Below are positions 1-64,000 of a stretch of 64,000 nt of DNA, piece by piece (the first letter of the stretch is position 1; every line of letters starts with the position of its first letter). Under the pieces are notes generated by a model. That model saw only the letters and a list, made by a program, of their open reading frames with translations, had not been told where the DNA came from and did no database searches. The position numbers were made by a program, and so were the translations under genes. The stretch is from Branchiostoma floridae (lineage: Eukaryota; Chordata; Leptocardii; Amphioxiformes; Branchiostomatidae): NCBI RefSeq assembly GCF_000003815.2, contig NC_049997.1, positions 7,536,707 to 7,600,706 on the forward strand. Direction: 5' to 3'.

Positions 1-2247
1 ACTAGTAGGTAGCACACTGTTTGGTTGTATTGTAATAAGCACAATGCCTTTAGGCAGACAGGGAAGGCATTCATATTGTCGCCAGTTATGGGCCATAATG
101 CATGTACCAGTTACATTAGGGAGCTTAAAGTCGATAAAGCCCTGCCACCACGTTATTGATTTCTTGATGATAACACATCTTGCTGTAAGCGGAAACAAAT
201 CGATGATGGGGAAACATCTGGTCCTGTCATGTCAGTGATGAAATCATTTTTCTAGTCTGTGTGCTGTGTTTGTTTCTGATCAAGAAGGTTTAATAATGAA
301 AAAGAAATCTTTATTGACACGACAAAAGTACAGCGACTTTCGTAAGGTCTACATGTATAACAACACTTACAGTACAACTAAACAGTCATATATTATATGG
401 ATATCTTTATTTGATACTGTAATTCACTTTATGTTCACGGTAGCAAAATTTCGCGGTGTGAGAAAAAATTAAGTGTTAACGGCACTCTATGTTCGCGGTG
501 GCGGCGGTTCACCAAAAGAAAGTCGGCCTGTTTCGGCCGTGATTTGATGACAGCGCACGGAACGCAACAGGGCCAATGACCCCTGATATGTCGCAATCAC
601 ATTTGCCGCATAGGCTGACGGGATACCCACGCCAAACACAAGCGACGCGGGCGCCATTTTGAAATATTTTCGGCGTGAAAGACGGCGCTAAGTTTTAAAC
701 TTTCAGCGTAATTTGTGGACACAAATTGTACACAAATTGTACACAAGGAGGTGAAGAGTTTATCTCTCCGATATTTACAGTAGTTCCAACTCAGAATTAT
801 GAAACGAACGTCTTTTTTTCGGCATGTAAGCGGAGTTTTGTTTGCCACGTTTCTAGTCGTAAAAATTTCCCCGCTATTATTGTTGTGAATCTTAGTTGCT
901 GTAATTCCATAGCCATTACTTGTATTTGTAAAGACCGGTACTACTCAGTTTTATTTTTTGTTCTGTTTTTAACTTGTAGAAATCTAGTTAAACTATGATA
1001 ATGTACTAAGTAGATTGTTATCGCAGCCATGTCACGGCGTGTACGTAAGTTTTGTTAGTAAACAAAGCCGATATGTTTCTTTTTCCTCCGGTCGCCGGTG
1101 GCACATTTCTATACAATAATGACTCCCTGTATCGTATATGTGTTGAATCAACTTTTATTTTTACAACATACTGGTATTTCAGTAAATTCGCTGGTTTATT
1201 TGTACTCATCACCTGAAATTCCGCGACTTTGTTGAAAATTCCTTTGTCTAACGCTTGGCTTGGGTACCGCCATTTTGTAACATTTTTTTTATGTATCGCT
1301 AGCTGTAGTTGTACAAATATACGAGTCATTTTTTGTACTAGTACTAGTACTTTCAGTGATGATCCTGTAGTAATTCCTTGCTTGAATAGCACTGTAGTAG
1401 TTTTTTAGTTTGTAAATGTACACATGCTGCCTGCTAGCGGCGATGTAAACAAAATAGCGGTTTATGTTATCGTAACGTAAACATGAACATAAGTAAAAGA
1501 AATGACACAATTTTGTGCTTGTAGAATAAATGTTTTATTTCTTGAGGAGAATTTGTGTTTGAGTTGTTATTGTGGCGATCGTTGCGTGTTGAAAGTGTGT
1601 TGTGTGAATGGATAAGACATTCGTAACGTACTAGTAAGTACTAGTTCTAAGTACTTGGATGGTAGCGGAGAAGGGGGAGGGGGGCGAAAGACGAATGATT
1701 TTTTAACGGCAATGATAACTTCGCGGCACAGACGTCACCGTGAAAACCGTGAACATAAAGTTACCGTTAATAAAACAGGAATTACAGTATCTGTTTGACC
1801 TCTGACATTCTACTTCTTGCAGNNNNNNNNNNNNNNNNNNNNNNNNNNNNNNNNNNNNNNNNNNNNNNNNNNNNNNNNNNNNNNNNNNNNNNNNNNNNNN
1901 NNNNNNNNNNNNNNNNNNNNNNACATGATTTTTGAGAGGTATTGTGGTATTTTTAAAACCCAATTTGGTTACTAGATTTAGAAAAAAATCTTTTCTTTTC
2001 CTTGTTAAAAAAACTTATCAAAGAAAATATGAAATTTTGTTCTTCCAAAGTTCCACTGCAATGAAATTCATTCTCCTTGACATTAAGGTTTTTATCTCAA
2101 TGTCATTCTGATGAAATAAAAGGATTTTTTTTTTCAATTTGTATTTCCATACGAAGCCCTTGTTGGTGTGCTTTTTTAATGGAATAGCCAAGTTGTTTTC
2201 CTCTGTTATTTTGCCTTCTTTTGAGTAAACTGGAATCTTTTCCGCAG
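1..2247. other. Upstream region of the EPS8-family gene, possible promoter area
   Basis: I see no supported coding exon here. The interval from about 480 to 700 is locally CpG-rich, and about 1260-1280 and 650-660 contain CCATTTTG-type elements, so part of a promoter or 5' untranslated exon could lie here. Palindromic ACTAGT/GTACTAGT words recur around 1336-1355 and 1626-1650. Just before the N run the sequence ends in a pyrimidine-rich tract followed by CAG (1801-1822), which resembles a splice acceptor, so an exon may be hidden in the gap. Confidence 0.35.
1823..1922. other. Assembly gap (100 N)
   Basis: A run of 100 unknown bases. The preceding bases look like a splice acceptor (polypyrimidine tract then CAG), so a 5' exon may be missing. 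Confidence 0.99.
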
Positions 2248-2333
2248 ATGAACTGTTTCAGTTTCCGCTGCTCCTGTTTCTGTTCCTCTCGCTCTCCTGG
2301 TCACCCCTCCTCCTCCGACAGACCCAGACGAAG
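2248..2333 (+). CDS. EPS8: Tentative first coding exon of the EPS8-family gene
   Basis: An acceptor-like CCGCAG lies directly before ATG at 2248. The open frame runs to a donor (AAG|GTAGAC) at 2334. It encodes a cysteine-rich N-terminus beginning [12 protein letters not shown]. The exon ends in phase 2 with AG, which joins the next exon at 7204 (starting with T) to give Ser-Gly-Tyr. Phase agreement is the main support. The cysteine cluster is unlike vertebrate EPS8 N-termini, so an alternative first exon upstream or in the N gap is possible. Confidence 0.4.
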
Positions 2334-5300
2334 GTAGACCCTGCCCGCGCACGACTCCGTGCATGAGCGCGTGAAAGTGGCATGCCCAAATACAGTCAGC
2401 AGGATGAGCTGTCTCACATGTCGCAAAAGGCCTGAGTCTCCAGAATTGCCTGAAATCATCAGGTAGAAATTAGAGGACCTGAGTTCAATGTCGTCAGAGT
2501 AACTCAGGCCAGAACAGTTCATTTTCTTGGTTCCTGGACACCTTTATGTAAAAATCGAGTAAAAAGACAGGTTAAAAACCAAGGCGGTTTCTTATTGAAA
2601 CAGAGGTCTGGAAGATACACTTGGATTTTTCTCCAAGCAGCTGTTGAAGTGTGGAAGACCATAACATTTCCTGACTGTACTTGCAATTAATTGTAGACTT
2701 TTCTGACAGTCTCTTACCACCTTGTCAGAAACGCCTATCAGAAAAAGTTATAATCTTCCACCTTACATCTGCTTAAAGATTTTTCCAGAAATTTCTCTCC
2801 TCTCTGTTTCTCCATGTTGGTCTTTCATCCAAAACTGAGAACCAAGAAATGGACTTGGTGAGGCCTTGCTGGGGAATGATTAACTTGCCTGTTCAGGGCT
2901 CAAAGTGCCAACCTACAATCTACATGTACAATTGGAGAAGCAAAATTAGAAAACTTTGTGGAAACTTTGTGAAATAGTTGTGGAAACATGTCAATTGTTT
3001 CCTTTACCAGTCAAAACTTACCATTTAGACAAATTTTCTAAGAAATGAAATTTCATCATCGATGGTGACTTTGATCGAGTGTCCCATCCACATGAAACTT
3101 CGAAAGTCAAAAATTTTGTTCAACCATTCTTCATAATTTTTTTAATAATCTTAAGCTGTCACAATTCTTAATTTGGAATATTGCAGGTGACATTTTGATG
3201 CCTTTTCCATTTGATTAATACCTGTCAGTCATCACGTCTGCGGGTTGTCAAAATGTGATTTCAAGGCCGTTACTAAAAGCATGTCTGCTTGCTTGTGGTC
3301 AGTGTGCTAACGTGACAGCAATGCATGTTGTGTCAGGTTGTAGTGTCGTCTGTGTGAATTAATTTTAGTTCAGGTAGTTTTTCTAGGATTTGTCACGTCA
3401 GTTTACCATGGTTGTGTTTTTGTCCGAAAGCAAGTCTTGTAGACTGCAAATAGTATACAAAGAGGCGTATGTAATGGCTCCAAGCAGATGTACAGTGTTT
3501 GAGATTCGCTTATTTTACAAAAGAAAAGAAATGAGATGATAAAAGTTTGACTCAGATAAAAAGCAAAAGCTGCACATCAACATGTGCATATGAATGAACC
3601 AGCAGTGGTATAACTTCAACCATCCTTGAGCATAACACGCATGTAGCATAATAAAGCCAGCAAAAAAGGTGCAGATAATAAACTTTTAAAATGATCTAGA
3701 AAAGCAAATGCTTGTAGAAGCCATACATTTTGATAGAATGTATGGGTAGAATACTAAAATTATACTAGAAATTAAAGTAAGCCAAGCTTATGTACAAATG
3801 TATCAACAAACTAGCACTAGTGCCAAACTGCAGCTATATATGTACAAGATCAGAAAGTATGACTAAGTCTTGCTCCGTTATCATCATCATCGTGACAAGC
3901 TACACATGTAGTTGCTGTGATCTTCTTGACTCTAATTCCGTAGGTTGTGATACAGCCAAGAACTGATCACGGCCATCACCATTTGTTGGTGTGGAATGAT
4001 GCTCTCTCCTGAAGCGTGAAATGGAAACATGTTCAGCCCATTTGTAGACAGCTTCCGTATTGATCCAAAGGGTGTCTGCACTCATTGCGTGTCTGAGTAA
4101 AGTGCCAAACCGCACGTAAAAATGATGCAAATGGTCTCAAACACACTAAATCAAGTACAGTGTGTAGTTTTAAATTCAGAAAAGTGTGAATATGTCAAAC
4201 TGTTATAGGTATAATTAAGGGCATTTATCAAAGATTTAAGCAGAAAAATCTTGATAAAAAGTAACCCAGTAGAATAATAACTTAAGGCTTTTCAATCTGT
4301 CATAGATTCATTTTGTAGTTCTACTAGGTATTCTGAACTAATTATTCCATTATCCATGTAAGACTAATACTAAAATCTATGTGTACATACAGCCCTGTCT
4401 GTGTGCTAATGTGTGTTTCTTGCTGTTAGTAAGCTAACCTCCTTTTTTAAATCCCTTCCTTTGCTGCTATTTCTTTCTGTGCTTTCATTTCCTTCCCAAA
4501 CATATGCGTGTTCTATCCTAACTTCCAACCTAATGTCTATATTAACATTGAACTCCGACTTTCTTGGCTTCTTTTCATATTTCCTGTCGCTTGCCCTGTT
4601 TCTCTCCCCCTTGCACCCCCCTTCTTTTGGCGCATACCCCCCCTTCTCCTTGTTACCCCTTGCCCTGTTTCTCTCCCTCTTGCACCCCCCTTCTTTTGGC
4701 ACATACCCCCCTTCTCCTTGTTATCCCTTGCCCTGTTTCTCTCCCTCTTGCACCCCCCTTCTTTTGGCACATACCCCCCTTCTCCTTGTTACCCCTTGCC
4801 CTGTTTCTCTCCCTCTTGCACCCCCCTTCTTTTGGCACATCCCCCCCTTCTCCATGTTACCCCTTGCTACCCCCTTGTCCTGTCTTACCCCCTGCAGCGT
4901 GTGGACCAGCCATTGACAATGCTCATACAGGCGTACATGTTGCGATATGTCAGACTCAAGGTGCGTTATAACATGATATACACTAATCACCACGTATGTC
5001 ATCACATTTGTTAAATGAACAAGCACCATTCACAAGATGAGTCACTTGATATTTTCTGCTTGCTCAGAAAATCCTACACCCCCTTTACAATTGAGGAAAA
5101 TCAGATGTACATGTAAAGTTCAGAAACATAATACACACACAGTATATCAAATCAATGTTTTGCCTCACATTTTAAAAAAGTTTGTGTCTTTATCAAGCAA
5201 AGTCTACCTATGGATTATAGTATCTTTGCTATATTACAGTATTTCTGACCCTATCTTCCTCCATGACCACAATGAAAAGTGGCCTGCAGGCTGACTTGAG

Positions 5301-8300
5301 TTTTGTATGAATTAACACTTTAGAAAAAGGCTCAAATTTACAAGCAAAAAGTCTTTAGGATAGCAGTCTGTAGGACGGCATGTTTAACATGTTGACATCC
5401 CTTTTTTCCACATCTCACCACTACCAGTAGATTAGCTTTTCAGTACATCAATAGTCTTAACTGAATCGATATATACTTGGTTTCTTACCACACCCCACAT
5501 AAAAGGTGTCTTTAAAAAGAGCCCAAAATGTCCGTCTGGCCATTTTCTAAAACGTGCTGTATCGAAAAAACGCGATGTATAAGCTGTCATCGAAGCAAGC
5601 CGTTTAAGAAATCCAACACGGCATGCAAGAAAGTCCCACAGAAAGTTCGAAGTATTGATTTGTGCTAATTACATTGGCCACCTGCTTAGACAGTGTGCCA
5701 AACTGGTAACTGCTGTATAGAGAAATACATTATAAAATTCAAACATCAGTGTTTCATGCATGTCAGTTTGCTGTACAAGACTGAAGGAACATGCACTCAC
5801 TCAGTCTAGCCAGCTGTTTTGTAACAGTTTGAAAGCCACTGCATAGGAGCCCTTTATTACAAAATAGCAGTTACTGTGGGATTAGGCCGAATATTGCCAT
5901 AAAATCTTTTAAAAAATCAGCATGTCATGAAAATGAGCTAAAACTTGCAATGCATGGATAGAAAGTACTGTCAAACAAAATATCTAAATTCTCCAGTGAT
6001 CATATCAATCTTGTGTAACATGAGTAACATGTGCAAGTTGTCAAGTGAAGTAAGTTATCTAAAATGACCTTCATGATCACGACACAATATGCACTTTATG
6101 ATTAATGTATATCTTGCGATTATCGTCTTACTTTCACTAGGTTACTTGTATTGTGATGTAAGACTTGGTATAACAATTCACAGCACCAGTGACTGCAGAT
6201 AACCTTATGCACTATGAAATATAGAGTATATTTTTGCTGAATTAAAACACAATTATTACTTAACTCAAGCATTGTCTGTCCAAGTCTACTAAACTTGTCA
6301 AGTAATTGTCGTGCACAATGTTTGGTAGGTTTCTTGCATGTGCAATGGCAGGGAGCCTGTTGTGCATGTTCTCTAATTGAGCATGAGTCCACCATGTTTG
6401 TTGGAATGACCTTCGTATTGTCCTTGGTCACCTTTCATAAGCTTCAGTGTCTGTAACAATAGAATTAGAATTCAGAGCTGATGTAATCTCTGATATAATA
6501 TTACTGTTTTTATAAGGTTTGATTTACCATGTAGCTCTAGTACTCACATGTACATTTCTGTAATAGATTTCAGTTAGTATAGTATTACATGCATACTTTG
6601 TGCATTCATGAAAATTTTAAGGTACTAAGAGTGTTTTGCAGAAGAATATCATACAAAATGAATGTTCAACCTTTCATTCTAACGTCAAGAGTACATTATG
6701 ACATTAATGATTAAAAAGTTATAGATAATAGAATCAAGTAGTGAACAGAATTAGCTTTCAACTTTCAGTTGACTCTTAGTCTTACTTATAACGTTACCTG
6801 AATGACATGCAATAATATCTAGAATTGCGTATCTGTTTTTGTCTTCAATAACAGAATCATGTTTAAACTGAAATTTGTCAAAGGTGTTTCAAAGAAAAGA
6901 TAACTGTAACGTTAGTTCACCTTTATCCAATGGGTAACCTATATACGTTATGTGAAAAAAAACAGAGCATTTAGGATATCAGTTCAACGGACGGCGGTTT
7001 CAAAGTGCAATACTTTGAAAATATTGCATTTTGAAACCACTACTATCAGTGGACTTGATATTACTAGTAGATATCCAGTTTTCAAATACAATGGATATAG
7101 GTCACTCCATGGATAAAGGTGAACTGACGTTAAATATTGACCTTGATTTAAGGAATGTGAAGTCCATGTTAAGAGTCTGACAAATTCTCTCCCTTTACTA
7201 CAGTGGTTACGCTCCTTCCGGACAAAACGGCTACCAAAATGGCTTCAATGGGGCCAGCCGACCCAGTGCCAAGGAAATATATGGTAAGTACAGAAGTCAT
7301 AATATTAGAAACATTCATAGTTGGACTAATTGACTTAATCAAACAAAGAAAACTAATTTCTAAGGCATTGGTATTCCATGAGAAAACTAACCTTTTAGTT
7401 TTACAGATGTTCACATATTTTGGCTTGTAGATGAAGGCATGATATTCATTTAGACTTCAAGTATAATGATGTTAAGCAGAGAACCAACAATTTCAAAAGG
7501 ATCTGAAAAAGAATATGTTGGCCTATTCCATTAAACCAGAATATCATTTTAAAATTTTGTTTCCAATATAATTACAATTCAAAATCCTTCTGTGAAAAGG
7601 CCTGTATCTCAGTAACAAAGATAATTTTTTTATAAGAACGGATTGAGTTTTGAGATGACCCCCAGAGAGGTCCCTGATATGTAGGTGTTGACATTTAACA
7701 GTGTTTACTGGTCCATTTTTGTCCGAGCTGAACTTTAGGACTGCTCCCTTTATGTTTAAAGTCTATATTAAGGCACAAGCAAACTGGGTAGTAAGCACTG
7801 GAATTACTAGCCACAATATTACAATGCACGGTGAGCTACTGAATTTAGAACTGGAATTTGTTAGATACAGCTACAATTATTGGAAATGTTTATATGATCT
7901 TTATCACGTTTGTTTGTCATATGAGATATATCTAGATTAGATACAAATATTCCTTTGGGTATAAGCAAAACATATTCCATTTTGGAGTGAGTAATAACAA
8001 GCAATATAAAGGACATGTTGCTAATTTGTTATATTTGTACTGACAACATTTCACTTACAGAAATCCTATCAGTCATGGACCCTTGCTTCAAGGAACTTGC
8101 TTGCATGGAATGTTTTGTTATTGTGATGTTCCCCTGTGTTTGAAATGGCCAATGATTGTGTTATAGTACATTTAATATAACCCTGTAGCCTGTTCCCATG
8201 TCCAACCCTTCCCTAATTGTTGTGAACATTTCTCCATTTGTACGTACCCTGATTTCTGCAGACGAGGAAGGTATGTCTCCAGAACATGGTGGTGCTGCAC

Positions 8301-10365
8301 TCTGAAGACCTGCATGCAAACCTGCATGAACCTGTACCCTCTTTCTTTCCATGGGTCAATTTTTTGGCTGTCATTTTTTGCAGCATACGTTTGTCCTCAG
8401 CCTGGTCTCCTCTGTTGATGGTATCTTGTATGTTTGCTAGACTGTGTTGCTATTATTGCATTTTGTTTGTAATGCTAATTGAGGCATGAATTTCAGTTGT
8501 GCAAAGATTGTTTTTTGTGGATTTTTTTTGGACTTTGTCACCCAGAATTGCCTTTGATACAGCAATTATTGCAACAGCAGCTACTGCAAGGATTATTAAA
8601 TCAGCCTCTAAAAAAATGTTTAATAATAGAGAAGTTTATTTGCAAGTTCGTGCCCAGGGCTAATTGCAAGTACATGGTATAAACATAGTAGATATACAAG
8701 TGACAATGAACAGTTATGAACAATATTCTACTGTACTACTAGAGTTGGCTATTTCTAAACAGGTTGGGTTTGACTTCTTTTTTGGAAGCAGAGGGAGACG
8801 AATAATATGCATAATGCAGGGTTGCAGACCCTAAAGTTGTTTTTGATAAAGGCTGATATAACAATCCTTATATATATATATATATATACAGTCATAGTAC
8901 TCATACAGAATCTAAGTTTCAATTACACACATTTAAGATTTTAAGAAAACATACAGCACATCATGTTTTATTGTATCTGACTTTTTTCCACCAAGGCCTT
9001 GCATCCTGGATTTTACACGGTTCATTCACTGTAGCTTGATACCAATTTTTATTGCATCTATTGATATTCACTGCTCTACATTTGCCATTGGTGTTATTAC
9101 TACTCAAGTTAGCCTAGAGTAAAGCTTATGATATCTATATTTGTGGATATGTCGGGAGGGATCTGGAACGTTGGCTGCGGGACACCCGTGGTGCTTGCAG
9201 CCATAAACAGCTATATGGCCTAATGAGCCCTCGTTATATGCTAATGAGCCTTCCCGCAGTTGGAACGCATCTACACGCATGCGGAAGCTGTCGGGGACCC
9301 CTGCTAAGCTATTGGGGACCTCTGCTAAGCTATATCAGACGAATGCTCCGGACCTTTCGGGAGAAATTCTGCTGATATCTTTATGGCGATATTGCAGTTG
9401 CATCTAGATGCTGAAAAAAAGCTGTCGGTGAGAGGTTGTCGGCTCGCAGATATCGGGAAAAACTGTGTCTAGATCGTGCCTTAGCCTAGAGTAAAGCTTA
9501 TGATATCTATCTGTACAATTACAGAGCAGCGTAAGAAATATGCGCAAGCTCGCGATGTGGGGGAAGAAGCCAGGAGCTTTCCCGTGGAGGTAGGTGGATA
9601 CCCCATCGAGGTACGTGCCCACTTTCTCTTTTTCTTTTCTTACGTTACCTTAATTATCACATCTGTACATTCTTTGTTAATACCCCCGTCACATGTAGTG
9701 AAAATCGATCGGACGATGAGTCTGCGAGCTGTAAATTACGAGGATGCATGACCTTGATGCCAACGAAGAAATGGTAGAGTTCCCCCTTTCCCGTCAGGGT
9801 CATGCCTCGTAATTTAGAGCTCGCAGACTCGTCGTCCGATAGATTTTTGCCACATGTGACGGGGGTATAAAGAGATCAGATACGTTTTGTGTTATCTTTG
9901 TTGTGGTTTTGTCTTCCATTCTTACCATATTGTGTCACTGTTTCCCAGTCGTAGAATTTCATAGTTCAATTGTTTTGTGTTCCCCTGCATGTTTTTGTGA
10001 GTTTTGTTGTCAATAGTTTTGTGATCTTTTAAACCTTTGTTGCATGAAGTAACTCCTTAAATTTGTAAACTTTAAGGTTCTTCTGGAAAATTTCTTAATT
10101 TCATCCCCCTCAGTGTACCCTTTGTTTTGCTTTCTGTGTTTTGTTTCGTTCACAAATCCATGGGCACTTTTTGAACTAACGTACTAAACAAGACTAGACC
10201 TAGACATTATGATATATGTGCTGTGTCTTTGTTGCTTATTTGACTTTTGTCCATTGACACTTATAGTTAAGTTTAATGGACGTGTTTAGAGGAAATTAAA
10301 GATATCCTTGACTTGTCTAACTATATAAAATGTATTTGGCAGAAAATAGCTTACAAATTAGCAGA

Positions 10366-10399
<34 letters not shown>

Positions 10400-13300
10400 C
10401 TGAAGAATAATCTTATGATATAGAAGAATCAGCAGAAGAATATTATTATAGAAGAATAGTCATTATGTAGACCTTGAAAGTGTTTTTAAGTGTTTTTTTT
10501 TTAAATGTCAACTGGTGTGAAAGATAGACTTCTACCTTGTTAACTAGCTAAACTGTTATTTGTAGCAAACCCTCTTGTAATTAGCCAGCAAAAGGGTATA
10601 TCACCCCGAAAGGGGCAGTAGAACCCTGCCGTGTATAAGCATGTGCGAACATGTGTGTATGGCGGCTTTGAAAAGGTGTCCCTTGACACCTGTTACGCCA
10701 TACCCTCCATTGTCATCATATATGGAGAATCCTAATAAATAAATAAATTTCCTTGATTTTCAGCACCTGGCCACGTACGCCATGGACCCCAAGAACGCCA
10801 TGCTGACCATAGAGGATGGGGTGAGGAAGCTGAAGCTGATGGATGCGAAGGGGAAGATCTGGACTCAGGAGATGACCATGCAGGTGGACGAGAGGGCTGT
10901 CCTGCTCATCGACAACGAGACACACGAGGAGCTCGAGAACTTTCCTCTCAGCGGGTCAGTAGCCTGATTTAATCTCGCTTATAGCAGCCCACGCAACATC
11001 TGCTGGCCTCCGCGGGGAGGGGCCAGTTACTGCCCTGGACAGCAGAGTTTGTGTTACACAGACTAGCGGGTCAGGGTTTAGAGCCAGTCAAAATGTTAAA
11101 ATTCTGTACCTACATCCGCCTTCTTGCAGTTATTTTGATCGTTGGAATCTGCTCTTGGCTATTGCCAATCACTTGATGTACAGTCACTACTACACAGGGA
11201 CCTATTTCTTTCAAAAGACATGCTGTTAAGCCATGATTTCTTTCTTTAAATTTGGTCCACCATAAAAAGAGTAAAGGATCTACTGTAAATGCAGAAATGT
11301 TTGCCGTGTTTTTCTGTCTGCGTTTTTTTGTGGTGGCGGCAGCTGGCACTGGGATGATTTTTCCATTACAGTATGTGACTACTGTATGTGGCACTACCTG
11401 ACAAACTTAAAACCACTGCAAACACTCCATTTTCTCCCTTTGGTGAAATGGAATACCCCTGAACTTAAATGAATTTTACTGTAATCCTTGTACATGTAAG
11501 TTTCCTTTTAGTGCCATTTAACATAAAGTTTAGTACCATTCAACATATGATAAAGTTTTGAGATGTGATAATCTCATCTATTGTGATGCTTAACATGTTT
11601 ATCACAATTACTTGACGAGGAGTCAGACAAAGGATGTTTGTCAAATGAAAACGTTTTGTTTTGTCTGATGATTGACATTTGACCATGTTTTGCCCTGCCA
11701 GCATCACTATAAACAAGGCCGTGATGAACGAGGGGAACTATAACAGCATCCTGGTGCTGGCTGTGAAGGACCCCAACCAGAAGTTCCCAGACATGCACAT
11801 GTTTCAGGTACGTAGTGAAGTGTAGTGTTTGTGAATGATGTCTTAGATCAGGGTTCTAGCCAGCATCCGTCCTTCCGTTCTTTGATAGAATTTTGCATTC
11901 TGTACTCTGTGACGGGCAAAAATAGGCATGTAAAGATATCAGCTGAACCAAGCTGAGTCTACTAGCAAAATTTGCGCCTCAAAATAAAGGAAATAATGTT
12001 TCAGAGGGGTTAGGTTTCAAAATTCCCAGGAGAGCATGCCTCCAAACCCCCTTAGGATCATATTCCATGCAGGGAACGACCAAAAATTTCAGGCTGGCTA
12101 GAACACTGCCTTAGATGTTGCATAGTCAATAGCCTGTGTTACGCTACGGTAACATTTCCAAACCGGTTTAATGCAGTTACTCCTGTTTTTGCCAGTCTTC
12201 CTTAAGATAGGCAATTTAACAAGACAGGAAGTTTTTGGCATTGAGCCAATGCTGTATGTGTACCCAGGCTTCTGGTGTCTACTGAAGTATAAAGAAAGTT
12301 GTCAGCATGACTGAACTTCTTGTTCTTGTTTTAATTGTTGGTAACAGAGTTCTAGTCAGTGCCCGTCCATCCGTCCTTTGACGGAATTTTGCAGCTGGTG
12401 ACGGAAAAATTTTGCCCATTCTGTCCTCTGTGACGGACAATAATTGAAAGATATTAAGAATTATGTAAAGATTTTTAAAAAAATGAAATTTTGCAAAGAT
12501 CTCCAGAAATTCAGCATAGTTACCAATGAACCAAGCTGAGTTACTCTACAAGCAAAATTTGCCCCTCAAAATGCAAGAAATAGCAAGGGTCTAGATTCAA
12601 AATTTTCCCAGACCCAGAGGATCGTTGCACTGTCCGCACAGTATTTCATGTCTCTGGCACTCAATTAAAAATCCAGGGAACGGAAAAAATGTCAGGCTGG
12701 CTAGAACACTGGTTAGTAATATCTAATTTGTTCCTCAGACGGACCGAATACCTGCAGATGTAATATGTAAGGACATCAAGGCAGCAATAGACGACTTCAA
12801 AAGCGGCAGAAAGCGTTACCGACCTCCGTCCTCTCGCGAGGACTTCAATCCGCCGCCGAGTCGGAGCGATCCCAGGCAGGATTCGCCCAGCGCAGGAAGT
12901 AGTTCCCGTATCCCTCCGCCGCCAGTGGTACCCGCGCCACAGCCCCCGGCGGGGAACGTAAAAAGGCAGGCGGAGGCGTTTGAGTCGGCCGCCGCCCAAC
13001 AACAGAACGGGTACTCCTCCCCGCCAAAGAGCCCTCCCGCTCGGTCACCAAGGTACATTAGGTTGTTTATTTTTTTATCTTGCTTCGAAAATTTTTGAAA
13101 AAAGACAGAATACAGCAAAATATACCCAAAATGAAAGTTTGATATTTGTAAAGTTAAAGCCTATGGTGTCTGCTAAAGGTATATTTTACTTTTATTAATA
13201 GTGGCTCTCATTTAGGTAAAATCATGTGCCATCAGATGCAAGTAAGAAGAGGATGAATATTCTTCTGAATTACAAACTGCATATTATAACCATGAATAAT

Positions 13301-16300
13301 ATATAGGGCCTTAGTGTATGATATAAAAAGTTATTTGCAATTCACTCTTAAGTTTGAATTCATCAATTTGTATTCCAGCATTACAGAGGAAAACTTTATT
13401 GTGTCTAGGAGGCAATTGTAAGGATTGATTGTTAACACAATTTGTTGGGTGTAAGCAAAGGACAGCTGGAGTAAAAGGAGTAGATTAGTGAGATGTTATA
13501 GGCAGTTGAAGATTCAGACACTGCTGTGTGGTGGGGAATGAAGGAGTTAAGAGATAGAAGTTGAAAGGGGCATTTAAAGCAATGTCAATAAGCTGTTGAT
13601 CAGGCTGATAGATGTAGTACATATAGCTCAGTAGTTGCTTTACAGTAGAGAAGTTGCCAACAATGCACACAGGTGCAACTTACATGTAAGCCCACACCAA
13701 TTTATCACCCTGGATCCTGGACAATTTAAATTAATTTGTTTTAGAAAAAAGCATCACAAAAACAAAGGTCTGAGAGGAAAACTTGCATATGCTCTGTTCA
13801 CTCCCAGAAACACAGTGTCAAAGGTTCAGACTCAGACATATGTTTTTGTGTTGATCTTCCAGATTTTAGATCCAAGAAACAACAAATTAAATTGGTGTGG
13901 CCTAAACTGTGTGCTTCCATGCATGTGTGTTACATGTTTGCATGCGCAACTTTAACTTAAGTAATCTCCAGGCAATTTTACCAGTGGCATAAGATAGTAT
14001 CAAAGTTGGCTAATACCCCCCTCACAAGTAGCGAAAATCGTTTGGACACAGAGTCTGCAAGCTCTGAATTATGAGGAGGCATGGCCCTGATGCCGACAAA
14101 GAAATGGCAGAGTTCCCCCCTTCCTGTCAGGGTCATGCCTCTTCATAATTTAGAGCTCGCAGACTCGTCGTCCGATCGATTTTTGCTACATGTGAGGGGG
14201 GTATAAGGAGTACAGCTGGCCAAAGGGAGTCATCAGCCACTGGGTAGCCAAACACACTCCTAGGCAGCTTTTGATACTATCTTATCGTAGGATCTGCTTG
14301 GAGATTAAACCTTAAGGCTGACAAGCTTGTTTTACATTTTATTTCTTTGTGTTTGTGTTCCTATAATTTGATTTGTGTTTTTGCATGGACCCTTCCAGCC
14401 ACCGAACAAAGACTTACCCCAATGTAACCTTGAGTCCCAAGTAAGTCGTTGTGTCTTAAAAGCTGCCTGGCAACATCTTAAAGCTTTTGGATGAGCTGCT
14501 CTCAAATCTTTCTTGTCCACCATTTAAGGTTGAAGCTTTTGTGGAGAATAACTTTCGAATCAACGCACTGCACTGGGATGCAAATTTCAAAAGTGATTAA
14601 TTGAAAGAAGTACTGTATGGGATTGATCATGCACTGCTACCAACCATAGACTTTTTCATGGATCCCTTTGCTTGCTGGGAAAGAAGGTTCTTTAAATGTT
14701 GAATATCAACATTTTTTTGTACACATCCAAGTGTTTTAATCAAGCATCGTTTTGGTGACCGCCTGTCAAAAGTTACACATCATTCCCTATTTTTACCAGC
14801 ATGTAACGGGATCCTTGAAAAGGTTTATACTTTTGCCGTGGTGAAAATTAGCTAAGGACTGCCCCTGCACGTCTTCACATTGTTTGCAATTATCCAGCTG
14901 CTCTGTAGTTGGTAATGATTAACTAGAACTCTATATATAGAGTTGGTCATGTACTATAGTTGTTTTTTTTTGTGTGTGTCTTTTGCTCTTCCGAGTCAAA
15001 GTTTTATTGCACAATTTTACTATACATAGCATTTGGCTCAAATAAGAAAATTTAGATTTGTCCATTTACTTCTGGCCATGAGTTAAAAATGAGGTTTGTT
15101 AAAAGGAGGTTAAGAAACTTGGCAATCATTTTGCACTCTACAAATGTGTTACATTCTTCCTTTGTTTGAGCTATTGCTTAAGTAAGCAAAATCTTTGTCT
15201 TCAAGTGTTTGCAAAGTCTCGGTCATTGAAGGGGCAAGACACAATGTGCAAAGTCCCTGGGTACTGTGAGATATGTGAAACTTTCACAACTGTGTGTGAG
15301 CCGTGCCAAACAGAAACTGGCCATGTGAAATAGTCCATAAAGTACTACTAGCCTCGTGACATTCTGAAGGGCGGAGTAGAATTTTGCACCTCCCAAGTTT
15401 ACGGCATAACTCTAAGGTGGCTTCATTGTGTACATGGAGTTAGATCTTGCCTCTGCTTCTGTATTTGGTAATGGCCAAATGTTATTACGTCGTGAATTCA
15501 GGATGCCAATCGTTACAGCATGAGAAAAATACCAAGATTATTTTTACAATTGTAGACGACCATTTTTATCTCAGTATTTTCATGATTTTTGTTGTTACCT
15601 TTAAAAAGTAGATTTTCAATATTATTATTTTCAATACTACTATCACCTGAGTATCTGGGTAATAAATTTCACATTTCCTTTTACTTTTTATTTACTCATT
15701 ATAAAAAGTCAGTTTTCTTACTAGGATATATTGAGAACCTATATATATTTTTTTCCATGTCTTGATGATCTTCTTGACTCTTCCTCCAGACCCTTGATGA
15801 GGGAGGAAGAAGACTCGCCAGAGCTCCAGGCTCTTAAGACGGACCGAGATGTTCAGATCCTGAACCACATCTTTGACGACATCGAGAACTTTGTCTCGAG
15901 GCTCCAGAAGGCTGCGGATGCCTTTAACGAGCTGTCCAAGAGGAAGAAGAACAAGAAGAGCAAGAGGAAGCAGCAAGGTCTGGACTTATTCCTTTAAAAA
16001 GTTAATTATATCATTATTTTGCCGTAATTGTGTCAAGTTGATATCTACTGAGCTACTGTTACAGTAATACAGTAGGTTCATGTGCAAACATGTCTTGTCT
16101 AAGTGCCTAGGCTGGGCACTCAAATGCTGCTTCTGTCTGTTAGGACTTATTTCTTGAAGCGTATCGTAATTGTGTCTTAAATGTGTTGAGGTATTGTAGC
16201 AAAAGTATCAAAAGTATCTCTGCTCCACTGTAATGTTCCTCCATGTTGTATGGTCCTGATCGCCTTAGCTTCTGTTGCCTTTAAACTTAGTCCTGTGTCT

Positions 16301-19300
16301 TTTATGTCCTAGTCATTTACTATGTATTTGCCGGGTAGTTATTAGCTATATCTTGAAATATCAGGAATGTAAATGTAAATAACTTTATGTGTCAGCATCA
16401 GGGCTCTAGCCAGCGTCCGTTTTTCCGTCAATTGACGGAAATTCGCTGCGTCTGACGGAAAAATTTTAAAAGCAATCCGTCAACCTTGACGGACAAAAAT
16501 CCTTGGTGGAAGCTACAGGCGGGTTGGGGACGCCGTCCACGGCCATAAAAGCCACACACTGTTTGTTTTGCTATTGTTATGACTGTTGACAATGTGTGTC
16601 GGCACTCTTTCGCATACGATAATCTCATTAAAACCGTTTTTTCAAGGTCTCAATGGCAACATTAACTACTTTGTAGTGTCATGGGAAAATAAGTTTTCGC
16701 GGTTTTCATGACGACTGGAATTGGCTTACGGAAAAAAAATTTGAGCTGGCTAGAGCCCTGGTCAGCATCATTTTTCAGTTGTGCTTGAAAAAGTCTGACC
16801 ATCCACAGTGAGAAACTATGTTGGTATAGGGCAATACATAATTATAGGTGGTTGGTATAGGGCAGTACTTAATTAATCTTCTTACTATAAATGTACTTCC
16901 CTTTTAACATTGAATCCTTCAGCTTTCCTGAAAGGAAAAGTATATATAATATAATACCTTTTTAGGGCCCATTGTCCAAGGTATACTTCTGTACATTTAG
17001 CTCTATGCAGAGTGTTTTTAAGTCTTCTTCTTAGCCATTTCATGCGCTGACCATATTTGATATTTCAGGTGAGGGTCTGCTGACAGTGCGCGCCCGCCCG
17101 CCCCCAGAGACAGACTACATCGACTGTTTCCAGAAGTTCAAGTATGCCTTCAACCTCCTGGCCAAGCTCAGGCCCCACATCCACGACCCAAACGCCCCGG
17201 AACTGGTGCATTTCCTCTTCACTCCGCTGGAACTGGTCATCGAGAGTTGTCAGGTACTACTAGTTCTTCCAATGTTATTCTCCTTCTATATTCATCCTCC
17301 TACACAGAGATCTAGACATCCAACAGCGAAACGGCCTGTCTGGATGTACCCTGCTCTTTCAACCGTCACCCTTAGTTCCTGACCGCCCTGCTTATAAATA
17401 TGAATGAGCTTACCCTTCTATATGCAAGACCCCTTTTGAAAACTTAAAGGCCTATTCTCTGATTGGCTGACAGCTGATTGGGGGGGGGGGGCGTCCACAA
17501 GAACTAAGGATGACAGTTGAGAAAGCAGGGTACATCCAGACAGGCGGTTTCGCCGTTGGATGTCCCTGCGTAGGAGGATGTCTATATTTAGCCTTTAGCA
17601 AGCAGATGACTCCGTCTAGTACTACTAGATCTAAGTAGCAAGCAGATGTAACTGCTGATACATTTACCCTCTGAAGTTGCATGTTGTAGTGTTTTGTTTG
17701 TTTTTCCCTGTTTTTTTCTGCTACAAAAGCAACATTCCTTCCCTTGGTGCTGAAAGTTGTCAGCTGCTGAGTGGAGTGAAGTTACTGTATCATTTTTGTC
17801 TTATCAATGTTCCTGTAATTTTCAGTATACATGGTACAGCAGTTTCTGTAGAGCCTCAGTGATACTAATTTTGTCTGTAACTTGAAAGGTTGTGAAGTGA
17901 TATGGAGAATTAAGAGGGTGAAATTTCTGATTGCTTTGTTCCTTTATTGTTATTCTCCGACTATATATGGCCTGTAACAAGAAGGTCTAACTACTGATGC
18001 ACTTTTCCTCTGCATTTGCCTTTTATTTCTTGTGGCACAACAATAACATTCCTTTCCTTGGTGCTGAAATTACTATTGTGGCCTTCACTTTGAAGCTACT
18101 TCTTCCTTTTTTGGCGCATTTCTGCATTTTGCTGTGCATTTCTGCATTTTACTGTGCATTTCTGCTATTTTCTGTGCATTTCTACATTTTCCTGTGCATC
18201 TGTTTTTTTCTGTGCATTTCGTCCTTATGCTCTGCAGGATTGCTTTTCGCTTTGCATGTCTTCTATTTACTGTACATGCTTTTTGCTGACCATTTCTACT
18301 TTTTGCTCTGCATATTTGTTTTTTGCTGTACATTTCTGCTTTTTAATTTGCATATCTACTTGTTGTGCATTTCTGCTATCTTCTGTGCAGTCATTTATGC
18401 TCTTTGTTGTGTATTTGTTGGCTTTTGCTGCCATTTCTACTTTTTGCCACAATGGGATAAGTGCATTACCATCATATGAAACCAATTGCAACATCATGAA
18501 AGTGTACACAACAACTGTAAGATGTGCTTTGCGTCCTGTTTTAGGGAGTGGACCTTGCCAAGTCAGTGGTGTCGCCCCTCCTGTGTATTTCTACATTTTG
18601 GCAGAACTGGGAGAAACATTAGAATTAGTCTAATTTAAAACTACTTGCAATATCATGTAAATGTACACAACGACTGTAAGATGCGACCTTCAATTTACTT
18701 TAGGGAGTGGACCTTGCCAAGTCAGTGGTGTCGCCCCTCCTGACAGACCAGGCCATCGACCTGCTGAAGAACTGTGTGACCTCTAGGGAGGGCGACCTCT
18801 GGCTGTCCCTGGGGCCAGCATGGACTACCTCAAGGTCGGTTAGAATTTAACTCCTGCCAGGGTCGGACAAGTCCACTAGCTCTATTGTCCAGGGCAAGTG
18901 AAAGGGACGATCGGACAAGTGCATGTCCTTCCCTACTTACCCACTTGGGCAAGAAAGAATTTTCATGAGTGAGATTTTGATACTATTTTCTTTTCACAGT
19001 CATGGCATCGAGCATTGATCAACATAGAAAAATAGAGCCAATAAAAGAATTCCATTGCTGGAAGTGAAAATACATAAGCAAGTGAAAAGTTGGTTTGGGC
19101 AAGAAAATTTTTTATGTACTTGCCCGATAGGACAAGTGAATGTTAGAAAACTTGTCCAACCCTGCCTTCCACACCTGTCACTATGTAGGGCAGTGCCTTA
19201 TTCAATTTCTATAGCCCTTTGGCCATGCAGTTGTGCAAGCAAATATAAATAAGCACTGTAGCATTGGGCCAATCTACTGGTGTTACATAAAGGAAAAGCC

Positions 19301-22300
19301 ATATGGTGTTGTTTTATCTTGAAAGTTCACCTGTGTTGGCAGAATTCATGATAAAGATGGACCTTTTAAATTCTAACACGGTCAGAAGAATTTGAGTTAG
19401 ACCCAGTTTTTTACTGCACAATGTCAGTCAAGGAGTGGTGTTGTTAATTACAAAATGTTAAGAAAACTTGATGAAAGACAAGAGACTCTTTGAGGTGGAT
19501 TGTAAAATCAATCTAATCTAAAATTGAATGTTAAGTCAAGCGCAGTGTACCAAACAGCCTATTTTCCATTATCCGAATGAAAGCTCATCTGTGTTGCTAA
19601 ATTCCATATTGAAAAAGTTTAAACTTTGTTCCAACACAAAAAGGAACTCACCATAAATTTTCGGCCAAACACTCTGACCTTCTTCAGATGAATGACTCGC
19701 TGCACTAATCCGAAAGTCGTCGGATGACGTCAGGTAGCAGCGAATCATAAATGGTGGGACGGCGAAACCTGCCACCATCACGGTTCAACGAGGGTTGATG
19801 TGCCCTAATGAAAATAGCCTCCTTGAAGCCCCTCACGAACCAATCCTATTTTGTACCATATCCAGGGCTAACTGGTCCAAGGACCAGTACGTTCCGCCGT
19901 ACATCCCTCGTTTCCGTGACGGGTGGGAGCCGCCGCCCATCCCCGGGGAGAACAGCCCCATGCCGGTGAGCGACGATCTCCCCGCCGTGGTGGCGCACAA
20001 GGCTGCCGCTGTCGCCAGGGACGAGGAGATGAGGAAGTCAACAGCAAGAGAAGAGGTTTGTTTGTTTGTTTGTTTGTGGTATAAACGACGACCTCCCCGC
20101 CGTGGTGGCGCACAAGGCCGCAGCTGTCACCAGGGACGAGGAGATGAGGAAGTCAACAGCAAGAGAAGAGGTTTGTTTGTGGTATAAACGACGATCTCCC
20201 CGCCGTGGTGGCGCACAAGGCCGCCGCTGTCGCCAGGGACGAAGAGATGAGGAAGTCAACAGCAAGAGAAGAGGTTTGTTTGTTTGTTTGTTTGTTTATT
20301 TGTTTGTGGTATAAACGACGACCTCCCCGCCGTGGTGGCGCACAAGGCCGCAGCTGTCGCCAGGGACGAGGAGATGAGGAAGTCAACAGCAAGAGAAGAG
20401 GTTTGTTTGTTTGTTTGTGTGTTTGTTTGGCTGTGATATGAGTTATAAAGTAATGTTTGTTTGTTTTGTTTGTGGTGTGAAGTATAAAGCACAAAATAGT
20501 CAGTCCTGCCATGGGTGCAGATACCTAGCTAGCATTCAAGACAAAACAGCGTAGTGTTTGTTTGTTTGTTTGTTTATTGTATTAAGTACAAAGTACAAAA
20601 TTGTCAATTCTGCCATGGGTATAGATCAAGTACACAGTCAGGTACCAAAGGATCAATCTTGATTAGATTTACAAAAACAAAACTTCCACATAGGATCTGT
20701 TGCTAGTGGAGCATTCTATACATATTATGCAAGATAGCAAGAGAAGAGATTTGTTTGTTTGGCATGTTTGTTTGTTTTGTACAACCATACTGCCCAACTA
20801 GCCAAAGGTATCTGCAAAGTTTCAATCCTAATCAATTAAAATTGTTAACTTTTTTTGTGCTTTTCTTTCCAGGCTGAAGAGCGCGGCTCCAACTATAGGG
20901 ACCAGCCATCCAACAGGTTGGTTTATCTGTTTATCATTCAAGATTCATCATAGTACATCCAGAAGATATGAAGCCTTGAAACAGACAAGGGCGATAAGTG
21001 TAGCTACCATGAGTGTTGATGTCAAGCAGTGTGTATGAACTATCAACAGCTTATTAATAAGGAAACATACAGCAATGACTGGGAGGTTTGGAACGTTTAT
21101 TCTGTATTGATCCAGTATTGAAGTTACCAATCATGCATGACTGTGTCAATCCTCATAGTGTGTAGATCTCTCCTTTTAGTTAGTATCTTATGCACTAATG
21201 TCTGTCTGTAATGCCACCTGTACTGTTCTGATGTCCAGTTCTGTCTTTAAACATTTTGTCTCACATCTGACTTAACTGTAACAGCAAGATAACTTCTATA
21301 GTACCGGTACCTTAGGGTAGACCTTATAGCTTTTCGTATTTAGCAACTCACCATGTGTTGTGTCTCTTCGCCTCCTCTTTGTAGCGGATACAATAGTTTT
21401 ATGTCTGTTTCTTTTCCTTCCTCTAAACCCTAACCCGTAACCCCCTCTGACAGAAATTCCGACAAGCAGTCGGACAAACAATCAGATAAACAGTCTGATG
21501 ACAAACAGAATAGTAAAGAGGAGGAGAGGTGAGTTTGAATTCACAGGTTTAGTATCTGTGATTGGTTGGAACACTCTGGGATATGTTTTGCCTATGTTTT
21601 GGTTGTTACAGTGTTGTTGTTTTTTTTTAGTTCAATACAAAGTGTATGTCTTGTATACATCTTACATTTATCAATCATTACTGTACAGTTATGCCTTGAC
21701 TCGCTTGAGGTTTGCACTGCATGATCAATGCTATATAGAACACCATACATATGACTGTAACGTGCACTAAAAACTAGCATGTTTAAGGATATGTATGTCT
21801 TGTGTGTTACATGTATGTTGTGAGCTCTTAGCCTATTTAATTTTGAATGTGTTACACTTACAAATAGCTATCACTAAAAAGTAATCATTATCATGGTTCT
21901 GAATGGTTTGATACTAAATGACAACAGTGCGCATGCTGTGGTCACTTTCAAAACATTTTAAAAGCATTTAGAGGCACATATGACTGACAGGGTACAATTC
22001 AGGAAAGACAATCACTTATAAAAGACAATAGATGACCATTTCCAAAGTATTATAGTCCAGTTGCTTCGGTAACTATTATTTTGTGTACAAAGCTGTCTTT
22101 GTGAGAACTACATGATTGTACATATTCTCACTGGACTTGGTATACCCTTGCCTTCTTGAGAATTCTTTGAGATACCTGTGCAATGTACATGTAAATCTCT
22201 TCAAAGCCTTGCTTTGCCTTCTTTAGAACTCCAGAAAAACATTCTGATCACCATTCAGATCGGAATTCAGACCGATCAGAAAATAGGCGAAGGGAGAGGT

Positions 22301-25300
22301 AGGGCCTTACTTGGCTCATTGCACACCTCAGACTCGTTTCATTGACATCATTAACAACACACTTGCACGGTCATGGTTGTTCACATTGCATCAGAAGTAT
22401 TTTTATTTTCATTTTTTTTTAATATTTTACACAAACTTACCTTTGGTGTCAGTAAAGAATGAAAAAGAAGAAATTGAAAATCACCACCAAGTCTTTTTAC
22501 TCCTATTTTGTAACATACCAGGAATAGTTGAAAACAATCCATGACATCTACATGACCGATATTGCCAAGTCATTCCTTTCTGATTTCCTGCATGAATTTA
22601 ACTGTCTGGATATCTAAATTCAAGTGCAATGTATCTGATTCATCTTCCAGGATCAAAGAGCACACAATTATGGACAAAACAAAATATGACACTGCATGTC
22701 TACCGTGTAATTATCAATGGTCAACTCATTTTTGCACTGCTGACAACGTATGCATTGTATACTTATCATCTTGCAAGTTGAAATTAATTACTTTTTAAAA
22801 GATTTCAACTTGTAAAGTAGGAACATATGCTACTTGTAGATATTCATAGTATCAACATGTATTTCTTGCTCTGTTCTGTCCAATCACTTGTTCTGACTTG
22901 TCTCTCATCTTCTACTCTTGCCCTTCCCTTTGTGACCTTTGACCTCCAGGACTCCGGAGAGAGATGTAGACAGGAGATATAATGACAGATATGAGAGCAG
23001 GCAGCACGACAGGTGATCACCTCCTTTCTTCACTCTTTTCTTCCCTCACTCCAATTCCCAGTTGGAACTATACATGAAATTGAATCACTGCCTCTAGGCT
23101 AGTCTGTGTAAGAAACCTCATGCAACACATCTAAATATGTTATACTCTTACCTTAAAATCATACATTTATTGCAAATTTGACCCTTGAATCCCCTATGAT
23201 AATTCCAAGTACAGCACTTTAGTCCACAAAACACACAAAAATTAGAAGGCTTGCACTTCTAAACAATCACACCATCTTGCATTAAACTGTAAGCTTATAA
23301 AGATATATTCTTGTCTTCTTTCTGCAAATGACTTCTGTATGTTGCTCCTGTGTATACTACATGAACATGGCTTAGACTGTACAAATGACTTATGTCTAAC
23401 TCTGTGCAGATGCTCTGACTCTGACTCCTCTGCTTGATCTGTTCCTCTCTCTGCGCAGACATTCCGATAGGCACTATGACAGGTACATGTACGATTACAG
23501 ACACAGAGACAGGTGAGCTTGCACCTCACACCTGATATTACTGCTGCAATGTTATCTTTCTTACTGCCATTGTGTTTCTACCAGACACCATTTGGGACTG
23601 AAAATGTCTTGTAGAAACAAAATGATGAATAAGCTTAGGAAATACCCTTAACTGGGGATTGGATAGAAACTGTGAATTTGGAAAATCTGAACCAACTTAG
23701 ACTTTAAAACTTGCCTTTTGCATTATTGTGGATTGTACTTCAAAGTTTTACATATTGATGAGAGCATTTATTTTTGTTGGTTGCTGGGTAGCATATTTTA
23801 TCTGCTTTATACAATCCTCATAGCTGTTATTACCTTGAAGTTCATATATTAAGAAAACCATAGAAGAGATGTTTTACTTCAACTGAAATGAGCCTTTAAA
23901 ATTTTTGGATGACCATACAGTGCTGCTAGCATGTTCAGTCCCCAAAGTAGTTTGGCAGATACAAAGTCCTATTTAACTTGGGATAGTTATGATACACTTT
24001 TGATGTGACTAGTCTCCTACTAAAGTAGTTTTGATCACTTCCTGAAATTATACAGATGAGTCTTGAATTTGTTCCTGTCTCTTTGCTACTCTCTGTTATC
24101 TTCTTCCCAACTTTGCTAACTCTCCCTCGACAGAACACCTGAGAGGTACTTGTATCATCACCACAGGTATAACCATTTTTATGACAGGTGGGTTTGCTTT
24201 GCTTGGGTGAACCTGTCTCAAAAAACAAAGTCAATTTTCATAATGGTGAAGCACAATAATGGTTAGTGCTACACTACCATAACTACAGAGGCCAGAAATA
24301 CAATGTAGTTGGGAACAACACTCTAATACACATCATCTATGAAAATCTGACTTTGTATGCACCTTAACTTAGGTCTTAAAATTGCACATCTATATTGTAG
24401 ACAATACTAGAGTGTGAACTTTTAGATAAGTTAATCTTTAACTCTTCCAAATATATTTAAGTCATGCATGTACATGTAATCTGATATGAACACGAGCTTG
24501 TCCAATGTATGTGATTTCTCCCTCTCTTACATGTATTCCTGTGTCTTTGTACTGTAGAGTTTTCAAACCTGTGGATTTCACTTTCTTGAATGTAAAATTT
24601 CTGGTCTTTTACTAACTCTTGTTTCTGCTGTCTCTTTGCTGTGTTGTTGTAGACCCTATAGAAAGAACAGGTACTGTAGCTTCTACTCTGCTACACCTTT
24701 GTTTTCAAGCATGAAAATCACTGCAATGATTATACTGTATTCATAAATCTTTGCTATGCATGCTATTGGAATTTGGTATATATTCTATGGTGTAGTTTTT
24801 ACATGTACAGTATACTAGTTTCAAACCTAAAACTGACTGGCTAGAATAATTCCAGGCCTGCTCTCTGGTGATTGTCATTGGCAGAAAGTATATAGCTGCA
24901 CCAGGGTGATTATGTAATTGGTGGTGTCATGTGGTGCAAGACACTAACAAATGCAATCTTGACTGATCTGCATGCTTAGTTTGCTAATTTGCTAAGGAGC
25001 ACTGGTCACTTTCAGTTTGGAAAGAAACAAATCACGATAGTCTATCTGCAAGAATTTTTCCTAACTTGATAGATGATGACAGCAACAAATTGAATGAAAT
25101 CATGATATGACAGCCTGGTTTCCAGCCTTATTATAGCTCCCCAGTCTCTTCAGTCCTCTTCGCAAATATGGCGAGGACAGAAGAGTCTTGGAAGCTATAA
25201 TAAGGATGGATACAAGGCTAAAAGGAACTATCCTCCTTCAATCCTTAAATTCATATTGAAAGTGGCCAATGTTGCCTGCCCATATCTAAGTGAGAGATGT

Positions 25301-28300
25301 TGCCTACAAGTGTACCACCTCCTACCCCAACATCTCCATGTACTAAACCTCCCCTGCCATCAGATTCAGGCCACAGCGGGCGTATAGCGAGAGGCGAGTG
25401 TGGTCCGCGGAAACGTTGTCCCGCCCCGGCCGCCCCCAGCGAACCCCGTCCTCCCCAGTCCACCTGTTCGCCCCCCCAAGGCACGCCATGACATCCCAAC
25501 ATATAGCCCGGCTCCTCAGGGTTATCGCTGGCTTCCNNNNNNNNNNNNNNNNNNNNNNNNNNNNNNNNNNNNNNNNNNNNNNNNNNNNNNNNNNNNNNNN
25601 NNNNNNNNNNNNNNNNNNNNNNNNNNNNNNNNNNNNNNNNNNNNNNNNNNNNNNNNNNAGCATTATGAATCCTGTCTAAAGTATATAGTGATCACCTGTC
25701 TGCCAGATTTATTGGTTGCCTGAGTGGTCCTTGTGTAATCTCCAGGCAGATTTACCAGTGGCATAGTATGAGTATCAAAGCTGGCCAAAGGGAGTCATCA
25801 GCCATCGGGAGCCAAACTCACTCCTAGACTGGCTTTACTCCTCTGACAGCTTTTGATACTATCTTATGCTACCGTAAGATCAGTTTTGACTGAACTGCCT
25901 TTTTTTTTTGCTTTGGAAGCTACCCTGGTTGACACCGTTCCCCAACCCAAAGTTGACATAACTGCACACAGCCTTCCTTGACTCTGCACTTTCACCTACC
26001 TTTGTCATTCTCATCTTCTGCTTTGTCCCTGTCACGTCTTCATTACACTTACTGTTGCATAAGACTTGTAAGAATGTACACAAGTTACCAAGTGTTGTAC
26101 ACACGAGTGTTTGAGAAAGTCCAATTAAGGTTTTGATCCCTCATGAGTCACTCGCACACCCTTCCTACAATTTTATGCATTGTGAATGTGCAATGTTTTG
26201 AGTACCCAGATCTGCACAATGTGGACCACTTTGGGTGGAGTTTTTTTTTTTTTTTCCAGCAGTGTGCGTCACGTACATGTTGTATCTCACATCTTGATTA
26301 TGGTATACAATTTATGGTTGGATCAAAAGTATGTTTTATTTATCAACATTAGATACAGACTAATCATGGAGCCTTCAGTTCTAATTTGACAGACACTATA
26401 AATTATGTATAAATGTTGCAATTTCAGAAAGACCAACAAGTTCTGGTAGATCCTATTTTTCTGAATTATATACTTTCTTCTTAAGAAAGCATTGATAACT
26501 GAAAACTGTAAAGATATTGGTTTCTTTGTGTAACTTTTATGTATTTAGAGCTTCACTTTAGCTCATATCATATCATCCATTGTTTTGGGGGGTAAGCGCA
26601 GCAACTACATGTATAGTTTCTGGTTAAATGTTTTGTGAAAGTCACATGTTATCTAGACTTGTGTTTGTTGCAGGGACTACCCTGAAGTTAAGATACTATT
26701 AGAGACAATTTTTCTGAGTTGTGTACTTTCTTCTTAATGAAGCATGAGCCAAAAACCCAAAAGTTTTTAGAGCAAATTTCATGTATTTTCATCATTTTGT
26801 AGCTCCATCCGTAATTACCATCTTATACATTGTTGGGGGGATAAACACAGCAACTATCCATGTAGTTAACTGCTTAAATGTTCTGAAAAGTTAATGTGTC
26901 GGTTGCCTATGTTCACTGCAGGGGCTACCCTGATGATGTGAAGTTTAGGGTGCTGGTCAGACACGACTTTGTGGCGCGGAACGAGCGAGAGCTGACCGTG
27001 GTCGCCCAGGAGATACTGGACGTCCTGGACGACAGCCGTACATGGTGGAACGTCAGGAACATCTCCGGACAGGTGAGAAGTGGACAGAGGTCTCCTGTAT
27101 TGTTTTCTAAAGTGTTGCATTAACTGTAGGTTCTGTTTTGTACAATGTAGTGTAAAGCTACAATGAGTAATAGAGTAATATCTGTGGAATGGCGCACATT
27201 AAACATGTGTTAATGTTAATGCTGGCGTCTACGTATTGCAAGATAATTTAGAAATTTGTAACTTCTTCAAAAGATACCTTTAAGGTACTAGAAATGGTAA
27301 CATTCTCTTCTAAATCACACAGAGTTTACTTTGTGTGAATTAAAGAAGTTGAAGCAAATTTAAGGTTGTTTTAATTTGTACAATCATTTCTTTTTAATTT
27401 GAACAGTAACCATTTCCCCTTGTTCATGTCATAGAACAACATACCTTAAAATGAGACATCACACTATCATTTTATGATGGTGAACTAAATAAGTACTGGA
27501 TTGGCTGCAAAACCACATTTTTTCCAAGTTACTGTATCTCCTCCTGGACTATTACTTTGCATTCATGAAAATTGATGCTGAAGATTCCCTGGTTTCTCCC
27601 TGTGTAGTCTGGTTTTGTGCCATCTACCATCCTGGACACCCAGCTCCCCTCCCCAGCTCAGGAGCGCGCTCCCAACGGTTCCTCCAGGCACAGCATGCCT
27701 CCTGCAGAACCTGTGTACCACCACCACATACAGGTCAGTGTAGTATAGCATGGTATATAGTTATAGAGGCAGATATACAATGTGTCAAATTTCATTGTGT
27801 GGGTTGCTGGGTGATGCTTAAGCTGCTGTATATTCAATGTAATGTTTTCCAAATAAATGACTGTCAAAGAAGGGATTCCTAAAGATTAGTAAAAAGTAAT
27901 ATAGTTGTAAACCTCCTCCGCCCGTGTTTTGTTTTGGTTTGATGGTTGATATTGATGTAACTACGATAAAGGAGATATCAGTATTTCAATCATTATAATT
28001 GTGTATTGCGATAATCATAATGATTATCAGCGAAAGAGCGTAGACAATCTTGACAATAGAAAAAGCCAAATTGAGCATACAAATGTAGATACAGGTTAAC
28101 ATGATACATTTTGGAAATGTTGGTACATGTAGGAGGAATTGAGCTCCTGGTTAGTAGTAGATGTGTAGTAGTAGACATGAAAAACTTTCAGATAATGTTT
28201 ATAGTACCCAGTCACACTCAAATAGAAACTCCCATACAAAATAAATGAAGGTACATGTGCATCAATGTGCAATGCAGTCACACATGTCAGACACTATAAC

Positions 28301-31300
28301 GATCCCCTCTGTGGTGTGGTGTTAGCTGCATTACTTTTGGTGTTTTTGGTTGGGGTTTTGATGATTTGCACATTTGTGGGTTATTCTATTTCACTGATGG
28401 TTTTTATATGAACATATTAATGTGTGGTGAAATGCATGTTTGTGGTCAACAAGGTTTATTTGACTTTGTTGCTCATTTTCTTTAAGGTGTAAGGTTTAGT
28501 GGGGCACCAGTTCATGTGTCTCTTCATATCTCCTCTATGGACTAGAAATTGAAGCTTTTTTGTTCAAAGTTTGAGGAGGTATTTTTGAAAATAATGTTGA
28601 TTATTTTTTTGCATTGGCCTTCTTTCAAATTTTGACATTTTTACTTAATATCAATTCTGCAATTTTTTATTTTTTTTTGCTGTACAAGTAAATGGTATCT
28701 TTCAAAAATGCCACTTATCCCCAATACTGCTTTGGAAACCAAAGACTCCATTTTGAAAGTAAAACTGTCCAATTTACTGAATTTTCCAGTAAATCTTTTT
28801 TTAATCAACTTGCACCGTATGATGGACAGAATTTCAGCTTGAACAGTCCAAAGAGGAAGACACATAAACATAACTAAGGAAGCCCTAACCTCAACCTTAC
28901 ACAATGGCTTCATTACTTTCATTAATTGGTTTTTGTGTTTTTCCTTTTCTTTCCTGCACATTTCACACCTCTGACACCAGAAGAGGCCGTCCGAATCGGC
29001 TATCTATGCCTCACACATCCCCCCCTCGCAGGCCCCCCCTCCACCGGCCCCCGTACCCCCTCCACCCCCTCCCTCACAGCCCATGCCCCAGCCTTTCAGA
29101 AATTCCAAGAAAAAGGAGTCTCCTAGGGTGAGTATTGATAAGGTGATGGTTATCTAACCGTGCTTCTACACTTCCACAACAGACATGCTTTACTAGATTT
29201 ATGTCGATTATGTAGATCATGCTTTAGAAGAGCTAGTTCATGTAGCATAGGAGTTTGCTTGTGATATGCTTGTAGAGCATTCCAGTCAACCAATGAGTAG
29301 AAAACATTCTAAATTTGTAATAGTTTTTAAATGTATGTGACTCAATGACAGCTAGTGATGATTCATGTACTAAAGGGTAGTGAAATGTCTTCTATGAAAG
29401 ACGTACAGAAAAGGCTGAATTGTGATAATTCATTTTCGTTGCTGCCATCTTGATGGTAGACAGTATCTTCCCTGTGATTCTAATTGTTAACCTTACAGCT
29501 CACGTTCCCTTCCCCATGTGTGTTCCCACCCCAGAGCCCCCCTCCCGAGGAGAACCGGGCCCGGAAGCCGTCCCCCGAGGAGCGCCAGGCAGACGACCTT
29601 CAGGAGGAGCTGAAGACTCGCATGACGATGGGGAAACATCGCAAGTTTGCACCCAGGCCCAGGGGTGAGCATTACGTCATAGTACTCTTCATCATCTCAT
29701 TTATCCCTTAGTTTAGTATGTGGCTACAGTCTATGGCTGAGAAACATACAGTGGTGTTTGCTAGCCTGATTGAATCTCGTTTATAGCAGCCCGCCCAACA
29801 TTGGCCGGCCCCCTAGGGGCCAGTTACAGCCCTGAACAGCAGAGTTTGTGTTACACAGACTAGGTGTTTGCATGGTAGAAACAAAACAGAAGATATTTAT
29901 ATTATGTAATTGAACTGATTTTGATTTATGGCTTGAACAGATGAAAGTAGCTCATAACTTATGCAACTGTTTATTTTCTCTTTCAACAGCTCCCTCTATC
30001 AGCATTGACTATGACTCCACCCCAGAGGAAGTCACCAAGTGGCTCCACAGCAGGGGTTTCAGGTAATACAATGGCCAGAAAGTAATGTAGAACAATTGGT
30101 AATTGTTTTGACAGTATGATAGCCTTCCTGACTTCTTTATCAGCATTTGCTTCTTTAGATATTCTTTTGTTATCCAGTTTTGCTCCATGAACTTTATTTA
30201 GATGATTTATTTCTTAAGCTACTCAGTATGAATTGCTCAGCAGTTTGAGCATTACTAAAGCCGGACTCACACTGAAGGAAAACAGCTTGTTTGGGCACAC
30301 ATGCTCAAAAGGACATTGTTAGCCCATTGGTTGCACAGATGAAAATATTAGTACTTGTCAAAATGGGAAAAGTGGAATTGCAAACTGAAGTAGAGAACAG
30401 TTGAAAGGTTTAAACTTTGTCCCAACACAAAATAAGAAAAAAAACTCACCATAAATTTTCGGTGTATGGATTCTACCAACACAGATGAGCTTTCATTTGG
30501 ATATTTGAAGTGGAGAATGTTGCATTGTGTTTCCACAGTAAACTGACAGTGGAGAGCCTGGGTGTCCTGACGGGTGCGCAGCTCTTCACCCTGACGAAAG
30601 ACGAGCTGAAAACCGTTTTTGTACGAGAGGGCCAGAAAGTGTACAGCCAAATCACTGTCCAGAAGAGCCTACTGGACCAGCAGGGGGGCAACCAGAGTGA
30701 GCTACAGGTATCAGACTGGGATTTTGGACCATGACACCCCCGTAGAAGCAGTGGTAGATCCCTCCACTAGTGCTGTAACTGTATGGCTTAATCAATGAGA
30801 CTGCAAATTAAGTGAAATAATTTTCACCCCCCCCCCCTTTTCTTAATGGTACCTGCTGATCGAGATAATGCATAAAGTTGCTGAATCAGAATTGTAACTG
30901 CTTTATTGCTAATGGGTGAAGGATCGGCTGCAAATATATTGTAAAATGTAAAAGAGAAAAAAGATTTATCAGAAAGCATTCCTATAGATATACAGGCATA
31001 TCATGCTTTGTTTGAGGCAAATATTTTGAATTTTGATTCTGCTGTGGAAGCTTTGATCTAACAATGTAATCCTTGTGTGCTGCGTAATCTTGCAAGCCTC
31101 TAACATTTAATGATTTATATCTTGTCGTGTACACTTTTTGTTCTCCTTTTGGAATATTATGTTCAACTTGGTAAGTCAATGAATATTCCTGCATTATAAT
31201 CTGGTGTGTACTTCACTTATATAAGAATCAAGAACAGAAATTTACAAGCAAAAATTATATTATGATGATAGTATCCAGTGCTATGTTCGTTCTATATAAA

Positions 31301-34123
31301 GTATTTTGTAGTGTAAAGTTATTGATGACATTCCAAAATTTCTTGATTATTTGATGATATAGCATATGTTAGGTAATCTTGTATCTGGTGAATGTCTGTA
31401 GGTATACTGCTAAATATCTTTATTTTGGTGGGGCTTTATTTTAGCAAGTTTGGAATATACAGAAATTACAGAGCGTTGCAATTAACAGAACACATTATAA
31501 AGACCATCAAACAATTACCCGTTTGAATCGGCTTTGAAGAATCTTACAACGATCAGGAAAAAAATGCCAAATTTGATGAAAATAAACCCCATGCCAAATT
31601 AAAGAAGATCACAGTTATCTGTAGTTTGTAGTTGTAGATTAAGAATAGTAACCCAGTAGATGTAGGACACTTAAAGTCTAGAGAAGAAAAACAAAAAATG
31701 TGAAAGGTTCTTGCTTTCCTAATCGAGTGACCCCTTTGTAAGGTTGTGCAAATTTGGTCTCAAGCAAAATCTTATTATTTTCCAATTGCCAACTTAGTCT
31801 TTGTTCTATGCTGCATATGAAGTATGATTTCATCAAAACAATAGCTTTTAATACTGTAACAGGTTTTGCAAGAACCTTTGTTCAGATGAGTTAGTCAAGT
31901 TGATATTAATGATTGAAGCCTTTGTTAACCACCATTAACAGTCAGCTTTGACCAACAGCGACACTGAGACAAACTTCTGAGATGAAATAAACTCTATTTT
32001 CACAACTATTTGCTTCTGTTTTCATGATCTTACTTTGCCTTTCCTGTGTCCTTCTGTCTGATTTCAAAATTTTTTCTCCTGCTTTTTTGCACAATACCTC
32101 TCACCCTGCTGAGCAACAAGGTCTATATTTGACTACACCTCAATAGCAGGGAGATGGTTGTGTTATTGGTAATATTTTATTTTATTTTTTACCAATGGCA
32201 AGTTTACCCTAGTCTCCAAGCAGACCCTACGATGCCTTAGAAATAGTATCAAAGCTGGCAAAGGAGTAAAGCTGGCACCGGTGCCCGTTTGACTCCCTTG
32301 GCCGGCTATCTCCCTATGGCCAGCCATACTCCTTTGCCAGCTTTGATACTATCTCTCAGGCACCGTAGGGTCTGCTTGGAGACTAAGTTTACCTCCCCAA
32401 AAGAATGGTTTGTACATGCATAAACACTGTCAGTAAAAATGTTTTAACACAGGTACAGATACTGATCATTTGACACTAACTGCATGATCTTTCTGTTCTG
32501 TCTCTGTAGACTGCTTTGATTAAACATATAATATACACTTTAGAACTATAATTTAAGCATAAGTCTTGTATTTGTAAAAGTATATCTGGACTGTAAATTC
32601 TATGTTTTATTAAAGTGAACAAAGGACTTATTAACAATCTCGCATTAGCATCCAGCAGGTCACAAGTTTTATCTTAGGTCACAATTCAAGGGTTATTGCA
32701 AGTTGTTTTGGAAAGCTAGCTTCTCGATCAACTGTCTTAGTGCATTTCTTGCAAAGCATTCCATTGCACTTGTTCCAGTTCTCCATATAATATATTTCAT
32801 ATTTCATATAACCACCTGTTCACTCCATTCTGTTCTCTGTCAAGGCAAAAAGTTTATAACTAAACTCTTACAACATTCAACAATTCTCCACTTTCCATCT
32901 AACTTCTTGTTCCTGCAACATATTACATGTCCCTTGTCAATGGTGGTTAGCACTGGTTAACAACAAGTTAGCATTAACCTCATTAACCCACGAGGCCAAT
33001 GTGACATTTCAGGGTTTCCTGAAGCATCGGCGGGAGACGGTTGATATGTCCAGCGACCCCGCCTACCAACAGATGCTCGCTGACCCGCCTCCTGATTTTG
33101 AGCCCTCCCTCCCCACTAAGTCTTACAATTAATCTTCAAGCAGATTGTCAGCAAGGGCAGATGTACAGTTTTCTGGCAGCCCTTTTTTCCTGATGATAAT
33201 TTTTAATTCAACCCATGTAAACCTGAGACCTAAAAGAGGATGAATGTAGACTGAAGGTGGACTTACTTTGTCAGAGGGGGGTAACTCCAGGAGTATGTCC
33301 ACCCCATTTTGCCATGTTTGAGACCTGTTCCCTGAGTAAGTCCATTTTCAGACCATTGGACTTACATGTACTGTTGGTGAAAAGAGGACTATGGTCCATA
33401 GTAAATCGTTTGTAAGTCCAAGGTTTACAGCAACAGCTTGGAATCCAATTCCATTGTCAAAGAATGGTTTGAGCAGACAAAGCTGGAAAATGGTTTTCAA
33501 GCAGATTTTCAAAACACAATTTTACATTAAAATGCCGCAGTCTGAGACTTTTAACAGCATTCTGGCCCCAAATACATTGTACATCTGCCTTGAGATTAAC
33601 ATAGTATGAATGTCCACCCCTAAACAAGATAGCTTGCTAATCAGGTTGATAATATGAAAACTTAGATAACAAGGCTACTCAGTTGAAAAGGGCTGTTCGA
33701 AATGTTTTTGAATTGGAATTAAGGTTTACAAACAAAGTGCTTACTGCTATAAGGTAAATCTTCAGGAGTTAGATTTTCCTAACCAATGTACTAACCTACA
33801 TTAAAACCCTGTATAATCTCATGCCATCAACTAACCTTCCACTCACTGTTCAACTTACCGTTGTCTCCTTTACTAACTACTTATAACCTGTTTCTTTCAG
33901 CTAACTTTCCTTCGCTAGCAAAAGGCCCAGGTGCATGCTACGGCCAGGTAGCTATACAGTAGATACACCTTACTTCTATGTCACCCTGTCCATCTTCTTT
34001 CACCAGGAAATGTTAAAAAGGCGCAAGAATATTGCGGAAAGGGCTTCTGAGGACCAGCTATACGAGGACTACCGTCTCTCTAACCCACCGCCCGATTTCA
34101 GTCCCCACGCTCCGCCAAACTGA
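2248..34123 (+). CDS. EPS8: EPS8-family actin-regulatory adaptor (PTB, SH3, C-terminal effector region), about 24 coding exons
   Basis: EPS8 proteins bind receptor tail motifs, Abi1/Sos1 and actin, and cap or bundle actin filaments at the cell cortex. Coding exons as read: 2248-2333 (tentative), 7204-7283, 9525-9610, 10764-10954, 11702-11807, 12739-13052, 14399-14440, 15790-15977, 17069-17253, 18704-18834, 19866-20055, 20873-20916, 21454-21528, 22227-22298, 22950-23012, 23460-23513, 24134-24187, 24653-24670, 25364-gap, 26922-27072, 27608-27733, 28981-29127, 29535-29664, 29990-30062, 30539-30707, then either 33013-33132 or 34007-34123. All phases join except at the gap. Family words seen include [35 protein letters not shown] and YDSTPEEV. 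The product exceeds 1000 residues, longer than vertebrate EPS8 (about 820), because of the linker before SH3. The exact 5' start is uncertain. Confidence 0.96.
2334..7203 (+). other. Long first intron or 5' region, no exon seen
   Basis: AT-rich sequence holding the C-rich minisatellite at 4591-4870. No reading frame here has matching splice sites and a recognisable family. The acceptor for the next EPS8 exon is at 7202-7203. Confidence 0.6.
4591..4870. repeat. Minisatellite, four copies of a C-rich unit of 68-69 bp
   Basis: The word TTGCCCTGTTT recurs at 4591, 4660, 4728 and 4796, giving periods of 69, 68 and 68 bp. A degraded fifth copy starts near 4863. Each unit contains CACCCCCCTTCTTTTGG. 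It leaves overlapping open frames on both strands that are repeat artefacts. Confidence 0.95.
7204..13052 (+). CDS. EPS8: EPS8 N-terminus and PTB domain exons, with following proline-rich segment
   Basis: Exons 7204-7283 and 9525-9610 encode the Gly/Asn/Tyr-rich leader and the family block [14 protein letters not shown]. The PTB domain follows. Exon 10764-10954 carries [14 protein letters not shown] and the [11 protein letters not shown] core, 11702-11807 carries [19 protein letters not shown], and the start of 12739-13052 carries the closing helix ([14 protein letters not shown]). PTB domains bind NPxY-type peptides in receptor tails. The rest of 12739-13052 is rich in proline, serine and arginine, as at the same place in vertebrate EPS8, where Abi1-related contacts and regulation map. 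Exon 9525-9610 has a second good donor at 9590; the family alignment (YPIE|HLATY) favours 9611. Confidence 0.95.
9111..9510. repeat. 28-bp direct repeat flanking about 344 bp, just upstream of EPS8 exon 9525-9610
   Basis: The same 28 bp (AGCCTAGAGTAAAGC followed by TTATGATATCTAT) occurs at 9111-9138 and 9483-9510. The intervening DNA is GC-richer than the surrounding intron. The second copy ends 14 bp before the splice acceptor. The pattern fits a local duplication or an insertion with duplicated flanks; no transposon family is recognised. Confidence 0.8.
9681..9867. mobile_element. Foldback MITE, copy 1 (TACCCCCGTC ends, TAA target duplication)
   Basis: The two halves are near-perfect reverse complements, including arms reading GATCGGACGATGAGTCTGCG and its inverse. 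The ends are TACCCCCGTC and GACGGGGGTA, flanked on both sides by TAA. A 3-bp TWA target site is typical of PIF/Harbinger-type elements. A second copy lies at 14014-14203. It has no coding capacity. Confidence 0.85.
10573..10747. repeat. Possible retroposon-derived sequence with an (AAAT)n tail
   Basis: A compact GC-richer block with short hairpins (CCCCGAAAGGGG near 10602, GGTGTCCCTTGACACC near 10675) ends in AATAAATAAATAAA just upstream of the acceptor for EPS8 exon 10764-10954. The tail is what non-LTR retroposons leave. The family is not identified. Confidence 0.35.
10962..11066. repeat. Dispersed repeat, copy 1 of 2
   Basis: This block starts AGCCTGATTTAATCTCG and ends CAGAGTTTGTGTTACACAGA. 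It closely matches 29763-29865 (AGCCTGATTGAATCTCG start, same end). Both copies sit in EPS8 introns in the same orientation. No internal polymerase III boxes were recognised, so the class is unknown. Confidence 0.8.
11849..12108. mobile_element. Non-autonomous hAT-like element, copy 1
   Basis: Terminal inverted repeats are CAGGGTTCTAGCC and GGCTAGAACACTG. The 8-bp flanks TCTTAGAT and CCTTAGAT differ at one base. A CAGNG terminus plus an 8-bp target duplication is the hAT signature. Related copies lie at 12345-12711 and 16399-16760. Confidence 0.85.
12345..12711. mobile_element. Non-autonomous hAT-like element, copy 2
   Basis: Ends CAGAGTTCTAG and CTAGAACACTG, with 8-bp flanks GTTGGTAA and GTTAGTAA (one mismatch). 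Internal TGACGGA words match the other copies. It ends only 27 bp before EPS8 exon 12739-13052, so its edge borders the acceptor region of that exon. Confidence 0.85.
13962..14307. mobile_element. Foldback MITE of a second family, interrupted by a nested MITE
   Basis: Left arm TAATCTCCAGG with AGATAGTATCAAAG, right arm CTTTTGATACTATCTTAT with GCTTGGAGATTA. TA flanks on both sides fit a Tc1/mariner-like TA target. Related copies occur at 25736-25885 and 32210-32385. The element at 14014-14203 sits inside it, so this copy is the older one. Confidence 0.8.
14014..14203. mobile_element. Foldback MITE, copy 2 of the TACCCCC family, nested
   Basis: Same architecture as 9681-9867: TACCCCCCTCAC and GTGAGGGGGGTA ends, TAA on each side, internal arms with GAGTCTGCAAGCTC and the inverse. 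It is inserted within the other foldback element at 13962-14307. Confidence 0.85.
14399..14440 (+). CDS. EPS8: Small 42-nt EPS8 exon
   Basis: CCTTCCAG precedes 14399 and a strong GTAAGT donor follows 14440. Read in the phase left by the previous exon it encodes [13 protein letters not shown], with no stop. At 42 nt it preserves frame whether included or skipped, so it may be a cassette exon between the proline-rich segment and the helical region. It has no clear vertebrate equivalent; the splice sites and open frame are the only support. Confidence 0.7.
15790..20055 (+). CDS. EPS8: EPS8 central helical region exons
   Basis: Exons 15790-15977, 17069-17253, 18704-18834 and 19866-20055 encode the conserved block after the PTB domain. 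Recognisable pieces are [18 protein letters not shown], the basic tract [52 protein letters not shown] and [17 protein letters not shown]. These match the vertebrate EPS8 order closely. The last exon ends with an Ala/Glu/Arg-rich helix ([18 protein letters not shown]) whose DNA has been tandemly copied into the next intron. The phases are G|GT, none, AG|G and none, and all join. Confidence 0.96.
16399..16760. mobile_element. Non-autonomous hAT-like element, copy 3
   Basis: Perfect terminal inverted repeats CAGGGCTCTAGCC and GGCTAGAGCCCTG, with a perfect 8-bp target duplication GTCAGCAT at 16391-16398 and 16761-16768. Internal repeats of TTGACGGA occur as in the other two copies. Clean ends and duplication make it the youngest-looking of the three. 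Confidence 0.93.
17293..17580. mobile_element. Foldback element with 8-bp target duplication
   Basis: The left arm starts CATCCTCCTAC and contains CTGTCTGGATGTACCCTGCT; the right arm is its inverse and ends GTAGGAGGATG. Perfect 8-bp flanks TCTATATT lie at 17285-17292 and 17581-17588. The duplication length fits hAT or P-type elements, but the ends are not the usual hAT CAGNG. It is unrelated to the three copies above. Confidence 0.9.
18107..18450. repeat. Degenerate short tandem repeat (TTTCTGCATTTTGCTGTGCA type)
   Basis: About fifteen imperfect copies of a roughly 20-bp unit built from GTGCATTTCTGC and TTTTTGCTG. It creates open frames on both strands that are not genes. Confidence 0.85.
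18545..18583 (+). pseudogene. Partial copy of EPS8 exon 18704-18834
   Basis: These 39 bases are identical to the first 39 bases of exon 18704-18834, including the preceding TTTTAG acceptor. About 60 bp of upstream intron is also duplicated (TGTACACAACAACTGTAAGATG at 18501 against 18661). After CCCCTCCTG the copy runs into unrelated sequence with no matching donor, so it is a decoy acceptor with a broken exon. Confidence 0.9.
18858..19164. mobile_element. Inverted-repeat element with CAGGGTCGGACAAGT ends
   Basis: CAGGGTCGGACAAGT at 18858 and ACTTGTCCAACCCTG ending at 19164 are near inverse repeats. Further GGACAAGTG/CACTTG words are inside. The terminus is hAT-like (CAGNG), but I do not see a convincing 8-bp duplication. 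Confidence 0.7.
19972..20400. repeat. Four tandem copies of 84 bp of EPS8 exon sequence, separated by GTTT repeats
   Basis: The last 84 bp of exon 19866-20055 (19972-20055) recur at 20087-20170, 20190-20273 and 20317-20400. Spacers are 31, 19 and 43 bp of GTTT repeats plus TGGTATAAAC. Every copy keeps 28 open codons in the exon frame and the GAAGAG|GTTTGT donor, but none has an acceptor in front. The spacers are not multiples of three, so intron retention would shift frame. Confidence 0.95.
20873..25536 (+). CDS. EPS8: EPS8 linker: chain of small phase-2 exons rich in R, D, S, Y and H
   Basis: After 20873-20916, exons 21454-21528 (75 nt), 22227-22298 (72), 22950-23012 (63), 23460-23513 (54), 24134-24187 (54) and 24653-24670 (18) all start and end in phase 2. 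Each junction rebuilds an Arg codon (AG|A or AG|G). Peptides look like repeats of each other: [61 protein letters not shown]. The final exon from 25364 runs into the gap and reads [12 protein letters not shown] in phase, then Pro/Ser/Arg-rich sequence. This linker sits where vertebrate EPS8 has a shorter, unrelated stretch. Any subset of the symmetric exons can be skipped without changing frame. Confidence 0.85.
25118..25220. repeat. Small foldback repeat
   Basis: CCAGCCTTATTATAGCTCC on the left pairs with GGAAGCTATAATAAGGATGG on the right, with further imperfect pairing in the loop. No flanking duplication was identified. Confidence 0.65.
25537..25658. other. Assembly gap (122 N)
   Basis: The gap truncates the EPS8 exon starting at 25364 and hides its donor. 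It may also hide further linker exons before the SH3 exon. Confidence 0.99.
25736..25885. mobile_element. Degraded foldback MITE, TAATCTCCAGG family
   Basis: It starts TAATCTCCAGGCAGATTTACCAGTGG like the element at 13962 and contains GCTTTTGATACTATCTTATG near the right end. The right terminus is eroded. Confidence 0.7.
26440..26935. repeat. Degenerate tandem duplication of about 250 bp ending in the start of the SH3 exon
   Basis: 26440-26690 and 26695-26935 share the same order of motifs: a TACTTTCTTCTTAA block, a TTGTT(T)GGGGGG block followed by CAGCAACTA, and a CAG|GG-CTACCCTGA exon start (26674 and 26922). The first copy reads a few residues similar to the true exon and then diverges, with a stop soon after. 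It is a decayed duplicate of the acceptor side of the SH3 exon. Confidence 0.65.
26922..27733 (+). CDS. EPS8: EPS8 SH3 domain exons
   Basis: Exon 26922-27072 encodes most of an SH3 domain: [18 protein letters not shown], then [20 protein letters not shown]. Exon 27608-27733 completes it with SGFVPSTIL and continues into a Ser/Pro/His-rich tail. The ALYDY-equivalent motif is RHDFVARN, and the WW pair and the G-FVPS-I end are present. EPS8 SH3 domains bind PxxDY peptides such as those in Abi1, rather than classical PxxP. The exon starts in phase 2, so the exon hidden by the gap must supply two bases. Confidence 0.97.
28981..29664 (+). CDS. EPS8: EPS8 proline-rich segment after SH3
   Basis: Exon 28981-29127 encodes [19 protein letters not shown] then a run of prolines, ending SKKKESPR. 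Exon 29535-29664 encodes [18 protein letters not shown], then the conserved amphipathic helix [19 protein letters not shown]. The second exon corresponds to the start of the actin-capping region of EPS8, where an amphipathic helix binds the barbed end. Confidence 0.93.
29763..29865. repeat. Dispersed repeat, copy 2 of 2
   Basis: Matches 10962-11066 over its whole length with few differences, including the shared end CAGAGTTTGTGTTACACAGA. Confidence 0.8.
29990..30707 (+). CDS. EPS8: EPS8 C-terminal effector region exons
   Basis: Exon 29990-30062 encodes [19 protein letters not shown], and exon 30539-30707 encodes [24 protein letters not shown] and [12 protein letters not shown]. This compact helical (SAM-like) module is the most conserved part of the family and mediates actin bundling. 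The acceptor side of the second exon is partly made of a dispersed repeat also seen near 19570-19680. Confidence 0.96.
32210..32385. mobile_element. Foldback MITE, TAGTCTCCAAGCAG family
   Basis: The left arm TAGTCTCCAAGCAGACCCTA and the right arm TAGGGTCTGCTTGGAGACTA are perfect inverses; inner arms with AAAGCTGGCAAAGGAGTA also pair. This is the best-preserved copy of the family at 13962-14307 and 25736-25885. It lies in the intron before the alternative last exons. Confidence 0.92.
33013..33132 (+). CDS. EPS8: EPS8 alternative last exon 1
   Basis: ACATTTCAG precedes 33013. The exon continues in phase 0 from 30707, reads [20 protein letters not shown], then [10 protein letters not shown], and stops at TAA 33130-33132. 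It resembles the second candidate last exon at 34007 (basic LKxRR start, PPPDF near the end). No consensus AATAAA was noted nearby; ATTAAA variants occur near 33526 and 33800. Confidence 0.85.
   Translation, partial: GFLKHRRETVDMSSDPAYQQMLADPPPDFEPSLPTKSYN
34007..34123 (+). CDS. EPS8: EPS8 alternative last exon 2
   Basis: TTTCACCAG precedes 34007. It is also phase 0 and reads [18 protein letters not shown], then [13 protein letters not shown], ending with TGA 34121-34123. The EMLKRR start is closer to the vertebrate EPS8 end (EIMRRRQEKI) than exon 1 is. An AATAAA follows at 34354. The two exons are probably duplicates used alternatively. Confidence 0.87.
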   Translation, partial: EMLKRRKNIAERASEDQLYEDYRLSNPPPDFSPHAPPN

Positions 34124-34353
34124 GCACTCTGGGATAGCACTGTTGCATGATGGAAGGACACAGCTAACAAGTGCATGCTGGGAGCTCGGGTGTTTCGCCT
34201 TCTCTGCATGGGTGAAGGATTCTGGGAAGCGTAGCTTTGCATGATGGGTAGTGGGGCATGCTGGTAGTGCCTTCTGAAGCACATAGATCTCTCTATCCTC
34301 CTTCTTCCACTGGTGATTACTAAAGCTAATACTTCGCAATTGTACATAATCAC

Positions 34354-34359
34354 AATAAA
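34354..34359 (+). terminator. Polyadenylation signal of the EPS8-family gene
   Basis: AATAAA lies 231 bp after the TGA of the distal last exon. Confidence 0.7.
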
Positions 34360-37300
34360 AGGACTATATATGTATACATTCTGGTGTTATCAATTGCTGT
34401 AATCTGGGCCATTCTAACAAATTTGATGGTTCCAAATGACGTAAACACAACATTTATTGGGTTTGCTTCTCTGAGTTTTGATATTAGGCAAAAGACATTA
34501 CAGGAACTGTAATTGCTGTATATTATGATGTCACAAGACTATGCAAAGTATGGTAGATGACCAAAATCATGATTAAATGAACATCAAATTATCCTGAATG
34601 GCCCATGGAAGACCTTTTGTATTTTGGTCATGTTTTTTCTCCAGTTAGGACAAGGAGGAACATCAGGGAAAGACTAGTACATGAAGCCTGATGAAGAGAC
34701 TAGTGTCACAAAGCAATGGGATATTTTACTGGAATAAATCAGCAAATCATTTAGCAGGCAGGTTTACAGATGTACATGTAGCTACAGTAACTCTAGAATC
34801 TGAACATAATAAAATGTACATATTCATAACGCTGTCATATATCTTGAACTCTTTTGGAGCAGATGATAAAGTCAAATGCTGTCTTCTCATTGACGAAGAC
34901 TTCATTGTACGCTCTATCTATAACAGTGAAGGGTGATCCGATTTGTATATGTGGGTAGTTTTTGTCAGTTTTTACGGGATATATTTACATGGTAATTGAT
35001 CGAATGAAAGCTTTCTTTGACCAATCAAGAATGATGGCATATCAGTGACATTGTACTTACTATACTTCTCAACGCATATCTCCATAGATATGTGGTTCAA
35101 TAAACGGTTGTACTAACAATAGAGTGGATTTATTCAAGTGATTTATACAATGATTAATCAGAGTGAAACTGCTGCAAGACAACCAATGAAAAGGGTTCAC
35201 GCAGCAAAAAGTTATTAAGTAATTGTTCAAATTGTAACTTTGTTGTTTTTTAACTTTAAAAACTAGCCATAGAGCCCATGCATTGGTTGGAACATATTTC
35301 TCAAAAATGATTATTGCCATAATCCTGTAATAAATTGGATAATTGTCATGATTTTTCATAAAATGTGGTATCAATGTGTGTAAACCATCCTAGTCATCCC
35401 TGCAACCAAGTGCAAGCATCCGTTTGTTGTTGGCATGTACTTAAAAATATGGGGTAACCCGTTCATAAGAGGGAGGTACAGCATCCTTTTATGCTGTGTC
35501 TCAATGTCAAAGTGCTAGCATAAAAACAGGGATGGATTTGATTGTTTAAACTCATTGAAATGGATACAGAAAGATGTATAGGATTGGTATTACACAATTT
35601 GTTTCTTATTAATTTTTTTACAATTAATAATCATTGTCTCTTAAACTTACACAGTATGATATTGCAATTATGGTGATGGGTCGACAAGATTTATACTAAA
35701 AGCAAATCGTGCTATAAGAAAAATATATATGTATATTATATAGTTATTATATATTTCAATTATGATTGTACATAATGGTCGCATTATGTAACATGAATGT
35801 GATGCAAGCTTGGATCTATAAACACAGAATGACAGTTGCCTTTATCTTTACATGGGAAATGCAGCCGGGAAAGTTTGCCTTTCTGCCGTAAATTATCAAG
35901 ACAGAAACAGTAGCAACGTCAGGCGTTTGTCGAAAGTTTGCCGTTTTGGAGTGCTGTTTGGGTCGGTCTTCTTGCTAACATGTAGGATTTGGGAAATTTG
36001 AAGCATAAAGTACATGTACCTTTGTAGATGGCCAGTATAACTGTTAGAACCTCCAGTTTGTATCATTTGAAAAGAATCGAACTGAGAAAGAACCTATGTA
36101 CAGAAAGCACTTGTGAACTAAAGCACAATTGAGTACTTGAATACGGGATCGGTACGGATGTAGAAGGGTTGATGATGATCTGAATCAGATTATCAAATGT
36201 CTCGCAAGCTGTACAGTATTATCAATGACTGTAGACAAGACGATCATTGTACAAAAAAAGATGATCGAATTGATAGTGACGTCAGTGAAGTAGTAAATGA
36301 TAACCGCTTGCAACCTTCAAAATTTTCACCTTGCAGTCCGAAAACATGGTCATTTTCATTTCAAAGCTCCTTCAGTACAATGTAGTTGTTTTTTTTTCCC
36401 AAAGATTTTGTACGTTTCTGGCAAATATAGAAATTTACCATACAATGGATGAGAACGTTTTGGGAGATTTAAAAGGTCTGTTTCATGACTTGTTGATCAA
36501 CATTTTATTCAGATGTCAATGTCACAGAATTTTGTATCGAAGGACTACGAATAGTCCGTTTTGAATTATCACTCAAGATTGCTGCAGAATGGGCCATTTC
36601 AAGCCATGTCCATATGTATGTATCTTTCTTTACATATTGAGAACCCATCAAAGAGGGCTTGAAAACGTGACTTGAAGGTCAACATTGTCATTTGTATCAA
36701 CTACGTTCTCGTAAGCGATATAACTACTTATCTCTTGTTCAAAATACATTACAATATGGCATTCATATCAACATTTATGAAGTAATGGTACATGCTCTTG
36801 AATTTTCTCGTGTATGATCGTGTACCCTTCGTCCAACTATTGTTTCGAATCCAAGCTTTATTTGTTTAAACATCATATACGCTTATTGTGTTAAATTTTG
36901 CTTGATAACTGAATATTATGTAATCCTGTAGAAAAAATCATACTGTTGATATAGCCAGGTAGTTCTCAATACTTGAAATAAACTATTCTTCTGAACACAA
37001 GTGTTACTTTTTTAAGCTACCAGATACTGTAGAGTTTGGTCTTGATAGTATCAAAACTACATTTGTATTGATACAAATCTCTTTGCTAGTTTGTTAAAAA
37101 AAACATGATACAAGTAATGCCATGCCATACAATACAACCTTCTTATTCTACAGGCTAAAGTGTCCAAGAAAAAGCAGGAAAGTACAGACCGGTCTCGTTT
37201 GTCCCCATTCATATATGTATTTTGGAAGGTCGAAACTTCACTGTAACACCTCATGGAAGACACTTCGGTCTTCACTAAGTTTCAATAACACGTAATGTAG

Positions 37301-38401
37301 CTTATGGGAAACAAATTGCTGTCCAGACCATTTTCAATTCTTCTCCTTTTTAACACAAACATACTATATATTAACATTGCATTGCTGTCTTTACATCAAC
37401 TTTTCGATAGGCCTTACAAGATATTGGCCAACGGCACGTAGTTGATGGTTCATAAATACATAATAAAGTGATACTCCAACGGGACTGTACTGCATAGCTT
37501 AGTATTGTCATACATGATAATTGTAGATACAGTCTATCTTGAGTTCTGAAAATCAATTTGATCAAAACGTTGCCAGTTCTTTTTTTATATATAAAACAGA
37601 TCCCTTCGAGTATCGTTCACAGAGTAACCGTTAACATTATTTTGATATCGTAATAAAAGCGTCTTGTGCGCACACAAATACTCCAATTCAGAGACAGCAA
37701 GTAGCTTCTTCTTTTGACATCCTAGATTTTGGAAAAGCTTCAGGATGATACCGCTAGAAGTGCAATGCGGCTTCGCTACGGTTTGCTTTTTCAGCCAAGT
37801 TCCAACGGAACAATAACAATAACGGTTGTTATTATTCAAGTAGCTGCGTGCATATGTACATGTATACAATGAGAGCCGTAAAAAAACTTGCTCTCATCAT
37901 GGAGATAAAATACAGACAAAAATGCAAAACTTATTACGAAACGAATGTAAGACCTGTTTTTCCAAGAACAAATAGCCCTTGTTTTGAAAAAAAAAATGTA
38001 TAAGGGCATTCGTTGTACATGAAATGCTGAGGAACAAGCTTTAGGTAAGCAAACGTTTTCTACATATCACATACACATACATAATATATTTATAACACGT
38101 ATGACTTTCGCTCATAAGTAATAAAAGACTTCAAACATACTCAGCCCGATTTCTCTTGCAGTTTACATTGAGCATCTTCGTCTTCTGAAGTTTGTAATTT
38201 CTAAAGCAAGTGACATTATAACACTTCCACCCTGTGGCTTATTTCATAGAAAATACATTTGCCAATCTTGCTTTAATTTGTGTAGTAGTGAACATTTGAT
38301 GTTAGGGCAGTCTTTGTCATATGAGAACACTTATAACAGTGATCAAATTACTTTCATTTACGATGTCTGATATTGAGTGTTCCCATCGAGATGCACTTGC
38401 C
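34360..38401. other. Intergenic region, nothing recognised
   Basis: AT-rich sequence between the end of the EPS8-family gene and the 3' end of the minus-strand TAZ-A gene. Short open frames (for example 36197-36385) have no splice support or recognisable family. Confidence 0.6.
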
Positions 38402-41400
38402 TCAATTTTCTACAGGTAGTCTGCTGTAATATTTCATTTTCTCCATAGTGATGCTGCACAGCCAACGTGAAGGCGTCCTTACATCTTCTGAACGGACCAG
38501 GAAGTTGATTTGTCCGCAGAATGGGATCCTGCAGGGCTTCGGGCTCCGTCCACACTGGGCATTTCTCACGTGCATTGCGAATGCTGTGTACAACATGAAA
38601 ATAGCTGACTGAGTGTATGATACTATCATTAGCTAGGTCTCATCTCAGAGGCCTTGATGTCTAGTAAACATCATACTTTGCATCAAAAAAAGACTTGGAA
38701 AGATCGCAAAAGGGAGAGGAAAGTACATGTAAATGTTAATTCACATGATTAACGTAATCCTCGCAGCTAGAGTTTGTGTCTTTAGATTAAGTTTTCGAAA
38801 TAAAACTACCCAAAAGTCTATCAAACGGATCATGAGTTTAGGTAAATGTAGATTTACCTCTGGTCAGGAATTGTTTCTGGGGACATGTGACGACGTTACA
38901 CGTGTCAAGCGCATGGGACATCAACGCGTCCATGGTGTCACAGGGAAGACATTCGACATCAACGCAGCCCCATCGCAGATGTCTGTAGTAGATGACGAAC
39001 ATCATCTCCAAGATGTAGGGGTAGGCGTTAGCTCTGAAAGGCTGGTTGCAATCCTGTATTGGAGTGTTATTATAAGTACAGTTAGATTTTCCAACCGACT
39101 AGTTTCTTTGTATGGTGTAACTAGATACTATACATACGAGCACAAAAGAACATACGGAAAATAAAGGCAAATAAACTAGGACAGTTTTAAGAAAGAATAT
39201 GTGTGATCTACAATGTATTCAACCCTGGGTATTCGGGCCTCATGTGGAATGATTATCATCTAAGTTACTGTTAGACTTCCAGTTGCTATCAAGGAGGCTA
39301 TACAACCTTGTTTCTACTCATAGCAAGCATTCTATTCTTTGCTGTGACTCGTGAAACAAAAATGTCTTCTGATTATTACTTCGCCTTGAAGGACAGATAT
39401 GTAGGATACTAATACAAGATAATGTTCGTCTCACCAGTCATAATCATGATATGAATTATTACGTGTACCTTTGAAGCAGGCCACAGGACCTGTAGTATCT
39501 GCTGTGCCCTTTCTGGTCGCACGGGAAGGGGCGTCAACTGGAGTCAAAGGCAACCAATAGTGATCACTACAAACAAAAATAAAAACTAGAAAGGTAAGCC
39601 ACCAAGCACGATCTAGCCTGACAAACTACTGCTCTGTTCATTCTTGCTCAGACATTCTGGATAATCACCAACACCTAACACCTCCCCTTTTTCCTAGCTG
39701 CCAGTTGCTTTATTATGTAATCAATACCACAGGGTGTCTGATACACCTCCAGTAACCATGGTGACAGCCGTCTGGATCAGGTCATTGACTTTGTTTGGAG
39801 AAGAATCAGCGAAACCAATATGTTTCCCTTCTGTGGGGGGAAACATTAATAAGCACAATTGCTTGTTTACGCATTTGACCAATACAATTACACAAACACC
39901 AAGACTTGCTTTGCCAGAGAATTTTGGTGTCAGTTCGCTGGGTATACCGTATCAGATATGAAAAATATTTTATTAAGTATAGGCTAGCAACCCGTCCCTG
40001 TGCAATAAATACATCCTGCTACAGAAACAGCAATGGAACTTGCTGCTACTTGTTTACATGCCACCAGGCACTGCAAGGTCAACAGCAACAACATCAGCTA
40101 TTAGCTGTAGTATCGATGATTAAAGTCTATATTTACCTCCCTGCCAGAAATCCCCTGTAGGATTCTCTCCAGCACGTCGGCCACCAGGAGTCTTTCTGGT
40201 CTTGTCAGCCGGTCCCCTCTGTGGCCATCTTCGGCGATCAGTTGGTTCTGTGGAAATATCTTAAAGTTATTACAAGCGAACATTTTTGCAACCACTGAAA
40301 CACATTTTAGCTTGATCTTTAATGACAACTATACTCACCGGCGTACCAGAATGTCTCAGTAACTTTACTGAAATGATATTTACCTACCTATCACACTGGT
40401 GCCGTCTATGTTGTTAATAGATGTGCACTTTGGGCATATAAACATGTGTATCACCATGAAAGACGATGGTGACGGGTAAAAAAAATTTTATACCTGTAAG
40501 GAAACTTTCAAAATCATTTCACTGAACTTTGCATTGAAGACGTCATTATTTTTAAACATAAATAATGACCGTAACAAATATAACAAAGATAATTGTTATT
40601 TGTCTGGACAGGAAATAAGTAACAACATGCTTTTGTGTAGAGTCGGCACGAATAATAGACCTTGTATGGCCTCCTTCTGCCAATATTGACCATGGTAAAA
40701 TCCTAATAGTAATAATAGACCACCCATTCACTTATGTAACAAGGCAAACTAACTACAGTCGTGCCTTATCGATCGGCCTGGGAACCATTGGGTCCTCCTC
40801 CATGATCAGGACGAGAGGCACGCCGATGTACCGGTTGACCTCCCGGCATGTCAGCACGATAGCAGTCTTCCCATCGACTGTGCGACTGGAGGTGACATTA
40901 GTTGAGATGATTAACCTCAATGACTACAAATGTATATACAAACCATGTGCCTAAAATCCTGTCTTTGTGTTGAAGAATTCGTATCTACAAATACATGTTT
41001 ACATGCACATGTAGTGTGAAATTAAAACCCGCTTCTGTGACTCAGAAAAACAGACCCCACCACCTTTACCTCCCGGAACCTTAATAACAATGGTGACTTA
41101 TTTGCCCTTGAAACAGGGTTGGACTTCATATTCTATAATTAGATAAGGAATTGTGCAAATACTGCACCTTTTAACATTTCAATATTTGCTACATATGAAA
41201 ACACTGCATTCCCCAACACAGGTAGGTCGTAAGTTCGGTTCCCAGTCAAGTCATACAAGCGACTTTAAAATGGTACACACTGCTTTCTCTACCTAGCACA
41301 CTACATTTGGGAAATAGTATGGTACTTGAACACACAGACCACTTTCAGTGCTAGCCCCGTTGCCTCAATCTTTCCCATTGTAACAGGCAATTGACATCCA

Positions 41401-42468
41401 TGAGACAGTCATGCGACCTTTAACTGAATTAACAATGCCAAAATGACACAGACATTTGAGCTATGCGAACATTGTGTCTGGGTTGGATGACTTTATGCAT
41501 AAACCCATGAAACAGCCATGATTTAAGACTAGTTGAAATCCAATCCCTCACTATGTCCCCTCATAAAAGCATGATATTTTCTTGTTGTAATAAAGCATGT
41601 TGCACACTTCTTAGTACTTACTATTTCTTCAAGTTCCTAATGTTTGTGCTGATATGTCCACGGCTATCCAAAACCAGTCGGAGCAAACTTCTGTCAACCG
41701 CCTTCCTGGTCTTGTGATCAAGACTGCCAATATGACAAAACCACAAAATTATTGTCCACCATAAGTTTATGTCTGTCCATTTCTGCTTGTATCTAGTGCC
41801 TAGCACAACAGTTACTGTAACATCAAATGGCACCAGTTGTGCAAACATAGCATCAATATCCTCAACAAATTCTCATGAAATAACATTTTTGTAATTTTGC
41901 TTTTATACTAACATTCCAATAAGGCAAGTTGGTCTTATAATTATATGGCCTATTTTACGAGGTAATCGCATGCTATCATAATGGATACAAGTAGGCCTTT
42001 ATCAAAGACTTGGCGTAAAACTCATGTCATTCGGTGTATTTTGATACTCGACACAATGACCAATAGAATATACCCCCAGAATGTAATCATTATAATAGTA
42101 TTGATCTTGCAGTGGTAAGGTACAAGTACCTGTGTTACGAACGTACAGTGGAATCAAAAGTAAATACATTTGTTTACGGCATATTTATACGACAACCATT
42201 ACGACAACAATCAAGTAAAATGTAAAATAATGTTATAGACTTACTCTTCTCGGGTCAGTAGTCTTTGTGGTGTCGACCTCAGGTCTTCTAAGCTGTACGG
42301 TCTTAGTTTGTACATGCATATCGTCTGCTGCCCGAAAGGGTGAGAAAATTTCCTCCTCCATTGGTCTTGGGGTGTCCGTGAAGAAACCGGCACACAAAGT
42401 GCCTTGTTGTCGTTGAGCATTGAAACTATCAATACCCTATCTCCCGTGGGACTTTCACTTGCATCCAT
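38402..42468 (-). CDS. TAZ-A: TAZ-type zinc-finger protein with an unrecognised N-terminal region, 330 aa
   Basis: Minus-strand coding exons in order: 42468-42245, 41723-41622, 40885-40765, 40247-40137, 39537-39469, 39041-38858, 38583-38402 (stop TGA). Total 993 nt, phases 2,2,0,0,0,1. The first exon begins right after an acceptor (GTTGTAG then AT then ATG), implying a 5' UTR intron. Residues 1-209 match no family I know, but clearly match TAZ-B. Residues 230-293 fit TAZ zinc sites: H230-C235-C240-C243, H252-C257-C262 with Phe267 where a fourth ligand is expected, and H275-C281-C288-C293 with the CRIPFC end typical of TAZ (CPVPFC in p300/CBP). Intron 3 appears to use a GC donor at 40764-40763. 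TAZ domains usually bind transcription-factor activation peptides; the role here is unknown. Confidence 0.85.
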
Positions 42469-43960
42469 ATCTACAACAGAAGTGATTTTTTTAGATCAGT
42501 TGCCGAAGAGCAGACAAAATAGGTTCACCCGAAGAAAAGAAAATGGCGTCAATTTTTAGGATATCAATTTACATATATAAAGCAGCTTAGTACCCTGGGT
42601 TTAAAGTGTGAAGTATTCACCGTAATTAAGTTAAAACAGACCATTTCGAGGCAATGTGATTTAAATCGCTATCCATGAAAATCACACCAGAAAACCTGGC
42701 TCAATTTGAAGTAAACAACGCAACCGGCAACTCGCTGGCAAAACTTCTAAGCAACAGGTTTACGCAATACGTAACTGACCTGCATGTCAGTGGCGCCATG
42801 TTGCTTCTCTTACAAACTTAGATATTTTTACGTTAACATCAAGCTTTTGCCAAAACAGTCCGCAAAGCCGTAAATTAGATTTGCTATTTTTCATGTTAAC
42901 ATGCAGAAGGCAGCCTCTAGACCGTAAGAAGGTTCATTCTAAAAAAAAATAAAAACTCATTTGGGACAACCGATTTCTGTGAACTTCAAACCGACAAATG
43001 TGTCTTAGAGTGATTGTAAAGCTTAATAAACCACCGGTGCAGTTAGCTAAAATTTCATTTATCAACACTCTTGGTTTGGCGGTAAGCACTCTGTTCTGTC
43101 AGGCTACTCTGTCTTTCTTGAAATTTTATCTGGACTATTGTTTACCTTAGTTCCTTTAACTGGCGAACGGTTGCATCCATGGCCAATGTTGAAGAAACAT
43201 CTTCCGAAATCTTACAAAATGCAGCTAAAATACACAACTAGATATCTTCTATCTCTCGCAAGAATAGATGTGGGTGCGACGATGCCTAAAGTACGGTGCA
43301 ACTGCGCTGAAATGGCGCGAATTAAACCCCAGGTTCGTGAACAAAATAGTGCCACCCCACACAATGCACAGGAGTGAAAACAACTGCGTCACGTCAGAGT
43401 CATTGATTAGGTATCGATACTGATAGTTTGCAAAACAAATTCACAAAAGCCAAGATGAACGCAAGATACATCAATTTCCGCATTTATTGTATGTATTTTA
43501 CTTTTTATTAATTATGGAATTGTCATTAAAAAATGTAGTTTGACCTTTGACAGACATCCCGTGACTCGGGATAGTTGAACCTGTAATACGAGATTGTTTA
43601 CACCTGTCACCGACACTGTATAAACAAGACTGTAAATGCCTCAGGTGCTACGTCAACAGTGACCTATTCCAAACGTAAAGAACGTATTAAAATCTTTTAA
43701 ACTGTGCTTTAATTTCAATGTTCACATGAATTTTCCTTTACCCTTTAATTAATAACATTTGTTGTCTTTCTGACCGCAAAGATGTTCTGAAAAGGAATGA
43801 TAGATTTATTCCGTGATGACTAAGTACATAGAGTCGCCATCTTGAACAAACTAAGCACGTCTAAACAGGCTGTCAAGGTCGAAAGGTCCATTTTGTCCAG
43901 TGTTTTCCAAGCGCCATTAAACCTATCAGCAGGGACTGAAAAAAATAAGGCACTGTCAAC
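42469..43960. promoter_or_regulatory. Divergent intergenic region between TAZ-A and TNFR-A
   Basis: About 1.5 kb separates the two opposite start codons. It should contain 5' untranslated exons of TAZ-A and promoters for both genes. No TATA box was assigned. The arrangement is repeated at 52845-54499. Confidence 0.55.
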
Positions 43961-46900
43961 ATGAGAGGAATGAAAACAGCCCCTGTCTGGATGCAAATCT
44001 TATTTGTGAGTATGACAACATAATTTGTAGATAAAAAGATATTTCAAAGCCTTAAACGTGTTGCTTTGGCCATATTTCTTATTCCCTTATTGTGCTTTAG
44101 ATCTCCTTAAGTAAGGTGCGTTAATGACTTCAAATTCTGTGTGATGAATGTCAGACCCCCCAGAACGTACCTTGACCATGTAATTTTCCTTTATATTGTT
44201 CAGATAGAGTTGGAGATAAGGCGCTTTCCAAACAACATGTTTTATTTTTGTGTCTCATGTTGTAGATTGCATTCGTTGGCAGGGTCAGAACACGTGAAGA
44301 GCCTCCACTATGTCCAGCAGGTATACCGACTTAATGCTAACTATGTTACATCAGGTTTACCTGTTAGAAAAGATATTTTAGAATTGTAGTGTACCTTGGT
44401 TTGGGTGTGTCGCATACTATCGCAAGTAACCATCAGTTCTGCAAACCAGTTCCGTAAATGTAGCATTATCGTATATCAAACTCTCTTTCTGGACAGTGAT
44501 TCAACTGTTGAAATTAACATTGACTGACAAGAAAATTGTCCCCATAGAAATAGATAATGAACTACATTGTACTTATCATACCCCGCCCCTACCCCTACCC
44601 CACCCCCCTTAACCGATTAACCACCACTAGGTGTATTAGTACACAAGCTGGATGCCTATATAGCTGTGGAAAGGCTATAAAAGACAACTGTATTGTGTAT
44701 ACTGTCTGGATGTAAGTCAAAAGCACTAAGTACGCTTTATATGTGTATCTCGTCGTATTTCAGGCATGTACATGGACCAAAAAGAAGGTTGTGTATCATG
44801 CCCAGTGGGGACATATTCGCCTGTACCAAACACATTCACGAGGTGTTTACAACACACACAGTGTGATGTACAAAATATGATTTCATCACTTGGCACTGCT
44901 ACACATGACACCGTGTGTAGGTGTCTTCATGGGTACCATTGGGATGATGCAACAGAGACCTGTACCCGGAATCTGTACTGCCCCCCTGGGGAAGGAATCG
45001 TCGATGGTGGTAAGATAAGCATGTTTCTATCCATACATATACATAACAACGTAAAAACTTTTATTCTATTTTTAGAAATACTTCTAGCTATGACATTTCT
45101 AGCTGTTAAAAGTGTTTATCATGCCAGTCTGCTACTATACGTACTACTACGTATACTGTCAGCCAGTCTATTCAGTCAAATAGTATACTGCTGCTGTATA
45201 CAGCCACACAGTAATGCAGCACCGTGGTTTAGGCTGACATACAGTTATAGTATGCATTGTGTTTTCCTCCGTAGGTCAAGCGTGCACAGCATGCATCAAC
45301 GGCACATACAGCGACGAACTGTCAAATACTGAGCCATGTATCCCATGGACAGAGTAAGTAGGACAGATAAAGTCTATTATTCATTTTTTTCGTAGAACAC
45401 CGTAGCAGTTTATATGTTGTAGATATCTGGGGTCGCAAAAGAAATATTGGCACCCGCATGGATTAAATTATACTTTATCTATCACTACATAATTTGTAAA
45501 AGCTACTGTTGGTGGGTGCCAAAAGTAACATACAAGTAGTTCTCAGTTTGTTACTGACCTTACTTGATGTTGTTCTCAGCAGAACCATCTATGCTTCGGG
45601 GCTTCACCGCTTTGTCTATACATATGTCTTCAGTCATTATAGGAATCTCTGATCTACAAACTTTACGAAATGTATTGAGAAAATTTGTCTTGTGTTTTCA
45701 GCTGTAGTGACTTCGGATGGACAGTCATCTCAGAGGGTACATCAAAGAGTGATCGGGTGTGTTCCGGCCTAAATAGAACAGTTGAACCTACCACAACGAA
45801 CCCTGCCGTCGCTGGAAATCAACTAAGCTCTAAAGGTGATACTCTAGAATGCTCACAATATTTCGTGCGTTTATCCTTGACGACTGTTCAATAGCAAAGA
45901 AATCTTAGGCTAAGGAAAGAAAAAATAGCCAAACAAATGCCGTCAGCTTAATCGTAAGGTTATCATCAAATTATGGAATAGCTCAGAGAACCAAAAGAAG
46001 TTGTTTGTATTTCATTGTATGTCATTTACACTAATTTGATATTGACGTTCTTAAATACTACTTAGATAAAGAAGAGGCCATGGAGAGGCAGATGTCGACT
46101 CCCTCTACGCCGAGCACAATGGGAGTTAGCATTATCGTGTTGTCTTCTGTTTCCACTTTGGGCATCTGCATTCTCCTATCCTGGAAGGGATACAAGCATT
46201 GTGCACGGAAGAGACAAGTACCGGAAGTACTGTTAACCGATCATACAGCTGAAGAAGGTAAGAGCGACACTATTGTCTGCCTGTTGCTATACACAGCCTA
46301 GCCCTCAACGTCTTGTTAATAGTGATCTAAAGATCGTTAAAAGAACTGTACAAATTGTATGTTTGCTCGCAAGGACCTATATTATTACCAGGTGGACCAG
46401 TTATGATACGTTGCAAACATATTCAATACACTTTTGAATATTTTCTCTCATTATGCTATTGGATGCTTGGTGATGCTCTTACAAATACATTACAATGAAT
46501 ATCATATGTCTGAACCATTTTCATTAGCAATATTGGTGAACGAAGCTCCTGTTGACAAAATTGAGGAGTCTGTCGAATGTGAGGATGATAGTCTACACAC
46601 ACATCCAAAAGAAAAAGAGGTACGTCAAAAGATGTGATATCCTTGCATAGATACGACGAAAATAGTTTTGTGCCATACATTCTGAATGTAAGTTTGAGAC
46701 ATGAGGACTTTAGAATTTCCATAAAATGGAGGAGATATTTCATCATTTTGTCATGCGAAATATTTCTGTTATGACGGTTGACAGTTCGATATTTTTATGC
46801 TGAAATTGTAGAACGATTCGCCTATCATCGGGTACTATAATCTTGAACTATCTATTAATTGAGTAATATTCATTAATCGCTCCAGCATAAAATATGTTGA

Positions 46901-47949
46901 TGGTGTGTCTAAGCTAACGCCAATTTCTTCTTGCAGTGTTTTTCAGCTTGTGACGAACACTCAGATAGCCAAAGACTTCTAGATCCAACAAGTGATACAC
47001 GTCCCCAATGCCCAGACTCTGGCTATGAGGTGAGTATTGAACTTGTTGCTTACGTCAGTCTATGGTAGCTAAATGTCACTTGAGTAAACAACTGAAAATA
47101 TAAAGCGTTGAAATCGAAGTTAGTTTGATATTGTAAGTAATATGATATCGGATTTGGCATTATGATTGCGAGTTGTTATGTCATAGTTCGTTTCATGTAC
47201 ATTTTGTTTCAAATGTGCAGAATACGGGCTGTGAAGGTCTAGAAGACGAGGGACCAGCCACTGAAAGTGAAAACCACAGGGAGCGATCAACTGCCCAAGT
47301 GATCCCTCAGGTTTACACTGTGGACAGCACAGTTTCCCCTGTTGCTTCTACCGCGGCATCATCTGTGCAGACGTCTCCATCAAGCTTGGACTATCGAGAA
47401 GGGGCACAGAGGTTTGTCCTAGGAGTCTATTCTGATGGTAAGGATCACAAACACAAATTCACATGCAGATACATATCGTTGTGGCATAAGAAATTACAGC
47501 AAGGTACACTTTGGCACAGTTGTCCAATATTTTTTTGTCAATCGTATGTCCTAGTAAAATAGGGTTCTAAACTGGGGGCAAACAAATAAGATTCAGTAAA
47601 TCACAATAAGTGATGCATTCATATTGAGAATTGAGCTGGTCTAGATCTGATCTGTTTTGTTTTGTTTACAGCTCTGACGGTCGAAGTTGTGGAATATCTT
47701 GCGACAGAACTTGGAGAAGACTGGAAATATGTAGCCCCTAACTTAGGTCTAAAGCAGCACGAGATCGACCAAATTATCAATGAACATAGAGATGACATAA
47801 AACAGCAAATCTTTGCCATGCTTTGCAATTGGGAACAGGACAAAACAGGCGACGCTACAATTTCGGATATGAAGGAGACACTTTTGACGTGCAATAGACT
47901 TGAACTGTTAAGCCGCCTGCAGACCTTAAATGGCCATGCTGTGACATAG
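43961..47949 (+). CDS. TNFR-A: TNF-receptor-superfamily member with death domain, 476 aa
   Basis: Exons 43961-44005, 44266-44320, 44764-45009, 45275-45353, 45702-45835, 46066-46257, 46528-46619, 46937-47029, 47221-47437 and 47672-47949 (stop TAG) total 1431 nt with consistent phases. Residues 1-24 look like a signal peptide (MRGMKTAPVWMQILFIAFVG). Cysteine-rich repeats follow, with patterns such as CVSCPVGTYSPVPNTFTRC and CxCxxGYHWDDATETC. A Thr/Pro stalk leads to one transmembrane segment at about residues 205-226. The tail is acidic, then Ser/Thr-rich, and ends in a death domain (from about residue 385) with GEDWKYVAPNLGL and MLCNWEQDKTGDATI. Death receptors recruit death-domain adaptors for apoptosis or NF-kB signalling. 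The ligand is unknown, and no specific vertebrate orthologue is assigned. Confidence 0.93.
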
Positions 47950-49815
47950 AAAGGACTGGATCAGTAAAGTGTTTCGTTCATTATCACCAATGATACAAAT
48001 TCCGACTTTAAATACTGCTATTGATTCCTTGTAATTTTAACATAGTTTACAGTAATTCCTACAAATGAATGGACTATTATAGTGAAGTTAAAAATAGTCC
48101 CTTACATGTTTTATCAATCATTTAACTCATTTCCAAATACGAGAACAGATCACTCATACATGACTGTGCTGTTATCGATAATATTTTGTTGTTCTGTATG
48201 TAGCCTCGTACAGCCTATATAGCTAGTAATTGTTATTGGTTGCTATTCATTCATTTAACAAGGTAAAACAAAAGAATCATAAAAAACACATCTGTAATAT
48301 AGTTGTACAAAATGAGATCCATTTTGTGTGTATACTATTGTGGTGTCAACGTAGGTAGATGTGTTACAAGGTTACGTGCTATATTGCAAAATATGTACAA
48401 AATGTAATACGTTATGTATCTTGTGTATTTTAGTGTGATAGCTCTGTAGTTTCCTTGTCTGTCATGTGATAGTGTATGATGTACTTGTATATGTGTGCTT
48501 CATGTATAGGGTCACAGGGAGAAAAGCTTACAGAAATTTAAAGCTAATTTTGGATCCAAATAAGGTGAAAGATTACATGAATCTATGTGTGCTGACGCTA
48601 AGTGTATCTACATTTATTTGAATGTTATCTGCGTGCTTATTCGATATTCTACTTCTTTACCTTGGATTTCTACTCCAGAACATTGTCAATAAGTATCTCT
48701 TCTTTTGTGATTAGTATATTTCATTTCTGCAACCTTCACTTGGGCATGATGACATCAGTTGTAAAATGGATGGCGAGCAGAGCTCGAGCTCGATGTTAGA
48801 GCACTTCGAATTTAAAATGTTAAACGTTTCCTACTTTCTATTTTTCGGGGTCTATTTGGAATCTATTATATTTTATCTGAATAAAGGATGCATCAAAATG
48901 TATGATAGAATTTAGTCTTGTCCATTGTGTTGACTCTGTATCATAAAACGTCTTCAATTTGTGTGAGTTTGGAAGTATCAGTACTGTTTTCAGAATGCGA
49001 TCGTGATGTTTTGATTGTTTGCCAGTATCCTCAGTAACATCTGCTGATTACTATCGGCGCTCCTTACAATCTAGTGAAAGGAGCTCCGGTAGTAATAAGA
49101 TGGTACCCGGGCTAGTTTGTCAGTGTGAAACCTTTTGTCTCATCATTATTATCTTCATTACACAGAGAGTCAAATTAACTATTCATATATAAAACATGGG
49201 AAAGAATCGGCACATCATTAAGTATAAGAAACGGGATTGTAATGCATGATTACGAAATTATTACACTTTTAAATGTACAAAGAAATAGATCGCCACAACA
49301 TCGATCGTTGTACCTACATCTTTATGTATAAATATATCTTGTATATTGCTTTTAGTCTAATTTACATTTTTTTCTGTTTTGTCGTTTTACACTTCAACAG
49401 ACAGACAGACATAAGTTAATAAACATATTTACAGTATACAATGTATATCAGACCAATAGAAGAGCTACCAGTTGTCTAATCATCCTAGTGCCAAAATAGA
49501 GCTTTTGCGAAAGTAGAAGTCTCTGGGAGCTCTGACTTGCTAGTTGTTTCTTACTTCTTTTGCAAGATACAAAATGTTATATCTACATAATACAATCATG
49601 TTGTTTTTCCTTTTAGCCCCATAGATGTTAGTCTGCAGGATGCCTGTATTATTGCTTGTCTTCTTAATAGGTGCTATATATATATATGATGGACACCATT
49701 TCTAACGTTATGTACATGTGTGTTTGCTATATATGTCATATCAGGATGACCCAACAGGTAAGCATCCATTCTTATTCAGCAACACGCAACTCAGATTTGG
49801 TGTTAGCAAATTACA
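47950..49815. other. Convergent intergenic region between TNFR-A and TAZ-B
   Basis: Holds the TNFR-A 3' UTR (AATAAA at 48880) and the downstream end of TAZ-B. A block at about 49050-49115 with GGAGCTCCGGTAGTAATA and GATGGTACCC resembles one at about 60140-60215. No exon was recognised. Confidence 0.6.
48880..48885 (+). terminator. Candidate polyadenylation signal of TNFR-A
   Basis: AATAAA in the plus orientation about 930 bp after the stop codon. Closer variants cannot be excluded. Confidence 0.45.
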
Positions 49816-51504
49816 TTAGCTAACATTTTTGTCTGAATGCATGGCTAGAGGCTGACAAGGATAGATTATTGTGCGAATGATGTTTTCCACGACATCGTTG
49901 GTGATCCAAGGTCCAAGTTCTTCCCTTCTCTCCCATATCAGATGTCTGCTGTCGTCACAGAACGGAATGAAGCACGTTCCAGTTGTAGGGTGAGTACACG
50001 GGTGTTGAACATAATCTAAGGAAATTACGTGAGAGAGACACATAATTGTAGATTGCAACTTAATTAATACTCAAACAAATATTGAAGTACATAATCATCA
50101 AATGAGAACGCTTTCATGGACATGGGGACAGTAAATGATATCAACACTTTTGCTCAAAGAGCTCTATGATATGCTAGCTTTTGGAACTTTCTGGCACTTT
50201 TATAGAAATTGGCCACTTGCATGGGTCTTGGCTTAAGAAAAGAACAGATTTATCTGTAATTGTCCTCCTAGATCCTCTGAAAGCAACATTGGCAATCGAT
50301 TTGCTGGCACGCATTCATTACAAGGAAATCTATTTTCATTTACATGGTTATAAGAGATATTATATATGTACCTTTCACGAGAATTGCCCTATGTGTGCAG
50401 TTGATAGCACGGCACCCCACTGTCTTTGTTACAATGGCGATGAGGCGAGAGCAGCGATGACAGTCACCACAGCATCCCTGCTTTCTATGGCGTAGGAAAT
50501 CAACCAGGAGTCTTCCGACGCTCTCGCCTTCAGGTGCAGGCAATGGAGCACAGCGACACACTTGTGGAGGTAGAACCTGAGAAAACCGGAATGTTTGAAG
50601 CTCATTATTTTTCCTCGAAGGCGTACTTAACACAAAATGGGATGAAGACAGTTGTGTCATTTTGAAATAGAGCCTATTCTAAGAAATATTATCTTACCTC
50701 AGCGCCGTTGGATAGCCTTTTCCTCACTCTGCCTGTTTTTGCTCTAGTTGCAGATAGAGGGATGAGATTCAGCTGAAAAAGAGGGAAATGTAAAAATAAA
50801 TGTTTGTGAAATGCAATGATATACATGTACCCTTACCCACACTATCCAAAATTCTCACCTACCCCATGCCCTAATTGTAATTGATAATTCTTCAATTGAG
50901 GCACTACTTTACAAAATCAAAAACATGTGAAGGTCGACAACATAACTGGGAATTTGCTCACAGCTACAATCATAACTCAGATTTTCAATTGTGTTTTAAA
51001 ACAACAAGTAACCTACAAAATGCATAACTCACCTTGTAGTCAGGAAGACCTTCCACGAGACGTTCTACCATACTGACCGCCAGGTCTTCTTCATCTGCTG
51101 TCAGCCCGTCACCTCTGTTGTGTGTGTTTGTGACAAGGCTCGTCTGAAATTTCAAGGATGGGAGGAAAATGATTTGAGTACCTCTTAAGTGATGAAACGT
51201 TTTGATTTACCAATATTGTAATGAGCTAAATCTGTATTTTCTTAGTGGTATGACTTTCACACAATATAGGTGTAGTTCAACAAGCTATTTGCCACCAGAA
51301 AAGACCATAGCATATCCAGGTAAAAAGATACAAAATATATTTTTGCTGCAGTACCAGGGTCACATACTAGGTGTCCAAAATCGATCTTAACCTTTGTGTT
51401 CCCTACATCTGCCCACATAATAAATATAATGAAAATTAAGCAAGAGTTTGATGAGTAATGGTGACTACAAAAATCCAGAAACACACACACACACACACAC
51501 AGAT

Positions 51505-51555
<51 letters not shown>

Positions 51556-52844
51556 GGCAGACAGAAACACAGACATACACACAGACATACTCAAAACAAT
51601 ACCTTAATTTTTCATTAAGATAATAAGCTCTCTTTAAACACAAAGATACACAGAAAATAAGCATACACAATGGAACACACCTCATCGATTTGCCTTGGCA
51701 GCACCGGTGCCTCCCCTAGTTTCAATACGATGGGCCGGCCAGTCGTGCTGTTGAATTCTCGGCAGGACAGTGATATGGCTGTTTGTCCATCGTCTGTTGC
51801 ACTTTGGTGTAAATGCAATGGGATGTAATCAATCACATTGTCCTAATTATACACAAAATGATATCCGCAAAAATATTTTATCCAAACCACTGTCAAACCA
51901 AGTCATAGGCGAATACTTGCACAGACTATCTCTGATATGAAAATACCGATATTTCATCACATATTGCTGGACTTACTATTTTTTCATATGCCTGATCCTG
52001 GAATTGAAGTGTGAGTCGCTGTCAAGAAAGATGTACCAGAGCATCCCCTCAACTTCCTGGCGCTCTTTCTCACTGAGTCTTGAAACACAAATAAACAACC
52101 AATGAAATCAACACAAAAATAAATGAAATATAATAAAATTTCCACCAGCTTCGTTGTTTGAACAATGACAAAGTTTATCGCATATTTGTGCCTCATTGGA
52201 GCTAATTGCAGTATGTTAGATACACAAGGAATGACCGTACAGCTATCATATGCTTGACTGATATCTATAGTTATCATGACTATTCTCTCATGTAAATACT
52301 GACCCCATATGAATTCTCTTTGATTGTAATATGGTAAGGGTGATCTCTTTACACATCTTTAGCATGGCAATAATGTTGTTGTTGCCTCGTTTTCAATTCA
52401 AAATGGCGGCCCCTTTTCGCAAGTATTCAAAATACACAATAGAATGTCTGACTCCGCTATGTAATTTTATGTATTCAAAGTTATTTTACAGTGGTGGTGG
52501 CTATGGCAAGTATGATAAATCCAATCATTTGTTGAAATGATCTGACATGTATTAAAACTACGATGCCATTTAAGGTAATTGTACTTTTAACGTGGATAGC
52601 TATAATAATAATCTTTTGCACGTTCATACCTGTCGCCAGAGATAAAGTTGGCTTCTTGAGACTGAATATCTTGGACGGTGTAGCACCGCATGTTATACAT
52701 CTGGATGTAGCAGCTTTCCCATCCCTCTATGATGTTACAAGGAACGGTGAATTTGTTAAACTTGTCCTGGGGTTTTTCATTGGAGATTATGGCACCAAGG
52801 TGGTGTGTATCGTCCACCCTTGAAACCAAGGCGACGTTTGCCAT
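49816..52844 (-). CDS. TAZ-B: paralogue of TAZ-A, 342 aa
   Basis: Minus-strand coding exons: 52844-52630, 52078-51977, 51801-51681, 51143-51033, 50772-50698, 50576-50372, 50015-49816 (stop TAA). Total 1029 nt with phases 2,2,0,0,0,1, identical to TAZ-A; exons 2, 3 and 4 also have identical lengths (102, 121, 111). The ATG directly follows a CTTTGCAG acceptor, so a 5' UTR exon lies upstream. Shared words include RHMKKY against RNLKKY at the end of exon 2, and DGQTAISLSCRE against DGKTAIVLTCRE. The C-terminal TAZ-like domain has H238-C243-C247-C250 and an outer site ending C291-x4-C296 (CFIPFC). The middle site is eroded: Lys259 replaces the expected His, and its fourth ligand is absent. Confidence 0.85.
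51479..51553. repeat. (CA)n microsatellite
   Basis: Nearly uninterrupted AC dinucleotides in TAZ-B intron 3. It creates a spurious long minus-strand frame of Cys/Val. Confidence 0.98.
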
Positions 52845-54499
52845 CTGCAAAGGTTTTTACGAGTGTTTACACGATATTAGGGAGACTAAAGAAACAAACA
52901 TTATTCCTAGACAATGACGATGAATGTAAAAAAGTTAATGAATTTGTTTTGCATCCACATATTCTTCTAATCTTACCATGTACACGCCATAGACATCTGG
53001 AACATATTTCGTTGAATACTTGAACGGATATAGATTCCAGAGAACTATCCTAAATCTAGAGATATGTTTTCAAATTTTCATGGCCTCCTTGATCACCCAT
53101 TGCACTGATACATTTCGTATTAACATGACGCAGCAATTTGAACGTAACGAGGAAACGATTTGTAAAATTAATAACTCGACAGAAAAATATAGACAGATGC
53201 TGTAAAAGTTGCCAAATGATGCCCAAATTTTCTTTTTTACATCACTAAGCCAATACATGGATAACTCCTTTGGCAGTTGATTTCATCGAGACAAGTTCAG
53301 ACTGACTACCAGTTGTAAACAAGACACAACAACTTGATTAGTTGAATTAAAAAAGGGTGAAACAATCTTCGAAATACGGAGGTAAATTAAAAGAAGACCA
53401 TAAAGAAAACTATGCGAAAATGTACCTTGTTTTCTTGTTGTACCCGGAGACCAATATGATTAATGTAACTTTAAGAAGTTTTCATGATAAACTCGATTGT
53501 TTTCCCAAGAGTCCATCAGCACTGATCATACTTGAGAAGGCCGTCGCCATGTTGGATTTGGTAGGGACCGACCATTACCTGTATCCAGGTTTGAAAAAAA
53601 TGATGCAATCGTATGTCTGCATTGTGCAAGAGCATTATGACCGCAAAACACAGACATTCATATTTCCCACTATGAAGGAAAAATTGCTAACTTCTTTCAA
53701 TTTTCAAACTTGTCCCTTTAATTCTTTTTGATAGAATTTGATCACAGGCAAACTCATTCCATACTCAGTTCTGATTTAAGGGTCTAACTAAATATACACA
53801 TTATCAGAGCATTTTGACAACCCGTTAACATCACAGCATAAGAATGCTTATGCACACAGCATTAAAAAACAATTTTTGCTGTTCATTTATGATCCATGCC
53901 TATTATACAGTGAATGACCCCACGTAGCATGAGTAATGACCCTCAAACACGTCCCACCTATTTCTTTTGTTTGCTAAACAAAGCCTGTTACGCAGGTGGA
54001 AAGTCCCCACCGATCGCAACGTAACGTTAGGTAACTCTCAGTACAGCTTTCCCTCTTATTACCTTTATTTCGTTCAAGATCACTGCTAAATTTGTACATT
54101 CAACTAAGTTTCCATTTCTATACCAAGTATAGTGACGTACAAGTTGAAAGCTACATATATTAAAAAAAGTTAAGAAAATAGTTTCCCGGGATCCTTTTGC
54201 CGACGTGCAGAATTACACCTCAGTTACTTCCGGTATTTCGCTTTTACCTTTAACAAGTCAGTTTCTGCCTTTGCTTTGTCATGTCTGTACAGAACATAAT
54301 TGAAGTAGTCAACTAATATCCATTGGAGTGAGACAAATCAAATCCTGGGGCGACTTGGGGTTTTCCTATACATTTCTGTACGTAGATGTACAATATTCAT
54401 TCGTGTAGCGTTTTAAGTCTTTGTCAGATTACTATTTGTGTACTTGGAATACATATATTTGGCAAAGTCATAGATTTTAATACGTTTTATTCTTCTCAG
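52845..54499. promoter_or_regulatory. Divergent intergenic region between TAZ-B and TNFR-B
   Basis: About 1.65 kb between the TAZ-B ATG and the first confident TNFR-B exon. It should hold the TAZ-B 5' UTR exon, the TNFR-B signal-peptide exon and both promoters. It contains a kappaB-like site at 53998-54008 and an unexplained 124-codon open frame at 53357-53731. Confidence 0.5.
53998..54008 (-). promoter_or_regulatory. NF-kB-like site
   Basis: GGAAAGTCCCC on the plus strand reads GGGGACTTTCC on the minus strand, a full match to the GGGRNNYYCC kappaB consensus. It lies between the divergent TAZ-B and TNFR-B genes. One site can occur by chance; function is inferred. Confidence 0.45.
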
Positions 54500-57400
54500 G
54501 CCGTCGTCTTATTTCAAGCAGCGGTAAATATGGAATGGGAGTGTGAGCTCTGTGACCCAGGTACGTACAAATGTTAAATGGACCTTGAAACATATGTAAC
54601 CTTTGTTATGAGATATTCATGAGATACGGAATAGAAACTTATCATCGTAGGCTGTGATGTAGGCACTTCGTTGAGGTCACGATGGAGTGCCGGTGCCTGC
54701 GATTTCACCTTAAGTCAAAACCTATAAATTATTTCTGAAACTATCACAAGTTTGTTATGGACCCGTGACACGTTTTACCCAGTGAACGTTACGTGAAGCT
54801 TTTGTTTTATTTCAGGGTACTTCATGGTCAGTCCATGTGCCGATGGATTGCGAAATTCTACATTATGTGAGATGTGTAAGGGTAGAACCTTCACACCAAC
54901 TCATAACAATGAGACATCTTGCGTCAGATGCCGTGAACCAAATCACGTCGTTTATTCTGAGGAAGACACACCTATCGCCTGTCGGTGTGCAAAGGGGTTC
55001 CACAAGAGACACAGCACTTGTGTACGGAACGCATTTTGTCGACCAGGAAAGGGGATACACAGAGGTGGGTGCCTGTCTAATGCCTAGGTTACACATAGCC
55101 GAATTTGGCTCCCGACACTCTCCCGACTATGGTTTAGGAGTGATTCGGGAGCTAGTCGGCTGTAGTCGGCTGGCGTTCGGCTGAGTCGGCTGGCGTTCGG
55201 CTGTTGTCCGGCTGAGTCGGCTGGTGTTCGGCTGCTCCATCCGAATGTTTTGAAATGTTCAAAACATTCGGCTCTGAACGGTAACTCTGGAATGGGTCGG
55301 TTGGTGATCGGCTGGTGTTCGGCGCGGTCGGCTAGTGTTCGGTTGGTGTTCGGAGTAAGTCAGCAGTCAAATTAAATCTTAACCATGGCATAAACATTGC
55401 TGATTTACTCCCAGCTTGTTTCCAACTTACCAATGATTCACCCCAAGACCGTAGACAAATCTCTGCTAACTCATTTCCAAGCAAAAAGACTATTGCCAGG
55501 ACGTAGACGAATCACCCCCGAACTTCCCACGACCGACATCCAGCCAAAAACAAAAAGAACCATAAATGCCGCACTGGAGCTATATGTGATCCAAATTTGA
55601 TCTCTTGGTGATGTTTACAAAATAGAAGAAAGGATAATCTTGATTAAAAACGAAAATGAGCACTCTTTTGAAAATCGATGATTATGTCTATTTCAAGTCG
55701 AGAGAGGGTCGGCAATCGGTTGGGGATCAGTCAGGAGTGATTCGGCAGTCTGCGGCTAGAGGTCGGGATGGTTGGTGATAGGTTAGTTTGCATTTGGGAC
55801 ACAGTCGGGAGTAAGTCATTTACTGGTCGGGAGATGTTCGGGACATGTTCGGCGCTAAAAAAATAGGCGTGGCCTAAACTGGTCAGACTACTCCCGAACT
55901 ACTGCCCACTTGGGTCGGCTAAGAGTCGGCTAGTGTTCGGGAGCCAAAGTCGGCTATGTGTAACCTAGGCATAACAGTACAGACGCTTCACTCTTTACAA
56001 GCAAACCCACCGTTATCGATTCGTGACAGGATGTTTATTTTGCCAGCACCACAGTCGCTGCTGTCGTTTCATTAGAAAGAGTTGCAATCATTTCCTTATG
56101 TTTCAACCCAACTATATGTATTAGTGTTTTCTTCATTTTCAAATTCACTCTTTTAACATACAAGGAAAATCAACCAAAGTCATATAAAGTAATAATGAGG
56201 CAATTTACGTGCTTAGTTTCTTAGATCTACAAAAGTATAGATACTTTGGACAAAACCTAGTACGTGGGGAAGAGGTCAATGTAAAAGGACAAATTTCCGA
56301 ATCTAGTTAGCATTCTCAGGTTTTGCTATTTCATAAATTACAATTGTCATTGTCATTGTTATCAATCTCCCTCAAATGTATCTTTTCTCAGGGGGCTGCC
56401 AACATTGCCCTGAAGGACAATTCAGTAACCAATATTCCAACACACAGCACTGTCGCCCTTGGACGAAGTAAGTAACAGGTCTAATTTGAAAACATCTAAA
56501 TCTGACTTTTCTGCCCTCCTGGCAGATTTTGGCAACCCATATTCAAACTTCTACAATTAAAGCTATATGAACACATTTTGTAACAATGATTAATCAACAG
56601 GACCGTGAAAACAGAATTTCAAGAAAGTAATATATGGAATGTAACCAAACTGTGTTGGCTATTTCTCAGTTGTACCGCAAAGGGAATGATCACGATGTCC
56701 GAGGGAACGTCAAGAAGGGACGTGATCTGCAGAGATACAAGTGCGATGAGAGGAAGACGTCGGCACTACAGGAAACAAACAATGGACGCCGAAAAGGAAA
56801 CGGTAATCTCTACAACACAGGCTCCAGCCAATACATCAGGTCAGCAGAAGTGTCATATTTGTTATTCTAACTACGAACTACTTGTTATTCTACGCTTTAG
56901 ACGACATTACCCTGACTACATTTGTAACAATTAGATGTGTTTACACTTAGGCCACGTTGATTTGATTATATGGATGACATCCGCGCTCGCACCAATTTTC
57001 GGCCATTTCCAAAAAAAAAAAAAGTTTTCGACCAAACAATAAATTGTGCAAAGCAGCTGTAAAATGAGCACAAATATTCCGTAGATTGAAAAAAAAGTAT
57101 CAGAAAACAGATAACTAATGCGCCAAAAGTAGTTACTCAAGCAACTGGATATGGTTTTGAAACGGTCAGACGTTTCGGATAGAATCCACTATCCTTCGTC
57201 AGTGACACTGAAGAGATCTGGAAGAAACAGGTCTTTTATACTCTAACTATGAATGAAGACAATTTCAAATGTCCAATAGGAAAGGTTGTAAGATAATTAA
57301 TGCCAGATAACTAATGCCATATGTAGAATGCCAAAATGAATCTAAAGTCAAAGAATAAGATGTGAAAGGACGGAAAGAAAAAAAAATCTATTGTTGGTTG

Positions 57401-59872
57401 TGGGAGGTACCAGTACAGAAAATTCAGGTCCAGAGGATCATGGTATACCATACTATGTGTGTTTAGTCCTATGCTCAACATTCCTGGCCACTTTAATTTC
57501 ATACTGAAGACAACTTTTTTTTGGGCCAAACTTTTTTTTTATTCGCTCGTTCGCATCAGTTTTGGAGTTCCCTGAGGATGTCATCCATATAATCAAATCA
57601 ACATGGCCTTACAGATCTACTCATGATGTAATGGCAATTTGACTGTCTTTATTGTACTTCTATGAAATGTATGGGTTAATTTGTGGTAACTTGAACATCA
57701 TTTTAGGAATTTGTCCTTATTTTCTGTAATGGATTCGATACCTTACGGAATAGTATGGGTACATCAGACTTCTGCGAAAAAGATGTCTGCGGAACCCTGA
57801 CCTGGGGGATAACATATGACCGCATTTTTCCACAGAGAGGAAAATTCTGAGACAAAAGGGGATAGCTGTAGCACCAACCTCGTCTTTGAAAGTGATCGCT
57901 ACAACAACAACTATGATAACACAATCAAAAACTAGTGATCCACGCAGCCAAATAGCCGAGATTTCACCTGCTGTGTCCAAGGATGATCCGACTCATTGGT
58001 TAATAATCATAACAATCGCTGTTATTATGCTGCTACTGCTTGTAATCGTCATGCAAATTACCATTTGCCAGAGGGGACTGAGAGAGAAAACTTCGAAAAG
58101 AAAAGGTAGGATATCTCTCTTAAAGATTAATGTATAAATTCTGTATCGGTCTGTTAAGTACTAAAGACATCATAAGATGTGATGACTGCAAAATGCCTCT
58201 AACCCTGATTAGATTATGTTAATAAATGGACATGAATACAGATGAATAAAAGCAATTCGGATGTAATTTGGCTCGAATCTGTACATTTTGTAACGTGTAG
58301 TATCTTTTGTTTTGTTTTGTGAGCAATGTTGATCGCTAACCAAGCTGCGTGTTGCCTATCAGTAACCTGCAGACCAAAACAGGAAAGTCGAGACGGAGAG
58401 AAATCTCCCGTGCACCATAGGGCTGTCTTGATGAGTGACGAACAGATTCAAGTTCAAGAAGAACCTTTCGAAGTTCCCACAAGTCCAACTGAGTTCGAGG
58501 TAAAGAAAGTAATTTTTCAAAGTATGTAAATGACATAATCTAATAACTTTGATAATTTTATTACTCGCTTTCTGACAAGTGTCCTTACACTTCCTGGATT
58601 ACAGATGAAATACATGCCATTTAGAATTCTAACAACAACAATTGAAATGATCAGCTGTGCAGCATTGATGTATTTGTCAATTTGTGGTTTGCACCGCCTA
58701 GCCGCTTAGTAACAATTGTGTTAACTATAAGCGTCTGATACTAGTATACTTATTGTACAAAGGGTCATCTTCATGTGAACGAACCACCACCGTATCACTC
58801 ACAAGATTTGCAAGTAATAAACAACTGCAACTGTAACTGCAACAGTCACGAGGTAAGAGCCGACTTTTTCATATTTCCAGGACAACTTCTTCAAGGGACC
58901 TACAAACAACTATGTGCCAATGCAACGTTTTTATTACCTTCATGTAAATGTGTTTATTGAAATTGTTACTACCCTTACCTCTTCATACGGCACACTCGGA
59001 TAAGTCAATCAACGACACATTCAAACTGCAAAAGTTTCTACTACAATTTTGGTTGGGTCATAAAACAATGATAAGGATGATGATGATCGGCAGAATCACG
59101 AACATAGGAAAGAAAATCTTATCTTTGTTATATGTTTTGGCAGAATTGGGATGATACACCCGAAAATCAAGACTACGAAGGAGAGGAAACCAGTCCCAAA
59201 ACCCACATACCCCTGGGGTTTTCTGTCTCCATGGAGTTTGCAAAAACCCCATTGGCGCACTCCAGCGAATCTCTATCCAGCACGCACGTTTCCTCTGCTT
59301 CGTGGCAGACGTCTCCTTCAAGCGTGGCATACAGGAAGAGGATCCAAGAACGTCTTGCGCAAGTTGTGACAAATGGTCGGTCCACGTTAGCTGTCTCAAG
59401 TATTATCATCATGCATCAACATAACGGTTGAAGCTAATCATGATATTCAGTGCTGGTTTGTGTTTTGAACATAACGTTGCTTCATTTTGTTGACTTGTAA
59501 AGTGGTAAAAAGTACAATGGAAATTGACAAGTCTTTGCATTATCTTACTTGATTTCATTCTTTCTTACAGTGCTGTCGAGAAGCGCGATGGAGCATCTTG
59601 TAGGAGGACTTGGGCGGGAGTGGCAAGCGCTGGCTCAATGTCTGGGGCTTACACCGGCCGAAATCGATCACATCTTAAATGAAAATAGAAGCGATTTGGA
59701 CAAACAAATCTATGAAATGATTAGGCGTTGGCAACAGGGTAGGACAGGAGAAGCGTCCATCTCTGAATTGTATGGAGCACTGCTGGAGTGTAACATGGAG
59801 GAATTACACAACAAGTTGGTTTCTTTGGAAGGTGCTGGTGCTGGCTGCAAAACTGAAACGATTATTCAATGA
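54500..59872 (+). CDS. TNFR-B: tandem paralogue of TNFR-A with death domain, at least 528 aa
   Basis: Exons 54500-54560, 54816-55064, 56392-56467, 56670-56839, 57836-58105, 58363-58499, 58763-58852, 59144-59375 and 59571-59872 (stop TGA) join in phases identical to TNFR-A exons 2-10. The signal-peptide exon is not secure: an in-frame ATG at 54386 is continuous with the first exon, but the paralogue has an intron there. Cysteine-rich repeats include CELCDPG, CEMCKGRTFTPTHNNETSC and CRCAKGFHKRHSTC. One transmembrane segment lies at about 57997-58065 (WLIIITIAVIMLLLLVIVM). The tail has a PPPY motif near 58783, a CNCNCN run near 58824, and the motif WQTSPSSVAYRKR shared in position with TNFR-A. 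The death domain (59571 on) reads GREWQALAQCLGLTPAEID and RRWQQGRTGEASI. Confidence 0.92.
55081..55971. mobile_element. 891-bp inverted-repeat element with TAA target duplication
   Basis: Ends TGCCTAGGTTACACATAGCC and its exact inverse, flanked by TAA at 55078-55080 and 55972-55974. The left inner part (about 55140-55350) is a run of imperfect GTCGGCTGGTGTTCGGCT repeats. The right inner part has related GTCGG words. The 3-bp TWA duplication fits PIF/Harbinger-type transposition. No transposase frame. It lies in the TNFR-B intron between exons 54816-55064 and 56392-56467. Confidence 0.9.
56950..57608. mobile_element. Inverted-repeat element with TTA target duplication
   Basis: Terminal repeats of about 34 bp start GGCCACGTTGATTTGATTA and are matched at the right end with one difference. 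TTA flanks both sides. The interior includes GTCAGACGTTTCGGATAGAATCC and CCTTCGTCAGTGAC, a word style I associate with widespread invertebrate repeats. It sits in a TNFR-B intron just before the transmembrane exon. Confidence 0.87.
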
Positions 59873-60217
59873 ATTAAGCTAAGACACACTTTTGTTGCAT
59901 ACTTTGCCAAAATGGGCTACCAAGTACAGGTCACAACAAAACATTGTTAACAGATACAATTAATTTTACAGGTAAAAAAAAAACTTACTATCATTAGATA
60001 AATTCAACTTCTCGCCTTTCAGCTATATAATAGTAGAGACAGAATAAGGTTTGTCTGGTTGCATTAGGAATTTGAATTTTACTAAAGATAGCTGGAGGGA
60101 CAACCGGTTTTCAAGTCGTCTCACTTTTCATCCAATGATTGTGAGTAAAAGTAGCCTTTTTACCATCCGATTTCTACCTTTAGAGCTCCGGTAGAAATAG
60201 GATGGTACCCAGGATAG

Positions 60218-60223
60218 AATAAA
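60218..60223 (+). terminator. Candidate polyadenylation signal of TNFR-B
   Basis: AATAAA 346 bp after the TGA stop codon. Confidence 0.6.
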
Positions 60224-60526
60224 AGAACAATGAAAAAGAATACGGTCTTTCATCACAACAACAGCTTAGAGTTTAAGGTAATGCCATGTATATTGAAGTT
60301 TAATGATAAGGAAATATTGTTTTTATATCTATTTTCTGAACATGAAGAAGAATATGCCATTCTGCTTATAAGTACTATAAAGCAAACAATATTGTGCTGC
60401 TTAACTAAACTAAACTAAGCTAATATCGAACATATGGATACTGTTAGATTTCAAGTTCGTAGACTAGTTAGATGCTTCTATCTATTATTTAGACAGTAAG
60501 TGTTGTAAACCGTTTGAAACACATTC

Positions 60527-60529
<3 letters not shown>

Positions 60530-60590
<61 letters not shown>
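60530..60590. repeat. (TA)n microsatellite
   Basis: About thirty uninterrupted TA dinucleotides. Confidence 0.98.
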
Positions 60591-60593
<3 letters not shown>

Positions 60594-62747
60594 TCGTAGG
60601 CTACTACATGAGAATATGTATGATATTGTTCAATATCAACAATAAACCAGATTTCTTGACGAGGTAACAATGTGTAGAATATATTTCATTGTTCATCAAC
60701 CCATTCAGAAATACCTTGAGTACTAGTGTGTCCCGTATTGTTTATATCTGTAACGTTAACCTGTTATTTGCTTGTGATGATATCTAGATTTGGACTTTTA
60801 TAGGATTTGAGAATTTACGAATCAATGTATGGACAGAAATAATTAATTCGCACCCATAGTGATACCAATTACTTAGGAAAGGCTAAGCGAGTGTTTATGA
60901 AACAGAACATCCAGGACTTCTGAGTAGTTTCAATTCAGTAGTTTCATGTCTATGACGTGCGCTTGTTTTGGCTCGGAAAATTTCGTTGTTATGGCGATGA
61001 AATACAATATCCAATGCCATATTGAAGGATGAACCAATATGATCTCCGGTGCGCTCCATGCGGCCTGGTTCGAATTACATTCTCGTCGTTGTTGTTGTTT
61101 TTCTCGGTCACTTCCTAACTATGATCATAACTTCAGGTGTGTCAAAGGGCATACGTGTGTATAGTTCACTTTAGTACAGGCGATTATTTTTTTCACTATG
61201 TAGGGAAAAGCAAGCCAAGCCGAGAGAGATATACTTTGACTACATCACAAAACTTTAGTACTGACTAGACAAAGTCATTAAATTACAGTTCTCTATTGTT
61301 CGAATTTCTTGCTGCGTAGTTGCAAAACCTCGCCACTTCTCGCGATATTTTGATAACACCCGGTACTAGTATCTCACAATGTAGTAAAAGTTGGACTGTT
61401 GGCGCGAACGCTGACATAGAACTAGCACAAAAGACGTCCAAATCACTTGTTGGAGCAACGAAAACGAGGTATGTGAACCCTTACTTCTCTGTAACACGTT
61501 TGTAGCCACATCATGGCTCAAACAAGAGGCACAATGCTTTTTTTAGTTGCAAAACGATAACGAATTGCATTGAGATTTTCGTTGAAAGAACTTACTATGT
61601 GTTAATGAAAAGGCAAAAAGGGACAGATTAAATAGGATACTTCCGTTGAAATGTTATCTTCTCGTATTCTGGACAAACTATTTGAGATATTCCACCAGTA
61701 AGTCAAATTTAAGTGATGAATTCTGTCCTCTGAGCGATTAAGACTAGTTACAAAATGGTATGAATCTGATCAGTTGATGCTCAGATCATCGACCAGCAGC
61801 ATTAGTACATTCTCTATGTTTTCCACCTAAGCTTGCGCTATATCTTTAATCTCAAATGATCTTCCCTGAACGGGCCATCACTGCAGTTTACGGTACACTA
61901 TGGCAGGGTATGTTCTTTGTAAAGGGCAATATAATAGACCGCCATGTTTAATTGTAGATCTTGTGTCAACAAAGAAAGTGAAACACCTTAAGTGTCGCTA
62001 CCAGCACCATTTTCTATGATCAATGTCCGTCTTCATTTCTTTCTACTGGCCACATCCATGTATTCGTGTTTTTGTAAAAGTACAAAATCGCACTTGTCAC
62101 TCCTCACGACCAGGTATTTAAACCTGTCTTCAATGAATGTCTATCTAGCAAATTCTGTCAAGATTGCCGAGGCATGACCGTGTATTTGAACCTTTATTTG
62201 TCTGGATGTGGATTTCCCTGGACCCTTGCAAACATATCAAATCCCGGCCAATAGAATGTCTTACGTAATAGAGAATACTATTTATTTAGCACGAAAATAA
62301 ACAAGTATAGGAAGTTACAATGTGCTTCTCTACTCTATTACAAAGTCAAAGGTTAACGTTCTCTGGTTACCCCTAACCTATTGATTATGAAATAACTCTT
62401 TGTTGTCATCTTTTGACCAAACCCCAATTCATCGCTAACCTTTCCACCATTTGTGTGGATACATGTACCGAATTGTAAGATTGACATTGTGATCAATCTA
62501 CGATGTCTTAAGTTAAGCATGAAATGTGGTCATAATTCAATGTAGACATTTTACCTAGGTAAATGGTACTATGTGTCAAGTACAACATATGTGGAACTTG
62601 TGCCCATACCATGATATATTCTACGTCGCTTGCTCTGAGGAGGACACTTTTCGCAATAATTGCGGATAAGTAATGCAGATGCTAAATGCTGCGAATGACG
62701 TTTCTATTTTGCTTCAAAAATGACGCCAACTTTTTAAAAAGATTTTT

Positions 62748-62945
62748 ATAAGATTTTGTGCTGATATGAGGTTGATATTATTGAAAGCCAACTATAGTAT
62801 GTAATTCTATACTTTAAGTAACAAGTATATATAGATATTTTTGAAATATATGCTTTATTTTCTAAAATTTGCGTATAGTATAGTATAGAACTTTATACTA
62901 GTTCTTTTTCAATAATATCAACCTCATATCGGCACAAAATCTTAT
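62748..62945. repeat. Foldback repeat with 39-bp arms, 22 bp upstream of TAZ-C
   Basis: ATAAGATTTTGTGCTGATAT at 62748 and its inverse ending at 62945 pair over about 39 bp with one mismatch, continuing through GAGGTTGATATTATTGAAA. The loop is AT-rich. It is probably an inactive MITE. Confidence 0.85.
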
Positions 62946-62967
62946 AAACGTTCATCGTTAACGACAG

Positions 62968-63777
62968 ATGGAGCCGCCACACGTGGGTAGAAAGGTTGGG
63001 GAACTTGCGGTCGCTGTGTTGGAAGGTTCCCAGTCTCTTATCGCCCTGAAAGTTCCCATCTCCACAACAGCGCCCGCAACTCCCTGGGAGGAGTCCTTCT
63101 CATCGAAACTCAGACTAAAAGGCTGGTCAGAGGATGGCTACGTGCGTCTCTTCGACATACAGAACCACTGTTTGGGTAACCCGATGTCACAGGATGTTGA
63201 ATTGATAACTATAGACAGGTAAGAATGTGATGAAAGACGCTATCTATATATATATTCCGTGCGTAAGTACACAAAGGAGGTGATCATGATAACAAAGAAA
63301 ACAAATCAGCTAGTCGCTTTTCAATGCACCTTTATAGCAACACCAAGTGTCTTAATTGCTTCAGCTCTCTGTACAAACTTAAGTTCAGCATGAGTATGAT
63401 ATAAATGTATACGGTCACTTTCACTTTAACAAATCAGCCATTGACCTGTACTTTACGTAAGCCGGGGAACAATTACATAACATTTAACAATAACAATTAT
63501 AACAAAACATATCACAACTTTATAACAGCATCCAAACACATAAAACAATCACACAATAAATCATGTTTGCATATTTGTAATACTTATACAGTTTATCAAG
63601 ATGTTTTCTAATACTTTGCCTGTCTGAAGAACTAAATTTTGTTTACCTATACTTCAGTATCCCTGACGACATGAGGAAGGAGGCAATGCAGGCTGACATC
63701 GAGGACAAGATGAGGACTATGTTTCTTGAGGAAGAAGGAGTTCACACGAGATCCAAGATTCGCCAACTTCAAAAATA
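62968..63777 (+). CDS. TAZ-C: third member of the TAZ-A/B family, 5' part only
   Basis: Exon 62968-63218 starts with ATG directly after ACGACAG, so again an acceptor sits at the start codon. It ends in phase 2 at a GTAAGA donor. Exon 63658-63777 joins in phase (AG|T gives Ser) and ends TA|GTAGGA, also phase 2. It matches exon 2 of TAZ-A and TAZ-B, ending RSKIRQLQKY against RNLKKY and RHMKKY. The exon is 120 nt rather than 102. The first exon encodes VAVLEGSQSLIALKVPIS, comparable to VSMLNDNKALCVPVS of TAZ-A. The zinc-finger exons would lie beyond the window. Confidence 0.8.
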
Positions 63778-64000
63778 GTAGGAATGATTTGTTTACATTG
63801 AATTTGATAGCTTTCATTATTAACACTTGAGACGGCAGCAGAGTGACTATCTAAATAGTATCTACAACATGTATAAAAAACAGTGCATTTGCTGTGTGAC
63901 TATCCGTGGATTCAATTGAATTTCACACACTACCCTGATCACCAACTTACTATCCTATAAAAACGTGTAAAAAACTGGAAACACGAAATTATCTGAAATG

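Follow-up and report, generated by a model that had tools for sequence, protein, structure and literature searches.

Head-to-head pairs of death-domain TNF-receptor and TAZ-like finger genes in a local cluster of Branchiostoma floridae

The stretch of DNA analysed here (64,000 nucleotides of Branchiostoma floridae contig NC_049997.1, hereafter the window) raises the question of why a gene for a death-domain TNF receptor lies, twice, head-to-head with a gene for a protein with a TAZ-type finger, and whether the members of each pair belong together. A sequence-only reading had described the arrangement as a duplicated cassette, and our gene models, profile searches and comparisons with other loci of the same genome bear on this claim in several ways.

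Gene models of the two pairs

TAZ-A (38402..42468, minus strand) has seven coding exons (42245-42468, 41622-41723, 40765-40885, 40137-40247, 39469-39537, 38858-39053 and 38402-38583), which give an open spliced frame of 334 aa from ATG to stop with homology to TAZ-B, C, D, E and F. The one doubtful splice is at exon 3, which requires a GC donor. TAZ-B (49816..52844, minus strand), of 342 aa and homologous to TAZ-A, also has seven coding exons (52630-52844, 51977-52078, 51681-51801, 51033-51143, 50698-50772, 50372-50576 and 49816-50015). The exon lengths in TAZ-A and TAZ-B are 224/215, 102/102, 121/121, 111/111, 69/75, 196/205 and 182/200, the six introns have the same phases (2,2,0,0,0,1), and the two proteins are 31% identical (BLASTP, E 1e-42). 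In the layout of the TAZ-like proteins, exons 1-5 encode an N-terminal region assigned to no family and exons 6-7 a TAZ2-like zinc finger; in TAZ-A this finger (38402..39053, minus strand) is placed by the family profile against the PDB, by hhalign against the CBP TAZ2 of the same genome and by the table of ligands.

TNFR-A (43961..47949, plus strand) was defined by a gene model together with Pfam domains and has ten coding exons and 476 aa. Exons 1-5 are at 43961-44005, 44266-44320, 44764-45009, 45275-45353 and 45702-45835, and exons 6-10 at 46066-46257 (with a hydrophobic TM-like stretch), 46528-46619, 46937-47029, 47221-47437 and 47672-47949 (death domain). For TNFR-B (54500..59872, plus strand) nine coding exons were modelled, giving 528 aa without the first (signal) exon: 54500-54560, 54816-55064, 56392-56467, 56670-56839, 57836-58105 (hydrophobic TM-like stretch), 58363-58499, 58763-58852, 59144-59375 and 59571-59872 (death domain). 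An unverified candidate for the signal exon is at 53420-53464. The nine exons common to both genes have identical phases, those of TNFR-A exons 2-10 being 0,1,1,2,1,1,0,0,1 and those of TNFR-B the same with its first value assumed. Both proteins pass the Pfam Death cut-off of 22.6 (49.6 bits in TNFR-A, 43.1 bits in TNFR-B), in line with the earlier assignment to the death-domain TNF receptors. Pfam TNFR_c6 passes its cut-off of 29.4 in TNFR-A (39.4 bits) and stays below it in TNFR-B (24.6 bits); judged by Pfam in A, and by homology to A and matching exon phases in B, the cysteine-rich repeats are considered present in both. A single hydrophobic stretch between ectodomain and death domain was read by eye in each model.

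Death-domain members of the TNF-receptor superfamily include TNFRSF1A, FAS, NGFR and EDAR. The receptors described here are like them in the signal exon (A and C), the cysteine-rich repeats, a putative single TM segment and a death domain that is C-terminal and has an exon to itself, and unlike them in forming a local cluster with TAZ-like neighbours.

The likeness of pairs A and B in order, orientation and intron phases, as originally noted, is confirmed by the gene models. The starts, given as about 1.5 and 1.7 kb apart, are separated by 1493 bp in pair A and by 1656 bp in pair B as counted to the first modelled TNFR-B exon; the latter distance would be 576 bp if the candidate signal exon at 53420 is right.

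The third pair and its cluster

The window reaches into a local cluster on C19, at about 7.57-7.73 Mb, in which death-domain TNF receptors are mixed with a divergent TAZ-like family. A third head-to-head pair, TAZ-C/TNFR-C, lies about 100 kb from the window pairs. TAZ-C has seven exons as in A and B, and its frame is open from the ATG to the stop codon and encodes 328 aa; TNFR-C has a signal-like first exon at C19:7691539 followed by a second exon of 55 nt, the length found in TNFR-A. All three pairs have the TAZ-like gene on the minus and the receptor on the plus strand and are alike in order, orientation and intron phases, with protein identities down to about 27-48%. Since the seven TAZ exons and the first receptor exons recur in the third pair, the proposal that receptor and TAZ gene were duplicated as one unit and have stayed together gains support, and the simplest reading of these gene structures is that one ancestral divergent pair was copied as a unit.

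The term cassette holds for the three pairs and is too tidy for the rest of the cluster. Two further TAZ-like genes, TAZ-D and TAZ-E, are arranged otherwise and have no head-to-head receptor in the C19 cluster, and neither TNFR-D nor TNFR-E was found to have a TAZ gene head-to-head with it there, N gaps apart. The first exon of TAZ-E lies in the window (62968..63218, plus strand) and the gene continues beyond it, with exons 2-6 at C19:7600382-7604076. This exon is weak with the A/B profile alone (E 0.034) and reaches E 5e-25 with a profile that contains TAZ-E itself; it is backed by exons 2-6, which follow in order and in phase. Pfam Death also passes in the receptors C (50.4 bits), D (69.5), E (26.3) and F (23.4), and TNFR_c6 in the ectodomain exons of TNFR-C, D and E remains below cut-off (18.4, 24.9 and 26.4 bits).

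The relationships within the cluster were examined with unrooted TAZ trees, one including TAZ-F and one leaving it out, with TAZ-E aligned without exon 7, which was not found. A/B/C and D/E are the two sides of a single split (support 100/99), which does not imply an A/B/C clade. The receptor tree, made without the death-domain fragment(s) at C19:7667.6-7668.0 kb, is too poorly resolved for a matching of its history with that of the TAZ genes. The five best matches of the TNFR-A death domain, itself included, are all inside the C19 cluster. In genome searches with TAZ-A, TAZ-D and the TAZ-F finger, all matches at E<=0.001 fall either in the cluster or at C19:9.93 Mb, a place on this chromosome 2.3 Mb from it; these searches are insensitive, the TAZ-A query having missed TAZ-C, TAZ-D and TAZ-E.

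Divergent intergenic region A (42469..43960, 1492 bp) is, by its position between two start exons, a candidate bidirectional promoter, and region B (52845..54499, 1655 bp) may hold the signal exon that the TNFR-B model lacks. Gene pairs with bidirectional promoters are usually spaced less than 1 kb apart, and the coding starts in pairs C, A and B exceed this spacing (1285, 1493 and at most 1656 bp). A search of region A for the NF-kB consensus found none; region B has two NF-kB-like consensus matches.

It is possible, if somewhat less probable than the reading we prefer, that the pairs are passive neighbours, two unrelated families having co-expanded via local segmental duplication with no common regulation or pathway. 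Such an account would agree with the lack of a common non-coding block among the intergenic stretches of A, B and C, and with the other arrangements of TAZ-D/E and TNFR-D/E, which indicate that rearrangement is tolerated in the cluster. The same genes D and E, however, show that other arrangements are possible, whereas TAZ-A, B and C hold their orientation and their distance of 1285-1656 bp despite heavy protein divergence.

Nature of the finger

Whether the finger is a TAZ domain was approached by profile and by ligand. Pfam zf-TAZ (PF02135) finds no match in TAZ-A or TAZ-B at E<=1, and none of the six family members reaches its cut-off of 25; A, B, C, D and E have no match, and the single member matched is TAZ-F (16.0 bits, E 0.017). 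The six-member profile, compared with 177,635 PDB sequences, has p300/CBP TAZ2 as its first match (E 0.0026), in an alignment that spans three zinc motifs; Rtr1 chains are also in the list (E 0.044 and 0.10). By hhalign, the family gives 79% against the TAZ2 of this genome's CBP and 15% against a partial TAZ1 exon, while single members give only 0.15-9% against TAZ2. Against TAZ2, the profile of all six members has an hhalign score of 34.3. Column shuffles reached at most 17.7 in 150, and shuffles that keep the Cys/His columns at most 25.7, so that the real score is above 300 of 300; in another control with fixed Cys/His, one of 150 shuffles was an unexplained outlier with a maximum of 130.5.

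The canonical TAZ scheme has three HCCC zinc sites with 12 ligands. Of these, 11 are kept in TAZ-A, C and F, 10 in B, 6 in D and 3 in E, the last counted without exon 7. Zinc site 1 is CxxC. All six members lack the last Cys of site 2, and all six share an invariant extra Cys upstream. The exon 6/exon 7 junction falls inside the finger. Taken together, the profile and hhalign results indicate that the earlier naming of the finger stands in the sense of a distant, ligand-altered relative; in the sense of a canonical TAZ domain it does not, all members being below the Pfam cut-off and without one ligand.

A lineage-specific Cys/His-rich domain with a likeness to TAZ2 by convergence, from which nothing on transcription-factor binding would follow, is a decidedly improbable alternative. 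The below-cut-off Pfam match in one of six members, the values of 9% or less for single members, the altered sites 1 and 2 and the Rtr1 chains would all fit it, but it has to contend with TAZ2 being the best of the PDB sequences with all three zinc motifs aligned, and with a score of the six-member profile beyond 300 of 300 shuffles in which the Cys/His positions were kept.

Some other candidates were discarded. A metallo-beta-lactamase match of TAZ-A in the PDB (E 0.24) is regarded as chance, as are two Pfam matches, to PIN_4 in TAZ-C (15.9 bits against a cut-off of 21.9) and to Lys_Orn_oxgnase in TAZ-B (11.2 bits against 21.3). TRADD-N was tried for the N-terminal region because of a possible beta-alpha-beta-beta-alpha-beta pattern, seen by eye, and the TRADD-N expansions in lancelets; hhalign with eight TRADD-like_N frames of this genome and one further frame gave only 0.1-0.3%.

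Possible roles and related systems

An origin of the second pair from an assembly error, whether haplotype or misjoin, is scarcely credible and is refuted by divergence: the A and B copies, with protein identities of about 29-40%, differ at about 60-70% of residues. The contig has N gaps elsewhere in the cluster, but there is no N run within pairs A and B, and the 26 kb scanned contained no repeat of at least 40 nt except a CA-type simple repeat.

We return to the reading in which the pairs were copied as units and are co-regulated, with the TAZ-like protein as a putative modulator of receptor output, which we hold with moderate confidence. The arrangement, kept three times despite protein divergence, is a hint that both proteins may work together, and the members of a pair would then be co-regulated or share a pathway. 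Each pair would have one divergent regulatory region common to both genes, so that a receptor and its intracellular partner would be made in the same cells. On the receptor side, a TNF receptor is engaged first by ligand and then by a death-domain adaptor. The TAZ-like protein might act as an intracellular docking adaptor or competitor, its finger gripping transcription factors or proteins of the receptor complex by their short helical activation segments. It would do so without an acetyltransferase, and could in this way tune the output of the neighbouring receptor. A model for such a grip would be the CBP/p300 TAZ domains holding RelA; p53 is a further target of these domains. Tandem duplication by itself would also leave pairs adjacent, which counts against this explanation.

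It is tempting to go further and speculate on a previously undescribed receptor-effector module, although as a whole this seems unlikely. Each death-domain TNFR paralogue would have a dedicated TAZ-like putative transcription-factor-binding adaptor under the same divergent region, a matched nuclear or cytoplasmic modulator per receptor, and the finger would have been recruited behind TPR in TAZ-F. The logic would be comparable to that of a paired sensor and response regulator. As the sequence-only reading had supposed, no receptor/TAZ-finger pair of this kind was found described in the literature searched.

The TAZ-like proteins are like CBP/p300 TAZ2 (and TAZ1) in Cys/His ligand order and approximate spacing, and unlike CBP/p300 in having no other domain of these proteins by Pfam; unlike TAZ2, the finger lacks the last site 2 ligand and has the invariant Cys in front. 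Plant BT proteins are BTB-TAZ-calmodulin-binding proteins; the TAZ-like proteins are similarly small and also have a TAZ-type finger towards the C terminus, preceded by another region, but this region is not BTB by Pfam and the genome is that of an animal. In Branchiostoma scaffolds with TRADD-N, DED or CARD, death-fold domains have been shuffled with other modules in a lineage-specific way, according to an eLife 2021 paper (PMC8195603), in whose main text 'TAZ' occurs solely in a reference title on Yap/Taz. In contrast to the TRADD-N scaffolds, the TAZ-like N-terminal region has no TRADD-N match.

These pairs would be a specific case in which to test whether pathway partners can be predicted from conserved divergent pairing. 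TNF-receptor signalling leads to NF-kB factors, themselves read by CBP/p300 TAZ domains, as with the RelA activation domain and CBP TAZ1 (PMC3760798). A stand-alone TAZ-like family physically tied to death receptors in an amphioxus genome would, if true, be a second, unexpected coupling of receptor signalling and TAZ reading.

This genome has its CBP/p300-type TAZ exons outside the cluster. Canonical TAZ exons at C19:16.66 Mb and C215 read as those of CBP/p300, TAZ1 by eye and TAZ2 by a PDB match, and the death-domain frames near them are regarded as chance neighbours. A match at C4:33.47 Mb (E 0.018), where the open frames are by eye without the family structure, is regarded as spurious. At C19:9.93 Mb, the finger of TAZ-F splices in frame after a TPR exon, and CARD, DED and FN3 exons lie further upstream on that strand, a composition that resembles the Branchiostoma TRADD-N/DED/CARD scaffolds described in PMC8195603. 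This context may link the finger type to death-fold genes. A LINE-like reverse-transcriptase frame, recognised by eye, lies on the other strand between TAZ-F and the CARD, DED and FN3 exons.

Three divergent receptor/TAZ-like gene pairs

The sequence-only reading had placed two TAZ(-)/TNFR(+) pairs head to head with starts about 1.5 and 1.7 kb apart and with matching intron phases, and the gene models agree with it on both points. TAZ-A (38402-42468, minus strand) and TAZ-B (49816-52844, minus strand), rebuilt exon by exon, each have a complete frame of seven exons (334 and 342 aa) with intron phases 2,2,0,0,0,1 and three internal exons of equal length, and are 31% identical (BLASTP, E 1e-42); the weak point of the TAZ-A model is a GC splice donor at exon 3. 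Of the paired receptors, both on the plus strand, TNFR-A (43961-47949) has a complete frame of ten exons (476 aa), and TNFR-B (54500-59872) follows the same exon pattern but lacks a verified first exon. The coding starts of pair A are separated by 1493 bp, and 1656 bp lie between the TAZ-B coding start and the first modelled TNFR-B exon, a distance which an unverified candidate signal exon of TNFR-B at 53420 would cut to 576 bp. The death domain exceeds the Pfam cut-off in both receptors, and Pfam recognises TNFR cysteine-rich repeats in both, over the cut-off in TNFR-A only. The possibility that an assembly error created the duplication can be set aside, since a scan of 26 kb found no repeats of at least 40 nt besides a simple repeat and neither pair contains a run of N; the copies are old paralogues.

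The window corresponds to C19:7536707-7600706 of a genome of 513 Mb, all of which was open to searching, and the five best matches to the TNFR-A death domain, A itself included, all fall at C19 7.58-7.73 Mb among the matches listed (150 of 233 candidates scored). Reading 214 kb of this region of chromosome C19, window included, with profiles of both families gave three additional TAZ-like genes. TAZ-C (C19:7683555-7690254, minus) and TAZ-D (C19:7708791-7716240, minus, with an N gap within an intron) are open from ATG to stop when their seven exons are spliced; six exons of TAZ-E (C19:7599674-7604076, plus) were spliced, and exon 7 was not found. Ectodomain and death-domain exons of TNFR-C (plus), TNFR-D and TNFR-E (both minus) were found in order, as separate exons and not as whole gene models, together with a death-domain exon of TNFR-F (minus) and, near 7.668 Mb, a fragment. 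In all four of these receptors the death domain passes the Pfam cut-off; in C, D and E the ectodomain exons stay below it. The first exon of TNFR-C, at C19:7691539, is signal-like, and its second, as in TNFR-A, is 55 nt long, so that TAZ-C and TNFR-C also form a head-to-head pair, with coding starts 1285 bp apart. The divergent arrangement is present in three copies with a common exon structure, and takes in three of the five TAZ-like genes of the cluster and three of the five receptors having both ectodomain and death-domain exons; TAZ-D and TAZ-E lie downstream of TNFR-D and TNFR-B, respectively, on the same strand.

A second death-domain subtype, in near-identical copies at C19:7680.8, 7698.3 and 7667.6 kb (TNFR-E, TNFR-F and a fragment), seems to have expanded more recently than A-D. 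The motif [QE]TS[PV]SS..YR, a possible docking site, precedes the death domain in TNFR-A (47350-47405), TNFR-B (59300-59340) and TNFR-D (L018, about 2050-2350, minus). Two frames for LRR proteins (C19:7639803-7641452 and 7727413-7728465, both minus) lie within the receptor cluster.

Relation of the finger to TAZ domains

None of the six family members exceeds the Pfam cut-off for zf-TAZ, and the only match is in TAZ-F, the member outside the cluster (16.0 bits, cut-off 25). The six-member profile resembles TAZ2: against 177,635 distinct PDB sequences the best matches were the p300/CBP TAZ2 domains (E 0.0026), and p300 or CBP chains make up 12 of the 21 rows listed, the others including Rtr1 (E 0.044 and 0.10), Myc and NAP1 chains. 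In hhalign this profile gave 79% (score 34.3) with TAZ2 of the genome's own CBP and 15% with a partial TAZ1 exon; single members gave 0.15-9% each with TAZ2. Control scores reached 17.7 in 150 full column shuffles, 13.1 with the TNFR cysteine-rich region and 25.7 in 300 shuffles with Cys/His columns fixed; a separate 150 of the latter kind held an unexplained maximum of 130.5, possibly a file artefact, which was not reproduced. Of the 12 zinc-ligand positions in the canonical TAZ scheme, 11 are retained in A, C and F, 10 in B, 6 in D and 3 in E. All six members lack the fourth ligand of site 2, and all six share one invariant Cys ahead of the finger. The Pfam, profile, shuffle and ligand results together led us to name the family TAZ-like and not to file it as a TAZ member, so that of the earlier term "TAZ-finger protein" the resemblance to TAZ2 is retained and full membership is not.

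The N-terminal half (exons 1-5) has no Pfam match over the cut-off, the best being PIN_4 in TAZ-C (15.9 bits, cut-off 21.9), and profile comparison ruled out TRADD-N as its identity. In the open-licence literature on amphioxus, TNFR, death domains and TAZ zinc fingers, the titles and opening abstract lines of the papers listed describe neither a pair nor a family of this kind, and no paper on the TAZ domain in Branchiostoma came up.

The TAZ-F locus and other places in the genome

The TAZ-F finger (C19:9.933 Mb), 45% identical to that of TAZ-A, is joined in frame by splicing to a preceding TPR exon (TPR_12, 54.5 bits), and the resulting frame stays open until a stop. Upstream on the same strand are CARD, DED and FN3 exons above the cut-off and a TRADD-like_N match below it (16.8 bits, cut-off 23.7), and a reverse-transcriptase-like frame lies on the opposite strand between TAZ-F and the CARD, DED and FN3 exons. 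One strand at C19:9921617-9934592 (L001, L002) thus carries, in order, exons for CARD, DED, a weak TRADD-N, two FN3, TPR and the TAZ-like finger; they possibly belong to one gene, which would be a direct fusion of the TAZ-like finger to death-fold signalling. Elsewhere, a stretch of 0.6 Mb at C17:18.30-18.90 Mb takes in 50 of the 69 TRADD-like_N matches listed, a concentration that fits the lancelet expansions described in PMC8195603.

Searches of the own genome gave 11 matches for TAZ-A, 8 for TAZ-D and 14 for the TAZ-F finger, and at E ≤0.001 these queries return only cluster places and C19:9.93 Mb. A match at C4:33.47 Mb (E 0.018) looks spurious on reading the locus, and one of the weaker matches (E 0.036 and up) is TAZ-C. 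Searching exon by exon has low sensitivity: with TAZ-A as query, C, D and E went unreported, so distant relatives elsewhere may have been missed. More places with TNFR-like and death-domain matches exist outside the cluster, e.g. at C18:5.97 Mb and C14:13.36-13.38 Mb, where the same insensitive searches reported no TAZ-like relatives. Weak death-domain-like matches (E 0.02-0.11) form a regular array at C10:13.30-13.39 Mb with a spacing of about 3.2 kb.

History and possible function of the pairs

In the unrooted TAZ trees one split (100/99) places A/B/C and F on one side and D/E on the other, and TAZ-A groups with TAZ-F (99/98). As far as unrooted trees indicate, A/B/C likely have a common origin to the exclusion of D/E. 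Only one of five inner branches of the receptor tree is well supported, so that matching histories of the two families are not demonstrable.

We infer that receptor and TAZ-like gene were copied as a unit and that the divergent region may regulate both. Comparison of divergent regions A, B and C revealed no conserved non-coding block, and NF-kB consensus matches (two) occur in region B only; the sequence thus gives no evidence for a common regulator, and that the two families are passive neighbours, adjacent with no functional tie, is a serious alternative. If the pair does act together, the TAZ-like protein could be an adaptor or competitor acting on activation segments; TAZ1 of CBP is described in PMC3760798 as a docking site of the RelA activation domain.

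Apart from the pairs, an EPS8-like gene lies in the first third of the window and covers a portion of it, with an EPS8 spectrin-like exon at 17035-17379 (plus strand; Pfam E 1.7e-23).
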